Shown in pieces: positions 1-64,000 of a stretch of 64,000 nt of DNA. The notes below the pieces were generated by a model. That model was not told where the DNA came from. It searched no databases and saw only the letters and a list, made by a program, of their open reading frames with translations. Numbering within the stretch: the first letter of the stretch is position 1; each line of letters begins with the position of its first letter. Source of the DNA: Guyparkeria hydrothermalis (GTDB lineage Bacteria; Pseudomonadota; Gammaproteobacteria; Halothiobacillales; Halothiobacillaceae); the NCBI RefSeq assembly GCF_023555385.1, contig NZ_JAJSED010000001.1:992001-1056000 (forward strand), written 5' to 3'. Both the position numbers and the translations under genes were made by a program.

Positions 1-2761
1 CGACCCGATGGGAGGCATCCGCGCGCCCCTCGCCGACCGTACCGAGGTCGCGGTTGCCCACCCGGCTGCTGGACAGCGCCCCGTCGTCGGCGAAGTCCAA
101 CTCGGCCCGCCAGGTCTCGGTTCCCTCGATCCGGGCCGAGACGGCATCGACCCGGCCCCTGGCGATCGACAGATCCAGCCGCAGCGGCCAGCTAATGGAC
201 GAGGGCTTGTTCAACGGCGCCGGCAACCGGCTTTGCCAGCCGGTCAGCGCACTTTCGACCCGTACACCCACAGCACCCTCGCCGTGAGGCACATCGACCC
301 GTACCCCGACATCGGTGATCCCGTCGATCGATCCGAATACCGCAGCGGCCAGTGGCGTTTCTCCGGACTCACCGAGGGACGAGCGCACAACCGCGGGTGA
401 CACACTGGTCTGGGCACGGATCCGGGTGCCCTGCACACCGTCCCGCGGGGCGACCTGGGCCCGGAACGGTCGGCCGAGGAACACACCCGACAGGTCGTCG
501 GCGGAAAAGCGGGTATCGGTGAAGTGCAGATGCCCGGTGACATCGTTCAGCTCCAACCTACCGTCGGTGGTCGACAGGCGGTTCCCGGCGAAGGTGTACT
601 GCCCGGTCGTGCTCGGCGGCGGCGAGCCGTCGCTCAGGCCGATCAGCAGGTCGAGCGAGAACCGGCCGTTCCCTTCCACCGACAACCAATCGAAGGACGA
701 GGCACCCACCAGCGGCGTCTGTTCGAGCGTCGAGATCAGCGCCTCGAGGCTCTCTTCACGATCCACCGCCACCTGGAGTTTGGGGGCGTCGAGATCGAAG
801 ATGCTCACCCGGGAGTCGCCCACCGCCAGTTCGCCGAGCTGTCCCCGCTCGATATCGACGTGATACTGCTTGTTGACGAAGGCCATTTGGCCGCCGGAAT
901 CGGTCAGCGGCGGCCAGCCCGGGCGGTACGGCAGGGTCACGTCATCGAAGTCGAACACCACCGAGAAATAGCCACCGCCACTGGTGAATGGCGCCCGCGC
1001 GGGATCGCCATGGAAAATGAAGTGCCCGTCATCCACGCGCCCTTGCGCGCCCTCGCCCTCGAGCGCGCGGTCGAGCCAAGCAAGGGTTTCCGAGCCGATC
1101 ACGTGACGCGGCAGGTAAGTCGGTGCCTCACGGGTGTCGTCCAGGTCGAAACCGGTATCAATGCCCAGATACCCGGGGCGGTCGTCGATGGCCTCGCGGT
1201 AGTAGAACCGCCCGGCCAGATCGAGGCTGCCCGAGTTAAGCACGAGGTCGGGGCTGTAAAGTGCCAGGCCCTGGCGATCGAACCAGTACAGCCGACCCTG
1301 GATGTGGTCGATCGGCACCGGCTCGCGGAACATGCCGGGCACGGCCAGAATCAGGTCCCGCTGGTCGACCTGAGCCAACCAGCCGCCCGGCTGCCGATAC
1401 AAGGTGAGGTCCGCGCCCCCTCGGCCTGAGCGGGTACCGATGACCGGCCGCAGCGGCACACCGGTGGTATTACCGAAATCGCGCAGGTTGAGGAACCCCT
1501 CGACCAGACGCCCGCCCTCGAACCGCAGGCGTACGTCGCGGGCCTGCCCACGGGGGACGTTCTGGTCGAGAAGATCGAGGAAATCGGCGGGCAACGGAGC
1601 GGCCGCCAGCCAGACGGCGAGGTGGCCGAGATCGGCATGATTGGTGGCAAACCGCAGTTCCTGCCCGCGATTCTTCAGGCGCACGAATTCGGTGGGCAGC
1701 ATCGCCCCTTCTACCGGGCGAATCCGGACCGCCTCGGCGTCCAGATCCCAGCCGTCCGCGACGCGCGACCATGCCATCGTGGTCGACACCTCGCTCAGAG
1801 CCGCCTGCTGCGACTTGCCGCCCAGAAATGCTTCGCGTGTCACCGCCAGGTCCTGGATATCGGCCTGCAGGGTGATGCCCTGTAGCCGGCTGTCGCGCCA
1901 GTCGAGCCAGAGCCGCCCGTTGAGCGTGCCCGAGTCCACCCGCGGCATGCCGACCTCGCAACGTATCGGGTCATTGTCGCCGGGACAGCCACCGAGACTG
2001 CGTTGGACCGTTGGGCCACCGTAGCGGCCAAGGGTGCGCTGCACCTCGGGCAGACGCCAGTCGTCCACCCGCACGAACAACGACACGTCGCTCTGCTCGC
2101 CAAAATTGCCGGAGCCGGCAAAGTGCATGGCCTCCTCGCTGATACCGCTGAGACGGGCGGTCCCCGAGGCGCGCCATTGGCTGCGATCCAGCTCGGCGGC
2201 CAGGCTGAAGGTGAGGCGATCGCGCCGACCGGCGGGGTCGCGGAATTCGACCACGGCATTACGCACCGAGACGTGGCCGAGACGGGCAAGCTGGTCCTCG
2301 ACCTGTGCCCAGGACACCCGCTGGCCGGTGACACCGGGGCGCGGTTCGAGGGACAGGTCCGCCACCGACCAGCTATCGGCTCCCCGGATCAGGGTGAAAC
2401 GCGGCGCATCGAGAGTGATCTTGTCTGCAACGAGGCGACGCTCGAGCAGGCTGCGCCACCAGGCCAGCCCCAGGGCCAGGGAATCGGCGCGGGGACCGGC
2501 ATCGACACGTACGTCCTGGAGGATGACCTGGGGCTGGTAGCCCTGCCAGCGCAGATCGAGTTTGCCGAAGCGAACCGGCACGTCGAGCTGTTCGCTGACC
2601 ATCGCCTCGAAGTCGGGCTGGTAACGCTCCACCCAGGGCAGCAGAGCGCGGGAGGCAGCGCTTACCACGGCCACCAGGACCAGCAGCAGGGCACCCACCG
2701 TCAACAGGCGACGCAACGCCAGGCGAAGACGGCGTTCCCGTTTTGCGCTGCTGTTTCCCAT
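1..2761 (-). CDS. yhdP: YhdP family AsmA-like envelope protein (partial, 3' end outside window)
   Basis: The reverse strand is open from an ATG at 2761 to the window edge, giving about 920 residues of a longer protein. The start is MGNSSAKRERRLRLAL, a basic stretch followed by one hydrophobic segment (about residues 16-36). The long remainder fits the DUF3971/AsmA-like beta-rich repeat architecture of YhdP. In E. coli, YhdP is an inner-membrane-anchored, periplasm-spanning protein thought to move phospholipids to the outer membrane. It lies downstream of rng, 65 nt after the rng stop, in the same maf-rng-yhdP order as E. coli, which supports the call. The frame was translated by eye with no stop seen; the C-terminus is missing only because of the window edge. 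Confidence 0.85.
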   Translation of the reverse strand, partial: MGNSSAKRERRLRLALRRLLTVGALLLVLVAVVSAASRALLPWVERYQPDFEAMVSEQLDVPVRFGKLDLRWQGYQPQVILQDVRVDAGPRADSLALGLAWWRSLLERRLVADKITLDAPRFTLIRGADSWSVADLSLEPRPGVTGQRVSWAQVEDQLARLGHVSVRNAVVEFRDPAGRRDRLTFSLAAELDRSQWRASGTARLSGISEEAMHFAGSGNFGEQSDVSLFVRVDDWRLPEVQRTLGRYGGPTVQRSLGGCPGDNDPIRCEVGMPRVDSGTLNGRLWLDWRDSRLQGITLQADIQDLAVTREAFLGGKSQQAALSEVSTTMAWSRVADGWDLDAEAVRIRPVEGAMLPTEFVRLKNRGQELRFATNHADLGHLAVWLAAAPLPADFLDLLDQNVPRGQARDVRLRFEGGRLVEGFLNLRDFGNTTGVPLRPVIGTRSGRGGADLTLYRQPGGWLAQVDQRDLILAVPGMFREPVPIDHIQGRLYWFDRQGLALYSPDLVLNSGSLDLAGRFYYREAIDDRPGYLGIDTGFDLDDTREAPTYLPRHVIGSETLAWLDRALEGEGAQGRVDDGHFIFHGDPARAPFTSGGGYFSVVFDFDDVTLPYRPGWPPLTDSGGQMAFVNKQYHVDIERGQLGELAVGDSRVSIFDLDAPKLQVAVDREESLEALISTLEQTPLVGASSFDWLSVEGNGRFSLDLLIGLSDGSPPPSTTGQYTFAGNRLSTTDGRLELNDVTGHLHFTDTRFSADDLSGVFLGRPFRAQVAPRDGVQGTRIRAQTSVSPAVVRSSLGESGETPLAAAVFGSIDGITDVGVRVDVPHGEGAVGVRVESALTGWQSRLPAPLNKPSSISWPLRLDLSIARGRVDAVSARIEGTETWRAELDFADDGALSSSRVGNRDLGTVGEGRADASHRV

Positions 2762-2826
2762 CACCTGGCCACTCCACGTACGCCTGCCAGCACCTCGGTC
2801 CCGGCCGCTTGGCCGGCGACGCCCAA

Positions 2827-4311
2827 TCACATCAGGACGATATCGTACTGCTCGGGCTGATAGTGCAGATCAATCTGGAGTTTAAGCGGAACGTCGGTGA
2901 ATTCCTGCAGTTCAGCCAGCGAGGTCGAGTCTTCTTCGCGCAGGCGGTCGATCACCGAGGCACTGGCTATCACCAGCATCGACTTGGGTCGATACTGGCG
3001 CGCATCCCGGGTGACCTCGCGGAAGATCTCGTAGCAGATGGTCTCGGCGGTCTTGACCGACCCGCGCCCGGCGCAGATCGGGCAGGTTTCGCAGAGCACG
3101 TGCTCGAGCGACTCGCGGGTGCGCTTGCGCGTCATCTCAACGAGACCAAGGCTGGAGACGTCGCAGACCTTGGTGCGGGCATGATCGCGCTCCAGCGCTC
3201 GGTTGAGCGCCTGGTGGACCTGAACGCGGTGCTCGGGCTCGGCCATGTCGATGAAGTCGATGATGATGATCCCGCCGAGGTTGCGCAGGCGCAGCTGCCG
3301 GGCGATCGACGCGGCCGCCTCGAGATTGGTCTTGAAGATCGTCTCCTCGAGGGTCTTGTGACCGACGAAGGCACCGGTATTCACGTCGATGGTGGTCATC
3401 GCCTCGGTCTGGTCGATGACGATGTAGCCGCCCGACTTGAGTGCCACACGTTTCTCCAGCGCGCGCTGGATCTCTTCCTCGATGTTGTGCAACTCGAAGA
3501 TCGGCCGCTCACCCGGGTAGTGCTCGACGATCGGCAGGATGTCCGGAACCATCTCCTCGGCGAAAGAAATGGCCCGGTGATAGGTCTCGCGCGAATCGAT
3601 GCGGATCTTCTCGACGAACTGGCCGAGCGTATCGCGCAGCGTGCGCAGCGCCAGCGGCAGGTCCTCGTAGACCAACCCTGGGTCGGTCATCTGCTGGCGA
3701 CGCTCGGCGAGGTTGCTCCACAGCCGGCGCAGAAAGCGGTAGTCGTGACGCAGTTGCTCGTCCTCGACGCCCTCGGCCGCCGTGCGCAGGATCAGGCCGC
3801 CGACGCCCTCGAGCGAGCCCTCTTCCTCGAGAATGATCTCGGTCAGGGTGGTCTTGAGGCGCTCGCGCTCGTTCTTGTCTTCAATGCGGCTGGAGACACC
3901 GATGTTGCGCCCGTTGGGGACATAGACGAGATAGCGCGAGGGAATGGTGATCTCGGTGGTCAGGCGGGCGCCCTTGGTACCGATGGGGTCCTTGATCACC
4001 TGCACCAGCACGTTCTGCCCCGTGCGTAGCAGCGTGTCGATCGAGGGCGTGGCCGATTCGAGCTCGGTGTCCGGATCGTCCATCTTCAGCTCGACGTCGG
4101 AGACGTGCAGAAAGGCCGCGCGCTCCTCGCCAATATCGATGAAGGCGGCCTCCATGCCGGGCAGCACGCGGGTGACGCGGCCACGGTAGATGTTGCCGAC
4201 CATCCCGCGCGAGCGCGAACGCTCGATATTGATCTCCTGGAGCACCCCGTTTTCGACCATCGCGATACGGGTCTCCTGCGGGGTGATGTTGATCAGGACT
4301 TCTTCACTCAT
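2827..4311 (-). CDS. rng: Ribonuclease G
   Basis: 494 aa, close to the 489 aa of E. coli RNase G, an endoribonuclease that matures the 16S rRNA 5' end and degrades mRNA. The protein begins MSEEVLINITPQETRIAM. An S1-type segment follows at about residues 36-72 (GNIYRGRVTRVLPGMEAAF). The RNase E/G catalytic core contains acidic residues in TTIDVNTGAFVG and IIIIDFIDM, and a Zn-link-like cysteine cluster (CETCPICAGRG) lies near residue 410. The frame stays open far upstream, but the ATG at 4311 gives the canonical N-terminus and overlaps the maf stop by 8 nt, indicating translational coupling. There is no long RNase E C-terminal scaffold, so RNase G is preferred. Confidence 0.96.
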   Translation of the reverse strand: MSEEVLINITPQETRIAMVENGVLQEINIERSRSRGMVGNIYRGRVTRVLPGMEAAFIDIGEERAAFLHVSDVELKMDDPDTELESATPSIDTLLRTGQNVLVQVIKDPIGTKGARLTTEITIPSRYLVYVPNGRNIGVSSRIEDKNERERLKTTLTEIILEEEGSLEGVGGLILRTAAEGVEDEQLRHDYRFLRRLWSNLAERRQQMTDPGLVYEDLPLALRTLRDTLGQFVEKIRIDSRETYHRAISFAEEMVPDILPIVEHYPGERPIFELHNIEEEIQRALEKRVALKSGGYIVIDQTEAMTTIDVNTGAFVGHKTLEETIFKTNLEAAASIARQLRLRNLGGIIIIDFIDMAEPEHRVQVHQALNRALERDHARTKVCDVSSLGLVEMTRKRTRESLEHVLCETCPICAGRGSVKTAETICYEIFREVTRDARQYRPKSMLVIASASVIDRLREEDSTSLAELQEFTDVPLKLQIDLHYQPEQYDIVLM

Positions 4312-4957
4312 TGCTGAATTCTCGTTGTATTCCTTGTTCGCCCCGATCCATCCATGCCGGACGGATACCGAATGCCGCAAGCAGTCTACGCGTGGCAGCC
4401 AGCGGCAGACCGACCACCGCGCTGCAGTCGCCCTCGACCGCCTCGACGAAGCTGCCGGCAAGCCCCTGCAGGCCGTAGCCGCCGGCCTTATCGAGCGGCT
4501 CCCCGGTCGCCACGTAAGCGCGGATTTCCTCCGAGGACAGGCGAGCCAGCCGTAGCCGACTACTGACCAACGCCTCGCGGCGCTCCTCCCCGTCGCCGAC
4601 GGCGACGGCGGTCGTAATCTGGTGCCACCCTCCGGCCAGATCGGCCAGCATGCGCTCGGCGTCATTCGCATCGGCCGGTTTGCCCAACGGTCGTCCATCC
4701 GACCCGGAGACTAGGGTATCGGCGGCCAGCAGGACCGCTCCCTCCGGCAGATCAGGGCCTGCCAGTGCAGCAGCCAACTTGGCCCGCGCCAGTCGGCTTG
4801 CGCCCTGCTCGGCCGACTCGGTCGACCCAAGCGATTCGTTCACCGGACTAACCGGCCGCGCCCGGCCGGCAATGACGAACCCGGCCTGCTCGAGCAACTC
4901 GCGGCGCCGCGGCGAACCGCTGGCCAGCCAGAGCGTGGGCGAATGGGTCGGGGTCAT
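4304..4957 (-). CDS. maf: Maf-family nucleotide pyrophosphatase
   Basis: 217 aa. Maf proteins hydrolyse non-canonical or excess nucleoside triphosphates (dTTP/UTP in the YhdE branch) to the monophosphate and pyrophosphate. Visible signatures are the N-terminal SGSPRRRELLEQAG loop (about residues 13-26), LLAADTLV with the catalytic Asp (about 76-83), and KAGGYGLQGLAGSFVEAVEGD (about 163-182) with the conserved lysine and glycines. It precedes rng with an 8-nt overlap and follows rlmH after 51 nt, so it is probably part of the long reverse-strand run. The substrate subtype (YhdE- versus YceF-like) rests on genomic position beside rng. Confidence 0.93.
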   Translation of the reverse strand: MTPTHSPTLWLASGSPRRRELLEQAGFVIAGRARPVSPVNESLGSTESAEQGASRLARAKLAAALAGPDLPEGAVLLAADTLVSGSDGRPLGKPADANDAERMLADLAGGWHQITTAVAVGDGEERREALVSSRLRLARLSSEEIRAYVATGEPLDKAGGYGLQGLAGSFVEAVEGDCSAVVGLPLAATRRLLAAFGIRPAWMDRGEQGIQREFSNE

Positions 4958-5008
4958 GATTCCATTCTAACGATTCGACCCGCCGCCGGAACGATGATCC
5001 GGCACGGG

Positions 5009-5479
5009 TCAGTCACGATGGTACGGGTGATTCTGGTGCAACGACCAGGCGCGGTAGAGCTGCTCGGCGACCAGCACGCGTACCAGCGGATGTGGCAGCG
5101 TCAGCGCGGACAGACGCCAGGTCTCGTCGGCCCGCTGCCTGAGGGACTTGGCCACGCCGTCCGGGCCGCCGATGATCAAGGCGACGTCGCGTGCCTCGAC
5201 TAGCCAATCGCCCATGGCAGCCGCCCACTGCCGGGTATCCCGGTCGCGACCGCGCTCGTCGAAGAGGATCACGCGCGCGCCCTTGGGGATGGCCCGCTCG
5301 ATCCGCTCGGCCTCCATCGTCTTGATGCGATCGATGTCGGCGTTCTTGCCGCGCGGTGCAGCCGGGATCTCGGTCAGACGTACCGGGCAACCGGCCGGCA
5401 GGCGCTTGAGGTAGGTCTGCGTGCCCTCCTCGGCCCAGTCCGGCAGCTTGTGCCCGACACTGATCAGCTCGATCCGCAC
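5009..5479 (-). CDS. rlmH: 23S rRNA (pseudouridine1915-N3)-methyltransferase
   Basis: 156 aa from a GTG start at 5479 (VRIELISVGHKLPDW), matching the normal RlmH length of about 155. The frame is open further upstream, but that extension has no family resemblance. RlmH is a SPOUT methyltransferase that uses SAM to methylate pseudouridine 1915 in helix 69 of 23S rRNA. The SAM-binding knot is visible as LIIGGPDGV, and the typical C-terminus LPHPLVRVLVAEQLYRAW ends in NHPYHRD. It begins 5 nt after the rsfS stop; rsfS-rlmH is a widely conserved pair. Confidence 0.95.
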   Translation of the reverse strand: MRIELISVGHKLPDWAEEGTQTYLKRLPAGCPVRLTEIPAAPRGKNADIDRIKTMEAERIERAIPKGARVILFDERGRDRDTRQWAAAMGDWLVEARDVALIIGGPDGVAKSLRQRADETWRLSALTLPHPLVRVLVAEQLYRAWSLHQNHPYHRD

Positions 5480-5484
5480 CCGAC

Positions 5485-5898
5485 TTACGAGTCCGAGGCG
5501 GACGGGTCGGCGGCTGGCGCCGACCAGAGCTTCTCGAGCTGATACAGCGTGCGAGTCTCCGGCATCATCAGGTGAACGATCACGTCGATGAAGTCGACCA
5601 GCACCCACTCGGTCTGCGGCGTATCGTCGCCCTCGACGTTCATCGGGCGCATGCCGTGCTTCTTGAGCTCCTTGACCGCTTCATCGGCCATGGCCCGCAG
5701 GTGACGGTCCGAGGTGCCCGAGGCGAACACCATGTAGTCGGTGAAGTTGCAGCGCTCGCGAACGTCGAGCTTGACCAGATCGACGGCCTTGAGGTTCTCG
5801 AGCGCGGTTACGACGTGCTCGAGGATTTCCTCGGCCGGCATCGGCGGGGTCTCTTTGACCGGCTCGGTGCGGGAGGATGGCGGTTGGTTGGCAGTCAT
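5485..5898 (-). CDS. rsfS: Ribosomal silencing factor RsfS
   Basis: 137 aa from the ATG at 5898 (MTANQPPSS), chosen because an AAGG ribosome-binding site lies 7 nt upstream. RsfS binds uL14 on the 50S subunit and blocks 30S joining when nutrients are scarce. The family core is clear: AVDLVKLDVRERCNFTDYMVFASG, then TSDRHLRAMADEAVKELKKHG, then WVLVDFIDVIVHLMMPETR. The C-terminal tail is short and acidic. It lies between nadD (115 nt gap) and rlmH (5 nt gap), the usual setting of this gene. Confidence 0.94.
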   Translation of the reverse strand: MTANQPPSSRTEPVKETPPMPAEEILEHVVTALENLKAVDLVKLDVRERCNFTDYMVFASGTSDRHLRAMADEAVKELKKHGMRPMNVEGDDTPQTEWVLVDFIDVIVHLMMPETRTLYQLEKLWSAPAADPSASDS

Positions 5899-6013
5899 GC
5901 GAAAAACCTTGGCTTGAGGCGGCTCGGGCCGCCCGTGATTCAAAACGGGGTCGATTCGGCGTCGAAAGACGGCAAATGGTCGACCGATCCGCCAATGCGG
6001 TCAACCACGGCGG

Positions 6014-6619
6014 TCAACCAGAAGCAAAATATGCAGAGACCGGATCGGGCACCAGGTAGCGCAGCGACCGCCCCTGCTCGACCAGCGCACGGAGCGTGGT
6101 CGCAGAGATGTCCAGCCGGGTAATGGTCACCGGCACGATGCGCCCGGCCGGGGCACCGGCCAGTTCGCCTGGCTCGACCCGACGCTCGGCCAACCATTTC
6201 GCGGCCGCCCCGGTGGCCTCCGAGCCCGGCCGGGTAGCCACGGCGATATGCGCGATCGCGAGGATGCGCTCGACCTCGTGCCAGTCCGGCAGGCCGTTGA
6301 AGGCATCCATACCCATCATCAGCACCAGTGGCTCGCCCGGGAATTCCGCGGCGAACTCGTCCAGGGTGTCGGCGGTGAAGGACGGCCCGGCCCGGCGGTG
6401 CTCACGGTCGTCGAGGACGAAACCCGGCTCGTCGGCGATCGACCGGGCCACCAGGTCCAGGCGGGTGGCCCGGTCGAGCAACGGCTCGCCCCGGTGCGGC
6501 GGGATCGCCGCCGGCACCAGGTGCACACGCGACAGGCCGAGCGTCTCGGCCACCTCGGTGGCAAGCCGCAGGTGCCCGATGTGGACCGGGTCGAAAGTGC
6601 CACCAAAAATCCCGATCAT
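6014..6619 (-). CDS. nadD: Nicotinate-nucleotide adenylyltransferase
   Basis: 201 aa. NadD transfers AMP from ATP to nicotinate mononucleotide to give deamido-NAD in NAD biosynthesis. The nucleotidyltransferase signature GGTFDPVHIGHLRLA is at residues 5-19 with the HxGH motif, and the C-terminal ISATTLRALVEQGRS motif is present near residue 175. The gene starts 8 nt after the proA stop, suggesting co-transcription. The proA-nadD-rsfS-rlmH order is common in pseudomonad-like gammaproteobacteria. Confidence 0.95.
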   Translation of the reverse strand: MIGIFGGTFDPVHIGHLRLATEVAETLGLSRVHLVPAAIPPHRGEPLLDRATRLDLVARSIADEPGFVLDDREHRRAGPSFTADTLDEFAAEFPGEPLVLMMGMDAFNGLPDWHEVERILAIAHIAVATRPGSEATGAAAKWLAERRVEPGELAGAPAGRIVPVTITRLDISATTLRALVEQGRSLRYLVPDPVSAYFASG

Positions 6620-6627
6620 CGTGCGGC

Positions 6628-7896
6628 TCAGTGACGCGTCTCGCCGTTACCCAGCACGATGAACTTCTGCGAGGTCAGCCCCTCGAGACCGACCGGGCCA
6701 CGGGCGTGGATCTTGTCGGTGGAGATGCCGATCTCGGCGCCCAGACCGTATTCCATGCCGTCGGCGAAGCGCGTCGAGGCGTTGACCATTACCGAGGCCG
6801 AGTCGACCTCGCGCAGGAAGCGACGCGCACGGGTGTAGTTCTCGGTGACGATCGTGTCGGTGTGATGCGAACCGTAGGTCTCGATGTGCTCGATCGCCGC
6901 ATCCAGCCCGTCGACCACGGCCACGGCGAGGATCGGCCCGAGGTACTCCTCGAACCAGTCCTCCTCGGTCGCCGCGGTCATCGACGGCACGATCGCCCGC
7001 GACCGCTCGCAGCCACGCAATTCGACATCCAACTCGCCGTAGCGCCTGGCCAGATCCGGCAGTACGGCCTCGGCAACCGCCTCGTCGACCAGCAGCGTCT
7101 CCATGGCGTTGCAGACGCCGTAGCGGTGCGTCTTGGCATTGACCGCGATGGCCTTGGCCTTGTCGAGATCCGCGTCCGGGTCGATGTAGACGTGGCAGAC
7201 GCCGTCGAGGTGCTTGATCACCGGCATACGCGCCTCGCGCGAAACCAGCGCGACCAGCCCCTTGCCGCCACGCGGGATGATCACGTCGATCGCCTCCGGG
7301 CTGTGCAGCATGGCGGTGACTGCCTCGCGGTCGGTAGTACCGACGATCTGCACCGTCTCCGCCGGCAGGCCGGCGGCCTCCAGCCCGTCACGGATGCAGG
7401 CGGCTAGCGCCTGGTTGCTGTGGATGGCCTCCGAGCCGCCACGCAGGATGGTGGCGTTGCCGGACTTCAGGCACAGGGCCGCAGCATCGATGGTCACGTT
7501 GGGCCGTGACTCGTAGATGATGCCGATCACGCCCAGCGGCACGCGCATATGCCCGACCTGGATGCCCGACGGACGGAAGACCGTGTCGGTGATCTCGCCG
7601 ACCGGGTCCGGCAGTGCCGCGATCTGGCGCACGCCCTCGGCCATCTTCTGGATGCCGGCGGAATCGAAGGCCAGCCGGTCGAGCATGGCATCGTCCAGTC
7701 CGTTGGCACGCCCCGCTTCGAGGTCCTTCTTGTTGGCCTCGATCAGCGTGCCCGTATGCTCGACCAGTTGGTCGGCGATTGCCGTCAGGGCAGCGTTCTT
7801 CGCGTTGGTATCGACGCGGGACAGCGCCCGGGCCGCGCGTCGGGCCGCCTGGCCCATCGCCTGGATGGTTTCGGTCACGGTCTTGTCGTTGGCCAT
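6628..7896 (-). CDS. proA: Gamma-glutamyl phosphate reductase
   Basis: 422 aa, the standard ProA length. It reduces glutamyl-5-phosphate to glutamate-5-semialdehyde with NADPH in proline synthesis. The catalytic cysteine is in [13 protein letters not shown], and the aldehyde-dehydrogenase-like fold is evident from [20 protein letters not shown] and [20 protein letters not shown]. The frame extends to an ATG at 7917, but an AGGAG box lies inside that extension 10 nt before the ATG at 7896 ([10 protein letters not shown]), so 7896 is preferred. It follows holA by 75 nt. Confidence 0.96.
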
Positions 7897-7971
7897 CGTC
7901 ACCAGTCTCCTGATCATTGCCAGGACGGGAGCACCCGCCCGTCGTCATTCATTGTCTTGTGTCGTGCCGGA

Positions 7972-8997
7972 TCAGCGTCCGGGCCGACTCGCGTGCAGCA
8001 TCACCTGGTCCAGCAACGCCCAGACCCGGGCACCGCCATCGGCGGCATTGCAGCCCTCGCCGAGGCCCTTGATGCAACGGTCGACCTCGGCGCAGCCGGC
8101 CAGCAGCCGCTGCCAGGCACTCGCCGGCAACATGCGTGCCCGCGCCTGGTAGCGCCGGGCGAGAAAGGCCGGGATGCGCGTCTTCTTGAAACCGGCCTGG
8201 TCGTTGCCCGCCAGCGCCACCAGCGCACGCAGATCGCGGGCGATCACCCACAGGATCAAAAGCGGCTCGGTGCCCTCGGCCCGCAGTCGCGAAAGCAGGT
8301 AGAGCGCCCGCTCGCGATCCGCTGCCAGGATCGCGTCACTCAGGGCAAAGGTATCGACCCGCGACTGGTTGGCCAAGCCCTGGGCGACCCGGGCGGCGTC
8401 CACCGGCCCCTCGAGGTCCATCAGGGCAAGCTTCTCGATCTCCTGGGCGGCCGCCAGCAGATTGCCTTCGACCCGCCCGGCGATCAGCTCGGCGGCATCG
8501 CGCGTCAGGTTGACGCCCTGCGAACCGGCCCGCTGCGCCACCCAGTTCGGCAGCGCGGCCAGTGGGATATCGTTGAAGCGCACCGCCACGCCGGCGTTCG
8601 CCAGCGCCTTGAACCAGGCGCTCTTCTGCAGCTGGTTGTCCAAACGCGGCAGGCTCACGATCCAGACGTCCGACTCGCCACCGCCCTTGATCCGATCAGC
8701 CAGCGCGGTCAGCGACTTGGAGCCGACCCGACCGGGCTTGCCCGTCGGCAGGCGCAGATCGATGATCCGCTGGCTAGAAAAGAGTGACAGGCTCGCTCCC
8801 TGGCTTTCCAGCGTGCCCCAGTCGAACTTGCCGTCGACCTCGAAGCGCAGCCGCTCGTCGCAACCGGCCTCACGGGCTTTGGCGACGATCGCATCGCGTG
8901 CTTCCTGGATCAGCAACGGCTGATCACCGCCCAGGACATAGAGCGGCTCGAGTCCGCGCGCCAGTCGCTGCTCGAACTCCGGCGGCTTGACGACCAC
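7972..8997 (-). CDS. holA: DNA polymerase III delta subunit
   Basis: 341 aa, like E. coli HolA (343 aa). The delta subunit opens the beta sliding clamp within the clamp-loader complex. The N-terminus MVVKPPEFEQRLARGLEPLYVL-GGDQPLLIQEA is typical. The central FRFNDIPLAALPNWVAQRA region and the C-terminal ILWVIARDLRALVAL helix bundle also match. The start is GTG at 8997, 7 nt after the lptE stop; leuS-lptE-holA is the E. coli order as well. Confidence 0.93.
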   Translation of the reverse strand: MVVKPPEFEQRLARGLEPLYVLGGDQPLLIQEARDAIVAKAREAGCDERLRFEVDGKFDWGTLESQGASLSLFSSQRIIDLRLPTGKPGRVGSKSLTALADRIKGGGESDVWIVSLPRLDNQLQKSAWFKALANAGVAVRFNDIPLAALPNWVAQRAGSQGVNLTRDAAELIAGRVEGNLLAAAQEIEKLALMDLEGPVDAARVAQGLANQSRVDTFALSDAILAADRERALYLLSRLRAEGTEPLLILWVIARDLRALVALAGNDQAGFKKTRIPAFLARRYQARARMLPASAWQRLLAGCAEVDRCIKGLGEGCNAADGGARVWALLDQVMLHASRPGR

Positions 8998-9004
8998 GCC
9001 CGGG

Positions 9005-9576
9005 TCAGCCCCCCTCGCCGGGTGCGATCAGGGTGTCACGATCCACCGGTGCGAGCAGGCGGTAGAAGAGCAGCTCACCGACCAGTTCACCCAGCTCGCT
9101 GCGGATCTGCCGCTCGTTGCTCGATGAGGCGAGCACGCCAGTCGCGTCGTAGTTGTAGTTGCGCGCCTGACTGATGCGCTGCGTCGGCGTGCGCGAGCCG
9201 TCGGGCAGCTCGATGTGATAGGTCACCTCGTGGCGCAGCTCGTACTGACGGACGTTGGCGGTCGGGTCGACCACCGAGGCACGGCGCTCGATCGATTCGT
9301 CCTCGACCACCAGCTGGGCGGTCGCCTGACGGGAATCCTCGACCAACTGAGCATTGGCGTTGGCAAACTGCTGCTCTAGTGTGCGGTACACCTCGCCCGA
9401 GCGAGACAGCCCCGAGACATGCACCCGCTCGAAAGTGGGCGCTACCTCCGTCATGCCCCGCAGGTGATAGCCGCAACCGGCCAGCGAACCGACCATGCCG
9501 AATGCCATCGCCGTCGCCAGACAGAAGGAAAGTGCGCGGAGTCCCTGCCGCGCAGGTGTCATGTCCCGGGTCGTCA

Positions 9577-9577
<1 letters not shown>
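9005..9577 (-). CDS. lptE: LPS-assembly lipoprotein LptE
   Basis: 190 aa. LptE forms the outer-membrane LPS translocon plug with LptD. A lipoprotein signal peptide is visible: a basic start, a hydrophobic stretch LSFCLATAMAFGMVGS and the lipobox LAGC, with the lipidated Cys at about residue 35, followed by GYHLRG, the typical LptE mature start. The ATG at 9577 overlaps the leuS stop as TGATG; a GTG at 9580 is a possible alternative. The position between leuS and holA confirms the assignment. Confidence 0.93.
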
Positions 9578-12325
<2,748 letters not shown>

Positions 12326-12835
12326 ATGACCGATACCCGCCACGAGCACAGCGAAACCTACGAAGCCCTGCGACACGGCTACTACCAGTTGCTCGAACGG
12401 ATCTATGCCCGCCTGCTCGACGAGCCCGGCCACAAGCCGGCCGATCGCGCCCGCATTGCCCAGTTGGCCGAGGAAGAGGCCTCGACAATCGACACCGAGG
12501 ATTTCCGCCACGAAATCGTCGAGGCGGTGAAGGACGACCTGGAACACACCCGCGAGAGCCTCGCCAGCGAGGGCGAGAGCATCCGCGACACCCTGCGCGA
12601 CTGGGCGGGCGACGTCGGCACCCGACTGCTCTCGATTGCCGACCAGACCGACGTGACACTCGAGCAGATCCGCAACGATGCCGAACGCACCCGGCCGCGC
12701 GAATGGGTGGCCGGCCACGTCACCAGCCCGAAGCGCCTGAAGTGCACCAACTGCGGCGAGATCCTGCATCACGAGACGTTCGGCCCGCTACCCACCTGCC
12801 CGGCGTGCGGCGGCAACTCCTTCCGTCGGCCCTGA
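12326..12835 (+). CDS. ybeL: Zinc ribbon-containing DUF1451 protein (YbeL-like)
   Basis: 169 aa starting at the ATG at 12326, 9 nt after a GGAGG box. The N-terminal two thirds is charged and helical (YEALRHGYYQLLERIYARLLDE and on through repeated acidic segments). The C-terminus is a zinc ribbon with two CxxC knuckles (LKCTNCGEILHH and PTCPACGGNSF). This architecture and the divergent position beside leuS match E. coli YbeL, whose function is unknown. The gene is monocistronic; an inverted repeat followed by T4 (12871-12950) lies downstream. Confidence 0.85.
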   Translation: MTDTRHEHSETYEALRHGYYQLLERIYARLLDEPGHKPADRARIAQLAEEEASTIDTEDFRHEIVEAVKDDLEHTRESLASEGESIRDTLRDWAGDVGTRLLSIADQTDVTLEQIRNDAERTRPREWVAGHVTSPKRLKCTNCGEILHHETFGPLPTCPACGGNSFRRP

Positions 12836-12870
12836 ACCTCTCCTGCTCCCGGCCCTGACCGGCGAAATCA

Positions 12871-12950
12871 AGCCCCCGGGAGTGAATGCCACCTGCCCCT
12901 GCCCTGAGTGATTACGGCGCAGAGTCGCCTCCCATCCCGGGGGCTCTTTT
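12871..12950 (+). terminator. Possible long-loop terminator
   Basis: AGCCCCCGGG at 12871-12880 pairs perfectly with CCCGGGGGCT at 12936-12945, followed by CTTTT. The 55-nt loop is unusually long for an intrinsic terminator and could itself fold. It lies 35 nt after the zinc-ribbon gene stop and about 95 nt before the rhodanese start, so it could terminate the former or act as a structured leader of the latter. Confidence 0.4.
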
Positions 12951-13044
12951 GGGGCACCCAACCGCGCGGACAGCGGAACCTCCAACGCCAATCGGGTCCA
13001 AAGCCGGACGACATCTGTCTTTCGAATCCGCATTGGAGTCCGTC

Positions 13045-13983
13045 ATGCGACGAGGACTGGTTCTTTTCCTGTTTCTGACCTGCCTGCCGGCCTCTGGCGC
13101 CTGGGCGATCAGCGTGCCGCCACTCGCCGAACCGGCCTGGCTGGCCGAACACCTCGAGGCGCCCGACCTGGCCATCATCGAGGTCTCCAACGAGACCTCC
13201 TTCCTGTTCAACGGGCATATCCCCGGCGCTCGGCTGACCACGAAGTCCGCCTGGCGCGAGCAGGACGAGGATGGTGCCCTTGTCCACCTTCCGGCCGAGA
13301 CGCTGCAGACCATGTTCCGTGATCTGGGCGTCAACGACGGTGACGGCGTCATCATCTATTACAAGGGCAACGACATGAACGAGGTGCTGGGGGCCTACTA
13401 CCTGTTCTGGCTCCTGCACACCCTCGGTCATACCAACGTCGGCATGCTGGACCAGGGCTGGCATGGCTGGCAGCAGGCCGGCGGGCCGGTTGAAGACAGC
13501 CAGCCCGAGACGACGCGCGGGGATTTCGTCGCCCGCCCGCTGCCGGCTCTGGTGCTAACCACCGACGAACTGGCTGCCATCCGCGAGGACTACCCGGTGG
13601 TCGACGGACGGCCGGCCACGCATTTCGCCGGCACCGACAAGTTTCCCGCCAACCCCAAGTACGGCCGCATCGAGGGGACAATCAACAAGCCTTGGGAAGA
13701 TTTCGTCAACGAAACAGACGACGGCCGGCTTTACATGAAGCCCACCAGCATCGAGTCATTCTTCGAGGAGCACGGCGTCACGCGGCAGACGCCGTTTCTG
13801 ATCACCTGCCTGGGCGGGACCGGCGGCGCGATCGATTACGCGATGTTCTACCAGGCGGGTTTTCGCAACATGCGGGTACACGATTCCGGTCTGCGTAGCT
13901 GGAACGCCCGCGACCTGCCGCTCATCCAGCCCGACTCAGACAGCGAAACCGCAGGGCAGAACGACAAGGCCGAGTCGGACTGA
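13045..13983 (+). CDS. Periplasmic two-domain rhodanese (sulfurtransferase)
   Basis: 312 aa. The ATG at 13045 gives a clean signal peptide (MRRGLVLFLFLTCLPASGAWA); the longer open frame upstream lacks one. Two rhodanese modules follow: an N-terminal one (VIIEVSNETSFLFNGHIPGARLTTKSAWR) and a C-terminal one (VVDGRPATHFAGTDK). The active-site loop is LITCLGGTGGAIDYAMF, with the cysteine near residue 255. Such enzymes move sulfane sulfur from thiosulfate or persulfides to acceptors such as cyanide or thiols. Export suggests periplasmic sulfur chemistry. The natural substrate cannot be read from sequence. Confidence 0.85.
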   Translation: MRRGLVLFLFLTCLPASGAWAISVPPLAEPAWLAEHLEAPDLAIIEVSNETSFLFNGHIPGARLTTKSAWREQDEDGALVHLPAETLQTMFRDLGVNDGDGVIIYYKGNDMNEVLGAYYLFWLLHTLGHTNVGMLDQGWHGWQQAGGPVEDSQPETTRGDFVARPLPALVLTTDELAAIREDYPVVDGRPATHFAGTDKFPANPKYGRIEGTINKPWEDFVNETDDGRLYMKPTSIESFFEEHGVTRQTPFLITCLGGTGGAIDYAMFYQAGFRNMRVHDSGLRSWNARDLPLIQPDSDSETAGQNDKAESD

Positions 13984-14025
13984 CCAACCGCGCCGGGCAA
14001 GACCGGGCGCGGGTCGGGCCTGATA

Positions 14026-14466
14026 TCAGGGGCGACGCTCCCGCTCCTGCTTGCGCTGCCGGTTGACCACACCCGCCAACTGGGTCTGGAGGCCGGCCAA
14101 CAGCTCCCAGACATCATCCACGGTCAGCAGACCGACCAGCGAACCATCATCCTGGACCACGGGCAACCGACGCACCCCTTTGGTCTCCATGATCTCCATG
14201 GCGGTGAAGAGATTGTCCTGTGCTCGCACCGTGATCAGCGGGCCGGAGGCGATCTCCCGCGCCGACAGATCGGCGGGATCGAGCCCGGGCACCATCACCT
14301 CGAGGACCAGATCACGATCCGTGACGATGCCGACTGGCTTGCGGCCGTCCTCCACCACCACGACATCGCCGACGTGCTCCTTTCGCATCAGGGTCGCGGC
14401 TTCCTGGGCGGAATCGTCCGCCCCGATGGTGATGACTTCCTGGTTGCAGATTTCACCGACATGCAT
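14026..14466 (-). CDS. CBS-domain pair protein
   Basis: 146 aa from the ATG at 14466, which has AGGAGAG upstream; the longer frame is not supported. Two CBS motifs are visible: MHVGEICNQEVITIGADDSAQEAATLM with VGDVVVVEDGRKPVGIVTDRDLV, and PLITVRAQDNLFTAMEIMETKGVRRLPVV with LVGLLTVDDVWELL. Stand-alone CBS pairs usually bind adenine nucleotides and regulate partner proteins. It follows the HPF-like gene on the same strand after 76 nt, so a role in energy or stress sensing is plausible but unproven. Confidence 0.88.
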   Translation of the reverse strand: MHVGEICNQEVITIGADDSAQEAATLMRKEHVGDVVVVEDGRKPVGIVTDRDLVLEVMVPGLDPADLSAREIASGPLITVRAQDNLFTAMEIMETKGVRRLPVVQDDGSLVGLLTVDDVWELLAGLQTQLAGVVNRQRKQERERRP

Positions 14467-14542
14467 GGCATCTCTCCTCTGATAACGGGCCGGCCCATGG
14501 CAAAGGACCAGAGTCGGGCCAACCAAAACGGGCGCCTTTCGA

Positions 14543-15118
14543 TCACCCCGTCGTGTGGTGCTTGCCTTCAACGTGCACGGTGCTGGCTGTCGGCCCATCC
14601 TCGCCCTGGACCTCGGAGAAACGCACCGTCTCGCCCCCTTGAAGCTTGTCGAAGTCGTAATCCACCACGCTGTTTCGGCTGAAGTTAACCTCGCGCCCAT
14701 CCGCGGCCAGAATCACACCGAAGCCATCCGGGGCCAGCTCGACGATGCGACCGTGGGGCGGGGCCTCATGACGCTTCACGTCACCACGCTGCTTCGCCGC
14801 GAATGACTGCAATTGGCTCTGCATGGCCTTGAATGCGTCGCGGACGGCGACGTACGGGTCTTCGTGCGCATGGTTCTTCGACGGGTCCCGACTGGCGACC
14901 AGCTCACCGGTCGGCACCGTGACGTCGATCACCACGTGGTAGAGATTCCCCTTGGTATGACGGTTCTGGCTCGGCTCGACCACCACCCGACACGACATGA
15001 TGTGTTCGTAATAGCGCGTCAGCCGGGCCACATTCTCGCGGATCTTGTTGTCGAGAACCTCGGAACGGTTCAGGTGCCGGAATTCGATCTCGAGGGGGAA
15101 GCTGATCTCACCATTCAT
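14543..15118 (-). CDS. HPF/RaiA-family ribosome-associated protein with C-terminal cold-shock-like domain
   Basis: 191 aa. Residues 1-112 resemble ribosome hibernation factors (LEIEFRHLNRSEVLDNKIRENVA, then a VVVEP strand and VAVRDAFKAMQSQLQSFA). Residues 118-191 look like a cold-shock/S1-type OB fold (HGRIVELAPDGFGVILAADG and VNFSRNSVVDYDF). The fusion suggests a protein that occupies the ribosome and contacts RNA under stress. It precedes the CBS protein in the same direction. A TTGCCTA palindrome lies 63 nt upstream of the start and may be an operator. Confidence 0.85.
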   Translation of the reverse strand: MNGEISFPLEIEFRHLNRSEVLDNKIRENVARLTRYYEHIMSCRVVVEPSQNRHTKGNLYHVVIDVTVPTGELVASRDPSKNHAHEDPYVAVRDAFKAMQSQLQSFAAKQRGDVKRHEAPPHGRIVELAPDGFGVILAADGREVNFSRNSVVDYDFDKLQGGETVRFSEVQGEDGPTASTVHVEGKHHTTG

Positions 15119-15180
15119 CGCATGCTCTCCTGGGATGACACGCCCGGCGACTGCACGGCCGCGACGGACGCACGGGACGG

Positions 15181-15212
15181 TTGCCTAGGTATCAGTTTAG
15201 GCAAGGTTTGCC
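15181..15212. promoter_or_regulatory. Inverted repeat upstream of the HPF-like gene
   Basis: TTGCCTA (15181-15187) and TAGGCAA (15198-15204) form a perfect 7-bp inverted repeat with a 10-nt spacer. A third half-site, TTGCC at 15208-15212, pairs with GGCAA at 15200-15204 as a second, overlapping palindrome. The site lies in the 143-nt gap upstream of the HPF-like gene start at 15118. The arrangement is typical of a dimeric repressor operator; the regulator is unknown. Confidence 0.45.
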
Positions 15213-15261
15213 GAATGACACGGCCGATATAGCGAGAGGACTGGAGCGGCGGCTGGCGGCT

Positions 15262-15753
15262 TCAGATCAGCTCGATAGTGGCGATTTCCAGACGAAACGC
15301 ACCCGGCTGACGATCGGCGACCAGAAAACCGAAACGCTCGATCTGCATCGGATTCAATGGCGACGCATCGGAAAGGGCTCGGCCGCGGAACACGGCCTCG
15401 AAGTCGGACCACGGCAACGTGATGCTCAACCAGCCTCCGTCAATGGTGTCGAAGCCGGCGGCATAGGAGGCGCCGTCCGGTAGCGACTCGGTGCCGACAC
15501 GGCACTGGTAGCGGCGTCCATCGCCGCGCAGACGGATCGAAACACCATCACTGCCGGCCAGCGTCCCCGTGGGAACCGGCCGACGCACGGAAGCAAAACC
15601 GCCGCCCCGCTCTAGAGACAATGTGCCGCTGAAGACCCCACGCTCGCCCTCCACCGCGAAGCGCCCGACGGACATGCCGCCCATCACCACATCATTCACC
15701 GCCTGCCAGCGGCCGGCCTCTTCGGGTGTGTCAAATCTCAACCACGTCGTCAT
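15262..15753 (-). CDS. CIA30-family protein
   Basis: 163 aa from the ATG at 15753 (MTTWLRFDTPEEAGRW). The CIA30 family hallmark VNDVVMGGMSVGRF is at about residues 19-32, followed by the beta-sandwich pattern GGGFASVRRPV, YQCRVGTESLPDGASYAAGF and LPWSDFEAVFRG. Eukaryotic CIA30 is an assembly factor of respiratory complex I. The bacterial members are mostly uncharacterised cytosolic proteins. The gene follows the DUF4396 gene by 32 nt on the same strand and may be co-transcribed with it. Confidence 0.85.
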   Translation of the reverse strand: MTTWLRFDTPEEAGRWQAVNDVVMGGMSVGRFAVEGERGVFSGTLSLERGGGFASVRRPVPTGTLAGSDGVSIRLRGDGRRYQCRVGTESLPDGASYAAGFDTIDGGWLSITLPWSDFEAVFRGRALSDASPLNPMQIERFGFLVADRQPGAFRLEIATIELI

Positions 15754-15785
15754 TGAGTCATGATCTCCTTCTACGGACCGATCGG

Positions 15786-16535
15786 TCACATCTTCTCCTT
15801 GATACCGGCCCGGATCAGCCACCAGTTCACCGGGTAGCTGGTGATGAAGCCGAAAATCATCGCGATCTGCATCAGAAACCAGAACTCCGGCATGGTCGGA
15901 TTGATCGGATGCTCCCAGACCCGGGCCGCCAGAATGAAGTGCGCCACGGCCATGAAGCCGTACATTCCCACCTGCCATGCCGTCAGCGAGAGCGCGTCCG
16001 CCTTGATGGCCTGGATCAGGCCATCCATGGGGTTAAGGTTCCGCATCGGCTTGATGGTGAAGTACTGGAAGGCGATGCCGAAGATGAAGGCAAGGACGTA
16101 GTCGAAGATCCACACCGCGAAAATCTTGCCCGTCTCGTCGTCCGCGAAAAGCGTTTTCCAGCCGAACCAGACGGCGATGGCCGGCAGCCCCACGGCCAGG
16201 AATTCGGCCGTCACGTCACCGAGCGTGCAGCCGCTGCCACAGTGGGTCGTTCCTTTGCCCACCATGACCGTGAACGGCGTCCGGGCAAGATTCGGCGGTG
16301 TCTGCTCCCGCGCCTTCGCCGCCATCATCTTCTCCCGCGTGGCCAGCCGACCCCAGCGGAAATAGCCCCAGACCGCAATCACGGTGCCGAACAGGGCGGT
16401 CACCGGCCAGACGACATTCATGATCCACATGTGCTGCCGGTGTCCCCGCAGCAGATCGACAACGATGACAAGCGACGACAGACCACCCAGCAACAGCATT
16501 GCGACCGATAGCTGGCTGAACCAATTCGGGATCAT
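15786..16535 (-). CDS. DUF4396 family membrane protein
   Basis: 249 aa from the ATG at 16535, preceded by AGAGGAGT with good spacing; the frame continues upstream without stop but that part is not membrane-like. About six hydrophobic segments are visible. The centre carries the family signature THCGSGCTLGDVTAEF (about residues 99-114) with two cysteines and a histidine, followed by a loop and more helices ending at the basic IRAGIKEKM. Function is unknown; the metal-ligand-like motif suggests metal or redox chemistry in the membrane (inference). Confidence 0.85.
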   Translation of the reverse strand: MIPNWFSQLSVAMLLLGGLSSLVIVVDLLRGHRQHMWIMNVVWPVTALFGTVIAVWGYFRWGRLATREKMMAAKAREQTPPNLARTPFTVMVGKGTTHCGSGCTLGDVTAEFLAVGLPAIAVWFGWKTLFADDETGKIFAVWIFDYVLAFIFGIAFQYFTIKPMRNLNPMDGLIQAIKADALSLTAWQVGMYGFMAVAHFILAARVWEHPINPTMPEFWFLMQIAMIFGFITSYPVNWWLIRAGIKEKM

Positions 16536-16778
16536 CGACACGACTCCTCTACTGGAAAATGAGGCCGGCGAAACGGCCCTGAGACAATGGCTTGGTTTGC
16601 TATGGACAGGCCCTGAGCATGGACACCGAGAGTCGGTGTTTTCAAACCGTTTCGAAACGATGGAGGGAAGCAGCGGGTTCGACGAACTCCCGCTTCGGCT
16701 CGAGGGTCTATGCTTGACCACGACAGGCAAATCCCATCGATTCTGAGCCAAGTTCCAACCGAACGAGGAGGTATTGCC

Positions 16779-17273
16779 ATGCGCACGATTGTTGCCGCAA
16801 CCGCCCTGACCCTCGCCTCCACCGCCCTGGCGCCTCCCGTCCTGGCAGCCGAAGACGAACCCTGGAAGAAGCCAGGCTGGGAACCGATCAGCGAGGAGGA
16901 ACGCCAGCCGGCGACACCGGACCAGATCGACTCGAGTGCCGTCGACGTCCAGGAGAACCGGGGCGTCAGTTATATGACCGGCGGCCTCGGGTCGGGCGAA
17001 CGGGCCTGGCTTGAACAGCACGGAACGTCCTTCCCGGTGACCCTGCAGTTTTCGAAGGGTCAGCGAGGCGCATTTGTCTCCTCGGTGAACGTCACAATCC
17101 ACGATCAGAGTGGGCAGACACTGTTCGAGGCGACGACCGACGGGCCGCTGATCTATATCGACCTGCCCGCCGGAAACTACCAGACCACGGTCAACTATCG
17201 TGACCACGTACGCGACTTCGATCTGCGGGTACCGTCGAGCGGACGGACCAGCAAGTCGATCAACTTCCCGTAA
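16779..17273 (+). CDS. Small secreted beta-sandwich protein (carboxypeptidase-regulatory-like)
   Basis: 164 aa from the ATG at 16779, with GAGGAG 8 nt upstream. A signal peptide is clear: MRTIVAATALTLASTALAPPVLAAEDE. The mature part ends with FVSSVNVTIHDQSGQTLFEA and IDLPAGNYQTTVNYRDHV, resembling the prealbumin-like carboxypeptidase regulatory fold seen in many exported proteins. It is transcribed alone from the gap divergent to the DUF4396 gene and is followed by a strong terminator. Function unknown. Confidence 0.75.
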   Translation: MRTIVAATALTLASTALAPPVLAAEDEPWKKPGWEPISEEERQPATPDQIDSSAVDVQENRGVSYMTGGLGSGERAWLEQHGTSFPVTLQFSKGQRGAFVSSVNVTIHDQSGQTLFEATTDGPLIYIDLPAGNYQTTVNYRDHVRDFDLRVPSSGRTSKSINFP

Positions 17274-17289
17274 GCCAGGCAGCCAACGA

Positions 17290-17330
17290 AAAAAGCCCGG
17301 ACCCGCGCCAAGCGGTCCGGGCTTTTTCTT
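17290..17330 (+). terminator. Intrinsic terminator (probably bidirectional)
   Basis: A perfect 14-bp stem, AAAAAGCCCGGACC (17290-17303) with GGTCCGGGCTTTTT (17314-17327), has a 10-nt loop CGCGCCAAGC. It lies 16 nt after the secreted-protein gene. A-rich and T-rich flanks allow use in both directions. The loop motif recurs, inverted, in the terminator at 19162-19204. Confidence 0.92.
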
Positions 17331-17664
17331 GATAGTTGGCAAGGCCGGCCTTGGCCGCGTTCCCATGCCCGGATGTCATGCCGCACGGTGTCCCGATGGT
17401 CCTATTCCAGCCCCCTTTCCGCACGAATGACCGCCTATCGCGGCGTCAAATGCCGATTTCCATCTGAGCCCCTCTTCTTCGTCAGCGGAACGGACCCGTT
17501 CCGCCGCGGTCTTACGACGGAAACAACTGAGTTACCTGGACCGGCCTGAGCCGCATGTCCGGTCGCGCGATCTCCCGGCGCCCTAGCGGGCGCTACCCGA
17601 GGCGCCCCGAACGACGGGCAGGCCTGCGGATCTTCGACAGTCAAGCAATTGCAAGGAGTTGGGC
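17331..17664. other. Upstream region of the beta-propeller gene
   Basis: This stretch of about 330 nt holds no supported gene. It contains a perfect 9-bp inverted repeat, GCGGAACGG (17485-17493) and CCGTTCCGC (17496-17504), separated by 2 nt. A second smaller hairpin (GCGCCC / GGGCGC) lies near 17578-17593. An AAGGAG ribosome-binding site at 17653-17658 precedes the next gene. The first palindrome is a plausible operator; no promoter hexamers are convincing. Confidence 0.4.
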
Positions 17665-18990
17665 ATGTTCGTAGCGCTACTGAGGTATGGATCGGCGGGC
17701 CTGTTGCTGGCCGGCTGGGCAGGTTCGGTGTTGGCATTTGGTCCCACAGAGTGGACCCAGTACCGAATGGGTCCCGAGCACAATGCGGTGTTCGACGATG
17801 GGAAAGACACTGCCCTGCCGGATGCGCACTACCGGACCGGTGATCAGGTGCGTGCGACTCCGGTGATCGTTGACGGGCGGCTGTATGTCGGCAACCACGC
17901 CACCGGCGGTTTGTTCGCATTCTCGCTGGACGACGGAAGCACCCTGTGGACCGACAACCACCCGTGGTTCCGCCACGCGCCCAATTGGGTGCATGCCGAA
18001 ACCATTACGGACGGCAAGCGCTTGTATGTGGCTTACGGGAATCGGGTCTTCCAGAGCGCCGGGGTCCGCGGCACCGGCAGGAGCGGCGTCATGGCGGTCG
18101 ACCCGGAAACGGGCGGTACGTTGTGGAACCATCCCACGGTGGGCGAAGTGATGCCCACGCCAGCGCTATGGAATGGCCTCCTGTATGCCACCACCGGCGG
18201 AGCCAACCTGCGGGCGATTGACCCCGAGACCGGCAAGCTGGCGTGGAAACTCGAACTGCCGGGCTGGGTCAGCATGTCGTCTCCGGCGGTCACCGATGAC
18301 GGGATGCTCTACGTCGGCACGATGGATGCCGTGGTGGGTGTCGATCTCGAGCAGCAGAAGATCGTTTGGCAGCATGACGAGATCGGCAGCTTTACCGACG
18401 TGCCGCCGGCCGTTGGCAAGGACAACGTGGTCGTCATCACCGCGGTGAAGGCCTATGCCAGTGCCACCAAAGAGGAACGCGCGCAGTTTCCGGACACCGG
18501 CAAGGGTTACATGCACTTCATCTACGGCTTCGATGCAGCCAGCGGGAAACTGCTTTGGAAAGACCTGCTGGGTAGCGGGCCGAAACAGAACAACAACACC
18601 TCCGGTGCCCCGGCGATTGCCGATGGCCACGTCTACGTCGGCAGCCCATACACCAAGTCGGTATTCGCCTACGACGTCAGCAGCGGCGAGAAACTCTGGG
18701 AGCACCCGGCACAAGACAAGGTCAAGGGGGCTCCGGCCATCGCGGATGGTCTTGTCTTCTTCGGCGACACAAGTGGCCTGCTTTATGTCGTCGATGCCGA
18801 AAGCGGTGATGCCCTCAAGCGCGAGAACGGCAGCCCCCTGCCACCGCGCAAACTGGGCGGCTCGTTGAACAACACGAAGAACACCGCGCTGGCGCCGGCT
18901 GGGCCCGTCGTGATCGGCGACACCCTGTTTGTCGGCAGTCAGGACCGCTACGTCTATCGCATCTCGATCCCGGACTGGATCAACCAGTAA
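17665..18990 (+). CDS. Exported PQQ-like beta-propeller repeat protein
   Basis: 441 aa from the ATG at 17665, 6 nt after AAGGAG; a TTG 6 nt earlier is less likely. Signal peptide: MFVALLRYGSAGLLLAGWAG then SVLA. The mature part has about seven propeller blades, each ending in a strand such as GLFAFSLDDGSTLW, GVMAVDPETGGTLW, NLRAIDPETGKLAW, IYGFDAASGKLLW, VFAYDVSSGEKLW and LYVVDAESGD. It resembles the PQQ-dependent dehydrogenase and BamB fold, but the catalytic Glu-Asn-Asp set and metal site of the dehydrogenases are not obvious. It may be a scaffold or an oxidoreductase of unknown substrate. Confidence 0.8.
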   Translation: MFVALLRYGSAGLLLAGWAGSVLAFGPTEWTQYRMGPEHNAVFDDGKDTALPDAHYRTGDQVRATPVIVDGRLYVGNHATGGLFAFSLDDGSTLWTDNHPWFRHAPNWVHAETITDGKRLYVAYGNRVFQSAGVRGTGRSGVMAVDPETGGTLWNHPTVGEVMPTPALWNGLLYATTGGANLRAIDPETGKLAWKLELPGWVSMSSPAVTDDGMLYVGTMDAVVGVDLEQQKIVWQHDEIGSFTDVPPAVGKDNVVVITAVKAYASATKEERAQFPDTGKGYMHFIYGFDAASGKLLWKDLLGSGPKQNNNTSGAPAIADGHVYVGSPYTKSVFAYDVSSGEKLWEHPAQDKVKGAPAIADGLVFFGDTSGLLYVVDAESGDALKRENGSPLPPRKLGGSLNNTKNTALAPAGPVVIGDTLFVGSQDRYVYRISIPDWINQ

Positions 18991-19161
18991 GCGCTCGGCC
19001 CACGGCAGGCGCACCTGAGCCTGCCGGACCGGCAATCGCGTAGGCCCGGTCCGAGGCCGATTCCGTCCGCGGAGGTCACCACACGCCGCCGCGGACGCTC
19101 ATATCCCGACCACGGGACGGACCAGGCGGTCGATCACCGTCCCGCAAGATAGTGACCAACA

Positions 19162-19204
19162 AAAAGAGCCCGGATCGCTTGGCGCGAATCCGGGCTCTTT
19201 TCTT
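19162..19204. terminator. Bidirectional intrinsic terminator
   Basis: A perfect 14-bp stem, AAAAGAGCCCGGAT (19162-19175) with ATCCGGGCTCTTTT (19188-19201), has a 12-nt loop. It can end the propeller gene transcript on the plus strand. On the minus strand it could end transcription of the gene whose CCA tail appears at 19211. The loop is the reverse complement of the loop in the 17290 terminator. Confidence 0.92.
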
Positions 19205-19210
19205 GCGATT

Positions 19211-19233
19211 TGGTGGAGCCAGGCTCGGCCTCT
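19211..19233 (-). other. Possible integration-site remnant (tRNA/tmRNA 3' tail)
   Basis: On the minus strand the sequence ends GGCTCCACCA at 19211, the form of a tRNA or tmRNA acceptor end, directly followed by a terminator and directly adjacent to an integrase. Integrases of this class usually insert at tRNA or tmRNA 3' ends, leaving a short 3' copy on one side of the island. The full tRNA would lie at the unseen right border. No T-loop is visible, so the copy would be short, or the match fortuitous. Confidence 0.35.
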
Positions 19234-19432
19234 GCCACATTTCACCCGGTCTCAAGCGCTATCAATGAGACTCTATGCGGTTGATGTGGCTGAGGTTTCA
19301 CCCTTCGCCTCCTGTCAATTCGTGTCAGGAAAACGCATGCCATCGCAACGTTTTGGATAGTTTTGAGACGGGATATTGTCGCCTCGCAAGTCATTGATAT
19401 GGCCTTCCGAGCCCACCTTCAGGACACCCGTC

Positions 19433-20698
19433 ATGCCGAAGAAAGTTGCAGAGAAAAGCGCCGTCGAAATACGCCAGATCCAGAAGCCGGGACTTCATGC
19501 CGTGGGTGGCGTGCCCGGTCTACTCCTTCAAGTCACGCCATTCGGCTCCAAGAGCTGGGTGCTACGCGTGAGGGTAGGCAACAAGCGCCGGCACTTTGGC
19601 TTGGGAGGCTTCCCGGAAGTCACGTTGGCGATGGCCCGAGACGATGCTCGGGAATGTCGCCGGCGAATCCGACAAGGCATCGACCCGGCCGCAGAGCGCC
19701 GGGCGGCCAAGGAACGTCTACTCGCCGAGCAGGCAAAAGAGGTCACCTTTGCCGAGGCCTCTCGTCAGTACCACCGCTCTAAGAGCGTCGAATTCAAGAG
19801 TCGAAAGCACAGCAATGACTGGATCAGCTCTCTTGAGCGAGAAGCTTTCCCGGTCATCGGTCACCTGCCGGTATCGGAGATCACCCTGCCCCATGTCTTG
19901 AAGACACTTGAGCCGATCTGGCTCGAGCGTACGGAAACGGCCACACGCGTCAGGCAACGCATCGAGGCCGTTCTCTCCTGGGCCACCGTGTCCGGCTATC
20001 GTCAGGGAGATAACCCGGCTCGTTGGCGCGGCAACCTCGACGCTGTGCTTCCCAAACCAGCAAAGATCAAGAAAAAGGCCAACTACCCGGCCCTGCCCCG
20101 CGAGCGGCTGGGCGAATTCATGCGCGAGTTGAGGTTACGAGCTGGGATGAGTGCCCGAGCCCTAGAATTCCTGATTCATACGGGTGCACGCTCAGGAGAA
20201 GTTCGCGGCGCCACATGGGACGAGATCGACCTGGACAGTAGGCTCTGGACCATCCCAGCAGAACGGATGAAATCCGGGAAACCGCACCGTGTCCCCTTGA
20301 GCCCTCACGCGATCGGCATTCTCGCGGACCTACCAAGGCTGAATTCACTCGTCTTCCCCGCGGCCCGAGAAGGAAAGATGTCGGACATGGCGATAAACAA
20401 CGTCGTGCGCCGCATGCACGAAGCCCATATCAAGCGGGGAGGAAGCGGCTACATCGACCCATTTCGAGACGGACAACGAATCGTCCCCCACGGATTCCGA
20501 TCGACGTTCAAGGACTGGGCGAGGGCCGATACCTCTTTCCCAGACGAGGTGTCCGAGCTCGCCCTGGCTCACGTGTCGACCGACGCCACCCGTGCAGCTT
20601 ACGCGCGAGACGAATTGCTGGACCAAAGAAGGGCCTTGATGACCGACTGGTCTCGCTACATCGCCACTGAAATGAAAAAGGCCGCTAAGCCCAAGTAG
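19433..20698 (+). CDS. Tyrosine-type integrase (P4-like, DUF4102 arm-binding)
   Basis: 421 aa from the ATG at 19433 (MPKKVAEKSAVEIRQIQKPG); a TTG at 19376 would add 19 residues. The N-terminal arm-binding part shows HAVGGVPGLLLQVTPFGSKSWVLR and GLGGFPEVTLAMARDDA. The catalytic domain has the active-site set: Arg in HTGARSGEVRG (about 245), HGFRSTFKDWA (about 350), LAHVSTDATRAAYAR with the final His and the nucleophilic Tyr (about 390). It catalyses site-specific integration and excision of the island and marks its left border. Confidence 0.95.
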   Translation: MPKKVAEKSAVEIRQIQKPGLHAVGGVPGLLLQVTPFGSKSWVLRVRVGNKRRHFGLGGFPEVTLAMARDDARECRRRIRQGIDPAAERRAAKERLLAEQAKEVTFAEASRQYHRSKSVEFKSRKHSNDWISSLEREAFPVIGHLPVSEITLPHVLKTLEPIWLERTETATRVRQRIEAVLSWATVSGYRQGDNPARWRGNLDAVLPKPAKIKKKANYPALPRERLGEFMRELRLRAGMSARALEFLIHTGARSGEVRGATWDEIDLDSRLWTIPAERMKSGKPHRVPLSPHAIGILADLPRLNSLVFPAAREGKMSDMAINNVVRRMHEAHIKRGGSGYIDPFRDGQRIVPHGFRSTFKDWARADTSFPDEVSELALAHVSTDATRAAYARDELLDQRRALMTDWSRYIATEMKKAAKPK

Positions 20699-20709
20699 CT
20701 TCGCGGCCT
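20679..20709 (-). terminator. Terminator of the AlpA-like gene
   Basis: AGGCCGC (20679-20685) pairs with GCGGCCT (20703-20709). Reading the minus strand, the stem is followed at once by TTTTTCATTT. It lies 12 nt beyond the AlpA-like stop and overlaps the 3' end of the integrase gene. Confidence 0.65.
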
Positions 20710-20721
20710 CTCCTCTTCGGC

Positions 20722-20916
20722 TTACGCTTCACTGAAGGCTTTCCGCCTCTGCTCAAGGGCAAACTTGTCTAAGTCCGGCACATACCAGCGTGTGCAACCT
20801 GGACTCAACCTGATCGGCTGCGGCGCTCGGCCAGAGCGTGTCCACCGCCACCAAGTGGCCACACTGACAGAAAACCGAGCTGCCGCGACTTTGTCACTCA
20901 CGTACAACGTGTCCAT
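20722..20916 (-). CDS. AlpA-like DNA-binding regulator/excisionase
   Basis: 64 aa from the ATG at 20916 (MDTLYVSDKVAAARF). A TTG three codons upstream is in frame but too close to the GAGG box. The protein is a small winged helix-turn-helix: SDKVAAARFSVSVATWWRWTRSGRAPQPIRL then WYVPDLDKFALEQRR. This is the AlpA/MerR-like excisionase pattern. AlpA activates island integrase genes or directs excision. It is convergent with, and immediately beside, the integrase, as in many P4-like islands. Confidence 0.85.
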   Translation of the reverse strand: MDTLYVSDKVAAARFSVSVATWWRWTRSGRAPQPIRLSPGCTRWYVPDLDKFALEQRRKAFSEA

Positions 20917-21348
20917 GTCTTCCAAATTCCTCAGAAATTAAAGTGGGTCGCCCCTCGTTTGTTGCTCCATGCAAGCTAGATCCTGCCATACGCAAGGAAA
21001 CTCTACCACCATCATTGTCGGTTTTTTCTTTTAAAAACAGCATGTTGGTGCTCTAACCAACGAAGCCAACCAGACAAAAGAGCTCTTTTTCAAAGAAATC
21101 CGGTGACATTATGATCTCGACTAATCAAGCAGAAGATTTTCCATTAAATCCCCGCAACCCGGTTCGACGATGCACAACTAGCTGCTTCCGTGGCGTCTAC
21201 ACACTCCCATGCATCGTTTGCTGACATCGAGCGGGATCGGCAGACTAATCGGGTCAAATCGACCGTGCGGCTTTGAGGAGCCTCGAGTCATTGCAGGTAT
21301 CGCGGCACCTAGGCGGCACTCAAGGAATCCCAGGCAAGGAGCCTCACT
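20917..21348. other. Island intergenic region upstream of the DUF262 pair
   Basis: 432 nt with no supported gene, and clearly A/T-richer than its surroundings around 21020-21150. It must contain the start of the alpA transcript and the promoter of the DUF262 operon. Visible structures are a GTTTTT/AAAAAC hairpin at about 21021-21038, a D-arm-like stretch (minus strand, about 21066-21043), and an AAAGAGCTCTTT palindrome near 21078. An AAGGAG box at 21336-21341 serves the TTG start at 21349. Confidence 0.4.
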
Positions 21349-22881
21349 TTGCATCCCACGTTCCCCGACCTCAGCAACGAAATCGACATCGGGGTGAAGA
21401 CCGTCGATGAACTACCAGGCCCACTACACCTAGATACGTATCAACGCCCCTACGTCTGGGATGAAGACAAGGTGAGGCAGCTGGTCGATGACCTGGAATC
21501 CCATCAGGACAAGCACGGGACGGAAGAGCCGTACTACATGGGAACGCTTCTTCTCCATGCGCCTGAAGAAGCGTGGCCGCGAGCAAACCGGCGCTTGAAT
21601 GTGATCGACGGCCAACAAAGGCTGACCACGCTGGCGCTGATTTCTCGCATCATTTTTGGAGCCGTGCCGGACTCCATCCAGTTTCGCTTCGGGTCCAACA
21701 TTTCTCATCAACACATCCGCCAAGCCCACGACGTTCTCCAGCAACGATTGAGGGACGTCGCTTTACGGCTTGATAAGTTGAGCTTCACAGTGATCGCGGT
21801 CAGGCAGGAAGACTTGGCCTTCGCATTTTTTGACACCCAGAACAACCGCGGCGTCCCGCTTGCAACCACCGATCTACTGAAGGCCTACCACCTGCGGGCT
21901 GTTCAAGACGATCAGGCGCCGGAGAAACAGGAATCCATCCAGCGCATGTGCGCCCGGCGCTGGGAGGAGATGCAGGTAAGAAAACTTGAAGGCGAAGGGG
22001 TGCCCATAAACACCGAAAGGGGAAAGGACCCGGTATCCGACCTGTTCCATTACTATCTCTGGCGCGCACGTAGTTGGCGGGGACAACGGTCCATCGTCCG
22101 CGAAAGCCGAAACCAACTGCTGGACCACTTCCAGACTCATTCTTCGCCAGCAGAGCGCATTGACTCGATTCCGCTGTACCCGACCCCGGGGAACCAACTA
22201 GCCAGCAGCCTCAGACTCGGGCCAGAGGGTGACACCAGACTGGACACAGCGCCCATTCGTCTCACAGGAAACCCCGCCAATCTGCCCTTCTCGCTGCGGC
22301 AGCCCATTCACGAGGGCCTCGGGTTCTTTCTCTATGCGGCGAAGTACTCCGCGCTTGAGAGGCGGCTTTTCTGGGAAAAGCCCAACAACCATGAACTCTC
22401 CCGGTACCAAACCTTTTACCAGAGTGTCGCCGCTCACAACTCACCCTATCTCCGCCAGCTACATCGACTCGCCGTACTGATGTACCACGATCAATTCGGC
22501 GAAGACGGTCTGCTGAAATTTAGCTGGGCCCTCGAATACGTTCTTGGCGCCATCCGCATGGCAAAGCAGCGCGTATTCAAGCGTGCGCCCATGAAATACC
22601 TAGAGGAAGCGAACCACAACCTGCTGGATGTAATTGCCTCCGCTTACCGCCCGGAAGAAGTGATGAGCTTCCTGATGCGTCCGGAGCATCGGATTCGCGA
22701 CGAGCAAACCGTTGCAAGTATCTTCCGATCAATGGAAACGCAACCGGAAGACTCCGTTTCTGAGATAAATCGGGTGCAGCAACGGTATTACGATCGCCTT
22801 AGGAAGTATTTCGTTGAAGACCAAGGGGTTACAAGCCTCGAATTTCAATCTTTCCGTAAGAAGGTAGAGCTAGCCAGATGA
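21349..22881 (+). CDS. DUF262 domain protein (GmrSD-type, no HNH end visible)
   Basis: 510 aa from a TTG start at 21349, chosen for AAGGAG 7 nt upstream. The DUF262 hallmarks are present: LDTYQRPYVWDEDKVRQLVDDL (about 28-49), NVIDGQQRLTTLALI (about 84-98) and FFDTQNNRGVPLATTDLLKAYHL (about 162-184). DUF262 is a ParB/Srx-like nucleotide-binding domain used in type IV restriction enzymes such as GmrSD and related defence proteins. The C-terminus shows no His-x-x-Pro HNH motif, so it may rely on its partner. It overlaps the next gene by 4 nt (ATGA). Confidence 0.88.
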   Translation: MHPTFPDLSNEIDIGVKTVDELPGPLHLDTYQRPYVWDEDKVRQLVDDLESHQDKHGTEEPYYMGTLLLHAPEEAWPRANRRLNVIDGQQRLTTLALISRIIFGAVPDSIQFRFGSNISHQHIRQAHDVLQQRLRDVALRLDKLSFTVIAVRQEDLAFAFFDTQNNRGVPLATTDLLKAYHLRAVQDDQAPEKQESIQRMCARRWEEMQVRKLEGEGVPINTERGKDPVSDLFHYYLWRARSWRGQRSIVRESRNQLLDHFQTHSSPAERIDSIPLYPTPGNQLASSLRLGPEGDTRLDTAPIRLTGNPANLPFSLRQPIHEGLGFFLYAAKYSALERRLFWEKPNNHELSRYQTFYQSVAAHNSPYLRQLHRLAVLMYHDQFGEDGLLKFSWALEYVLGAIRMAKQRVFKRAPMKYLEEANHNLLDVIASAYRPEEVMSFLMRPEHRIRDEQTVASIFRSMETQPEDSVSEINRVQQRYYDRLRKYFVEDQGVTSLEFQSFRKKVELAR

Positions 22882-24872
22882 GGTCTGTCGATACTCACGC
22901 CGAAATTGTCACACTTCACGACTTTGCAAAACGCGCTGTGCGCATTCGCATCCCCCTCTACCAGCGGCTTTATGTTTGGCGGGAGGAGCAAGTAGACAGG
23001 CTCATGGATGATCTGATCTCGGCTTGGCAGGAAGGAAAGTCGGCGTATTACCTCGGCGGGATCCTTGCGATTGCGCGGACCGATCCGGGATCAGGTCGCA
23101 CCGAACTCGAACTGATTGACGGTCAACAACGCCTGACAACGCTCTGGCTGCTGGCCCTTGCCTGGCTCGACCAGGGCGGCGGAAGCGAGCTGGCATCTTT
23201 CGCCAGCATCGACGGGGAACCACGCATCTATTTTGAAGTGCGCGAACCCGTCAACGAATTTTTCAAAAATGCGTTGTTAACGAATCAGATCGAGAGCAGT
23301 ACAGAAACGGCGGCTCTGGAAATGATCCTCGAACGACTCGCCCGATACCCGGAATTCTCCCTGTCACGAACAGAGGCGAAAACGCTACCTGACCGTCAAT
23401 CGTTGGCCCGCTACGTGAACGAGAACGTGAAGCTCGCACTGACCGTAGTGCCACCCAGCACAGATCTGAACAAGCTGTTTGAAGTGATCAACAATCGCGG
23501 AGAGCAACTCCAGCACCACGATATCCTCAAGAGTCTGCTATTGAAGGAGATCCCTGACCCGTCGGAGCGAACCGCCTATGCTCGGCTTTGGGATGCCTGT
23601 GCCGCGTTGGATCAGTACGTGGAACGCAACCTGCCCAGCACCCTCGGCTCTTCCATCACCAGCTTCTTCGCCGACTGGTATGACTTCAGCCCACCAGGTT
23701 CATTAGGAAAGACGAAGGACTTGGTCGATCGACTTCAGCGGCAAGAGACGGCCAGTGAATCCAGACCCTTACGTATCGACGAGATACTCCAATCGGACAA
23801 GACCAACGAAGAGCACGCACCCTCAGGAGCCGACACGGGCGATGACGACAGCTCCGTCCAGAGCATTATTTCTTTCCCGATGCTGCTACAGCACTGTCTC
23901 CGCCTCTACCGCTACAAGGCCGGGCTGGCGGACATGGAACACATTCGGGAGAGCGACCTACTGTCGATATTTCAACAGTTTTTCCTCAAGGAGCCGGGGC
24001 CGCGCCAACCGCACGTAAAGGCGTTCATTAAGTTGCTGTGGGAGGTGCGGGTAGCGTTTGACTGCTATGTCGTGAAGTGGGTAGAGAGAGATGAACAGGA
24101 TCGGCAGTTGGATGTTCGCCAGATTCGCAAGTCGACAGAGGGAATCACACGAACAGCAGACGGCGTTCCAAAGGAACTCTGTCTCCTTCAGGCAGTGATC
24201 TACCACTCGCTTGGAAAGACCACACACTACTGGTTAACCCCGTTCCTCGACTGGGCACTCGAAAACCCTTCTTACCAGGACGCCTGGCAATACCTCGAAT
24301 ATCTTGAACAGTGCCTGTTTACCCAAGGGATCGCGGACACGCAGCGCGAGGCAACACTCAAGATGCTGAGGGAACGGTGGTCAACTCCAATTCATGAAGA
24401 GGTCCCGACCGAACTCACACGCAAGGGAGGAGATGATTACCACATCCCGCATTACTGGTTCTACAAGACCGAGTATGTCCTCTGGAAATGGTTGCGAAGG
24501 CAGGACTCCCAGCTCGCTGGCTTCCGCATTACCGCAAAGAACTCGATCGAGCATATCTCTCCCCAGAAGCCGATCGATGAAGATGGCAAGGGGGCCGGGG
24601 ACCTGCTGCACGCCTTTGCCAACTTGGCTTTGATCAGTCACGAGGAAAATTCACGATTTGGCCATGACATCTTCCAGCAGAAGCGGTCGAAGTACCGACA
24701 AGTCAGGCGAGACACACCCTCCTCCCTAAAGTTGGACCTGATCTACTCCCGACACGACACATGGCGTCGCGTGGATGTGGAGGATCACGAGAGGGACATC
24801 GTGCGGAGCTGGGAGAGATATCTCGCCCCCCTCCAGCGACTGGCGAGAGACAAGACCCAGTCCATCGCCTAA
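22878..24872 (+). CDS. DUF262-DUF1524 nuclease (GmrSD-like)
   Basis: 664 aa. N-terminal DUF262: IPLYQRLYVWREEQVDRLMDDL (about 26-47), LELIDGQQRLTTLWLL (about 78-93) and LFEVINNRGEQLQHHDILKSLLL (about 198-220). The C-terminal DUF1524 HNH-like nuclease appears as SIEHISPQKP (about 556-565), followed by FANLALISHEENSRFG. In GmrSD these domains cut DNA carrying glucosylated hydroxymethylcytosine. The 4-nt overlap with the first DUF262 gene implies co-translation. The gene ends 124 nt before hsdM, so the pair probably forms one locus with the type I restriction system. Confidence 0.88.
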   Translation: MRSVDTHAEIVTLHDFAKRAVRIRIPLYQRLYVWREEQVDRLMDDLISAWQEGKSAYYLGGILAIARTDPGSGRTELELIDGQQRLTTLWLLALAWLDQGGGSELASFASIDGEPRIYFEVREPVNEFFKNALLTNQIESSTETAALEMILERLARYPEFSLSRTEAKTLPDRQSLARYVNENVKLALTVVPPSTDLNKLFEVINNRGEQLQHHDILKSLLLKEIPDPSERTAYARLWDACAALDQYVERNLPSTLGSSITSFFADWYDFSPPGSLGKTKDLVDRLQRQETASESRPLRIDEILQSDKTNEEHAPSGADTGDDDSSVQSIISFPMLLQHCLRLYRYKAGLADMEHIRESDLLSIFQQFFLKEPGPRQPHVKAFIKLLWEVRVAFDCYVVKWVERDEQDRQLDVRQIRKSTEGITRTADGVPKELCLLQAVIYHSLGKTTHYWLTPFLDWALENPSYQDAWQYLEYLEQCLFTQGIADTQREATLKMLRERWSTPIHEEVPTELTRKGGDDYHIPHYWFYKTEYVLWKWLRRQDSQLAGFRITAKNSIEHISPQKPIDEDGKGAGDLLHAFANLALISHEENSRFGHDIFQQKRSKYRQVRRDTPSSLKLDLIYSRHDTWRRVDVEDHERDIVRSWERYLAPLQRLARDKTQSIA

Positions 24873-24996
24873 GCCGCTTTGGACGCACCGGGGGCGTTTC
24901 CCCATTGCACAAGGCAGCCCGGCAGAACCGTATAGCTCATCCGACAGCAAACGGCCCTGTCAGGCACACTACAGAAAAAGACACAAGGACTACTTA

Positions 24997-26481
24997 ATGA
25001 TCACTGGCGACCTGAAATCCAAGGTAGACCGCATCTGGAACACGATGTGGGCAGGGGGTGTCTCCAATCCTCTCACTGTCGTCGAGCAGCTGACCTATCT
25101 GCTGTTCATCAAGCGTCTCGATGAGCTGCATACGCTCAAGGAGCGTAAGGCCGCACGAACCGGGGCGAGCATCGAGGAGCCTATCTTCGAGGCTGGCCAG
25201 GACCACCTACGCTGGTCGCGCTTCAGCGAGACCGCGCCCAACCAGATGTTCACCACCGTCCGCGACGAGGTGTTCCCGTTCATCAAGACCCTCGGCCAGA
25301 AAGGTGATGCCGACGGCGAAGGCGGCTCAACATACACCCACCACATGCGGGATGCCTTGTTTCTGATGCCGACCCCGAAGGTGTTGGCCAACGTAGTGGA
25401 CCAGCTCGAAAGCATCGACATGAGTGATGCCGACACCAAGGGTGACCTCTACGAGTACATGCTCGGCAAGATCGCCAGTGCCGGGCAGAACGGACAGTTC
25501 CGCACCCCGCGGCACATCATCAAGCTGATGGTGGAGATGACCGCCCCGACTCCCAAGGATGTGATCTGTGACCCGGCCTGTGGCACGGCGGGCTTCCTGA
25601 TCGCGGCCTCCGAATACCTGCGAGAGCACCACAGCGGCGAGATCTACCGTGACGAGGCCTCGCGCCGACGCTTCAACGAGGGGACATTCCACGGCTACGA
25701 CTTCGACTCCACCATGCTTCGCATTGGCAGCATGAACATGCTGCTGCACGGCGTGGAGAATCCCGACATCCGCTACAAGGACTCGCTGGCCCAGGCGGAC
25801 GAGAACGATGCGGGAAAATACTCCCTGATCCTGGCAAATCCCCCTTTCGCGGGCAGCCTGGACTACGAGTCGACCGCCAAGGACCTGCTGCAGACCGTCA
25901 AGACCAAAAAGACCGAGCTGCTGTTCCTGGCACTGTTCCTGCGCCTGCTCAAGACCGGTGGCCGAGCCGCCGTTATCGTGCCGGACGGCGTAACCTCCAA
26001 TTCCAGCAAGGCCCACAAGACCCTGCGCAAACTTCTGGTCGAAGACCAAAAACTGGACGCCGTCATCTCCATGCCGTCTGGTGTCTTCAAACCTTATGCG
26101 GGCGTCACTACTGCCATCCTTTTATTTACAAAAACCAACTCCGGTGGCACCGACCACGTCTGGTTCTATGACATGCAGGCAGATGGCTTCTCCCTTGATG
26201 ACAAACGCAACCCTCAGCCGGACGAGAGCGACCTTCCCGATATTCTCGCCCGCTGGCACGACCTGGCATCCGAACAGGAGCGCAAACGCAGCGACCGTAG
26301 TTTCCTCGTACCAAGAGCCGAGATTGCCGACAACGACTATGACCTCTCCATCAACCGCTACAAGGAGGTCGAATACGAGGCAGTGGAGCATGATTCACCG
26401 CTGGAAATTCTCCAACGGCTGACGACGCTGGAAGAGGAGATTGCCGAAGGGCGGAAGGAGCTGGAGAGGATGCTGGGATGA
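24997..26481 (+). CDS. hsdM: Type I restriction-modification methyltransferase subunit HsdM
   Basis: 494 aa from the ATG at 24997 (AAGGA upstream); the frame is open further upstream but without family similarity. HsdM methylates adenine in the site chosen by HsdS. Visible are the N-terminal HsdM helical domain (VDRIWNTMWAGGVSNPLTVVEQ), the SAM-binding motif I DPACGTAGFLIAA (about 191-203) and the catalytic motif IV ILANPPFAG (about 277-285). The N-6 adenine type follows from NPPF. The stop overlaps the hsdS start by 4 nt. Confidence 0.97.
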   Translation: MITGDLKSKVDRIWNTMWAGGVSNPLTVVEQLTYLLFIKRLDELHTLKERKAARTGASIEEPIFEAGQDHLRWSRFSETAPNQMFTTVRDEVFPFIKTLGQKGDADGEGGSTYTHHMRDALFLMPTPKVLANVVDQLESIDMSDADTKGDLYEYMLGKIASAGQNGQFRTPRHIIKLMVEMTAPTPKDVICDPACGTAGFLIAASEYLREHHSGEIYRDEASRRRFNEGTFHGYDFDSTMLRIGSMNMLLHGVENPDIRYKDSLAQADENDAGKYSLILANPPFAGSLDYESTAKDLLQTVKTKKTELLFLALFLRLLKTGGRAAVIVPDGVTSNSSKAHKTLRKLLVEDQKLDAVISMPSGVFKPYAGVTTAILLFTKTNSGGTDHVWFYDMQADGFSLDDKRNPQPDESDLPDILARWHDLASEQERKRSDRSFLVPRAEIADNDYDLSINRYKEVEYEAVEHDSPLEILQRLTTLEEEIAEGRKELERMLG

Positions 26482-27683
26482 CTAAAGCAATGGACAATAA
26501 AGTCACTCAGGAGCCTGTCTCGTTAGGGGAATTGACGACCATTGCTTCGGGATCTACCTTTCCGAACAAGTTTCAGGGAAAGAAAGAGGGGAAAATCCCT
26601 TTTTACAAGGTTTCCGACATGAACATAGTGGGTAACGAGTCATGGATGACATTCCACAACAACTCTGTTGATGAAGAAGACCTGAAGAAAATAAAGGCAA
26701 AGGTGCACCCCAAAGGGACTATTATTTTCCCAAAAATCGGAGCCGCAATAGCAACAAATAAAAAAAGAATTTTGAGCCGAAAATCTTGCTTCGATAACAA
26801 TATCATTGGCGTGCACCCATCCGAGAGGATTGACACCAATTATCTCTATCAGCTTTTCACAAACAAGAATATTTCTGATTTTGCAAACACAGGGAACCCT
26901 CCATCTATACGAAAAACCACCCTTGAAAATTGGAAAATAACTCTCCCCCCGATCGTTGAGCAAAAACGCATTGCGGCCACCCTTGATGCGGCAGACGCCT
27001 TGCGGGCCAAACGGCGCGAAGCGCTCGCACAGCTCGACAACCTCCTGCAATCCACCTTTATCGACATGTTTGGTGACCCAGCATCCAACCCGATGGGGTG
27101 GCGGTCATCAACACTGGGGGATGAGTGTGAAGAAATCCGTAACGGATTTTCTGTGAAGCAAAGCAAGGACTCGTCAGGGGTTCCTATATCGAGGATCGAG
27201 ACAATATCAGAAGGCGTTGTTAACCCTCATAAGGTCGGGTTTGCCAACCTCACTTTGGATGATGTGAAGAAGCATCTCTTGCAGCATGGAGATATTCTTT
27301 TTAGTCACATCAATTCCACGCAACACCTTTGCAAATGTGCAATATTCCTTGACCATCATGGCCCTATGGCCCATGGCATGAACCTTTTACGACTGAGGTG
27401 TGCGGCAGGAATCGAGCCGCATTTTTTGCTTTATTTGATAAAATCGCCAGGTTATCGCGCTTCACTAATGAAGCACGAAAACCGAGCCGTAAACCAGTCA
27501 AGTATTGCAGCAGGCAAGCTTAAGACGCATCCAATGCCTGTTCCTCCGCTCGATCTTCAACGTCGTTTCACTGCCATCGTGGAGTCGGTCGAAGACCAAA
27601 AGGATCGCATGCGTGCCCACCTAAACGAGCTGAATGCCCTCTTTGCCTCACTCCAACACCGCGCCTTCAACGGGACGCTGTAG
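26478..27683 (+). CDS. hsdS: Type I restriction specificity subunit HsdS
   Basis: 401 aa with the two-TRD architecture. TRD1 begins VSLGELTTIASGSTF and ends at the central conserved helix VEQKRIAATLDAADALRAKR (about 158-177). TRD2 begins GWRSSTLGDECEEIRNG (about 206) and ends with PPLDLQRRFTAIVESVEDQKDR. HsdS sets the recognition sequence for methylation and cleavage. TRD1 DNA (about 26500-26960) is strikingly A/T-rich compared with hsdM and hsdR, consistent with exchange of this half by recombination. Confidence 0.95.
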   Translation: MTKAMDNKVTQEPVSLGELTTIASGSTFPNKFQGKKEGKIPFYKVSDMNIVGNESWMTFHNNSVDEEDLKKIKAKVHPKGTIIFPKIGAAIATNKKRILSRKSCFDNNIIGVHPSERIDTNYLYQLFTNKNISDFANTGNPPSIRKTTLENWKITLPPIVEQKRIAATLDAADALRAKRREALAQLDNLLQSTFIDMFGDPASNPMGWRSSTLGDECEEIRNGFSVKQSKDSSGVPISRIETISEGVVNPHKVGFANLTLDDVKKHLLQHGDILFSHINSTQHLCKCAIFLDHHGPMAHGMNLLRLRCAAGIEPHFLLYLIKSPGYRASLMKHENRAVNQSSIAAGKLKTHPMPVPPLDLQRRFTAIVESVEDQKDRMRAHLNELNALFASLQHRAFNGTL

Positions 27684-27686
27684 CTA

Positions 27687-30600
27687 ATGAGCAATTTCAC
27701 CTTCCTACCCCGTGAATTCAGCACCGTCGCCGAGTCCGCCACCCGGGCGGAAAGCCACATCGTGGGCGATCCACGGGCAGCCTGTTTTCATGCACGTTTT
27801 GCGCTGGAGTCGGCGGTCCACTGGCTGTATCGGCACGACGCCAAGCTGCGGATGCCCTATGACCGGAATCTGGGGGCGCTCCTCCATGAGCCCAGCTTCC
27901 AGAACCTGTTGCCGGAAGCCGTCTTCCAGAAGGCGCGTGTCATCCAGAAGATGGGCAACCAGGCGGTCCATCACCCGCGGCCGGTGTCGGACACGGACGC
28001 CAGGCAGGTGGTCAAGGAGCTCCATCATGTCTGCTACTGGCTGACACGCACTTACACGCCTGATGCCTCCCGAGCAGGAGCCGCCTGGCGTGATGAGCGT
28101 GTCCCGCAACCGGTTAGTCACGAAGATGTAGTGCCGAGACAAGAACTGGAAGCGCTGGAAGCCAAACTCGAGGAACAGAACAAGGCGGCGCTCAAACAGC
28201 AACAGGAGCGCGATGCCCTCGACGCCGAGGTCCAGGCGCTACGCGAACGTATCGCCCAGGTTCGTGAGCAAACCGAGCAGCAACCGGACACTCATGACTA
28301 CTCCGAGGCGGAGACACGCCACTATCTGATCGATCTCGAACTCCGTCGCGCAGGGTGGCCACTGGATCGGCGTGAAGACAGGGAGTACGAGGTCACCGGC
28401 ATGCCCAACAGCAAGGGTGTGGGATATGTCGACTATGTGCTCTGGGGGGATGACGGCAAGCCATTGGCGGTCGTGGAAGCGAAGCGAACCACCTCAGATC
28501 CGAAGGCCGGACGCCAGCAGGCCAAGCTCTACGCCGACTGTTTGGAGCGGATGCACGGGCAGCGCCCGCTCATCTTTTATACCAACGGCTATAAGACCTG
28601 GCTGTGGGACGATACCTTTTACTCTCCCCGCCATGTGGCCGGTTTTTACAAAAAGGACGAGCTATCCAGCCTGATCCGTCGCCGCGCCCAGCGCGACAGG
28701 CTAGACGCCTCCGAGGTAAAGGACGAAATCGCCGGGCGCTACTACCAGAAGCGCGCGATTGCGAGCATTTTCGAACAGTTCGCCATGGCTCGACGCAAGT
28801 CCTTGCTCGTGATGGCCACCGGTACCGGCAAGACCCGCACCGCTATCGCCCTGGTGGATGTCCTGCAGCGTGCCGGTTGGGTCAAGCGTGCCCTGTTTCT
28901 GGCCGATCGCGTCTCCCTGGTCAACCAGGCAACCAATGCGTTCAAGGCACTCCTGCCGGACTCAAGCCCGGTTAACCTGGTGACCGAAAAGGATACCGAG
29001 GGGCGGGTCTACGTCTGTACCTATCCCACCATGATGGGACTAATCGATGACACTCAGGGAGACGAGGCCCGTTTTGGCGTGGGGCATTTCGACCTAGTGA
29101 TCATCGATGAGGCGCACCGCTCGGTTTACCAGAAGTACGGCGAGATCTTCCGCTACTTCGACTCCCTCCTCGTCGGCCTGACCGCAACCCCACGGGAGCA
29201 GGTGGACAAGAACACTTACGACCTGTTCGAGCTGGAGCCAGGCGTGCCCACTGATGCCTACGAGCTGGACCAAGGGGTGCAGGATGGTTTCCTGGTGCCG
29301 CCCAAGGTCGAGCAGGTAGACCTCAAGTTCCCCCGCGAAGGGATCGACTATGAGGATCTCAGTGACGACGAAAAGGCCGAGTGGGAAGGCCTCGACTGGG
29401 GCGATGACACCGACGAGGTGGGCATGCCCACGGAGGTCAACGCATCAGCCATCAATAACTGGCTGTTCAACAAGGACACCGTGGACAAGGTACTGCAGCA
29501 CTTGATGGAACACGGTCACCGGGTAGAAGGGGGAGACCGACTGGCCAAGACCATCATTTTCGCGCGCAACCACAACCATGCCGAGTTCATCGAGGAGCGC
29601 TTCAATCACCACTATCCCCATTACGCCGGCCACTTCGCCAGGGTGATCGACAATCAAGCCAAGTACCCGCAAAGCTTGATCGACGACTTTTCACAGGCAG
29701 ACAAGGCACCACATATCGCAATCTCGGTCGACATGATGGATACCGGGATCGATGTACCGGAGCTCGCCAACCTGGTGTTCTTCAAGCCCGTTTACTCCAA
29801 AATCAAGTTCTGGCAAATGATCGGGCGCGGCACCCGCCTATGCCCACGACTCTTCGGGCCACGCGAGGAAGACGACAAGCAAAACTTCCGGGTGTTCGAT
29901 TTCTGTTTCAACTTCGACTTCTTCCGAGAGAACCCTGACGGCATCGAGGCGAGCGGTGGCGTCCCGCTGGGAAAACGGCTGTTCCGCTCCCGGGTACAGT
30001 TGCTCAGCCATTTGCAGTCGACACCGGACCTGGATCCCGACAACTCAGTGGCCCCCAGCCTTGCCGACGGGCTCCATGGTGAAGTGGCTGCCATGAATCC
30101 GGACAACTTCATCGTGCGGATGCACCGGCAAGCTGTCGAGCGCTTTCAGGACCGCAAGACATGGAATCATCTGGGATCAGAAGAGCGTGAGACCTTGTCG
30201 AACGAAATCGCTGGGCTACCCAGCCAACAGGAAACCGATGCCATCGAGTCAAGAATGTTCGATCTCACCGCCCTGAGATTGCAACTGGCTCTGATCGAGA
30301 CCGATGCAGGGGGATTCGACAGAGTACTTAGGCGGGTCATGGAGATTGCGGCGTTGCTCGAAGAGAAGACCAGCATTCCGAAGGTCAAGGAGCAGCTTGG
30401 CTACCTTCAGGCACTGCAGGAGCAAGAGTTCTGGGAAGGCATCAATATTCCGATGCTCGAGGAGATGCGCCAACGGCTCCGTCCCCTTGTCCCATTCCTC
30501 GACAAGCAGCGGCGTGAGATCGTCTACACCGACTTCGAGGACGAGGTGCTGGGTGTACGACAAGAAACGGTTGTCGATATGCCCAAGATGACAGGCACGC

Positions 30601-31085
30601 AGTACGCGAAGAAGGTCAAGGCCTACCTGAATGACCATCTCAATAACATCGTGATCCACAAGTTGCGGACCAATCAGCCGCTGACCGAAGTGGACCTCGA
30701 AAACTTGGAGAATACCCTGACTCGGATCGGCGAAGAGGACGGCGAGACGCTGCTGGCAAGCTTGCTGGAACAGAGTCAAGCTCCCTCCCTGGCCCACTTC
30801 ATCCGCAGCCTGGTCGGCATGGACCGCGAGGCCGCGCAAGCAGCGTTTTCCCAGTTTCTGGCCGACCGCAGCCTCACCTCATCACAGGTACGATTCATCG
30901 AAATGGTAATCGACCAGCTGACCGCTCGTGGGGTCATGGACGCAAAGGCGCTGTACGAGCCGCCATTCAGTCATCTGCACTCTGGCGGACCCGACGCGCT
31001 GTTTGCGGGAAAGGACAACGTTATCGAGGGAATATTTGGCGCCCTGAAGTCAACACAACCCAGAGTAGTCTCAAAAACTGGCTAG
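27687..31085 (+). CDS. hsdR: Type I restriction endonuclease subunit HsdR (DUF4145 N-terminus)
   Basis: 1132 aa, starting 3 nt after the hsdS stop. Order of domains: DUF4145-like N-terminus (FHARFALESAVHWLYR to QAVHHPRPVS); a coiled coil at about 150-200; the HsdR_N PD-(D/E)xK nuclease with VGYVDYVLWGDDGKPLAVVE then AKRT (about 245-268); a SF2 motor with Walker A MATGTGKTRTA (about 373-383) and DEAH box IIDEAHRSVY (about 471); then motif VI (MIGRGTRLCPRLFG); and an EcoEI-type C-terminal region. It cleaves unmodified DNA after translocation. It appears intact. Confidence 0.96.
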   Translation: MSNFTFLPREFSTVAESATRAESHIVGDPRAACFHARFALESAVHWLYRHDAKLRMPYDRNLGALLHEPSFQNLLPEAVFQKARVIQKMGNQAVHHPRPVSDTDARQVVKELHHVCYWLTRTYTPDASRAGAAWRDERVPQPVSHEDVVPRQELEALEAKLEEQNKAALKQQQERDALDAEVQALRERIAQVREQTEQQPDTHDYSEAETRHYLIDLELRRAGWPLDRREDREYEVTGMPNSKGVGYVDYVLWGDDGKPLAVVEAKRTTSDPKAGRQQAKLYADCLERMHGQRPLIFYTNGYKTWLWDDTFYSPRHVAGFYKKDELSSLIRRRAQRDRLDASEVKDEIAGRYYQKRAIASIFEQFAMARRKSLLVMATGTGKTRTAIALVDVLQRAGWVKRALFLADRVSLVNQATNAFKALLPDSSPVNLVTEKDTEGRVYVCTYPTMMGLIDDTQGDEARFGVGHFDLVIIDEAHRSVYQKYGEIFRYFDSLLVGLTATPREQVDKNTYDLFELEPGVPTDAYELDQGVQDGFLVPPKVEQVDLKFPREGIDYEDLSDDEKAEWEGLDWGDDTDEVGMPTEVNASAINNWLFNKDTVDKVLQHLMEHGHRVEGGDRLAKTIIFARNHNHAEFIEERFNHHYPHYAGHFARVIDNQAKYPQSLIDDFSQADKAPHIAISVDMMDTGIDVPELANLVFFKPVYSKIKFWQMIGRGTRLCPRLFGPREEDDKQNFRVFDFCFNFDFFRENPDGIEASGGVPLGKRLFRSRVQLLSHLQSTPDLDPDNSVAPSLADGLHGEVAAMNPDNFIVRMHRQAVERFQDRKTWNHLGSEERETLSNEIAGLPSQQETDAIESRMFDLTALRLQLALIETDAGGFDRVLRRVMEIAALLEEKTSIPKVKEQLGYLQALQEQEFWEGINIPMLEEMRQRLRPLVPFLDKQRREIVYTDFEDEVLGVRQETVVDMPKMTGTQYAKKVKAYLNDHLNNIVIHKLRTNQPLTEVDLENLENTLTRIGEEDGETLLASLLEQSQAPSLAHFIRSLVGMDREAAQAAFSQFLADRSLTSSQVRFIEMVIDQLTARGVMDAKALYEPPFSHLHSGGPDALFAGKDNVIEGIFGALKSTQPRVVSKTG

Positions 31086-31161
31086 CGGCCTCGCGCAAAT
31101 TGGAGAGCCCCTATAGTCAACCCCACTCGCACCTCGGCATCAGTTACCACAAGGATGATTA

Positions 31162-31875
31162 ATGATGAGCAAACTCCCTGAAGACAAGGTTCGTGTGCCG
31201 GTCAAGCTGGTCGATGGCCGGTGGGAGTTCTTTTACGGTGGGAAAGTGCCCGTCTCGGATGGCGCCACCGGCGAGATCGTCGTCGACAAAAGACACCTCA
31301 ATGATGACGATTTTCTCGCTCGCCTGAAGAAAAAGTCATCACATAAGATAATGGATCAGGGAACACGACTCATGGTGGCCCTAAACATCAAAACCGACCC
31401 TCGAATAGGAAAAGAGCTATCAAAACACCTAAAGACCATCCCGAGCGGTCTGATCTCAATTGACAAGAGATTCACTCGCTTCGGAGTTCAGCCCCACACA
31501 CGCTTTATAGAGATTACAGTTGGGGCAAAAACGCCGAACCGCCAACGAAGTCGGACTGAAGAAGGCGGCATCTGGCTGGAGTTTGAAGGGATGGAGCCTC
31601 AAGGGGTGAGCGTGAGTTCACTCATCCTTCCAGAAGGAGTTATCGACCAAAGGATCGACTCACTGAACCACGCATTTACGGTGCTTTCCGAGACATATGA
31701 GCCGTGGCGGCAATCCCATACCGGAAGCGTTTATGAACGCATTTTTTATGAAGAAGAAAACGGCATTTGGAACCCGCTAAACGTGTTGCGCAACGCGACA
31801 ATCGCGAGCGAGGAGCAAAACATGATTCGCAAGCGGTGGAAAGACATCTGCGCGCAGTTGAACCTGGATATTTGA
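31162..31875 (+). CDS. Hypothetical protein at the end of the type I restriction locus
   Basis: 237 aa, starting 76 nt after hsdR on the same strand with AGGATG upstream. I do not recognise a domain. The protein is soluble, without signal peptide or membrane segment. Two well-formed stretches (LKTIPSGLISIDKRFTRFGV and SLNHAFTVLSETYEPWRQSH) suggest a folded, functional protein. It may be a restriction-linked accessory gene or part of another defence unit. It converges on zorD with a 131-nt gap. Confidence 0.65.
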   Translation: MMSKLPEDKVRVPVKLVDGRWEFFYGGKVPVSDGATGEIVVDKRHLNDDDFLARLKKKSSHKIMDQGTRLMVALNIKTDPRIGKELSKHLKTIPSGLISIDKRFTRFGVQPHTRFIEITVGAKTPNRQRSRTEEGGIWLEFEGMEPQGVSVSSLILPEGVIDQRIDSLNHAFTVLSETYEPWRQSHTGSVYERIFYEEENGIWNPLNVLRNATIASEEQNMIRKRWKDICAQLNLDI

Positions 31876-32006
31876 CCCGCACTTCCTAGCGGGCCCTCTC
31901 CCTGCCCCACCATCACAGGTACCCATATGACTCCGCATCAGCCACCTGGCTCTCGCAACCTGGGTAGGCCGGTTTCGCCCACTATGTTTGCCCGACGCGA
32001 GTGAAC

Positions 32007-35000
32007 TCACAGCCCCATCGAACGAACCAGTTCGCTTTCCGACACCTCTTCAGTCGTAACCACGGCATCCTTGAGCATCAATTTGCGACTCAACAAGCGA
32101 TGCAGGTGCAGGTCGAACGAGTCGAATTCGGGGTGCAGGGCCGCCGGCATGTAGATGTGCACATCCCGCTTCTGCCCGATACGGTAAATACGGTCGGAGG
32201 CCTGCGCTTCCTTGGCCGGGTTCCAGTGACGCTCGATGTGCACAGCGTGATTGGCTTCCACCACTGTCAGGCCGACACCCGCGGCAATCGGTGACATGAT
32301 CAACAGGTTGAAGCCCGGCTGGGCCTCGAAGTCCCGGATCAACTGCTTCCGAGTACGGATATCTGACTTGCGGGGAGCACTTGGCGTGTCGCCGTTGATG
32401 ATGCCGACATCCAGACCGTAAATCTGGTCCAACCAGAGCTTGAGCACCCGCTGCAACTTCTTCGTGGCCATGAAGAGAATCGCCTTCTCATCCTTCTGGC
32501 GGATGTCGTCCAGGAGGTCCAGCAGGACCCCCAGTTTGGCCGACTCGCGCATGAAGGAACGGGCCTCTTCAGAGGTCGAAGCGTAAAGCTCCCCCTCCGA
32601 ATGGAGGCGCGGGTGCAAGGAGGCCTCCCTTAGGCGTTGCAGAGCCGACAACGCCCGGCCTCTCATGTCCTCCGACTCGCTCTGGGCCCGATAGTCATTG
32701 AGTACGGCATCGTAGGCCTGAAGCTGGGACCCTCGCATATAAGCTGCCATGTTCCTCGATGCTCCGGCCGGCGAATCGGTGGACTCGACAATGCCGAAAT
32801 GGACTTTCTTGACCGGCAGGTCCGGCAACTGATCTTCCTTCACCCGACGCAGCATGAACGGCCCGACGGTCTGACGGAGCTCGGTGCCGATTTCCTGCCG
32901 GACCTGGTCACGGTCTTTCTCGTCTGCTGCCAATATCGGTTTGATCCAGGCATCCCTGAAGTGATCCCAGCTACCTAGTAAACCGGGCTGCGCCGTATCC
33001 ATCAGGCACCAGAAGTCTCCCAGGCTGTTTTCCACCGGCGTCCCGGTCGCCAGCAGCTTGAAGTCCGCCTTCAGGCCTTTGGCTGCCCGTGTCTGCAGGG
33101 TGTTGGGATTCTTGATGTTCTGCGCTTCGTCGAAAACGACCATTCCCCAGTCGATCTTGCACAGAGAGAACTGATAGTCGCGCAGTGTTTGATAGGTGGT
33201 GAGAACGAGGCGACGATCCATGTCCAATCGCCGCGCCCCGGCATCCGGTCCGATATTAAGGGCATAGCGAATGTCGGACTCATCGACGCGGTCCTGTTCA
33301 TCAAGGAGCGATGAAAGCTGCGCGGACTCTCGTGCCGCACCGCTGACACGGTAATCCTTCAAATCCCGCCCGGATTGAAGGACCACAATGTCTCGAAACG
33401 GGATGTCGCCGAAGGTCTTGTGGACTTCCTCTTCCCAGTTCTCCAGCAAGGTCAGCGGCGCCACAACCAGCATCGGCTTCTTCGCTGATCGATCGGACAG
33501 GCTCGAGGCGAGATATTCGCCCATGGCAACAAGCCCCATATAGGTCTTGCCCAAGCCCATGTCGTCGGCCAGCAGACCACCCTGCAAGCGGTAGAGGTCG
33601 TCCGCCTTCTCCGCCAAAGCCTGGCGAATCAAACCGAGCATCCAGAGGACGCCTTCGCGTTGGTGGGGAAACGGCGACCGGGCGTAGCGGGACCAGTCGG
33701 GCTCGGCAGTGACCCGAGCGTTTTCCGCCTTCTGAATCAGCTCGGTATGAAGTTCGTCGGCATCCTTCAGAATGACGCCAACCGTCTCCTCAGGCTCTTT
33801 TTCCTCCTTGGGTCCTGACTCCGCGGACGATTGTGATGGAATACCGTCGCGCTTGATGCCGTCAAGCACCGCGCTAACCGCCTCGGCATCGCTGATGTCG
33901 ATCTGCTTACCGCCATATTCGAGGGTATCCGCACCCTGCTCTCGCGCGGCGGCAAAAACCTCCTCCACGCGCTGAAGATCCTCGTCCGACTTGATGACGG
34001 TCTTCAGGGCCCCCGGGGACTCAGCTCTGACGCTGGTGGCGAACCAGTCCATGGGCTTGGCATCCGGGTCGGAAAAGTCCATGTGCGTGAGGCGCCCAAC
34101 GCCCTCAACGCGCGCGGAGAAGCCGAGATCAAGGTTTACCAGCGCTGCATCGAGAAACGCACTGGGAGAGCGGATGAAATCTGCGACTCGGTCCGCCGGG
34201 ATATGCCGTGATCCCAGCACCTCCTTAACGCCGGCCATCTTTTCCGGTTCTAACAGGACAACCCTATTCCCCACCCGGATGACGCCCCCTTCGGCGTTCA
34301 TGTCCACCTGGCCCCAACGACGCTCAAGCTCATCCGGCGTCGAGCCATCACCCAGACTCGGGCTTAGTGTCACACTGCCATCGGAATGCTGTGTGGCCAC
34401 GACACCAATATGCTCGGGCACCACTACGTCGATCTTGTCGAAATGGCTGAGATCGATATTCATACCCGAGCGCTGCGCCACCTGCAGTTCCGCCATCAGC
34501 CGAAGGTTGGCCGCCTCACCTCTCTCTCCTGGCTCAAGATCACGGTGGGCCTCCCATGACTGAACACCCAGCAACTCCCCCGGGTTCAGGCGATATGCCT
34601 CGCTAGGACCAAAACGCAACAAGGGACCAACGCGTTCGAACGGAGCCCTCCCTTCCGGAAACGCCGCAAAAAGGTTCACACGGAAGGCGCTGTTCCGCGC
34701 ATGGCTCGAGATATGCGACTCAAACCGCCCAGGAAACATGGGCGGCAACTGCAAAACGTTCGCCTGTTCCTCATCGAGGCGAACCACTGTCTCCGAGGGA
34801 ACGTGAAAGCCGTTTGCGATAGGTTCGGCCATCCCCTGCTCTTCGAGCATCCGCAAAAGGATGATCTGCATTTTCTGCAGACCGGTTCCGGAAGCGCTCG
34901 CCTTCAATCGGTCGAAGTCGCCGTGGGGCAAATAGAAATTGAGGCCGGTCGAGTCCGGGCTGCTCTCGAACCCCACCTGCAGTGTTGCCTGATCCTCGGC

Positions 35001-35042
35001 AGCAGCACCGACCAGCGAACGCAAGACGTTAAACAAGCCCAC
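32007..35042 (-). CDS. zorD: Zorya type I protein ZorD (SNF2-type helicase/nuclease)
   Basis: 1011 aa from a GTG start at 35042 with AAGGAAAG upstream. The N-terminal half is Zorya-specific. The motor is SNF2-like: Walker A LLADDMGLGKTYMGLVAMG (about 492-510), the DEAQ box MVVFDEAQNIKN (about 637) and the C-terminal helicase lobe (LFMATKKLQRVLKLW, then ASDRIYRIGQKRDVHIYMP). In type I Zorya, ZorD is the DNA-degrading effector recruited after the membrane motor senses phage. It is the last gene of zorABCD and lies 18 nt after zorC. Confidence 0.93.
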   Translation of the reverse strand: MGLFNVLRSLVGAAAEDQATLQVGFESSPDSTGLNFYLPHGDFDRLKASASGTGLQKMQIILLRMLEEQGMAEPIANGFHVPSETVVRLDEEQANVLQLPPMFPGRFESHISSHARNSAFRVNLFAAFPEGRAPFERVGPLLRFGPSEAYRLNPGELLGVQSWEAHRDLEPGERGEAANLRLMAELQVAQRSGMNIDLSHFDKIDVVVPEHIGVVATQHSDGSVTLSPSLGDGSTPDELERRWGQVDMNAEGGVIRVGNRVVLLEPEKMAGVKEVLGSRHIPADRVADFIRSPSAFLDAALVNLDLGFSARVEGVGRLTHMDFSDPDAKPMDWFATSVRAESPGALKTVIKSDEDLQRVEEVFAAAREQGADTLEYGGKQIDISDAEAVSAVLDGIKRDGIPSQSSAESGPKEEKEPEETVGVILKDADELHTELIQKAENARVTAEPDWSRYARSPFPHQREGVLWMLGLIRQALAEKADDLYRLQGGLLADDMGLGKTYMGLVAMGEYLASSLSDRSAKKPMLVVAPLTLLENWEEEVHKTFGDIPFRDIVVLQSGRDLKDYRVSGAARESAQLSSLLDEQDRVDESDIRYALNIGPDAGARRLDMDRRLVLTTYQTLRDYQFSLCKIDWGMVVFDEAQNIKNPNTLQTRAAKGLKADFKLLATGTPVENSLGDFWCLMDTAQPGLLGSWDHFRDAWIKPILAADEKDRDQVRQEIGTELRQTVGPFMLRRVKEDQLPDLPVKKVHFGIVESTDSPAGASRNMAAYMRGSQLQAYDAVLNDYRAQSESEDMRGRALSALQRLREASLHPRLHSEGELYASTSEEARSFMRESAKLGVLLDLLDDIRQKDEKAILFMATKKLQRVLKLWLDQIYGLDVGIINGDTPSAPRKSDIRTRKQLIRDFEAQPGFNLLIMSPIAAGVGLTVVEANHAVHIERHWNPAKEAQASDRIYRIGQKRDVHIYMPAALHPEFDSFDLHLHRLLSRKLMLKDAVVTTEEVSESELVRSMGL

Positions 35043-35060
35043 AGAGCTTTCCTTATCAGA

Positions 35061-36905
35061 TTAAGAACTTCTCAAAGATGAGCCATATTCTGGCTTCACG
35101 ACCCAACCGAAAGCTTCCGATTGGCTAACGTATCGCTGCAAGTCACCATAAAGATTCTGGTTCACGAACTTCTGATTCAAACCAAGTTCGCCTGCGCATT
35201 CTTTCGCCCTTGCGCCCGGGTTGTACTGGAAGAACATCAGGATCGATATCTGCTGACCTGACAAACCGGCAAACTTGTTCACACGTTCCGATCTTTTCGG
35301 CTGCCGTATCTTCCCCAGCGCGGATGGGCTCACGTAGCCTCCGCGCGGCATGTCATTTCTACTGTCCTCACCTGACACGGTTGCGCTACCCCCTCGCGAT
35401 GTAGGCATGCCGTGTTTGCGGAGATAGGCACGGTAGTCCTCCTCGCCAAGCACTTTCTCGATGTCGAGCTGAATCCCATTGTCTGCGAGGAATTCGAGCA
35501 GGTTCTTGTGCCAGTTGCCGTTATGGACAATCCCCTTATAGGGGTGGTTGGGATGGTGGCGCTTATAAAGGCCAGGTATGCGAACAGTAAGATCGTAGTG
35601 TGAGAACTCATTCTGGTCGTAAGAGACGACCATATCGCCGGGGTGGCGCAAATAGGCCCAGAGCTTGAAGTTGTGAGAACCCTCGATCAGATAGAAGTCA
35701 CCACAGTCCAGATAGATCACCGCCTTGTCAGCCATCGCCGAGTCGCCCAGTCGAGCAAAGTTGGTCTTGATCTCATCCCCGAGGATTTTGCTGACCGTCT
35801 GCTTGGTCCGGCGTCCCAACATCAGGCGCGCATGCCGCACGATACCCATCGCGAAGAGTCCCTCAAGGAACCGCTTCCGTTCCGGGAACATCCGTTCGAA
35901 GTCTGGATCCTGAGCCTCAGCCCCGTATTGCTCCAAGGCCCTGAGGAACAGCGCTAGATCTTCTTTCGCCAGCCAACCGCGCACCTTCTCGATGCGCTGC
36001 TCACCCAGCGGTTTCCACCACTCACGATAGTTCCTGGCGGTACTCGCGATTCGGGGATCACCTGCTAGGTCGAGGATGAACTTCTGCCAAGCCTCCGGGG
36101 CATCCGATTCGCACCGGTCGATCAAAATCCCAAGCGCCGCATGACCGATACGTTGATCGCCCTCGTAGGGGGCGTGGCTTACCTCCGGCTTGAGGAGCTC
36201 ATCCAACACCGGATCCCATTCACCATGAGGAATCTCGGCCAAATGCTCGAGGTAGAAGTGAGTGCGGCATACGTCGCCATAGCGCCCATCGCCAAAGCCA
36301 TCCAGACCTTTTTCTGCCAGAAACTGCCCTAGCTCTCGGCCCTCATGCCGCAGGCGAGTCGCGAGCTTCTTGGGGCCATCCAGATTAATCAGGGCATCAC
36401 TCTCTCCTTTGAGGGAGAGCAGTGGGTCGGCAACAGGAACGAGCGTTCGGGTGGCTGGGAGACGTTCAATCTGATCGAGCAACTGGCTCTCGAGGACTTC
36501 TCGCAGATTTCGATCCGAGCTGCGATCCAAGTCATCCAACTGATCGAATAGTTGGAAGTACAACTGCGCCAGCTGAAGAAGGGTAACGCGTGTCATCCTC
36601 GGCTGCTGTGCAGCGATTAGCGCGTCGACCCACTGGGTCTTTAGCAACTGCTTTCGCACCGACTTGTCCGTCAACCAGAGCCAAGTCAGAGCTCTGGCAG
36701 CCAATTTCTGCGAAAGAACGGAAACAAGTCGCTCAGTATCCCCTTTGTCGGCCACATCTCTGATGAAGTGGGCCATCCGCTCGAAAGCATCGCCGCCACC
36801 CACTTTGGCGGCCTGGCGATCGGCGCGGCTACGCAGGTCCTGCCAAGCCTCCAAATCAGGACCGCGCCACTGGAGCTCAACGCGCTGCAAGGAAGGTAGT
36901 CTCAC
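35061..36905 (-). CDS. zorC: Zorya type I protein ZorC (EH-signature domain)
   Basis: 614 aa from a GTG start at 36905 that overlaps the zorB stop by 4 nt. It is mostly alpha-helical, with the EH-signature style region GHAALGILIDRCESDAPEAW and a central STARNYREWWKPLGEQRIEKVRGW. ZorC is reported to bind DNA and cooperate with ZorD downstream of the ZorAB motor. The identification rests on this fold pattern plus its exact position between zorB and zorD. A proline- and basic-rich tail precedes the C-terminal winged-helix-like segment. Confidence 0.9.
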   Translation of the reverse strand: MRLPSLQRVELQWRGPDLEAWQDLRSRADRQAAKVGGGDAFERMAHFIRDVADKGDTERLVSVLSQKLAARALTWLWLTDKSVRKQLLKTQWVDALIAAQQPRMTRVTLLQLAQLYFQLFDQLDDLDRSSDRNLREVLESQLLDQIERLPATRTLVPVADPLLSLKGESDALINLDGPKKLATRLRHEGRELGQFLAEKGLDGFGDGRYGDVCRTHFYLEHLAEIPHGEWDPVLDELLKPEVSHAPYEGDQRIGHAALGILIDRCESDAPEAWQKFILDLAGDPRIASTARNYREWWKPLGEQRIEKVRGWLAKEDLALFLRALEQYGAEAQDPDFERMFPERKRFLEGLFAMGIVRHARLMLGRRTKQTVSKILGDEIKTNFARLGDSAMADKAVIYLDCGDFYLIEGSHNFKLWAYLRHPGDMVVSYDQNEFSHYDLTVRIPGLYKRHHPNHPYKGIVHNGNWHKNLLEFLADNGIQLDIEKVLGEEDYRAYLRKHGMPTSRGGSATVSGEDSRNDMPRGGYVSPSALGKIRQPKRSERVNKFAGLSGQQISILMFFQYNPGARAKECAGELGLNQKFVNQNLYGDLQRYVSQSEAFGWVVKPEYGSSLRSS

Positions 36906-37753
36906 TGCGACTCCCCCCTTTCCTCGGCAAACGTTTCGACCTCCTCGCTCTCAGGCCGGCTCACGGTGAAGCGGATATTGATCCGGCGGAATTGGGCCAA
37001 TTGCTCGTCGGTAAGATCATCTTGATGCGAAATGACATTCAGCGATCCTGGTGGCCGCGAATCGGCATAGCCACTAACAGAAAACAATGGCTTGCCGTCT
37101 GGGTTCCTCAGTTCATCGAGCTGGCTATCGCTGGGCAGAGCGTCCTCCCAGAAACGCCAAAGCGAGATGGCACGGAAGGTCGAGAGGCACCAGTTACCCT
37201 TCCCGGCGCACTGCGCCCCGTCAAACGGGCGGGGGTCTGTGTGCCCTTCGATGAAAACCGTATCCAGATAGCGAAACCGGTCACCGTGGCTTACCACCTC
37301 GTGCAGCACCCGACCGATATCCCGGGCAGTTTCCTGGTATCGAGGAAGAATCTCATCCCGACCGGAGCCGAACCCCAGGAGCTCGTTCGGTATGCTTACG
37401 ACGGACGCGTTCTCGCTGATTCGGACATTAATTCCTCGCTCGGCAAGCTTTTGAACAAGCTCCTCGACGACCGTACGACGCACCTCCTCGGCCTTTCTCA
37501 GCTGAGCGAGAGCCTCCTGGAGTTGTTCCTTGGTGCTCTCGTATCGAGCCTTTGCCTCCGTGAGCTCTTCCCGAGTCTCTTCAACTTCGGTCTGCTTCTT
37601 CTCGAGAACCGCTTGCTCCTCAATCACCTGAAGGATCAAAACTACCGAAGCCAGGATGAAGACAACCAGCAGCCCCGCCATGATGTCCGAGAAACTTACC
37701 CAGTACGGGTTCTCTTCGTCTACGGATTGAAACCTAGGCTTTCGGGAGCGCAT
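36902..37753 (-). CDS. zorB: Zorya protein ZorB (MotB/OmpA-like stator unit)
   Basis: 283 aa. A single N-terminal transmembrane helix follows the motif NPYWVSFSDIMAGLLVVFIL, whose Asp (residue 23) corresponds to the proton-binding Asp of MotB-like stators. A periplasmic coiled coil (about 45-105) and an OmpA/peptidoglycan-binding domain (VFIEGHTDPRPF, SVSGYADSRPPG and INIRFTVSRP) follow. ZorB pairs with ZorA to form a proton-driven membrane motor anchored to peptidoglycan. The start overlaps the zorA stop by one base (TGATG) and the end overlaps zorC by 4 nt. Confidence 0.95.
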   Translation of the reverse strand: MRSRKPRFQSVDEENPYWVSFSDIMAGLLVVFILASVVLILQVIEEQAVLEKKQTEVEETREELTEAKARYESTKEQLQEALAQLRKAEEVRRTVVEELVQKLAERGINVRISENASVVSIPNELLGFGSGRDEILPRYQETARDIGRVLHEVVSHGDRFRYLDTVFIEGHTDPRPFDGAQCAGKGNWCLSTFRAISLWRFWEDALPSDSQLDELRNPDGKPLFSVSGYADSRPPGSLNVISHQDDLTDEQLAQFRRINIRFTVSRPESEEVETFAEERGESQ

Positions 37754-39723
37754 CAGCGAGCCTCCAGCTCATCAAGAATGCCACTCATGGCCTGAACGTT
37801 CTGCAGCATCTTGTCGGCATATTGCTGCGAATGCTTGTTCCATTCCTGCATTCGCTCATCCACCTGCTGATGCACCTCATCACGATATTCGTGCAACCAG
37901 TTCTCGGCCTGCTTCTCGATTGCCTCAACCTGCTGACGGAGAGAGTTCCCCAGCGCCTCAAACTGCTTTTGTACCGACTCGAGGAACTGCTCCTGGTGAT
38001 CGCCGAGCTCACTGAAGCCCGTTTGCGCCAGCTTCGCGGCTTCGTTCATTCGGCTTGTTGTATCAGCGAGGCTTGCCTGAAGCGTCTCTAGATGGGAAAC
38101 CTGCTGTGAAAGCATTTTGGCAACCTCAGAGTTCTGCCCACCGAGTGCCTCGATTCGCTCGAGCGTTCCTCCCATCTGTTCGCCAAGCACCTCGGCGGAT
38201 TGAGTCAGGTTGGTGGCCAATACACCGAGGTGGTTGGCGCTGTTATCCAGGTGACGGCTGCTCGTCGTAACCGCCTCTCCCACAGACTCGAAACGCTCAA
38301 GAAGGCTGCGATGCCTTTCGGCCATTTCACGGCTCTGCTCCTGGGCCTGCACTGTAGCTTTGGATATCTCGGTCAGCAGGGCCCGCTGCTCCTCTGCCAA
38401 TGCATTGATGTGCTCATTGAATCGGGCCCGCTGCGCTTCTTCACGTTGCTCGGTGGCGGCCTGGTGAGCATCCAAGCGATCACCCAGGTTGCTCAATAGC
38501 GATTCCATTCCCTCATTCAGCTTTTGCTGACGTTCCTCAGCGACCGAGGACAATTGTTGGATCTGGTGACTGAACTCGCCTGCTTGCTGGCTCGACAGTT
38601 CTGCTTGTTGGGCCCGCTGTGTCTCCATTGACTCCATGATGGAAGCCACCTGTTCGCTCATGCCTGATACGGCACCATTCACTTGAGCAGCCGCCCGCTC
38701 CATGATTTCCCCTTGTTCACGGCCGGCGCTCGACACGCCACCCATGAATTCTTTTACAAGGGCCTCCATCGCATGCGTCGACTGTTTGCTGGTCGTGTTC
38801 ACCAGCGTTTCGATCGCCGGCCCCATGATGTTGTTTAGGGTGTCGCTCAGGGCATGCTGCATGCTGTCGGTCAGCCCATTGAGCGTCTCCTGCATCCGAT
38901 CACCAATCCGCTCATGAAGCTCTTGGAGAGACTCCTTGCTCTCTCGTGTGTTGTCGGAAATCTGCACGAGTGAGTACTCGGCCGGTAGCCGAGGGTAGAG
39001 AAAATCAATCTGGTACTGGACATCACGGATTTGCGCTAAGGCAAACCTCTCCATCAATTTCTCGATGAAGTTAAAAACAAAACTGAATAACACACCCCAA
39101 ACGGAGGTCATGAAGGCTACGGCAGCCCCAGCTATCAGCGCCGTGATGCCGCCGCGAATCTCGTCGACGTTTTGAAAGTCACCGTTGGCTCCAAGATTTG
39201 CCAAACCAATGGTCAAACCCACAAAAGTACCGAGAACGCCGACCGCGACAAGAAAGCTCGGCATGGCTGCCAACAACCGACTTCCGGTCAGCCCCGGCGC
39301 CAGACTGTTGGCGTTAAAGAAATGCTCTGCATCTAGCGTGTTGAAGACGTGATGGTTGTCAACAGAGCTGACCAGACTCTCATCGAATTCACGCCACAAC
39401 TTCCCAATGTTCAGCACGTCAAGGTCGAGTGCCTTTTTCAAGGTTTCACGACGCGAGGCGGCAAGGGTTTCTTTGCTCTGCCCGGCCAGTAGGCTTTTCA
39501 ATGCATTCAATCGATCCCGAAAATGCTGAATGTGGCGCACGAGGAAGAAAAGCCCCAGCGAGAACATTCCGTACATCACGATCCAGAAAAGAGCGCTCAG
39601 AGCTCCGGCATGTTCCGTCAACGCTACTGTGCTTTGCCCCTCGTCTGAGGTCTGCCCCATGTTGGCTATGGCAGCGAACAAGTCAGCAAAATTCGGTATC
39701 AGGTGTTGCAACAGGTCCAGCAT
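37753..39723 (-). CDS. zorA: Zorya protein ZorA (MotA/TolQ/ExbB-like motor with long tail)
   Basis: 656 aa. Transmembrane segments lie at about 45-62, 145-165 and 180-215, with the MotA/ExbB core LVAVGVLGTFVGLTIGLANL and ITALIAGAAVAFMTSVWGVL. The remaining 400 residues form a long Gln/Glu-rich coiled coil (about 260-650), the cytoplasmic tail characteristic of ZorA. ZorA with ZorB makes the rotary-type stator that senses phage and transmits the signal to ZorC and ZorD. It is the first gene of the minus-strand operon. Confidence 0.95.
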   Translation of the reverse strand: MLDLLQHLIPNFADLFAAIANMGQTSDEGQSTVALTEHAGALSALFWIVMYGMFSLGLFFLVRHIQHFRDRLNALKSLLAGQSKETLAASRRETLKKALDLDVLNIGKLWREFDESLVSSVDNHHVFNTLDAEHFFNANSLAPGLTGSRLLAAMPSFLVAVGVLGTFVGLTIGLANLGANGDFQNVDEIRGGITALIAGAAVAFMTSVWGVLFSFVFNFIEKLMERFALAQIRDVQYQIDFLYPRLPAEYSLVQISDNTRESKESLQELHERIGDRMQETLNGLTDSMQHALSDTLNNIMGPAIETLVNTTSKQSTHAMEALVKEFMGGVSSAGREQGEIMERAAAQVNGAVSGMSEQVASIMESMETQRAQQAELSSQQAGEFSHQIQQLSSVAEERQQKLNEGMESLLSNLGDRLDAHQAATEQREEAQRARFNEHINALAEEQRALLTEISKATVQAQEQSREMAERHRSLLERFESVGEAVTTSSRHLDNSANHLGVLATNLTQSAEVLGEQMGGTLERIEALGGQNSEVAKMLSQQVSHLETLQASLADTTSRMNEAAKLAQTGFSELGDHQEQFLESVQKQFEALGNSLRQQVEAIEKQAENWLHEYRDEVHQQVDERMQEWNKHSQQYADKMLQNVQAMSGILDELEAR

Positions 39724-39786
39724 TGGTATTGCCGCTCCATCGGTCTTATGAGGTAGGGGTGGAAGTTCGGTAGCGTGCGGGCGCTA

Positions 39787-41421
39787 TCACGTCGCTGAGT
39801 TCGCTTCAGACGGCTCGGCAGACTCGGTAACTTCTCGATGCGAAAGCTCGAGTTCCGCCTTCTGAACTAGGTGAGCGGGCAGCTCGTCTTTAACCGAAAC
39901 GCCGAGCTGCTTGAACTCGCTCGCCTGCTTGATGAGGTTGCCGCGGCCATCGAGCAACCGATCCCTCGACTGGCTGTAAGCGTCCTTGGCCTTGTCCAGG
40001 TGCTTGGCGATGTCTTCAAAGCTTTCGAGGAAAAGGCGCAGCTTGTTGTAAACCTTGCCGGCCTTGTCCGCGAGCTCAGCGGTGTGCTTGTTCTGATTTT
40101 CGAATCGCCACAGCTGCCGGACGATGTTCAGGCTGGTCAGCAAGGTGGTCGGGGTCGCGACCAGAACGTTCTTCTCCAGCGCCTTCTGGAAAAGCGTCTC
40201 ATCACCTCGCAGTGCCTCGACGAAAGCCGATTCGATCGGGATGAACATGAAGACCATGTCCGGTGAATTGAACCCGGGCAGGTCCTGGTACTGGCGATCC
40301 GCAAGTTCCTTGATGCGATCGGAGATCGACTGAACGTGCTCTTTAAGCCGAGCGGCGCGAACCCCTTCCTCCTCGGCATTGACGTAGTCCGTGTAGGCAT
40401 TCAGAGAGACTTTGGCATCGATAATGAGATGCCTATTGTCCGGCAGATAGACCACAGCATCGGGGCGTGACCGACCGTTCTCGGTATTCACGCTCACCTC
40501 CCGCTCATAGTCGATGCCCTTTCTCAGCCCCGACCGATCGAGGGCGTTCTCGAGGATTAGCTCACCCCAGTTGCCCTGCTTCTTCTTTTCGCCACGAAGC
40601 GCCGTGGCGAGATTGTGGGCCTCTGCCGTCATTTGCTGATGCATCGTCTGGAGCTGCTTCAGCTCCTGGCGCATTGCAGCCTGCTGCTGCGTTTCGTGAT
40701 GATGCACCTCGTCGACGCGTTTGCGGAAACCGTCTATCTGTTCGCGGAACGGTTTGAGGAGGTCGTTGAGAGATTCCTGGCTCTTGTTGGCAAAGGCCTT
40801 GCCTTTGGCCTCGAGGATCTCGTTTGCCAGGTTCTGAAACTCGGACTTCAGGGCAACCTTGTTCTCCTCCAACTGACGAAGCTGTTCGCGGTAATGCTTG
40901 TCTCGCTCGGCATGGCTAGTCTTTAGCTGGGCCAGCTCTTCGGCGATCTCGTGGCGTGCCTGCTCGATCGTTTCTCTTTTGCGAACCTCGGCAACCAGTT
41001 CTTCTTTGAGCTCCTCAAACCGCTTTTCATCTCGCTGGGCCTGCTCCTTCCCGGCCTGGAGGTTGGACTCGGCCGCGGACAGCGTCCGCTCACGTTCGGA
41101 ACGAACCTCCTGCTCCTTTTCGAGACGCTCGACAAGGGTTCGATTTTCGGCCGTCTGTCTCTCCAATCGCTCACGAGCCGTCGACAGTTGCTCATCCGAA
41201 ACCGCTGCCTTCTTCTCAAGCTCCTGCAGCTGAAGCTGAGCCTCTTTGTACTCAGTCGACCGCGCCTCGAGGTCGGCAGCAAGCTGGGAAACCTCCTGCT
41301 CCTGCCGCTCGATTCGCGCCTCATGCCTAGCCAGCCGGCGACTCACTTGAAGGCGTGCCGCAAGATAGCCAACCGCTAAGGAAAAGACCGAAAAAGCCCC
41401 AATCTGGAACGCGATGTCCAT
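39787..41421 (-). CDS. rmuC: RmuC family DNA recombination protein
   Basis: 544 aa from the ATG at 41421, preceded by AAGGAG. One N-terminal membrane anchor (MDIAFQIGAFSVFSLAVGYLAA), a long coiled coil (about 30-220), then the RmuC nuclease-like core: NWGELILENALDRSGLRKG, RPDAVVYLPDNRHLIIDAKVS (PD-(D/E)xK-like D and DAK) and MVFMFIPIESAFVEAL. RmuC limits recombination at inverted repeats in E. coli. It lies between zorA (63 nt away) and a helicase gene, so here it is probably an accessory island copy with a defence or DNA-processing role. Confidence 0.92.
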   Translation of the reverse strand: MDIAFQIGAFSVFSLAVGYLAARLQVSRRLARHEARIERQEQEVSQLAADLEARSTEYKEAQLQLQELEKKAAVSDEQLSTARERLERQTAENRTLVERLEKEQEVRSERERTLSAAESNLQAGKEQAQRDEKRFEELKEELVAEVRKRETIEQARHEIAEELAQLKTSHAERDKHYREQLRQLEENKVALKSEFQNLANEILEAKGKAFANKSQESLNDLLKPFREQIDGFRKRVDEVHHHETQQQAAMRQELKQLQTMHQQMTAEAHNLATALRGEKKKQGNWGELILENALDRSGLRKGIDYEREVSVNTENGRSRPDAVVYLPDNRHLIIDAKVSLNAYTDYVNAEEEGVRAARLKEHVQSISDRIKELADRQYQDLPGFNSPDMVFMFIPIESAFVEALRGDETLFQKALEKNVLVATPTTLLTSLNIVRQLWRFENQNKHTAELADKAGKVYNKLRLFLESFEDIAKHLDKAKDAYSQSRDRLLDGRGNLIKQASEFKQLGVSVKDELPAHLVQKAELELSHREVTESAEPSEANSAT

Positions 41422-41594
41422 ATCCACTCCTTGTTCGTTATTGGTTCTCGAGTGAGATGCTCGCCACCTATGTCCACAGCACTTTCCGCTTCGACGTGAC
41501 ACTCACTCTCGCCGCGTCCACTCAGCGCTTTAATGGCAAGCGTCGATGGCTGTCGAGAAGCGCGACGAATTATCTACATTTTTGCGAAAACCGG

Positions 41595-44500
41595 TTACCC
41601 ACTTTCGGCGCAACGAGGAGGCAGGAGGCTGATCCGCAGCCGTTGTGAGAGCGAATCGATCTCGTCGTGGGACAACGTTTCCCAAAGGTATTCAACGAGA
41701 TCCTCTTGCCTTGCCTGGCCGAAAACCATCCGGTAAACCGCCAGCGATCGCTTAAGCATCTGAAGGCGCTGATAGTCGCGACTCAGCGGCAGCCGCGGCA
41801 CATGCCGTTCAATATGGGCGCCATCGGCAAGGGGGTAGGTCCAAAAAGGTACCAACCCACGACCACTACCCGCGTCATCCACTTCGGCCGCACGAAACAT
41901 TCTCCACCAGGGATCACCCGCTCCATCGCGCAGCAAATCCCCATATTTAGCCGCGATGTTCTTCCGCACCGCATGATTCTTGTAGCGATGCACCCGCCCC
42001 TCACGCTGCTCCATATCCACCGGGTTGGCCGGCAGGTTCCAGTGCATCACCGCATGGCAATACGGATGGAAATCGAGGCCCTCCTGCCCCACGGACGTGG
42101 TGACCAACAGGAAAGGCCAGAACGGTGAGTTGAAGGCATCCCTGACGTGCTGTTCTCGCAGATCCCGGCCATCCTCACGCTTCTCGTTGCCAAACCGAAG
42201 TGCAAAGTGGGTTCGCAGCGACCGGCTGTCTCCATCGATCGTGATATCGGACCCCGTCTGCTCAACCGCCTTCCAGCGGGAACCACTAGTGATCAACTCG
42301 AGACCGCTGCGCGCCACATCAGCGACTTCGTCGCCGGCCGTTTCCGTGCTGGCATCACGCAGGCCACGAGATTCCACCAGTAGGTGCAGAAACTCGTCGA
42401 GAACGGCCTGAAGTCCGCCATCGAATGAGTACCGCAACACCTGCCGCCAGTAAGGTTGCTGACCACCGAACATGCGAATCAGCGCCATGGCTTCAGGTTG
42501 GTTGAGCAGCTTGCGAAAGCCCCAGGAAAGCTTCGCAGCCGCATCTCGCGTCTCGGTAGAGGCGAGCCCGTCACCATTGCCGACGACTCTGGATAGGGAT
42601 CTCAGGCAGGTAACCCCCGGCGCGGCGAGTGCCATATCCGTGATCACATCGATCAAATCGGCTGGAGGACGACCCAACAGCTCTCGCTCTCCATCGTTAT
42701 CCAGGAGATTTTTGAGTTGCTCAGCATGGTCCGGGAATGATGAAGGCAACGATTCGACATCGTCGTCGCCACCCACCCAGACCTGAGCCAGGGCCTTGCC
42801 ATCCTCTGAGCCACCTCGACTCAGCCAGGCCGTCGCCGCCTCACCATTATCCTCCTGATCAAGCAGCACAGGTGTGGCCCAGTACCATCGCTTGTCCTCT
42901 TGGCCGGATTCCCCACTCGTTTCCTCGAGGATCGGCTCCAAGGCCTGCTCGACCCGCCCACGGACCAGCGCGCGAAACTCCTCTTTGGGCATGCGGTATC
43001 CGGCTTTCTCGTGCGGAACATCGAGTGGATCACCAAGACGGGCGAGAGAGAACGACGGGTAGAGAAGCGCCAGCGCCGGCATGCCGGTCAGGCGCCCGTC
43101 GCGGCGCTCAAAATCAAAAAGGCGTCCGTACCGCTTCCTGGCTTCGGACGTGTTGCTCGGCCGATCCTTGAACTCCTGGAAGATCAATCGCTCGACCTCG
43201 TAACTCACCAGCGCAGAGATCACCCGTGGAACAACCGTCCAGCTCGAGAAAATCAGCCGCTTGGTCGGACTGTGATCGGCCGCCTGTGCAAACACGCCAC
43301 CGAGCTCGTAATACGGTGCCGAGGGTGGCATCCACAGCAGGCGCCAGACTCCCGATTCCCTGACATCCTCGAGAAGGCTCTCGATCCGGGCATTGACGGG
43401 TTCGAGGCGCCGATAGGCCTCGATATCGCTTGGAGACAGAAGGAGGTTGCGACTCGCCTTCAACGTGGCAACGACCGATGGCTTTCGACTGTCCTCTAGG
43501 GACCGCTCGAATTCTTCCTTGAACTTGTACGCTTCCATGAAGTTCAGGAGATAGGCACCCGACTTCCAATACTCGGTAACATCGCCACCGCCGAGAATCC
43601 TGGAAAGCTTTTGCAGGGAGACGTAGCGCTGGACATCGGGTGTCGACAGACGGAGCTGTCGCCCCTCGACGTCCTTGAGCATGTCGTCCGCCCCTTCGCC
43701 GATTGCGAGGCGCTCGGTACGGACCATGTAGCGACGCAAGGCCGCCTCCAAGGCCTCCTTGGCTGCGAAAAGTGCCTGATCATCCCCATCGGCGAGCCGA
43801 TACATGGCATCGCGGTAGTTCTCGATCAGCCGCGAAAACGACTCACCCTTGCCCTCTCCGTTCTCGAGAAATTCGAGCGTGGCGAGAAAGTCCTGATAGT
43901 GATCCTCCTCGCCCCGCTCGTCGTGCAAGGTGTACATCTTGTATGGCGTGGCCGACAGCAGGAGCGTTCTTACCCGGTTATCGCCATTGGCATAGTCGAA
44001 GAGTTTGCCCGCCAGGCTCGAGGAGTCGGTGGCGTCGCCCAGGAGATCCTTGAACCGCTGAAACTCGTCCAGAATGATCAGGTCCGGTTCAAGGGCACTC
44101 ACACACGCCCTGGCAAGCTGCTCCCGCAGTTCCCCGATGACCACCTCGCGCTCTTTCCGGACGCTACCTGGCAGATCTCCATGCGGAGTCGTATTGCCCT
44201 CGTCGTCGTGGAAAGCCGGGTCCATGCAAAGCGCGAGCAACCTGCTGCGCAAATGCACGACGTCTTCGTAAGCCGTAAGGGTTCCGAGGAAACGGTCCCG
44301 GATCGCGGGATCGATACCGGCAGCACGTTCCTGCCAGCCGAGCCCGGTCACGCCCTCGCGCCATTGGTCCCAGTCGTTCACAGTGCCCTGCAGTACTCGA
44401 AGTAATGAGATCTTCGGTAGGCTCCAGTCATCCTTGAGCAGCCAGAAAAGCAGCTCCCGCTCCTGGCGAATGCCCATAGCGGAACGCAGATTCAGCGAAG

Positions 44501-44888
44501 TACTGGGCGTGAACGAGATGAAGTTGATCTTCTGCGCGGGATCCTGACGGGTGATGGGCAACAAGGTGATCCGCGAGGCGTGCTCGAAATCCCGTTGTTT
44601 CGTGATGTTGAGCCGGTTGAGGTTCTGCCGTGCGATGTCGGCATTGGAGCAGATGTACACGACGTCAATGCGGCCGACCTCATCCCAGAGGTGCTCCACG
44701 GCCTTGGCGACAACACCACGCGCCACCATGGTCTTGCCCAGCCCGACCTCGTCGGCGACAAGAAACCGATGGACGTGGTCAGGATCCGTATAGAGCCGAC
44801 GAAAGACGTACTCGACCGTGTCTCGCTGAAACGGCTTTAGTCGGTTCAGGACCGCCCGAACTTCTGAGGTTTCAAACTGGCTATCCAT
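41595..44888 (-). CDS. SNF2/DEAD-type helicase of a three-gene candidate defence module
   Basis: 1097 aa from the ATG at 44888 (MDSQFETSEVRAVLNRLKPFQ), overlapping the upstream stop by 8 nt. The motor is complete: Walker A FLVADEVGLGKTMVARG (about 43-59), a DEAH-like box DLIILDEFQRFKD (about 266-278), motif III LLLSATPYKMY and a C-terminal lobe with SVGQEGLDFHPYCHAVMHWN and EQREGRVHRYKNHA (about 930-970). A large insertion of over 400 residues sits between the lobes. No nuclease motif is evident; the partner PLD protein could supply that activity. Confidence 0.88.
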   Translation of the reverse strand: MDSQFETSEVRAVLNRLKPFQRDTVEYVFRRLYTDPDHVHRFLVADEVGLGKTMVARGVVAKAVEHLWDEVGRIDVVYICSNADIARQNLNRLNITKQRDFEHASRITLLPITRQDPAQKINFISFTPSTSLNLRSAMGIRQERELLFWLLKDDWSLPKISLLRVLQGTVNDWDQWREGVTGLGWQERAAGIDPAIRDRFLGTLTAYEDVVHLRSRLLALCMDPAFHDDEGNTTPHGDLPGSVRKEREVVIGELREQLARACVSALEPDLIILDEFQRFKDLLGDATDSSSLAGKLFDYANGDNRVRTLLLSATPYKMYTLHDERGEEDHYQDFLATLEFLENGEGKGESFSRLIENYRDAMYRLADGDDQALFAAKEALEAALRRYMVRTERLAIGEGADDMLKDVEGRQLRLSTPDVQRYVSLQKLSRILGGGDVTEYWKSGAYLLNFMEAYKFKEEFERSLEDSRKPSVVATLKASRNLLLSPSDIEAYRRLEPVNARIESLLEDVRESGVWRLLWMPPSAPYYELGGVFAQAADHSPTKRLIFSSWTVVPRVISALVSYEVERLIFQEFKDRPSNTSEARKRYGRLFDFERRDGRLTGMPALALLYPSFSLARLGDPLDVPHEKAGYRMPKEEFRALVRGRVEQALEPILEETSGESGQEDKRWYWATPVLLDQEDNGEAATAWLSRGGSEDGKALAQVWVGGDDDVESLPSSFPDHAEQLKNLLDNDGERELLGRPPADLIDVITDMALAAPGVTCLRSLSRVVGNGDGLASTETRDAAAKLSWGFRKLLNQPEAMALIRMFGGQQPYWRQVLRYSFDGGLQAVLDEFLHLLVESRGLRDASTETAGDEVADVARSGLELITSGSRWKAVEQTGSDITIDGDSRSLRTHFALRFGNEKREDGRDLREQHVRDAFNSPFWPFLLVTTSVGQEGLDFHPYCHAVMHWNLPANPVDMEQREGRVHRYKNHAVRKNIAAKYGDLLRDGAGDPWWRMFRAAEVDDAGSGRGLVPFWTYPLADGAHIERHVPRLPLSRDYQRLQMLKRSLAVYRMVFGQARQEDLVEYLWETLSHDEIDSLSQRLRISLLPPRCAESG

Positions 44889-46725
44889 GCCGCCTAAGCG
44901 TCTCCCTCGTTTGCCAGATGGGCTCCCACACCTCCTGGAACGCCGTTGGAATGAGGTCTGCCCCCTTGTCGGTACGACGCAACTCCTCAACCACCTTTGC
45001 TACCTGATCCAGCCGCTCCGGGTCACGGTCCAGCGCTTTGAGGAGCGTTTCCAGCATAGGAATTTGTCCGCCTCCACTGCCGCGCCCCTGGGCACTAGAA
45101 CTGAGCATGCCGTGCATCTCGTGAAGATCTCGAGATGCTTCCGGGATATCGGCAAGCATCATCAAGAGCAGCCGAAAGAAAGCCGCCCTATTCTCGACGA
45201 TCGAGCTCAGCAACTCCTCGAAACGGTGGTCAGGTTCCCCCTCGATAGGCAGGCGGAGAACGAACTGCGACCGGGCGCTTAGACCGCTTTCTTCCGCGGT
45301 GATATCTACGACGAGAAATGCCGAAATCGCCTCGATCGAGATCTCGCCAAAATCGGCGACAGGGTCACCCCCCGGATCAACCTGCTGGAGCGACTGCTGA
45401 GAGAGCGTCACCGGTCGAACCTTGATGTGCCACCCGACGTCCGCCTCGGGGAGAGCCCCCTCAAGCCGAAACTGGTAGCGACCTTCCTGCCGCCCCGGGG
45501 TAACACTCAGGCAAAGCTCGGTCCCGGCTAGCTCTCTGCGGTAATTCCCCACGCGCTCTTCAAGTTTTTGTTGATCGCTTTGGTCCGCCTTCTCGGTTGT
45601 CGATGGAACATACTTGCGAAAGAGGTCACGGAAGCCGTTGGATCCGGCTTCCTGACTCAGGAAAACGGGAATGCCCATCCGCTTGCGATCACCAACGAGC
45701 TCCACCAGGAACTCGACATTGTTGCAGAACGCCGCCGTGGTGGCATTGGCGGACCCGGTCCATAGCCTTGCCTTCGCACCCTCGTCAACGAGGTAGAACT
45801 TGGCATGAAGCCCCGACAACATATCGGCCCCATCCGCCTCGGCCTTCTCGACCTCCACCTGTTCGGGGTTCGCCTCCTCGGCCAGAATCAAGGTGTCGTT
45901 AAACGTTTCGAGGAGGTCCTGCTCCACCGCTTCCGCCGAATCGAGACGGGTCGCCAAGGTGATCTGCCGTTCTTCCGGCCGGAGCCGCGCAAGGAACTCT
46001 TCCGCGAGAAACGGAGATGTCACGAGCAACGGAGACCTCGAATCCACAAAATCGGGGATGGGCGCAGAGCGTGTGCCGATGGGCCAGAACCGCATGCGCT
46101 CGACGCCGGGAGGCGGATCGAAGACGATCTCTCGGAGATCGTCCTGCATCGTCTGAACCTCTCTGATCCACTCAGGCGATACCGTCGCGGTAGTCATTGC
46201 GGGAAGCGCTCCGAGGAAATCAATCAACGGCTGATTGATCGAGGGGTCACGTTCGGAATCTCCAACTCGGCCATCCAGAACGAGTGCCGTATCCCAAGAA
46301 CGATCGAAGGTCAGGTTGCGACTCAGGCACAGGAAGCGGTAGAGGACTTCGTCACCCTCCCCTTTGTAGCGAAGCAACCAGATTTTCGGGTGAAAGACGC
46401 CTCCCTGAGGCGAGTGGACGGGGAACACCGATCCTTCCAGGTAAGCGAACATTGACTCGCTCCTGGGCGGCACATGGATTTCCCCTGCCTGACAGAAGAT
46501 CGCCATCCGATTGGCATATTCACGCACCGATCTGAGGAGGGCGAGCGGGTCTGGCCGGCGTGTTTCTTCGTCTTCCTGCCAATCAAAAAACGTGAATGCC
46601 AGCGGCGCCGTGAGTAGCGCATGCAGATCCAGTGAATAGGTCGTACCGATCGCGCGATCCAGTTGATGGCCGACCGGTGGCTTGAGACTCTCGAGCAGAA
46701 GCTGCCTATCCTGCGGCTCGAGCAT
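44881..46725 (-). CDS. Phospholipase D-like (HKD) protein of the candidate module
   Basis: 614 aa from the ATG at 46725, with GGAG 7 nt upstream (a TTG 18 nt earlier is weaker). Two HxK half-motifs are visible: GGVFHPKIWLLRYKG (about 109) and GLHAKFYLVDEGAKARLWTG (about 300). The second continues into SANATTAAF, the normal PLD context. Such proteins are often DNA nucleases in defence systems. The gene overlaps the DUF6361 stop by 20 nt and the helicase start by 8 nt, so the three products are surely co-translated. Confidence 0.88.
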   Translation of the reverse strand: MLEPQDRQLLLESLKPPVGHQLDRAIGTTYSLDLHALLTAPLAFTFFDWQEDEETRRPDPLALLRSVREYANRMAIFCQAGEIHVPPRSESMFAYLEGSVFPVHSPQGGVFHPKIWLLRYKGEGDEVLYRFLCLSRNLTFDRSWDTALVLDGRVGDSERDPSINQPLIDFLGALPAMTTATVSPEWIREVQTMQDDLREIVFDPPPGVERMRFWPIGTRSAPIPDFVDSRSPLLVTSPFLAEEFLARLRPEERQITLATRLDSAEAVEQDLLETFNDTLILAEEANPEQVEVEKAEADGADMLSGLHAKFYLVDEGAKARLWTGSANATTAAFCNNVEFLVELVGDRKRMGIPVFLSQEAGSNGFRDLFRKYVPSTTEKADQSDQQKLEERVGNYRRELAGTELCLSVTPGRQEGRYQFRLEGALPEADVGWHIKVRPVTLSQQSLQQVDPGGDPVADFGEISIEAISAFLVVDITAEESGLSARSQFVLRLPIEGEPDHRFEELLSSIVENRAAFFRLLLMMLADIPEASRDLHEMHGMLSSSAQGRGSGGGQIPMLETLLKALDRDPERLDQVAKVVEELRRTDKGADLIPTAFQEVWEPIWQTRETLRRHG

Positions 46726-47983
46726 GTCCTTGCTCCTCTGCAATTCCCTCGTGAATGTCTCGCAGCAGGGTTTTCACGGTCTCCCAGCGGAAGGTGAGCT
46801 GGTCTGCCCCGAGGTTTCCCGACCACAATTCGAGCGCTCGGCGATTCACCAACCGAGCGAGATTCTTCTTCAAGGCTTCTTCGCGCTTTCGAATCAAGTC
46901 TTGAGCGACAGCGTTTAAGAGCAGATCGCGTGGCTGCGTTGACTGAAGAACCAGGTCAAACCATTGATCAATGAACTGTCTGGTTCGATTCGTCTCCGCA
47001 AGCCGTGGATTGTCCTTGGCCACGTAATCCCAAAATTCATCCCGCCTGCGATCCCACTCAGCCAAGCTGTCGCGACGCTCGATGACCACCCCTGCCCAAT
47101 CGTGGAAGTGTTTTTCTGACTGCTCGATCTGTTCATGCCAGCCCCCAGGCAATTCCGACGCGGCTCGCTTAGCCAACATGCAGTCATAGAGAAGCCGCGC
47201 ACCGTGGGTCAGGAGGGAAAAGTTGCTGGCATGCATGAGCTCGTCTTTGAGCCGACCGGGGGACACGTGGTCATCGGAGAGCAAGTCCCACGGGAACGCC
47301 ATATCTCCAAAGGGAACGTCTGGCCTGTCGATGAGATATGCCAATAAAGTACCCGGCACCGTCTCACGAACGCGGTCTTTCAGGTATCTCGCCTCGGTTT
47401 GGGTGAGAGCCATAGAAAGGTTTTTTGGATAGTCCTTAGGGAGATCTGGTAGACCTCCATGCCAGTTCGCCATAGCAGCCGAACACGCCTCTTCATCTTG
47501 AGAATGAGCGGAAATCGGCGGACCGTTCTCGGCCAGATGCCGCGCATATGCATCCTGGGAGCCCTCGAAGAGACGAATCCCCCATCGCTTGAGCCCCTGC
47601 CAATAGACACTTCCTGGGAGACGCTGAACGCTTTTGCCGGAACTCGCACCGATCACACCGTCAGTGTCGGAAGAGTGACTCAAGGGGTGAATAAGGCTGA
47701 CTTCCTCGGACCGAATCCAATCCCGAATCGTGGCTGGATCCCTCGTCCGCTTCTGGCGCAATTTTGCTTCGACACGTAGATGGCACCACGGCACCAGAAG
47801 GAAGTACCGCGCTCGCGTCTGGATGGTCGAGGTGCCCGGGAACAGCAGATTGGATATGGCATCCCGAACCGTGCCGATACCCAGCTCGTCTCGGGTACCG
47901 GGCTCGTTCAACGCCTGCACGGCATTCAACATCTGCCGCCGCTCGGTTTCGGAATAATCCAGCCAGGAAAACGAAGAGGCCAC
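46706..47983 (-). CDS. DUF6361 family protein of the candidate module
   Basis: 425 aa from a GTG at 47983 (MASSFSWLDYSETERRQML), chosen because a GGGGG box sits 8 nt upstream and this is the usual DUF6361 start; a GTG 9 nt earlier is possible. The protein is helical and soluble: TIQTRARYFLLVPWCHLRVEAK, then a PGSVYWQGLKRWGIRLFEG segment, then C-terminal basic helices. DUF6361 has no known activity. It heads the operon with the PLD-like protein and the helicase. Confidence 0.85.
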   Translation of the reverse strand: MASSFSWLDYSETERRQMLNAVQALNEPGTRDELGIGTVRDAISNLLFPGTSTIQTRARYFLLVPWCHLRVEAKLRQKRTRDPATIRDWIRSEEVSLIHPLSHSSDTDGVIGASSGKSVQRLPGSVYWQGLKRWGIRLFEGSQDAYARHLAENGPPISAHSQDEEACSAAMANWHGGLPDLPKDYPKNLSMALTQTEARYLKDRVRETVPGTLLAYLIDRPDVPFGDMAFPWDLLSDDHVSPGRLKDELMHASNFSLLTHGARLLYDCMLAKRAASELPGGWHEQIEQSEKHFHDWAGVVIERRDSLAEWDRRRDEFWDYVAKDNPRLAETNRTRQFIDQWFDLVLQSTQPRDLLLNAVAQDLIRKREEALKKNLARLVNRRALELWSGNLGADQLTFRWETVKTLLRDIHEGIAEEQGHARAAG

Positions 47984-48299
47984 TGTCAGCACCCCCCTGA
48001 ACCTGACAAAAAATCAGACGTCCCTTGGGAACCAGCACGAGCGTGGGATTGCTCCCTTTCAAAGACAGCGGCTTGCAGTGTCCTTGGGCGGCACCGACGT
48101 GATAGGGGTATTCGCCCGCATACTTCCATTGGTGGCACTAACCAGTTCACTTCTACCCATCCCTCCTTGGCGGACCGTCTTTCGATCGACGTCAAATCAT
48201 CGGCAGGCTAACAAAATTCGAGAGCCCGCATATGTTCGCTTGTCTCGACTATCCATAAGTCACCAAGCGTGACTGTCCACAGAACCGTATGGGCATCAT

Positions 48300-48316
48300 G
48301 CGACAGTTAACGTCGC
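48300..48316. promoter_or_regulatory. Operator-like palindrome, copy A
   Basis: GCGACAGTTAACGTCGC, the least perfect of four related sites (one arm base differs), centred on GTTAA. It lies about 160 nt upstream of the AAA+ start and about 315 nt upstream of the divergent DUF6361 start. On the minus strand a TACGGT hexamer follows after 10 nt, as at the other sites, so it might serve the minus-strand operon. Confidence 0.55.
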
Positions 48317-48412
48317 AGGGAACACAGCACCGCCTTCCGGCACCCAGCCGTGGCGGCGCAATAAACTCAGGCAAAAATTTCCACCCTCTCTTCTCACACA
48401 GGCCCACCTGAT

Positions 48413-48429
48413 GCGACAAAACCTGTCGC
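48413..48429 (+). promoter_or_regulatory. Operator-like palindrome, copy B
   Basis: GCGACAAAACCTGTCGC, a perfect 6-bp inverted repeat with 5-nt spacer, 48 nt before the AAA+ start codon. It differs from copy D at a single base. CATAGT follows 10 nt downstream. Confidence 0.7.
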
Positions 48430-48477
48430 GGCTATCCGGCATAGTGCTTTCCCAACCGACGAACGGAGAAAGCGAAC

Positions 48478-50634
48478 ATGCCTTTTAAGCTCAGTCGTCA
48501 CCGAATCCCCAACTTTCGCAACTCGGCAAGTGAAGCACTCACCCCCTTGGAGCTATCCGATCCCGAGCTTCACTGGTGCCTAGACCTTCTCGTCGCACAC
48601 GGTGATCTGAAGGGCTTCGTCGAGGAGTTCGGCGGTTGGTCAGACGCCTCCGTGGCTTCGGCCCTGGGCTTACCCCCTGCCGAAGAGTTTGAAATGGATC
48701 CCGACCAGATGCGTCGCAGCGTAAGCGCCCGCTATCGCGAAGTGCGCGCGCATCGGAACAACCTCGAGCTGCCGGACGAGCTTGCCATCAACCTTGCCAA
48801 ACTGGCCGAGTTGATCGGTCTCGACGAGACCGAACAGCTCATCCTTGCCTTCACGGTCATTCTGCACGGCGGCTCAACACTCACCGCTCTGGCATCCCAA
48901 GGCCGGGATCACTCGAGCGCGAGTCTTTACACCACGCTGAGCGGCTTGCTCCAGATGCCGATTAACGAGGTCCGTCGAGCCTTGTCCCCCGCCGGCCTGC
49001 TTCACACGACGGGCCTCATCGAGGTGGACCGCGATGGCCAGTACAACCTGATCGGCAAGCTCGAGCTGGGCATTCGAAGCTTCAGCGAAAAGATGTTCGA
49101 ACAGAACATCGAACCCGTGGACCTGTTTCGGGGCAAACTCACCACCGCCCCTTCAGGCCGCCTTGCCTCAGACGATTTTTCTCACATCGACGAGGTGCAC
49201 ACGCTGGTCAAGGCAGTGGTCGCTGATGCCAAGCGCCGACAACGCCAAGGCGTCAATGTGCTGCTCTACGGTGCTCCCGGCACCGGAAAGACCGAACTGA
49301 GTCGGCTCGTTGCCTCCGAAGTCGGGCTTGAAGCCTTCGAGGTGGCGATCGAATCGAAGGATGGCGACCCCGAGGACGGGCGCCACCGGCTCCGGGCATG
49401 GCGCGCCGGGCAAGCGGTGCTAGGCAGCCGCCCTGCCCTTCTCATCTTCGATGAAGCCGAGGACATCTTCGCTTCGCATCAGCTGTTCAGCAGCTCACTT
49501 GCGCAGCGCATGAAAGGCTGGGTCAACCGGGCGCTCGAGACGAACCCCGTCCCCACGCTGTGGCTTTCGAACTCCATCAGCAGCCTGGATCCGGCCTTCG
49601 TCCGACGATTCGACCTGTTGCTCGAGGTACGCCAGCCCACCCACGACCAACGACGACGGATGGCTCAACAAATGCTCGGGGACCGAGTCGACGACGCACT
49701 CCTCGATCGGGTAGCGGCCACGGACAGCCTGAGCCCGGCAGTCCTGCAGCGGGCCGCCTCTGTCGCCCACCGCATCTCCATGCCTGCCTCACACAGCCCC
49801 GAGATGCAGCCCGCAGGCACCACGACCGACACACTGCTCGGCGACGAAAACCGGCTGATCCAGATCATGCTGGACAACACGCTCAAGGCACAGGGTGCCA
49901 AAGGGCTGAATATGGAGCCCGCGCTCGGCCTGGCTGGCCGTTACCGGCCCGAACTCGTGAACACGACCAGCGACCTTTCCCAAGTAGCCAACGGCATCGC
50001 CACGACGAATGATGCACGCCTGTGCCTCTACGGCCCGCCGGGCACCGGCAAAAGTGCATTCGGCCACTGGCTGGCCGAGAAGCTTGACCGGCGGCTAATC
50101 CTGAAGCGGGCATCTGACCTACTCGGTCCCTACGTGGGGATGACCGAACAGAACATGGCAGAAGCGTTCCGGGAAGCCGAGGAAGCGGGAGCCATCCTCC
50201 TTATCGACGAGATCGACAGCTTCCTCGCTGACCGGGCCGGCGCCACACAGCAATGGCAGGCAACGATGGTCAACGAGATGCTCACCCAGATGGAGCGTTT
50301 TCAAGGCGTGTTCATTGCCACGACCAACCGCATGAATGGCCTGGACCCTGCCACGATGCGTCGCTTCGACCTGAAGCTCGAGTTCGACTATCTCGATCAC
50401 GCCCAGCGCGAGAGGCTGCTCCGCGAGACGGCTCGAAATCTCGGTGCGACCCGCGGCATCCAGAAGGCACGCGGGGAGCTTCACGACTTGCACAATCTCA
50501 CGCCGGGCGATTTCGCTGCGGTTTCGCGGCGCCATCGATTCGAGCCCTTCGCCACGGCCGAGGAGCTCGTATCAGCGCTACGAGACGAGTCGCGGCACAA
50601 ACCGGATGGAAGGGAGCGGCGGATCGGTTTCTGA
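48478..50634 (+). CDS. Tandem AAA+ ATPase
   Basis: 718 aa. A helical N-terminal region (1-225) is followed by two AAA+ modules. Module 1: Walker A LLYGAPGTGKTELSRLVA (about 261-278), Walker B ALLIFDEAEDIFASH (about 320), sensor WLSNSISSLDPAFVRRFDLL. Module 2: Walker A CLYGPPGTGKSAFGHWLA (about 515-532), Walker B AILLIDEIDSFLADR (about 570), sensor IATTNRMNGLDPATMRRFDL. Both arginine-finger regions are present. It is probably a protein- or DNA-remodelling ATPase. The gene opens a plus-strand run with a WYL regulator and carries two operator-like palindromes upstream. Confidence 0.88.
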   Translation: MPFKLSRHRIPNFRNSASEALTPLELSDPELHWCLDLLVAHGDLKGFVEEFGGWSDASVASALGLPPAEEFEMDPDQMRRSVSARYREVRAHRNNLELPDELAINLAKLAELIGLDETEQLILAFTVILHGGSTLTALASQGRDHSSASLYTTLSGLLQMPINEVRRALSPAGLLHTTGLIEVDRDGQYNLIGKLELGIRSFSEKMFEQNIEPVDLFRGKLTTAPSGRLASDDFSHIDEVHTLVKAVVADAKRRQRQGVNVLLYGAPGTGKTELSRLVASEVGLEAFEVAIESKDGDPEDGRHRLRAWRAGQAVLGSRPALLIFDEAEDIFASHQLFSSSLAQRMKGWVNRALETNPVPTLWLSNSISSLDPAFVRRFDLLLEVRQPTHDQRRRMAQQMLGDRVDDALLDRVAATDSLSPAVLQRAASVAHRISMPASHSPEMQPAGTTTDTLLGDENRLIQIMLDNTLKAQGAKGLNMEPALGLAGRYRPELVNTTSDLSQVANGIATTNDARLCLYGPPGTGKSAFGHWLAEKLDRRLILKRASDLLGPYVGMTEQNMAEAFREAEEAGAILLIDEIDSFLADRAGATQQWQATMVNEMLTQMERFQGVFIATTNRMNGLDPATMRRFDLKLEFDYLDHAQRERLLRETARNLGATRGIQKARGELHDLHNLTPGDFAAVSRRHRFEPFATAEELVSALRDESRHKPDGRERRIGF

Positions 50635-50726
50635 CTCGCAGAGGCCCTGAAGAACGTGCATTCGCTCCACCACATCTAAGCCCGGAAAAGGTAAGGTCAC
50701 CCAGTCATCTCACTATTGGACTAGCC

Positions 50727-51719
50727 ATGGTAGACACCGCCATTCGAAAGATTGAGATGCTCCGCCATATCCCGCGAGAGCCCAGGAAGATCTCCACCTC
50801 GGAACTACGCGCGCGGCTCGCCGCCGCGGGATTCGAGGTAACGCAACGCACCATCCAGCGCAATCTCCAGGACCTTTCCGCACACTTTCCGTTGGTAAGC
50901 GACGAGCGCAACACCCCCTACGGATGGTCCTGGTCAAAAGATTCCGCCGCAGAACCACTGCAAAGCATGGATGCCGCGACGGCCCTGACGTTCACGATGG
51001 CCGAGGAATATCTCAAGGAAATGCTTCCTATTGGCGTACTGAGCCTGATGGATCCACATTTCCGCCATGCGCACCACGTGCTCGAGTCCAATGGCAACGG
51101 ATTATTCGCCTGGCGCGACAAGATTCGCCTTCTCCCACGCTCCCAGCCCCTTCAACCGCCGGAGATCGATCCGGATATTGCGAGGGTCGTGTATGACTCT
51201 CTACTGCACGACCGCCGCTTTGCGGCCACCTACAAGCCTAGAGACAGCGAGCCTCGGCAGTACATCCTGAGTCCACAGGGCCTCGCGTTTCGTGACGCCG
51301 TCACCTATCTCGTTGCCAACCACCGCGACTATGACGATGTGGTCATGTTTGCCCTCCATCGGTTTCTCGAGGCCGAAGAGACCGATCAGCCAAAGCGTGA
51401 ACTTGCGGACTTCAACATCGACGACTGGGTTGGACGCGGCGGGTTTGACGCCGGTCAGCATGAGAAAACAATCCGGCTCGTTGCTCGCTTTTCTTCGGGA
51501 GCGGGTAAGCACCTATTCGAAACCCCAGTCGAGGGACAGCGCTCGCTGACGGTCTGCGATGACGCCCGGCTCGAGCTGACAGCCGACGTCCGAGATACTC
51601 ACCAGCTCCGCTGGTGGCTACGAGGATTCGGCCCCGACGTGGAAATCAAATCACCGAAGCCGTTGCGTGACTGGGCGATAGAAGGCATCCAGCGGCAACT
51701 GGCGACCTATGAGACCTAG
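50727..51719 (+). CDS. WYL-domain helix-turn-helix transcriptional regulator
   Basis: 330 aa from the ATG at 50727; the frame is open far upstream but that part overlaps the AAA+ gene. The N-terminal winged helix is MLRHIPREPRKISTSELRARL with TQRTIQRNLQDLSAHFPL. The WYL ligand-binding domain is around YKPRDSEPRQYILSPQGLAF (about 170-190), followed by the WCX-like C-terminus. WYL regulators of defence islands (BrxR, CapW) bind inverted repeats and respond to nucleic-acid-type signals. It sits 92 nt after the AAA+ gene and is the best candidate to read the GCGACA-N5-TGTCGC sites. Confidence 0.9.
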   Translation: MVDTAIRKIEMLRHIPREPRKISTSELRARLAAAGFEVTQRTIQRNLQDLSAHFPLVSDERNTPYGWSWSKDSAAEPLQSMDAATALTFTMAEEYLKEMLPIGVLSLMDPHFRHAHHVLESNGNGLFAWRDKIRLLPRSQPLQPPEIDPDIARVVYDSLLHDRRFAATYKPRDSEPRQYILSPQGLAFRDAVTYLVANHRDYDDVVMFALHRFLEAEETDQPKRELADFNIDDWVGRGGFDAGQHEKTIRLVARFSSGAGKHLFETPVEGQRSLTVCDDARLELTADVRDTHQLRWWLRGFGPDVEIKSPKPLRDWAIEGIQRQLATYET

Positions 51720-51767
51720 CTAGCCCCGTAAAACCAACAAACCAGCGACAGCATCCAGGAGCCCCCC

Positions 51768-53075
51768 ATGGAAGAGGACAAGACGCAACAGAAACAAGCG
51801 GACACTCAGACCCTCGAAAAGGAACAGACGTCCGATGGTGCCAATCAGTTGTCTGTCCGGTCCTACCGGAAGGTGAGCATCTATGTGGCGGTCGTTCTTT
51901 TGATCTTGGTCTCGTGGGTCGAAGTCTTCGATCGGAAGACGGAAAGTTACATCGATCAAACACTCGTCACGGCAGTGACCAGCTTTGCATCCGCCCGAGC
52001 GATCAACGCGACGGTCTCCGTCATCAAATCGGCAGAAGTGAGTGTGCCCTTCGTTAGCGCCGACATCGGAGCCGCGCTGGATCCTATCGATGACATGGTC
52101 GAAGACTTCTCGACCGTCATGAAATTCGCCACAGCCTCGCTGGTCCTGCAAAAGATCATTATCGAGATTGTCTCTTCAACGGGCTTCAAGATCCTTCTCA
52201 CGATCGGCGGTCTTTTATTTATCGCCATCCTTCGATATGGCCCATCGGGCATCACAAATACCGCTTTCAAGGTCTTCCTGACCGTTGGCCTTGTTCGATT
52301 CCTCTTGATCCTTGTGCTGGCCGCGAGCGCGATGGCAGACAACGCCTTCCTTGAAGAACAGACCGAGGCAGAAGCGCAGAAGCTGGCCCAGCAATCCAAC
52401 CAGTTCCAGGCGGCCGAGTCCGAAATCGACCTATCTGCCGAAGAGAAAGCAACGCTCGAGGCAAGGCTGACCGAGGCCGAGTCCGCAAAACAGCAGGCAA
52501 TGACAGCCAGCCAGGAACTGGCCACCAAACTCGAAAAGGCGCGTGATGAACTGACAGCGGCTCAGGAGAGAGTCGAGAGGCTTGACGAGGGCCGGTCGAC
52601 CATGGACGCGATCAATTTCATGAAAGACACCCCGGAGTACGACAAAGCCGAGGGGGCCCGTGATCAAGCGGCAGACAAGGTCGAGCAACTGTCCAGCCGA
52701 ATGGACGCTCTTAATGACCAAATCGAGGAATATGCCGAGGAAGCACAAGACATCCGGGCCATCCTCGCGGGCAAGGATGGATCGTTCATGAGTTCGGTGT
52801 CCCGAAAGATGTCAGCCATCAAAGATTCACTGAGCCTCGATAACATCGGTCAACTGGCTGACGATTTCATCGACTCCTCGATTCGGCTCATCAGCCTGTT
52901 CGTGCTCAAGACGATCGCCCTGCCGCTGCTGTTCCTCTACCTCGGCATCAAGGCCTTCCAGGCGATTTGGCGCGTTGATCTCGCCAACTTCGCCCAGGAG
53001 AAATACCAGGAAGGGCGGCAAAAGCTCAAGGACCACCGTCGGCCCAAAGCCGACGCTGTGACAAGCTCCGAGTGA
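51768..53075 (+). CDS. Membrane protein with central coiled coil
   Basis: 435 aa. Membrane segments lie at about 36-52, 140-158 and 165-185, and a C-terminal one at about 372-395 (ISLFVLKTIALPLLFLYLGI). Between them a long charged coiled coil runs from about 195 to 325 (EEKATLEARLTEAESAKQQA and ARDELTAAQERVERLDEG). I do not recognise the family. It follows the WYL gene by 48 nt on the same strand, and a strong terminator ends the transcript, so AAA+, WYL and this protein probably form one unit. Confidence 0.7.
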   Translation: MEEDKTQQKQADTQTLEKEQTSDGANQLSVRSYRKVSIYVAVVLLILVSWVEVFDRKTESYIDQTLVTAVTSFASARAINATVSVIKSAEVSVPFVSADIGAALDPIDDMVEDFSTVMKFATASLVLQKIIIEIVSSTGFKILLTIGGLLFIAILRYGPSGITNTAFKVFLTVGLVRFLLILVLAASAMADNAFLEEQTEAEAQKLAQQSNQFQAAESEIDLSAEEKATLEARLTEAESAKQQAMTASQELATKLEKARDELTAAQERVERLDEGRSTMDAINFMKDTPEYDKAEGARDQAADKVEQLSSRMDALNDQIEEYAEEAQDIRAILAGKDGSFMSSVSRKMSAIKDSLSLDNIGQLADDFIDSSIRLISLFVLKTIALPLLFLYLGIKAFQAIWRVDLANFAQEKYQEGRQKLKDHRRPKADAVTSSE

Positions 53076-53110
53076 GCCACGTCTCGGGCAACTAGGCCGA
53101 CACTGTGAAA

Positions 53111-53143
53111 AGGCAAGCCATTACCGGCTTGCCTTCCTTTTTT
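53111..53143 (+). terminator. Intrinsic terminator after the membrane protein gene
   Basis: AGGCAAGCC (53111-53119) pairs with GGCTTGCCT (53126-53134) around a 6-nt loop, followed by TCCTTTTTT. It lies 35 nt after the membrane protein stop and ends just before the phosphatase start, so it separates the two genes transcriptionally unless read through. Confidence 0.85.
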
Positions 53144-53153
53144 GGTGATCCCA

Positions 53154-53687
53154 ATGCGAAGAACAAGTATCACTCACCCACTACGTATCGCCACTATCCA
53201 GCGACCTGGCAGCGGAACAATCGGGCTGACCTTCTGCCCGGGAAAACAGGATCCAAACGCGATGACAGGTACATGGGAGCGCGATCTCGACACGGACCTC
53301 AAGGCAATCCGCACTTGGGGTGCCACGACACTGGTCACGTTGATGGAAAACCACGAGTTGGAATCCCTGAAGGTTGGCCACCTAGGAGAGCGAACCAAGG
53401 CACATGGCATGACGTGGCTCCACCTTCCAATCCAGGATGTATCCATTCCCGACGAGCGGTTCGAGCGGGCATGGCCGGCTGCACGTAACGCGATCTTGTC
53501 GAAGCTGGACGTGGGCGAATCGGTGGTGGTGCATTGCCGTGGAGGCCTTGGTCGAACCGGGTTGGTCGTAGGCCTTCTGATGACGGCCTCTGGTGTACCC
53601 GCCGCCGACGCCTTGCGACAAATTCGAGCGGTCCGCCCAGGTGCAGTCGAAACCACGGAACAGGAACGCTATCTATTCGACACCTAG
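53154..53687 (+). CDS. Dual-specificity (CDKN3-type) protein phosphatase
   Basis: 177 aa from the ATG at 53154; a TTG at 53142 falls in the preceding T-tract. The family N-terminus HPLRIATIQRPGSGTIGLTF-CPGK is visible. The catalytic P-loop is VVHCRGGLGRTGLVVGLLM (about 125-143), a complete HCx5R motif, and the general-acid loop would be near LPIQDVSIPDE. It dephosphorylates phosphotyrosine or phosphoserine/threonine. No kinase gene is seen nearby. It starts only about 10 nt after a terminator, so its promoter is unclear. Confidence 0.88.
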   Translation: MRRTSITHPLRIATIQRPGSGTIGLTFCPGKQDPNAMTGTWERDLDTDLKAIRTWGATTLVTLMENHELESLKVGHLGERTKAHGMTWLHLPIQDVSIPDERFERAWPAARNAILSKLDVGESVVVHCRGGLGRTGLVVGLLMTASGVPAADALRQIRAVRPGAVETTEQERYLFDT

Positions 53688-53703
53688 GGTGTCCGCGGTC
53701 ACC

Positions 53704-53733
53704 TGTCACAAAAACCGATTTCGTGTCACAAAA
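53704..53733 (+). repeat. Direct repeat TGTCACAAAA upstream of the SprT-like gene
   Basis: The decamer TGTCACAAAA occurs at 53704-53713 and 53724-53733, an exact 20-bp period (about two helical turns), 63 to 92 nt before the SprT-like start. The spacing suits a cooperative DNA-binding protein. Between the repeats and the gene the DNA is T-rich. Confidence 0.5.
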
Positions 53734-53795
53734 GCTTATCCGTTTGTTTTTTCATTGTTTTTTGACTCCGATTTCGCGCATCAGAGTCCGGTAAA

Positions 53796-54602
53796 ATGAG
53801 GCGCACCCAGTCCGAAAACACCTCGACCACTATGACCACTCCCCCAACCCTAGCCATGTACTCGGCGCTGCAGCGTGCCTTCGATCACTTCAACGAGCGG
53901 CTGTTTGGTAATGAGTTGCCCGCCTGCTTGATCACGCTCCGCAGTTCCCGGCGACAGCGCGGCTACCACCACGCCGAGCGGTTCGTCTCGGCCGAAGGCA
54001 CCGTCATTCACGAGCTCGGTCTGCACCCGGGGCATTTCACGCTCCAACCACTCGAAGTCTCGCTCTCGACACTGGTCCACGAGATGGTCCACCACTGGCA
54101 GGAATGCTTCGGCAAGCCGAGTCGGTCCAACCATCACAACCGCGAATGGGTGGCAAAGATGGAAGCCATTGGCCTAGTGCCCAGCGACACCGGTCTGCCG
54201 GAGGGCAAGCAGACCGGGCGGCGAGTGAGCCATTACATCGAACCGGAAGGTGCATACGCCAAGGCCTGCACGGACCTGCTTGCCGAGGGCTTCACCCTGC
54301 CCTGGTTCGACCGTCATGCCCCGGTCGAACCGGAGTCAGTCAAGCGAGTGCGCGAAGAACTGGCCGAACAGGGATTGGATATCGCGACGAGCGAGGCCCC
54401 GGTTGAAACGATCCAGCTTCCCGAAGAGGCTGGCAACGACACACCGACGGTCTTTTCCCCGCCCGAACCGAGACGCGACCCCAAGGTCCGGTTGGTTTGC
54501 CCACAGTGCGAAGCTCGGGCGTGGGCCAAACCGGAGACCCCACTGATGTGTGGCAGCTGCTACGAGGAAATGCTCGATCCGAGCACTCCAGCCGAAGCCT
54601 GA
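53796..54602 (+). CDS. SprT-like zinc metalloprotease domain protein
   Basis: 268 aa. The SprT fold shows TMYSALQRAFDHFNERLFGN-like helices, then LSTLVHEMVHHWQECFGKPS with the HExxH zinc site (about 97-101), and a C-terminal zinc ribbon (VCPQCEARAW then MCGSCYEEM). SprT/Spartan proteins degrade DNA-crosslinked proteins. The start at 53796 is the first ATG; a second at 53832 is also possible because neither has a strong ribosome-binding site. It is 48 nt upstream of the HEPN-type gene and shares its strand. Confidence 0.88.
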   Translation: MRRTQSENTSTTMTTPPTLAMYSALQRAFDHFNERLFGNELPACLITLRSSRRQRGYHHAERFVSAEGTVIHELGLHPGHFTLQPLEVSLSTLVHEMVHHWQECFGKPSRSNHHNREWVAKMEAIGLVPSDTGLPEGKQTGRRVSHYIEPEGAYAKACTDLLAEGFTLPWFDRHAPVEPESVKRVREELAEQGLDIATSEAPVETIQLPEEAGNDTPTVFSPPEPRRDPKVRLVCPQCEARAWAKPETPLMCGSCYEEMLDPSTPAEA

Positions 54603-54650
54603 CCAATTAGCCACGCATGGATCGCTACTTAAACGCCAAGGAGGCACACA

Positions 54651-55319
54651 ATGTCCCAACTCGACTGCCGATTCGACGAACTCAAGACCCGCCAACGCGC
54701 CGAACGGGATGCCTACGGGGAAAATCTGGGGCTGCGGGTCCACCGTGCCTTGAGCTGGCTTCAACGGGCCGAGCTCGCCGACGACCCGGATGGTCAGTTC
54801 ATCTTCCTTTGGGTGGCCTTTAACGCCGCCTACGCCAACGAAATTGACGGTGAGGCAGGCCGAACGCAGCAAAAAGCCTTCGGAGAATTCCTGAGAAAAC
54901 TGCAGGGGCTTGATGACAAGGGACTGCTCGACCGGCTCGTCTGGCAGGAGTTTCCGAAAAGCATCCGGCTACTGCTCGACAACCGCTACGTGTTCGCAAG
55001 CTTCTGGGACTGGCAGAAGGGAAAGATCGACGCGGCTACCTGGGAAGAACGCTTCAGAAAGGGCAAGGCTGCAGCCAACGCGGCGCTGGCCAATCAGGAC
55101 ACGGCGACGGTGCTGGCCATTGTACTGCGTCGCACCTACATACTCCGCAACCAGATCATCCATGGCGGTGCGACTTGGAACAGCCAGGTAAACCGACGAC
55201 AAGTGCATGACTGTGTTCAGCTGCTGTGTCAGCTCGTGCCCGCCGTGGTCGAGATCATGATGAATCATTCCGACACGCTCTGGGGTGATGCCAGCTATCC
55301 GGTGGTCAAGGATGTCTGA
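54651..55319 (+). CDS. HEPN-type hypothetical protein
   Basis: 222 aa all-helical protein, with AAGGAGG upstream. Its C-terminal half contains RRTYILRNQIIHGGATWNSQ (about 160-179), in which R-N-Q-I-I-H matches the HEPN RNase motif Rx4H. The N-terminal part (FIFLWVAFNAAYANEIDG) fits Apea-like HEPN proteins. HEPN domains are metal-independent RNases in many toxin and defence systems. It overlaps the next gene, an EEP-family enzyme, by 8 nt, so both are co-translated. Toxicity is inference. Confidence 0.72.
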   Translation: MSQLDCRFDELKTRQRAERDAYGENLGLRVHRALSWLQRAELADDPDGQFIFLWVAFNAAYANEIDGEAGRTQQKAFGEFLRKLQGLDDKGLLDRLVWQEFPKSIRLLLDNRYVFASFWDWQKGKIDAATWEERFRKGKAAANAALANQDTATVLAIVLRRTYILRNQIIHGGATWNSQVNRRQVHDCVQLLCQLVPAVVEIMMNHSDTLWGDASYPVVKDV

Positions 55320-56052
55320 TGCCGCCGACCGATCGAGCGATCATTCACTCCGAGTCGTGACCTGGAACGGCAACCTGTCCCTCGGCAAAAAGCTCGATCG
55401 ACTACTGGCCCTGGAGCCCGACGTCGCCGTGATTCAGGAGTGCGAGCAATCGCTGCCTGTTCCAGCGGGTTACCGGTTCGTCTGGACGGGGAGCAACCCG
55501 CGCAAGGGCCTCGGCGTGATCTCAAAAGGACTCACCCTAGAGGTCAGCCCGCACGCCAAGTATCACTGGGCCTATTTCCTGCCCGTATCCATCGGCGAGG
55601 GTCGGCTTCGAATGCTCGCCACATGGGCATTCAATCATCGCGCGAGTCGCATTGGCCCCGGATACACGGGCAACCCGCGCGAGGTGATATCAGACTTGTC
55701 GGAATGGCTTCGCGAGGGACCCAGCGTTGTCGCGGGCGACTTCAACAACTCGACGATCTGGGACCACATCGGCAAGGCGGCCCGCTTTCGCGATATCCAG
55801 CACGACCTGGATCAACTCGGGCTGTTCAGCGCCTACCACCACCTGACCGGCGAGGCGTTCGGTCGGGAATCGAGACCGACTTACTTCCACACCAAGAATC
55901 CGGACAAGCCGTTTCACATCGACTACTGCTTCCTGCACCACACCTTGAGATGCCAGCGGGTCGAGATACCGGGATTCTCTGAGTGGAGAACATACAGTGA
56001 TCACGTCCCGGTGATCACCGACCTCGAACTACCTGCCGAATCCTTGGACTGA
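55312..56052 (+). CDS. Endonuclease/exonuclease/phosphatase family protein
   Basis: 246 aa from the ATG at 55312. EEP motifs are clear: LRVVTWNGNLSLGKKLDRLL (metal-binding Asn), DVAVIQECEQS (catalytic Glu), SVVAGDFNNSTIWD (catalytic Asp/Asn), PFHIDYCFL and TYSDHVPVITDL (terminal Asp-His). The family hydrolyses phosphodiester bonds in DNA, RNA or small molecules; the specificity loop does not tell which. It overlaps the HEPN-type gene by 8 nt. Confidence 0.88.
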   Translation: MSDAADRSSDHSLRVVTWNGNLSLGKKLDRLLALEPDVAVIQECEQSLPVPAGYRFVWTGSNPRKGLGVISKGLTLEVSPHAKYHWAYFLPVSIGEGRLRMLATWAFNHRASRIGPGYTGNPREVISDLSEWLREGPSVVAGDFNNSTIWDHIGKAARFRDIQHDLDQLGLFSAYHHLTGEAFGRESRPTYFHTKNPDKPFHIDYCFLHHTLRCQRVEIPGFSEWRTYSDHVPVITDLELPAESLD

Positions 56053-56119
56053 GTATCCGGAAACATCACCAAGCCCGATGCCATGGCGCCGAGCACGCCG
56101 GCACGAGTAACCATTGCAA

Positions 56120-56332
56120 TCAGCCCACTTGTCGCATCACGTAGTAGCTGAGTGCTGACTTGTCTTGCGCCGTCTTCGTGGTGCCGTTTTCCGTCAGCCG
56201 GTCGTATTCTGCATGGGCCTCTTCTCGCGGCATGGGGCCTGCCACACGGAAATCATCGTCCCAGTTCATACGATCCACCCCCTCGATCACCCAAAGATCC
56301 TTTGGAAAGCCAGTCTTCTTTTTCTTGCTCAT
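56120..56332 (-). CDS. Small basic hypothetical protein
   Basis: 70 aa, with a strong AAGGAGA ribosome-binding site and an ATG start (MSKKKKTGFPKDLWVIEGVD). The protein is highly charged, with a short hydrophobic stretch near the N-terminus and no known motif. It follows the metallophosphoesterase gene by 36 nt on the same strand, at the end of that run. Its conserved-looking start and clear initiation signals argue for a real gene. Confidence 0.6.
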   Translation of the reverse strand: MSKKKKTGFPKDLWVIEGVDRMNWDDDFRVAGPMPREEAHAEYDRLTENGTTKTAQDKSALSYYVMRQVG

Positions 56333-56368
56333 ACAATTGATCTCCTTTCCCGTTCCGTCTCGATCGCC

Positions 56369-57310
56369 TTAATCGGTCACCCAACAGAAGTTGGCCGGGT
56401 CGATCGCGCTTTCTCCATTCCATCGATAGCCCACCAGCTTGCCCGGAACGCCAGACTCGGTGTGTCCGCCAGCAATGCTGTAATCGAGGCACGCGATGTG
56501 TGGGCTCAAGGGTTCCGGCTCACCGGTAAGCCAGTAGTGGCCAACGAATAGAGGCTTGTCGCCCTCGTATCCCGGCAGGACATCCTCGGGAATGGGGTCA
56601 TGCGGGATCGACTCGATCGCCTCCTCCGGCACCATGGCAAGGCTGCGGTAAGTAAGTTGTTCCTGCTCCCACCAACGGGTCCGGATGTGCCGGCGCGGGT
56701 TTTCGTCCTTGTCGAGGAACATGGCACCGCGAGGCAACGGAATTTCGAGTCCCTTGAGAACGGTTTCGGCTGCCTCGAAGCTGGACGTACCCTTCGTCGT
56801 CAGAGCGGGCCAGGCCTGCCGCTGGACACGGTTGGAACCATCCAGGTGGGGAGTCAGCTCGGCGAACGATGGCTCGTGCCAGCAGGCATGCACGACGCGC
56901 AGGCCATCGAGGTCGAGATACAACGGCAGGGTCCGAAACCAGTCGATGTGCTCCCGGTGCAGCGCACTCCCCTCGCCCACCTGCTCGAGGTAGGCGGCAT
57001 GCTGGTCACGATTCTTCTCGTTGTGCGGGCGCAGGTACTCACCCGCGACATCCGGGTCCGGCGTGGCCCAGGCCACCGCGTTGAACTCGTGATTTCCCAT
57101 CACGGCCAAGGCAGCACCGGTCTCGACCATGGCCTGGGCGATGCGAACCGTCTCGATCTGTTCCGGGCCGCGGTCGACGAAATCCCCGAGGAAGATCACC
57201 TGGCGCTCCGGGTGGCGCCAGACACCCTCGGTCTCGCGGTAGCCCATTTTCGTGAGCAGTTTCTTCAGGGCCGTCGCATGGCCGTGGATGTCACCGATCA
57301 AGTCGTACAT
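56369..57310 (-). CDS. Calcineurin-like metallophosphoesterase
   Basis: 313 aa. The metal-binding motifs are in order: YDLIGDIHGHATAL (residues 2-15, with the D-x-H pair), VIFLGDFVDRGPEQIE (about 38-53), ALAVMGNHEFNAVAW (about 69-83), and later His residues in VVHACWHEPS and FVGHYWLTG. The enzyme probably hydrolyses a phosphate mono- or diester, as in the PrpE/ApaH group. It lies in the minus-strand run that starts at the first ADP-ribosylglycohydrolase gene. Confidence 0.9.
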   Translation of the reverse strand: MYDLIGDIHGHATALKKLLTKMGYRETEGVWRHPERQVIFLGDFVDRGPEQIETVRIAQAMVETGAALAVMGNHEFNAVAWATPDPDVAGEYLRPHNEKNRDQHAAYLEQVGEGSALHREHIDWFRTLPLYLDLDGLRVVHACWHEPSFAELTPHLDGSNRVQRQAWPALTTKGTSSFEAAETVLKGLEIPLPRGAMFLDKDENPRRHIRTRWWEQEQLTYRSLAMVPEEAIESIPHDPIPEDVLPGYEGDKPLFVGHYWLTGEPEPLSPHIACLDYSIAGGHTESGVPGKLVGYRWNGESAIDPANFCWVTD

Positions 57311-57389
57311 TCAAGCTCCTGTCTTCTCTCCTCCGCGTGCCCACCCCCCTGAGGGTCCTCTGACTGCCAGGGGATAACGCCAACGGCCG

Positions 57390-58007
57390 TCACACGGCGG
57401 CCCCAGCGCGCGAGGGCACATGTCGAGGTCCCTCGCCCTGGATCGATCCATCGGTACCGATAACCACGCTCTCGCCGGGGGCGAGGAACAGCAGGTAACG
57501 CTGGATCGTGCCCCAGACGGGCAATTCGCCGCCGGTCTCCCGGTAGTGCGAACGCACCGTCTCGACCGCTTCCTCGATCACCTTGTCACGAGGGGCGAGA
57601 CGCGCTTCTCTCGATAGACAAAGGTTCCGCTTGGACTCCAGGGCCGCGAGGATGACGACGCTCGTGTTCGGCCGATCGGCGCGCTTGAAGCCCGTGTCGG
57701 CGAACAGATAGGGCTGGAACGCCTCGCGCTCGGTGACGATCCAGTCCTGAGTTTCGTCGACTTCCGCCTCGTGCTCGCCGTAGTCGAGGCCCACCGCTTT
57801 GCACAATGCCTCCACGAATCCCCGGCTGTCGTACTTGAGGTCATAGTCCTTGCCCTCCAGCCCCAGTGTGTCGTCGGCTAGCACCTTATCCAATCGGTCA
57901 CGGTTGGACTGGCGTACCGGCGAGTAGCCCATCGCCTTGAGGATGTCCTCCCGCGAACGCTCACGGACCTTGCTGTTCAACAGCTCCTTGAGGTTACTGG
58001 TTCTCAT
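57390..58007 (-). CDS. Hypothetical protein
   Basis: 205 aa, start ATG at 58007 overlapping the upstream stop by 4 nt. It begins with a helical, basic region (MRTSNLKELLNSKVRERSRED), followed by an acidic part and a region VVILAALESKRNLCLSREAR that may form a hydrophobic core. No family recognised. It lies between the 92-aa gene and the metallophosphoesterase in the same operon, so it may support the same pathway. Confidence 0.65.
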   Translation of the reverse strand: MRTSNLKELLNSKVRERSREDILKAMGYSPVRQSNRDRLDKVLADDTLGLEGKDYDLKYDSRGFVEALCKAVGLDYGEHEAEVDETQDWIVTEREAFQPYLFADTGFKRADRPNTSVVILAALESKRNLCLSREARLAPRDKVIEEAVETVRSHYRETGGELPVWGTIQRYLLFLAPGESVVIGTDGSIQGEGPRHVPSRAGAAV

Positions 58008-58282
58008 CGGCTACCCCCTCCAACCTGCTGGGTGTTCAGTTGTTCGACGACCGGCGCAAGATCCCGGGATTCGATCAGCTCCTGGCCGAACCAGTCGCCA
58101 AGGACCTGCTCCAGCGCGCCGTCCAGCGTCACCCCGTTCTCGATCTCGGCGATGACGCCCCGGGCAACGCGGTCGTACTCGTCGAAACAGTCATTCTCCT
58201 TGCAAGCGGTATGCATCGGGTCGGTTTCGAACAGGATCCGTGATACCTGCTGCCAGTTCATCGTGTTCGTGGTGGGTGTCAT
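58004..58282 (-). CDS. Small acidic hypothetical protein
   Basis: 92 aa from an ATG at 58282 with AGGAGG upstream. Sequence: acidic, Trp- and Cys-containing (MNWQQVSRILFETDPMHTAC), with no membrane segment or recognised motif. It follows the first ADP-ribosylglycohydrolase gene by 45 nt and overlaps the next gene by 4 nt. The pairing suggests an accessory protein to that operon. Confidence 0.65.
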   Translation of the reverse strand: MTPTTNTMNWQQVSRILFETDPMHTACKENDCFDEYDRVARGVIAEIENGVTLDGALEQVLGDWFGQELIESRDLAPVVEQLNTQQVGGGSR

Positions 58283-58327
58283 CGTGACCTCCTCTGGCTG
58301 TCTTTTCGTTGGCCTTCGCCGGCGCCC

Positions 58328-59470
58328 TCAAAACGGCGGGTACTTCGCCATGACGCGTTCGTCGAATGCCGGATCGCGATCGGCCTCGGTAATCGGCCAG
58401 TCCCGGTGGGTGAGCAGATCGTCGGCAATCTCCGTGATCACCTCGCGGAGTTCGAGCGCGGCCAGCCATTCCGGCGGGATCGCCTCGACGCCCCACCTCG
58501 CCCCGAGGATGTTGCCGGTGATCGCCCCGGTGGAATCCGAATCGCCACCGTGGTTCACCGCCAGCGTCACGCCATCACGGAAATCACGGGCGACCAGCGC
58601 ACAGTAGAGCGATATCGCCAGTGCCTCCTCGGCCACCCAGCCCTCTCCGAGCTGCGCGATCGCCTCCTTGCGATCAACGTCGGAATCCGCCAGCGTCAAC
58701 GCGTGATCGACGGCGCGCATCGTCTCCTTGGCCTCCTCGCCGTACTCGGAGAGGTAGACACTCAACACGGGACGCGCCGCGACTCGCAGATCCTCGTCCC
58801 TAGCAGCCAAGATGACGAGCAGCGCCAATCCACAGGCGGCGACCTTCCCGGTGGGGTGGCCATGCGTGATCCCGGCAATCTCGTAGGCACGGTCGGACGC
58901 CTCTTCTGTTCGCGGAAAGTCACCACCAACCATCGCAGCCAAGGCCACGGGTGCAACCCGCATCACGCCGCCACAGCCCTTGCTGTCGTTCATGGCCCGC
59001 AATTCGCCCTCACCCATCTCGATCAGCGAACTCAGGCAGGTATTCCCCGGCGCCCTGGCATGGTGAAGTTCGGGATGCTCGTAGAGCCATCCCAGCGAAT
59101 CCTCCTTAGGAACGGGCTCGTGCCGCGGCTCGTAGCCCTGTGTCAGCAACCAGCGGAGGTAGGCAGACTTCACTTCGGTCGCGACGTGGACAAACCACTC
59201 GGTGTGATGGCTCGCCACCCAGGCTCGGATCAGCCCGTCAGCGGTGAAAAGGCTCATCTGGGTATCGTCCGTAATACGCCCAAGGCCACCGTAGGCTGGG
59301 GCGAAGTCCTGTATGCCATCGGGACCAAAGGTCGAGTCGATCTGGGCACGCGTCATGAACTCCACGGGTGCGCCGAGCGCATCACCCACGGCACCGCCGA
59401 GCAGGCAGCCGCGAAAGCGGGACTGCCGGGGAGCCAGATCCCTGGGAACGTTCGCAATCAATCCAGCCAT
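58328..59470 (-). CDS. ADP-ribosylglycohydrolase family protein (copy 1)
   Basis: 380 aa from the ATG at 59470 (GGGAGG upstream). The DraG/ARH fold is explicit: RGCLLGGAVGDALGAPVEF (about 19-37), the metal site GRITDDTQMSLFTADG, NDSKGCGGVMRVAPVAL, ITHGHPTGK, and the C-terminal metal motif NHGGDSDSTGAITGNILG. The enzyme removes ADP-ribose from proteins, nucleic acids or small molecules. It is closely related to copy 2 at 60361-61494. An operator-like palindrome (copy C) lies 57 nt upstream of the start. Confidence 0.95.
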   Translation of the reverse strand: MAGLIANVPRDLAPRQSRFRGCLLGGAVGDALGAPVEFMTRAQIDSTFGPDGIQDFAPAYGGLGRITDDTQMSLFTADGLIRAWVASHHTEWFVHVATEVKSAYLRWLLTQGYEPRHEPVPKEDSLGWLYEHPELHHARAPGNTCLSSLIEMGEGELRAMNDSKGCGGVMRVAPVALAAMVGGDFPRTEEASDRAYEIAGITHGHPTGKVAACGLALLVILAARDEDLRVAARPVLSVYLSEYGEEAKETMRAVDHALTLADSDVDRKEAIAQLGEGWVAEEALAISLYCALVARDFRDGVTLAVNHGGDSDSTGAITGNILGARWGVEAIPPEWLAALELREVITEIADDLLTHRDWPITEADRDPAFDERVMAKYPPF

Positions 59471-59527
59471 GTCGCCTCCCTCGCCCCGCGGGCCTTGGTC
59501 AGTGTGCGTCCAGCCTATCGAAGGGTT

Positions 59528-59544
59528 GCGACACTTAATGTCGC
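59528..59544 (-). promoter_or_regulatory. Operator-like palindrome, copy C
   Basis: GCGACACTTAATGTCGC, a perfect 6-bp inverted repeat with 5-nt spacer. It lies upstream of the first ADP-ribosylglycohydrolase gene. Reading the minus strand, a TAGGCT hexamer follows after 10 nt, the same geometry as at copies B and D. Confidence 0.7.
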
Positions 59545-59581
59545 GCTCACCGCGAACCTCGCCGTTTGAGGCCAAGGGCAC

Positions 59582-60006
59582 TCACCCGCCGGGCGGATGG
59601 CCGCGGAAATGAGCCTGGGTCAGGACGTCCTGCCAATCCCTGCCGTTTTGCTCGTACTTGTCCGCCGTCCCCGCCATTCGCAGCCATTGCTCGGATATCT
59701 CGCTGATCACCGCACTCCGCCCGGAGCCGGGCTGGCCGACCGTCAGGTCAAGGAGCATGTGGTCCCGGAATCGCTTGAGAACACGTCCACGCACGCCCTC
59801 GAATGCTGGACGCCGGTCGCGTAATAGGCGTTGTGGAAACTCAAGCTGAGCGTGTGACCACCGGTCTTTTCCTGCGTGACGGCAGTGACGTAGATCGGGG
59901 AGACGTAGGGGCCTTGGTAACCCGGAAGCATCATCCAGGCATACCAGCGCCCGGGGCGCAGGGTGAAGCGGTCCGTAGTCGGCGCATTCGCGGAGGCGTT
60001 ATCCAT
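59582..60006 (-). pseudogene. Frameshifted hypothetical gene
   Basis: Two overlapping reading frames on the minus strand together look like one protein. The first runs from the ATG at 60006 (RPGRWYAWMMLPGYQGPYVS and HTLSLSFHNAYYATGVQ). The second continues with FEGVRGRVLKRFRDHMLLDL and AVISEISEQWLRMAG. Near 59781 one base appears to be missing after the GVQ codons (the total length of 425 nt is one short of a multiple of three). Either the gene is inactivated, the sequence has an error, or there is programmed frameshifting. It lies between the two ADP-ribosylglycohydrolase genes. Family not recognised. Confidence 0.65.
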
Positions 60007-60047
60007 TCCATTTGTCCGGTACTTTCGCGTGGCATCGCATCAGCGAA

Positions 60048-60341
60048 TCACGATGTCGGAGCCAGAAAGGCAATCGTCGCCACCCAGGCGACACCGAGGA
60101 GCAACAGACCCACCACGTAGTGTTTCAGACCCCGCCAGCGAGTGGTTCGCCAGCGCTGGGAGACTCGGCGACGCTCTTCCTCCGGCAACTCCTCCCAGGG
60201 CATCCCTCGAAGATAGGCACGGTCACGCTTGTCCAAACCCTGGCGCAGAAGGGAGAGCAGCAGCCAACAACCGGCATAGAAGAAGCCCAGCCAAGCCCAA
60301 GCGAGAAGCAGCGTGGTCGAGAAGAAAAGCGCTTCGTTCAT
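60048..60341 (-). CDS. Small two-helix membrane protein
   Basis: 97 aa from an ATG at 60341, 19 nt after copy 2 of the ADP-ribosylglycohydrolase. Two hydrophobic segments (about 4-32 and 74-92) flank a charged middle (GMPWEELPEEERRRVSQRWR). No known family. Same operon as copy 2. Confidence 0.65.
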   Translation of the reverse strand: MNEALFFSTTLLLAWAWLGFFYAGCWLLLSLLRQGLDKRDRAYLRGMPWEELPEEERRRVSQRWRTTRWRGLKHYVVGLLLLGVAWVATIAFLAPTS

Positions 60342-60360
60342 GGCGACACTCCGTTCCTAC

Positions 60361-61494
60361 TTATACCGGCGGGTATTTTTTCATCACCAACGAGTCGAAG
60401 TCCCAGTCGTCGCCCAGCTCGCCAACCGGCCAGGAGCGGCAGCTCAACAAATCATCCGCCAGCTCGATGATTACCTGGAAAAGCTCGAGGCGAGCAAGCC
60501 ATTCCGCCGGGATCGACTCCAGCCCCCAACGTGCCCCGAGGATGTTCCCAGTGATCGCCCCGGTCGAATCGGAGTCACCGTCGTGGTTGACGGCCAGGGT
60601 CACCCCGTCACGGAAATCATGGGCCACCAGAGCACAGTAGACCGAGATGGCCAGTGCCTCCTCGGCGACCCAGCCCTCTCCCAGCCTCGTGATCGCGTCA
60701 GTACGCGACACGTCGCTTCGAGCGAGATCCCGGGCCTGGTCGAGGGCATCCAGCGTCTCCCCGCAATCCGGCTCTGCGCGCAAGGATTCCCTCGCCTTGG
60801 TCAACGCGGTCTCGACATCGTCGCCCTTGGTCACGTTGGCGATGAGGGCTGCCAAGGCACCGGCAGCGAGAAAGCCCGTCGGATGCCCGTGGGTGAACGC
60901 GGCCAGCTCGCACCCCAAGCGAAACCCGTCGTCGCCCTCGATGAACTCGTTGCCAAGCGAGGCATTGAGCCCGACCGGGGCCACCCGCATCACGCCACCA
61001 CAGCCCTTGCTGTTGTTGTCCGCGATGTCATCCCGCAGTTCGCCGCGGGACAGCGCCGTGATGCAGGTATTGCCCGGTGCCCTGCGATGACGCAATTCGC
61101 GCTGCTCGTCGAGCCACCCAAACCAATCCTCCCCAGGACGCCAGTCCTCATGCGGCTCAATACCTTGGGTGATCAGCCAACGCGAGTAGGCATAACGCAC
61201 GACGCTCGGGGCATGGACGATGCCCTTGGTGCTGCCACGCACATAGGCCCGGATCAAGCCGTCGGCCGTGAAGAGTGTCATCTGGGTGTCGTCGGTGATC
61301 CGCCCCACCCCACCATAGGCCGGGGCAAAGTCCGTGATGCCGTCAGGCCCGAAGGCCCCCTCGATCTCGCTGCGACTCATGAACTCGACTGGTGCGCCCA
61401 GCGCGTCCCCCACGGCACCACCAAGCAGGCAGCCGCGGAACCTCGACTGCAGCGGCCTCAACTCATCTGGAATGGTTTCCATGACCCCTGCCAT
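60361..61494 (-). CDS. ADP-ribosylglycohydrolase family protein (copy 2)
   Basis: 377 aa. Shares the family motifs with copy 1, many word for word: RGCLLGGAVGDALGAPVEF, GRITDDTQMTLFTADG, NSKGCGGVMRVAPVGL, FTHGHPTGF and NHDGDSDSTGAITGNILG. The two genes are clearly a duplication. It is followed by a small membrane protein gene and the frameshifted gene, and has its own operator-like palindrome (copy D) 56 nt upstream. Confidence 0.95.
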   Translation of the reverse strand: MAGVMETIPDELRPLQSRFRGCLLGGAVGDALGAPVEFMSRSEIEGAFGPDGITDFAPAYGGVGRITDDTQMTLFTADGLIRAYVRGSTKGIVHAPSVVRYAYSRWLITQGIEPHEDWRPGEDWFGWLDEQRELRHRRAPGNTCITALSRGELRDDIADNNSKGCGGVMRVAPVGLNASLGNEFIEGDDGFRLGCELAAFTHGHPTGFLAAGALAALIANVTKGDDVETALTKARESLRAEPDCGETLDALDQARDLARSDVSRTDAITRLGEGWVAEEALAISVYCALVAHDFRDGVTLAVNHDGDSDSTGAITGNILGARWGLESIPAEWLARLELFQVIIELADDLLSCRSWPVGELGDDWDFDSLVMKKYPPV

Positions 61495-61550
61495 GCTGCC
61501 TCCTTGGCCCTGTACCCACGCTTAACGTGACACCACTTTACGGCCCGGCC

Positions 61551-61567
61551 GCGACAAATCCTGTCGC
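61551..61567. promoter_or_regulatory. Operator-like palindrome, copy D
   Basis: GCGACAAATCCTGTCGC, differing from copy B by one base; the palindrome extends by one more pair (C-G) on each side. It is 56 nt from the copy 2 start (minus) and 115 nt from the small-protein gene at 61683 (plus), so it can govern both directions. On the minus strand TAAAGT follows after 10 nt. Confidence 0.7.
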
Positions 61568-61682
61568 GAGACTCGACGATCATTTGATCCCGGAGATAAA
61601 TTGCCGATTTCATGGAAAGCCTTAGTCTGGATTGCTGCATACAAGCAAAGCGACTACGACGCTTTAAGACGGGAAAACTGAC

Positions 61683-61868
61683 ATGAGCGAAAACTGGATA
61701 GCGTTTCTCGCCGGCGCGGCCTGGCTGGCCGTATTCACCGCCGGGCTTTTCGCCTTTGCCAACTGGGTGCAGCGGCGGGATCGTCGACAGCGAAATGAGC
61801 GAAACCGAGCACGCTATGATCAGGGCATAACGACTTCCGATCGGCCAGAACGGAAAGGGGGAGCGTGA
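61683..61868 (+). CDS. Very small membrane protein 1
   Basis: 61 aa: MSENWIAFLAGAAWLAVFTA starts a single hydrophobic helix (about 5-27), followed by a highly basic tail with many Arg (QRRDRRQRNERNRARYDQG). The layout (short N-terminus, helix, positive cytoplasmic tail) is that of a small inner-membrane protein. First of three such genes in a row. Confidence 0.6.
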   Translation: MSENWIAFLAGAAWLAVFTAGLFAFANWVQRRDRRQRNERNRARYDQGITTSDRPERKGGA

Positions 61869-61870
61869 CC

Positions 61871-62032
61871 ATGTCGGACTGGTTCACGACGATGCTGACC
61901 GGACTGGCCCTGACCATTGTCTTCTTGGGGCCGGTCTTCGTGCTTTATCGACACATCGTGAAACGAATGCGTGCAGAACGGGAAAAGGAGCATTGCCGCC
62001 GTCACGAAATCGAATGGGGGAACGAACAGTGA
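61871..62032 (+). CDS. Very small membrane protein 2
   Basis: 53 aa, too short for most gene finders: ATG at 61871, protein MSDWFTTMLTGLALTIVFLG then PVFVLYRHIVKRMRAEREKE and a His/Glu-rich end. One membrane helix (about 7-27) and a basic tail. It starts 2 nt after gene 1 and overlaps gene 3 by 4 nt, strong evidence of a translated operon. Confidence 0.6.
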   Translation: MSDWFTTMLTGLALTIVFLGPVFVLYRHIVKRMRAEREKEHCRRHEIEWGNEQ

Positions 62033-62178
62033 TCAAGGGCTTGTTGCTAGGCTTTGGCTTCCTCGTCGTGGCAATCCTGATTGCAATAGTATTGGTTCGT
62101 TACGCCAATAGGCTGGGCAGAGCTGAGCGCCACGCGCCCAACGGCTCCGACGATACCCCGGGACACGATGGGCATTGA
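62029..62178 (+). CDS. Very small membrane protein 3
   Basis: 49 aa from a GTG at 62029 (VIKGLLLGFGFLVVAILIAI), a strongly hydrophobic single helix followed by a polar, His-containing tail (GSDDTPGHDGH). The GTGA overlap with gene 2 supports it. Function unknown; possibly a toxin-like or regulatory small membrane peptide. Confidence 0.6.
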   Translation: MIKGLLLGFGFLVVAILIAIVLVRYANRLGRAERHAPNGSDDTPGHDGH

Positions 62179-62215
62179 TTCGAGAACGTCGACCACTTTG
62201 CCGAGGGTCTGAGCC

Positions 62216-62881
62216 ATGTGCGGTCGCTATGCCCTTCACACAAACCCGATGCGGGTCGCACAACACCTCGGGCTATCGATTGAGTTGGACTGGGATCCGA
62301 CATACAACATCGCGCCGGGCCGAGTGGTCCCGGTAATTGCCCCCAATCCAGCCTCCGGCGAACCAATCGGTACCGAGGCACACTGGGGCTTCCACCCCCA
62401 CTGGGCCGGGCAGGACGCCCCCACGCCGATCAATGCCCGAGCCGAAAGCCTGCGTAAAAGCCGCTACTTCCTCGACAGCTTCCGTAATCACCGCTGCCTC
62501 GTGCCCGCCGACGGCTGGTACGAGTGGATGGAAGAGCACGGCAAAAAGCTGCCTTGGTACTTCGCGCGCAACGATGGCCACCCGATCGTGTTCGCCGGCC
62601 TGATGGCCCGGGGAAAAGACGACAGCCAAACCATGGCCATCATCACCGAGCCAGCCCGCGGCATGGCCAAGACGATCCATGACCGAATGCCGCTGGTGCT
62701 TACTCCGGAGAGCATCACCTCCTGGCTGTCACCCGGGCTGACCGATCCCGACGAGCTCCGCGAGCAGGTTCACCACGAACCGATCGAAGACTTCCGCGCA
62801 TTCCGGGTCAGCCCCGTGGTCAATCGAGCGGACGCCGAAGGCGCCGAACTGATCACACCGACCAATCCCGACCGCTCTTGA
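62216..62881 (+). CDS. SRAP domain protein (YedK-like, abasic-site crosslinking)
   Basis: 221 aa. The SRAP signature is complete: MCGRYALHTN with the catalytic Cys2, TYNIAPGRVVPVI, PTPINARAESLRKSRYF, ADGWYEWMEEHGKKLPWYF and the late IHDRMPLVL His. SRAP proteins form covalent crosslinks with abasic sites in single-stranded DNA and protect them. The start is ATG because Cys must be residue 2 after Met removal. With SprT (53796) it gives a pair of DNA-protein-crosslink functions in the same island. Confidence 0.96.
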   Translation: MCGRYALHTNPMRVAQHLGLSIELDWDPTYNIAPGRVVPVIAPNPASGEPIGTEAHWGFHPHWAGQDAPTPINARAESLRKSRYFLDSFRNHRCLVPADGWYEWMEEHGKKLPWYFARNDGHPIVFAGLMARGKDDSQTMAIITEPARGMAKTIHDRMPLVLTPESITSWLSPGLTDPDELREQVHHEPIEDFRAFRVSPVVNRADAEGAELITPTNPDRS

Positions 62882-62958
62882 TCCCCCGCCAGAACGCCTT
62901 TTCATGGCGACTCCCAAATTAATTAGCTGATCCGAAATCCCGAGCTAGGTTGGAGACA

Positions 62959-62976
62959 TCACCGACGACTCGGTGA
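62959..62976. promoter_or_regulatory. Short palindrome upstream of the membrane gene pair
   Basis: TCACCGA (62959-62965) and TCGGTGA (62970-62976) form a perfect 7-bp inverted repeat with a 4-nt loop, 27 nt before the ATG at 63004. It could be an operator or a translation-affecting hairpin. Not the same sequence as copies A-D. Confidence 0.35.
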
Positions 62977-63003
62977 GTTCACCCAAACCAGGAGGGATGC
63001 TCC

Positions 63004-63279
63004 ATGAAGACCACCGACGTTCACGACCACGACCGAGAGCGAAACCTGACCTTTGCGAAAAGACTGCGCGAGGGGTCATACATCATCCTCGGCTTCGCGC
63101 TTTACGCCGCCCTGATGCTCATGAACCACGACGGGGTCATATCGCTTCCCGCCTGGCTGGTCTGGGAGGTGCCCGCGCCCGAGATCAAGCCGATCATGTA
63201 CCTCGCGGGGTTCGCTGCCCTGCAGGCCAAGGCCAAGAACATCGAGTTGGATGCCGGGCACGATCATCGCGGGTTCTGA
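63004..63279 (+). CDS. Small membrane protein (91 aa)
   Basis: 91 aa with an AGGAGGGATG-type ribosome-binding site. Two hydrophobic segments (IILGFALYAALMLM and IKPIMYLAGFAALQ). The start is His/Asp-rich (MKTTDVHDHDRE) and the end is HDHRGF. No family recognised. It is followed 36 nt later by a similar-sized membrane protein; the two resemble a pair. Confidence 0.65.
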   Translation: MKTTDVHDHDRERNLTFAKRLREGSYIILGFALYAALMLMNHDGVISLPAWLVWEVPAPEIKPIMYLAGFAALQAKAKNIELDAGHDHRGF

Positions 63280-63315
63280 CCGACGAACGTCAAGAAACAA
63301 AGGGGTAGAAACACC

Positions 63316-63588
63316 ATGTCGAAGCAAGCTCAAAACAAACCGATGATGAACATGACTAGGCGGGAAATGATGCAGGTTGCCTCCCATGTGAGCTATTTCT
63401 CTCTCGTCTGCGCCCTCTGGATGGCCGCCTCACTGCTGGAGCGGGATAGCGGCACCGAGTGGTCGTCTCTGCTGATCGGCTCGGCCCCGGCCTTAGAACT
63501 CAAGGCCATCTTCTACATACTGCTTTTCGTGGCAATCCGATCGGTACTGAATTATCTCGAGGAGACGGACAGCCCGAGCAAACAATGA
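63316..63588 (+). CDS. Small membrane protein (90 aa)
   Basis: 90 aa: MTRREMMQVASHVSYFSLV opens the first hydrophobic stretch (about 20-38) and LELKAIFYILLFVAIRSVLN the second. The overall layout (two helices, about 35 aa between) matches the preceding 91-aa gene, so the two may be diverged duplicates. Overlaps the next gene start by 4 nt (ATGA). Confidence 0.65.
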   Translation: MSKQAQNKPMMNMTRREMMQVASHVSYFSLVCALWMAASLLERDSGTEWSSLLIGSAPALELKAIFYILLFVAIRSVLNYLEETDSPSKQ

Positions 63589-64000
63589 GCTTCTTCAACA
63601 TCGGCAAGAAGGACGCCGACGGTCGGCAAGTCCGCATCGAGCATCGTGGGCGCTATTTGCGGGCCAGCCGAACGGGTGAGGTGTCCCTACGTGCCCAGAC
63701 GAAAGCAGCCGGCGTCAATTTCACCGGCAACACGGCACAAGGCATTCGCGTCTCGGCCACGCCGGTCAAGGACACCCAGATCGCGCTACAAAACGGCCGG
63801 TTCATTCTTCGCGGTCGCTACGGACGCGGACCGACCAAGCTGAATCTGTCGAAAACGGGCGTGACGGTTTCAACGCGCAACCGGCTAGGGACGTTCAACT
63901 GGATCAAGCCCAACCGCTCTTCAGCCAAGATCGCCGGCGTCCAGGTCCGAGGCCGAAATGCCGTCGTACTCCAGTCGATCTACTTCGCCTTCTCGGCTAT
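63585..64000 (+). CDS. Hypothetical protein, partial (runs off right edge)
   Basis: Opens with ATG at 63585, overlapping the previous stop. About 138 residues are visible, beginning MSFFNIGKKDADGRQVRIEH and containing RYGRGPTKLNLSKTGVTVST (DUF4236-like beta motif) and NWIKPNRSSAKIAGVQVRGR. Rich in Arg and Gly. The C-terminus is outside the window. I do not recognise a function. Confidence 0.7.
   Translation, partial: MSFFNIGKKDADGRQVRIEHRGRYLRASRTGEVSLRAQTKAAGVNFTGNTAQGIRVSATPVKDTQIALQNGRFILRGRYGRGPTKLNLSKTGVTVSTRNRLGTFNWIKPNRSSAKIAGVQVRGRNAVVLQSIYFAFSA

What the first reader, a model, noticed from the sequence alone, without database searches (positions are those of the whole stretch)
41595..47983. 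Three-gene candidate defence module: DUF6361 protein, PLD-like nuclease, SNF2-type helicase
The genes overlap by 20 nt and 8 nt on the minus strand, so they are made together. The PLD protein has both HxK motifs and the helicase has an intact motor with a very large inter-lobe insertion. They lie within a defence island between Zorya/rmuC and the AAA+ operon. A helicase plus a nuclease plus a protein of unknown function is the build of many anti-phage systems. I cannot assign it to a named system.
Basis: partly seen in the sequence, partly recalled or inferred. Interest (0 to 1): 0.7.

Follow-up and report, generated by a model that had tools for sequence, protein, structure and literature searches.

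The report
Azaca phage-defence operon (zacA-zacB-zacC)
The three overlapping genes are an intact copy of Azaca, an already named bacterial anti-phage system made of a helical protein of unknown role, a nuclease-like protein and a DNA-motor protein, so the locus is ordinary although how the system works is still unknown.

Summary
In detail: three minus-strand genes, overlapping by 20 and 8 nt, encode a DUF6361 protein, a PLD-like protein with two HxK motifs and an intact Swi2/Snf2-type motor. The statement "cannot assign to a named system" does not hold. PADLOC profiles name them ZacA (405 bits), ZacB (578) and ZacC (1113), each over nearly the full profile: the Azaca system. In 398 genomes of the phylum the three families score highly in the same 5 genomes. 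Of the 80 best of 555 ZacA loci, 60 hold enough downstream DNA; 59 of 60 have a zacC match, and 52 of 60 have both partners near full length. The large helicase insertion is a family trait between motifs IV and V, inside lobe 2. The window's RmuC and Zorya were not found at 85 other Azaca loci. Most likely mechanism (inferred): ZacC surveys DNA as a dsDNA translocase, ZacB cuts it, and all-helical ZacA (model pLDDT 90) bridges or restrains ZacB. In passing: a two-gene, ZacC-free sibling pair (ZacA-like plus long PLD protein) in 5 of 398 genomes.

The parts
46706..47983 (-). zacA (DUF6361 protein; 425 aa from GTG 47983; the ORF runs to 47992)
   Evidence: PADLOC ZacA 405.2 bits over profile 2-394 of 396; Pfam DUF6361 195.6 bits; AlphaFold2 model almost all helical, mean pLDDT 89.9
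44881..46725 (-). zacB (PLD-like phosphodiesterase/nuclease, 614 aa from ATG 46725)
   Evidence: PADLOC ZacB 578.5 bits over 1-583 of 586; PLDc_2 23.3 bits, below its cut-off of 27; translation
46384..46392 (-). ZacB first HxK motif (HPK)
   Evidence: H and K in 74 of 74 aligned ZacB
45799..45807 (-). ZacB second HxK motif (HAK)
   Evidence: H and K in 74 of 74 aligned ZacB
41595..44888 (-). zacC (SF2, Swi2/Snf2-type DNA motor, 1097 aa from ATG 44888)
   Evidence: PADLOC ZacC 1112.6 bits over 5-1016 of 1019; Helicase_C 30.9 bits; model aligns to Swi2/Snf2 motors; translation
44730..44753 (-). ZacC motif I / Walker A (DEVGLGKT)
   Evidence: K in 63 of 63 aligned ZacC
44058..44069 (-). ZacC motif II (DEFQ box)
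   Evidence: D, E, F and Q in 63 of 63 aligned ZacC

Best explanation
This is a complete, apparently intact Azaca anti-phage operon, zacA-zacB-zacC (the confidence given is for this identity). Shown: profile membership, gene order, close co-occurrence, intact catalytic motifs, and motor and helical folds in predicted models. Inferred mechanism, about 0.5 likely in this form: ZacC is a Swi2/Snf2-like ATP-driven dsDNA translocase that scans DNA and recognises incoming or replicating phage DNA. ZacB, a two-HxK PLD enzyme (one-chain active site as in metal-independent PLD nucleases, recalled), is the effector that cuts that DNA. ZacA, an almost all-helical protein, bridges or restrains ZacB until ZacC is engaged. 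No methylase belongs to the trio, so self/non-self discrimination is presumably by DNA state (ends, forks, damage, modification) and not by a methyl mark of its own.
For: Near full-length matches of all three proteins to ZacA/ZacB/ZacC. The three families score highly in the same 5 of 398 genomes. Among the 80 best of 555 ZacA loci: a ZacB match in 73 of 74 with at least 1.9 kb downstream and a ZacC match in 59 of 60 with at least 5.3 kb, fragments included; near full length in one frame, ZacB in 68 of 74, and ZacB and ZacC together in 52 of 60. Of 70 loci with all three, 65 are in order, same strand and contiguous. Catalytic residues invariant. ZacC model: VIA Z 13.6-15.9 over 392-460 residues with Swi2/Snf2 motors such as ALC1, SRCAP, INO80, ISW1; Foldseek RapA, Rad54, SRCAP at E below 0.001; sequence profile matches RapA at E 1e-5. 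ZacB profile matches a solved chain called putative helicase (7clg, E 9.7e-7). Papers name Azaca as a defence system with a PLD-like domain (PMC10952713, passage) and with ZacC as an SF1/SF2 helicase (PMC12278908, passage).
Against: No activity data for this locus. The original description (Millman et al. 2022) is not held and was not read. The roles given to ZacA and ZacB are inference; PLD enzymes can act on other substrates (recalled). ZacB's PLDc_2 score is below Pfam's cut-off; single-sequence searches of PDB chains with ZacB and ZacC found nothing. NucT and the restriction endonuclease chain 2c1l are not significant (E 0.1 and 0.18), and two designed coiled coils score better. Foldseek TM-scores of ZacC over the whole model are low (about 0.2). 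No ZacB structure and no complex was predicted. L048 and L067 lack a partner despite room; G187 has a separate 243-aa frame with a ZacC C-terminal match.
Confidence: 0.95

Rival explanations
1. Same Azaca operon (odds given that identity), but ZacB acts as an abortive effector (on host DNA, RNA or lipids) once ZacC senses infection, so that protection comes from cell death or arrest and not from cutting phage DNA.
For: PLD-fold enzymes have several substrates (recalled). In Hachiman a helicase senses DNA damage and liberates a nuclease (PMC12278908, start of abstract in the listing). Nothing in the sequences separates the two targets.
Against: The one significant ZacB match of known structure is a putative helicase chain (7clg), which points to nucleic acid. 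Host versus phage target is not tested.
Confidence: 0.35
2. The trio is a DISARM-like derivative (PLD DrmC plus SNF2-like DrmD) with a new third subunit.
For: ZacC matches DrmD (46.3 bits PADLOC, 54.2 NCBIfam) and ZacB weakly matches DrmC (16.4 bits NCBIfam).
Against: Scores far below the curated cut-offs of 610 and 133, against 1112.6 and 578.5 bits for ZacC and ZacB; DpdE scores as high as DrmD (62.5 bits). No methylase among the three genes.
Confidence: 0.02
3. The trio is one part of a larger defence unit with rmuC and Zorya on the same strand.
For: rmuC and zorABC follow on the same strand, with about 170 nt between zacC and the likely rmuC start (my choice of start). RmuC domains occur in other systems (PMC10952713, table passage).
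Against: No relative of this RmuC or of the window's Zorya proteins at E 1e-6 among frames of the 85 other Azaca loci, in the DNA held.
Confidence: 0.04

Closest known systems
Azaca (ZacA, ZacB, ZacC; Millman et al. 2022, recalled; named in PMC10952713 and PMC12278908, passages)
   Same: All three proteins over nearly full profile length, gene order, strand, overlaps, catalytic motifs
   Different: Ordinary sequence divergence only; of the columns conserved at 95% or more one in ZacC differs (A for P)
PDC-M27 (PADLOC candidate system)
   Same: Its M27C profile is the best match of the motor after ZacC (72.5 bits, over C-lobe motifs)
   Different: Score fifteen times lower than ZacC; no M27B match of the window's PLD protein at E 0.01
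Dpd system helicase DpdE
   Same: Best NCBIfam match of the motor (62.5 bits)
   Different: Far below its cut-off of 500; no other Dpd protein among the matches of the trio at E 0.01
DISARM (DrmC PLD, DrmD SNF2-like)
   Same: Distant kinship of motor and PLD domains
   Different: Scores far under cut-offs; different gene set
Mokosh
   Same: Listed with Azaca among systems with a PLD-like domain (PMC10952713) and among those with an SF1/SF2 helicase (PMC12278908)
   Different: No profile that I can recognise as Mokosh among the matches of the three proteins (PADLOC's names for it were not checked)
Hachiman (HamA nuclease, HamB helicase)
   Same: Works-like model: a helicase surveys DNA and controls a nuclease (PMC12278908, start of abstract)
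   Different: Two genes; other protein families (recalled)

Membership tests
Azaca | ZacA (DUF6361) over full length | tested here: met
   405.2 bits, profile 2-394 of 396; PF19888 195.6 bits
Azaca | ZacB with two HxK PLD motifs | tested here: met
   578.5 bits, 1-583 of 586; motifs; H and K in 74 of 74
Azaca | ZacC helicase over full length with motifs I-VI | tested here: met
   1112.6 bits, 5-1016 of 1019; motifs
Azaca | Three adjacent genes in order A-B-C on one strand | tested here: met
   the same in 65 of 70 other loci with all three
Azaca | Protects against phage | not testable with these tools
   needs a plaque assay
DISARM | DrmC and DrmD above curated cut-offs | tested here: not met
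   DrmD 54.2 against 610, DrmC 16.4 against 133
PDC-M27 | M27B and M27C as best matches | tested here: not met
   M27C 72.5 bits against ZacC 1112.6; M27B not among ZacB's matches at E 0.01
Swi2/Snf2-type SF2 motor (ZacC) | Motor fold of the class | tested here: met
   pLDDT 86.8 model; Z 13.6-15.9, 392-460 residues, rmsd mostly 4.3-5.9 A but 9-17 A in four rows; profile match to RapA E 1e-5

The most novel reading that the evidence does not exclude
ZacA founds a superfamily of helical partners of two-HxK PLD nucleases with a shared N-terminal PGxS/TxxTxRxRY-type motif. It occurs both with the ZacC motor (Azaca) and in a two-gene, ZacC-free pair (ZacA-like plus long PLD protein) to which I could give no system name. 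That would make ZacA-ZacB the conserved sensor/effector core and the helicase an optional targeting part.
Probability: 0.3. Interest if true: 0.5.

Novelty: already known. Interest (0 to 1): 0.15.

Why it matters
The locus adds one more, apparently intact, Azaca copy in a dense defence island (type I RM with GmrSD genes, Zorya, Azaca). Two papers seen in passages list Azaca's mechanism as unknown. The conserved residues and the confident ZacA and ZacC models give concrete mutants to test. The finding itself is not new.

Tried and rejected
The genome-contig scan with ZacA alone found no relative; the scan with a six-sequence alignment found 555, of which the best 80 were kept. All counts on these loci are therefore on the best 80, and many contigs end early.

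Fold search with the ZacA model: no Foldseek hit at E 0.001; best VIA row Z 4.5, rmsd 5.5, 120 residues, a helical-bundle chimera. I take this as no informative match, not as proof of a new fold; its domains were not folded apart. Sequence searches of PDB chains with ZacA profiles gave only E 0.18 or worse.

Apparent oddities L082 (2578-aa ZacC frame) and L040 (991-aa ZacB frame) are runs of masked N. L025, L039, L063, L076 and L085 have split frames, L033 a short ZacC, L060 a short ZacB, and L048 and L067 look degraded. In one search the L048 fragment counted as ZacB and the 61-column L067 fragment as ZacC; one search recounts with near full length only. For alignments I kept rows above a profile-coverage limit: of 86 sources, 83 for ZacA, 74 for ZacB, 63 for ZacC. 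From the tool alignments I left out 4 of 63 ZacC rows (A3) and 5 of 74 ZacB rows (A4) that I judged to be close copies of others by their coordinates; identity was not computed.

Conserved fourth gene: looked for among 2087 flanking frames. The largest group (12 loci; three members scanned are UvrD/PD-DEXK helicase-nucleases) is in a minority, so it is not part of the definition. Promoter scans of 47900-48600 and 41300-41800: no promoter-like site, one terminator-like site each against 0.7 and 0.4 expected.

Genome searches score only the best two or three first-look candidates per genome, so absences there are not absolute.

Papers: passages only of PMC10952713, PMC12278908, PMC12926258, PMC10482375, PMC12629846, PMC10121019. 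Others were seen as listings only; (DUF6361) listed none. Millman et al. 2022 is not held and is cited from recall. No mechanistic paper on Azaca was among the rows listed; two searches listed 20 of 91 and 10 of 569.

Full report
Observation. Three minus-strand genes lie at 41595-47983. The frames are open. PF19888 (DUF6361) hits the first protein at 195.6 bits. The second has HPK and HAK motifs. The third has DEVGLGKT and DEFQ plus the later helicase motifs.

Identity. A PADLOC scan names all three: ZacC 1112.6 bits, ZacB 578.5 and ZacA 405.2, each over nearly the whole profile. These are the subunits of Azaca. Passages of papers list Azaca among defence systems, with a PLD-like domain (PMC10952713) and with ZacC as an SF1/SF2 helicase (PMC12278908), and count its mechanism as unknown (PMC10482375; PMC12926258). 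The original report (Millman et al. 2022) is not held and is recalled. The finding's own refutation clause, an exact match to a named system, is met.

Co-occurrence. In 398 genomes of the phylum, ZacA matches at E 0.001 in 7: 5 over the full profile, 2 weak and partial. ZacB matches in 59, but only 5 at 390 bits or more; the other rows are partial, at 55 bits or less, and such partial matches also ring in 5 of 14 control genomes. ZacC matches at E 1e-20 in 5, and in 0 of 14 controls. The high-scoring five are the same for all three (G000, G154, G187, G223, G313). Against strict linkage, G187 also has a separate 243-aa frame with a ZacC C-terminal match (292 bits). Among 40 closer relatives, 2 have ZacA: the window's own genome and one of its genus; the latter has ZacB and ZacC beside it.

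A collection scan gave 555 relatives of ZacA; the best 80 were kept, from many bacterial groups and some archaea. Of these 80, 74 hold at least 1.9 kb past zacA: 73 have a ZacB match, 68 near full length in one frame. 60 hold at least 5.3 kb: 59 have a ZacC match, and 52 have both ZacB and ZacC near full length. Of the other 8, two are explained by masked N (L040, L082) and the rest are split, short or degraded. Of 70 with all three, 65 are contiguous, same strand and in order. ZacA relatives lie on 45 of 72,556 plasmid records and 1 of 50,697 phage records, there over 62% of the query.

Boundaries. At E 1e-6 no frame of the 85 other loci matches the window's RmuC or Zorya proteins; the AAA+ and WYL proteins have one distant match each, HsdM six, HsdS two, HsdR three. 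The conserved unit is the trio.

Integrity. The window's proteins carry all columns conserved at 95% or more in ZacA (83 sequences) and ZacB (74), and all but one in ZacC (63; A for P).

Structure. ZacA: AlphaFold2 with 83 sequences, mean pLDDT 89.9, pTM 0.87, almost all helical, ends of low confidence. ZacC: mean pLDDT 86.8, pTM 0.90. Foldseek hits at E below 0.001 are RapA, Rad54 and SRCAP, with Zorya ZorD at 4.8e-3; whole-model TM-scores are about 0.2. VIA gives Z 13.6-15.9 in the 50 rows shown, Swi2/Snf2-class motors throughout. So ZacC is a dsDNA-translocase-type motor. The ZacB profile has one significant PDB match, 7clg (putative helicase, E 9.7e-7); next come two designed coiled coils (E 0.04, 0.08), NucT (0.1) and the restriction endonuclease 2c1l (0.18).

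Mechanism (inferred). ZacC surveys DNA by ATP-driven translocation, ZacB cuts, ZacA bridges or restrains; about 0.5 likely in this form. No methylase is part of the trio, so the self/non-self signal is likely a DNA state. Whether the cut DNA is the phage's or the host's is open.

In passing. Two weak ZacA hits led to a separate two-gene family. In five of 398 genomes (G075, G252, G321, G322, G378; G321 gave the query) a ZacA-like protein of 520-615 aa overlaps a PLD protein of 786-871 aa. None of the five is among the genomes with ZacC at E 1e-20. It is not free of every helicase: L016 has a UvrD-type helicase gene about 200 nt downstream on the same strand, L112 one on the other strand. Profile comparison links the pair to ZacA over 81 N-terminal columns only (probability 93) and to ZacB over 108 columns around the second HxK (probability 97). 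PADLOC gives weak matches only.

AddA-like UvrD/PD-DEXK genes lie in 11 of 85 Azaca loci and AddB-like ones in 10, both in 8, some at several kb or on the other strand. A DruE-like helicase matches in 4 of 85 and abuts zacA in 3. The profiles for these counts were seeded from the same loci.

Verdict. An ordinary Azaca operon; already known, low interest in itself.

Noticed in passing
L015:4291-8210, L016:11110-15052, L112:5902-10084, L113:5725-10117, L114:7692-11857: Two-gene, ZacC-free sibling pair: ZacA-like protein (520-615 aa) overlapping a long two-HxK PLD protein (786-871 aa); all 5 ZacA-like hits in 398 genomes have it. Weak PADLOC hits only. L016 has a UvrD-type helicase gene downstream. 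Relatives of the ZacA-like protein on 15 of 72,556 plasmid records.
   Followed up: partly
L012, L019, L024, L030, L043, L052, L062, L084 (flanks of the Azaca operon): AddA- and AddB-like UvrD and PD-(D/E)XK helicase-nuclease genes near Azaca, both in 8 of 85 loci, with frames overlapping the operon in four (L012, L019, L024, L062; Pfam on four members).
   Followed up: partly
L018:49-4737, L023:2438-7867, L024:3032-8365: Large DruE-like helicase frame directly upstream of and overlapping the zacA frame in 3 of 85 loci; the L018 copy has an MrfA Zn-binding domain.
   Followed up: partly
window 21349-31085 (+): Type I restriction-modification operon (HsdM, HsdS, HsdR) preceded by two GmrSD-domain proteins.
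   Followed up: no
window 32007-39723 (-), rmuC 39787-41502 (-): Zorya: ZorA, ZorB and ZorC match PADLOC type I profiles but score below NCBIfam's type I equivalog cut-offs; an SNF2 protein at 32007-35042 is in the ZorD place. An rmuC gene lies between Zorya and Azaca.
   Followed up: no
window 48478-53075 (+): Divergent genes: double-AAA+ ATPase with IetA-like matches, WYL/WCX protein, coiled-coil protein; not assigned to a named system here.
   Followed up: no
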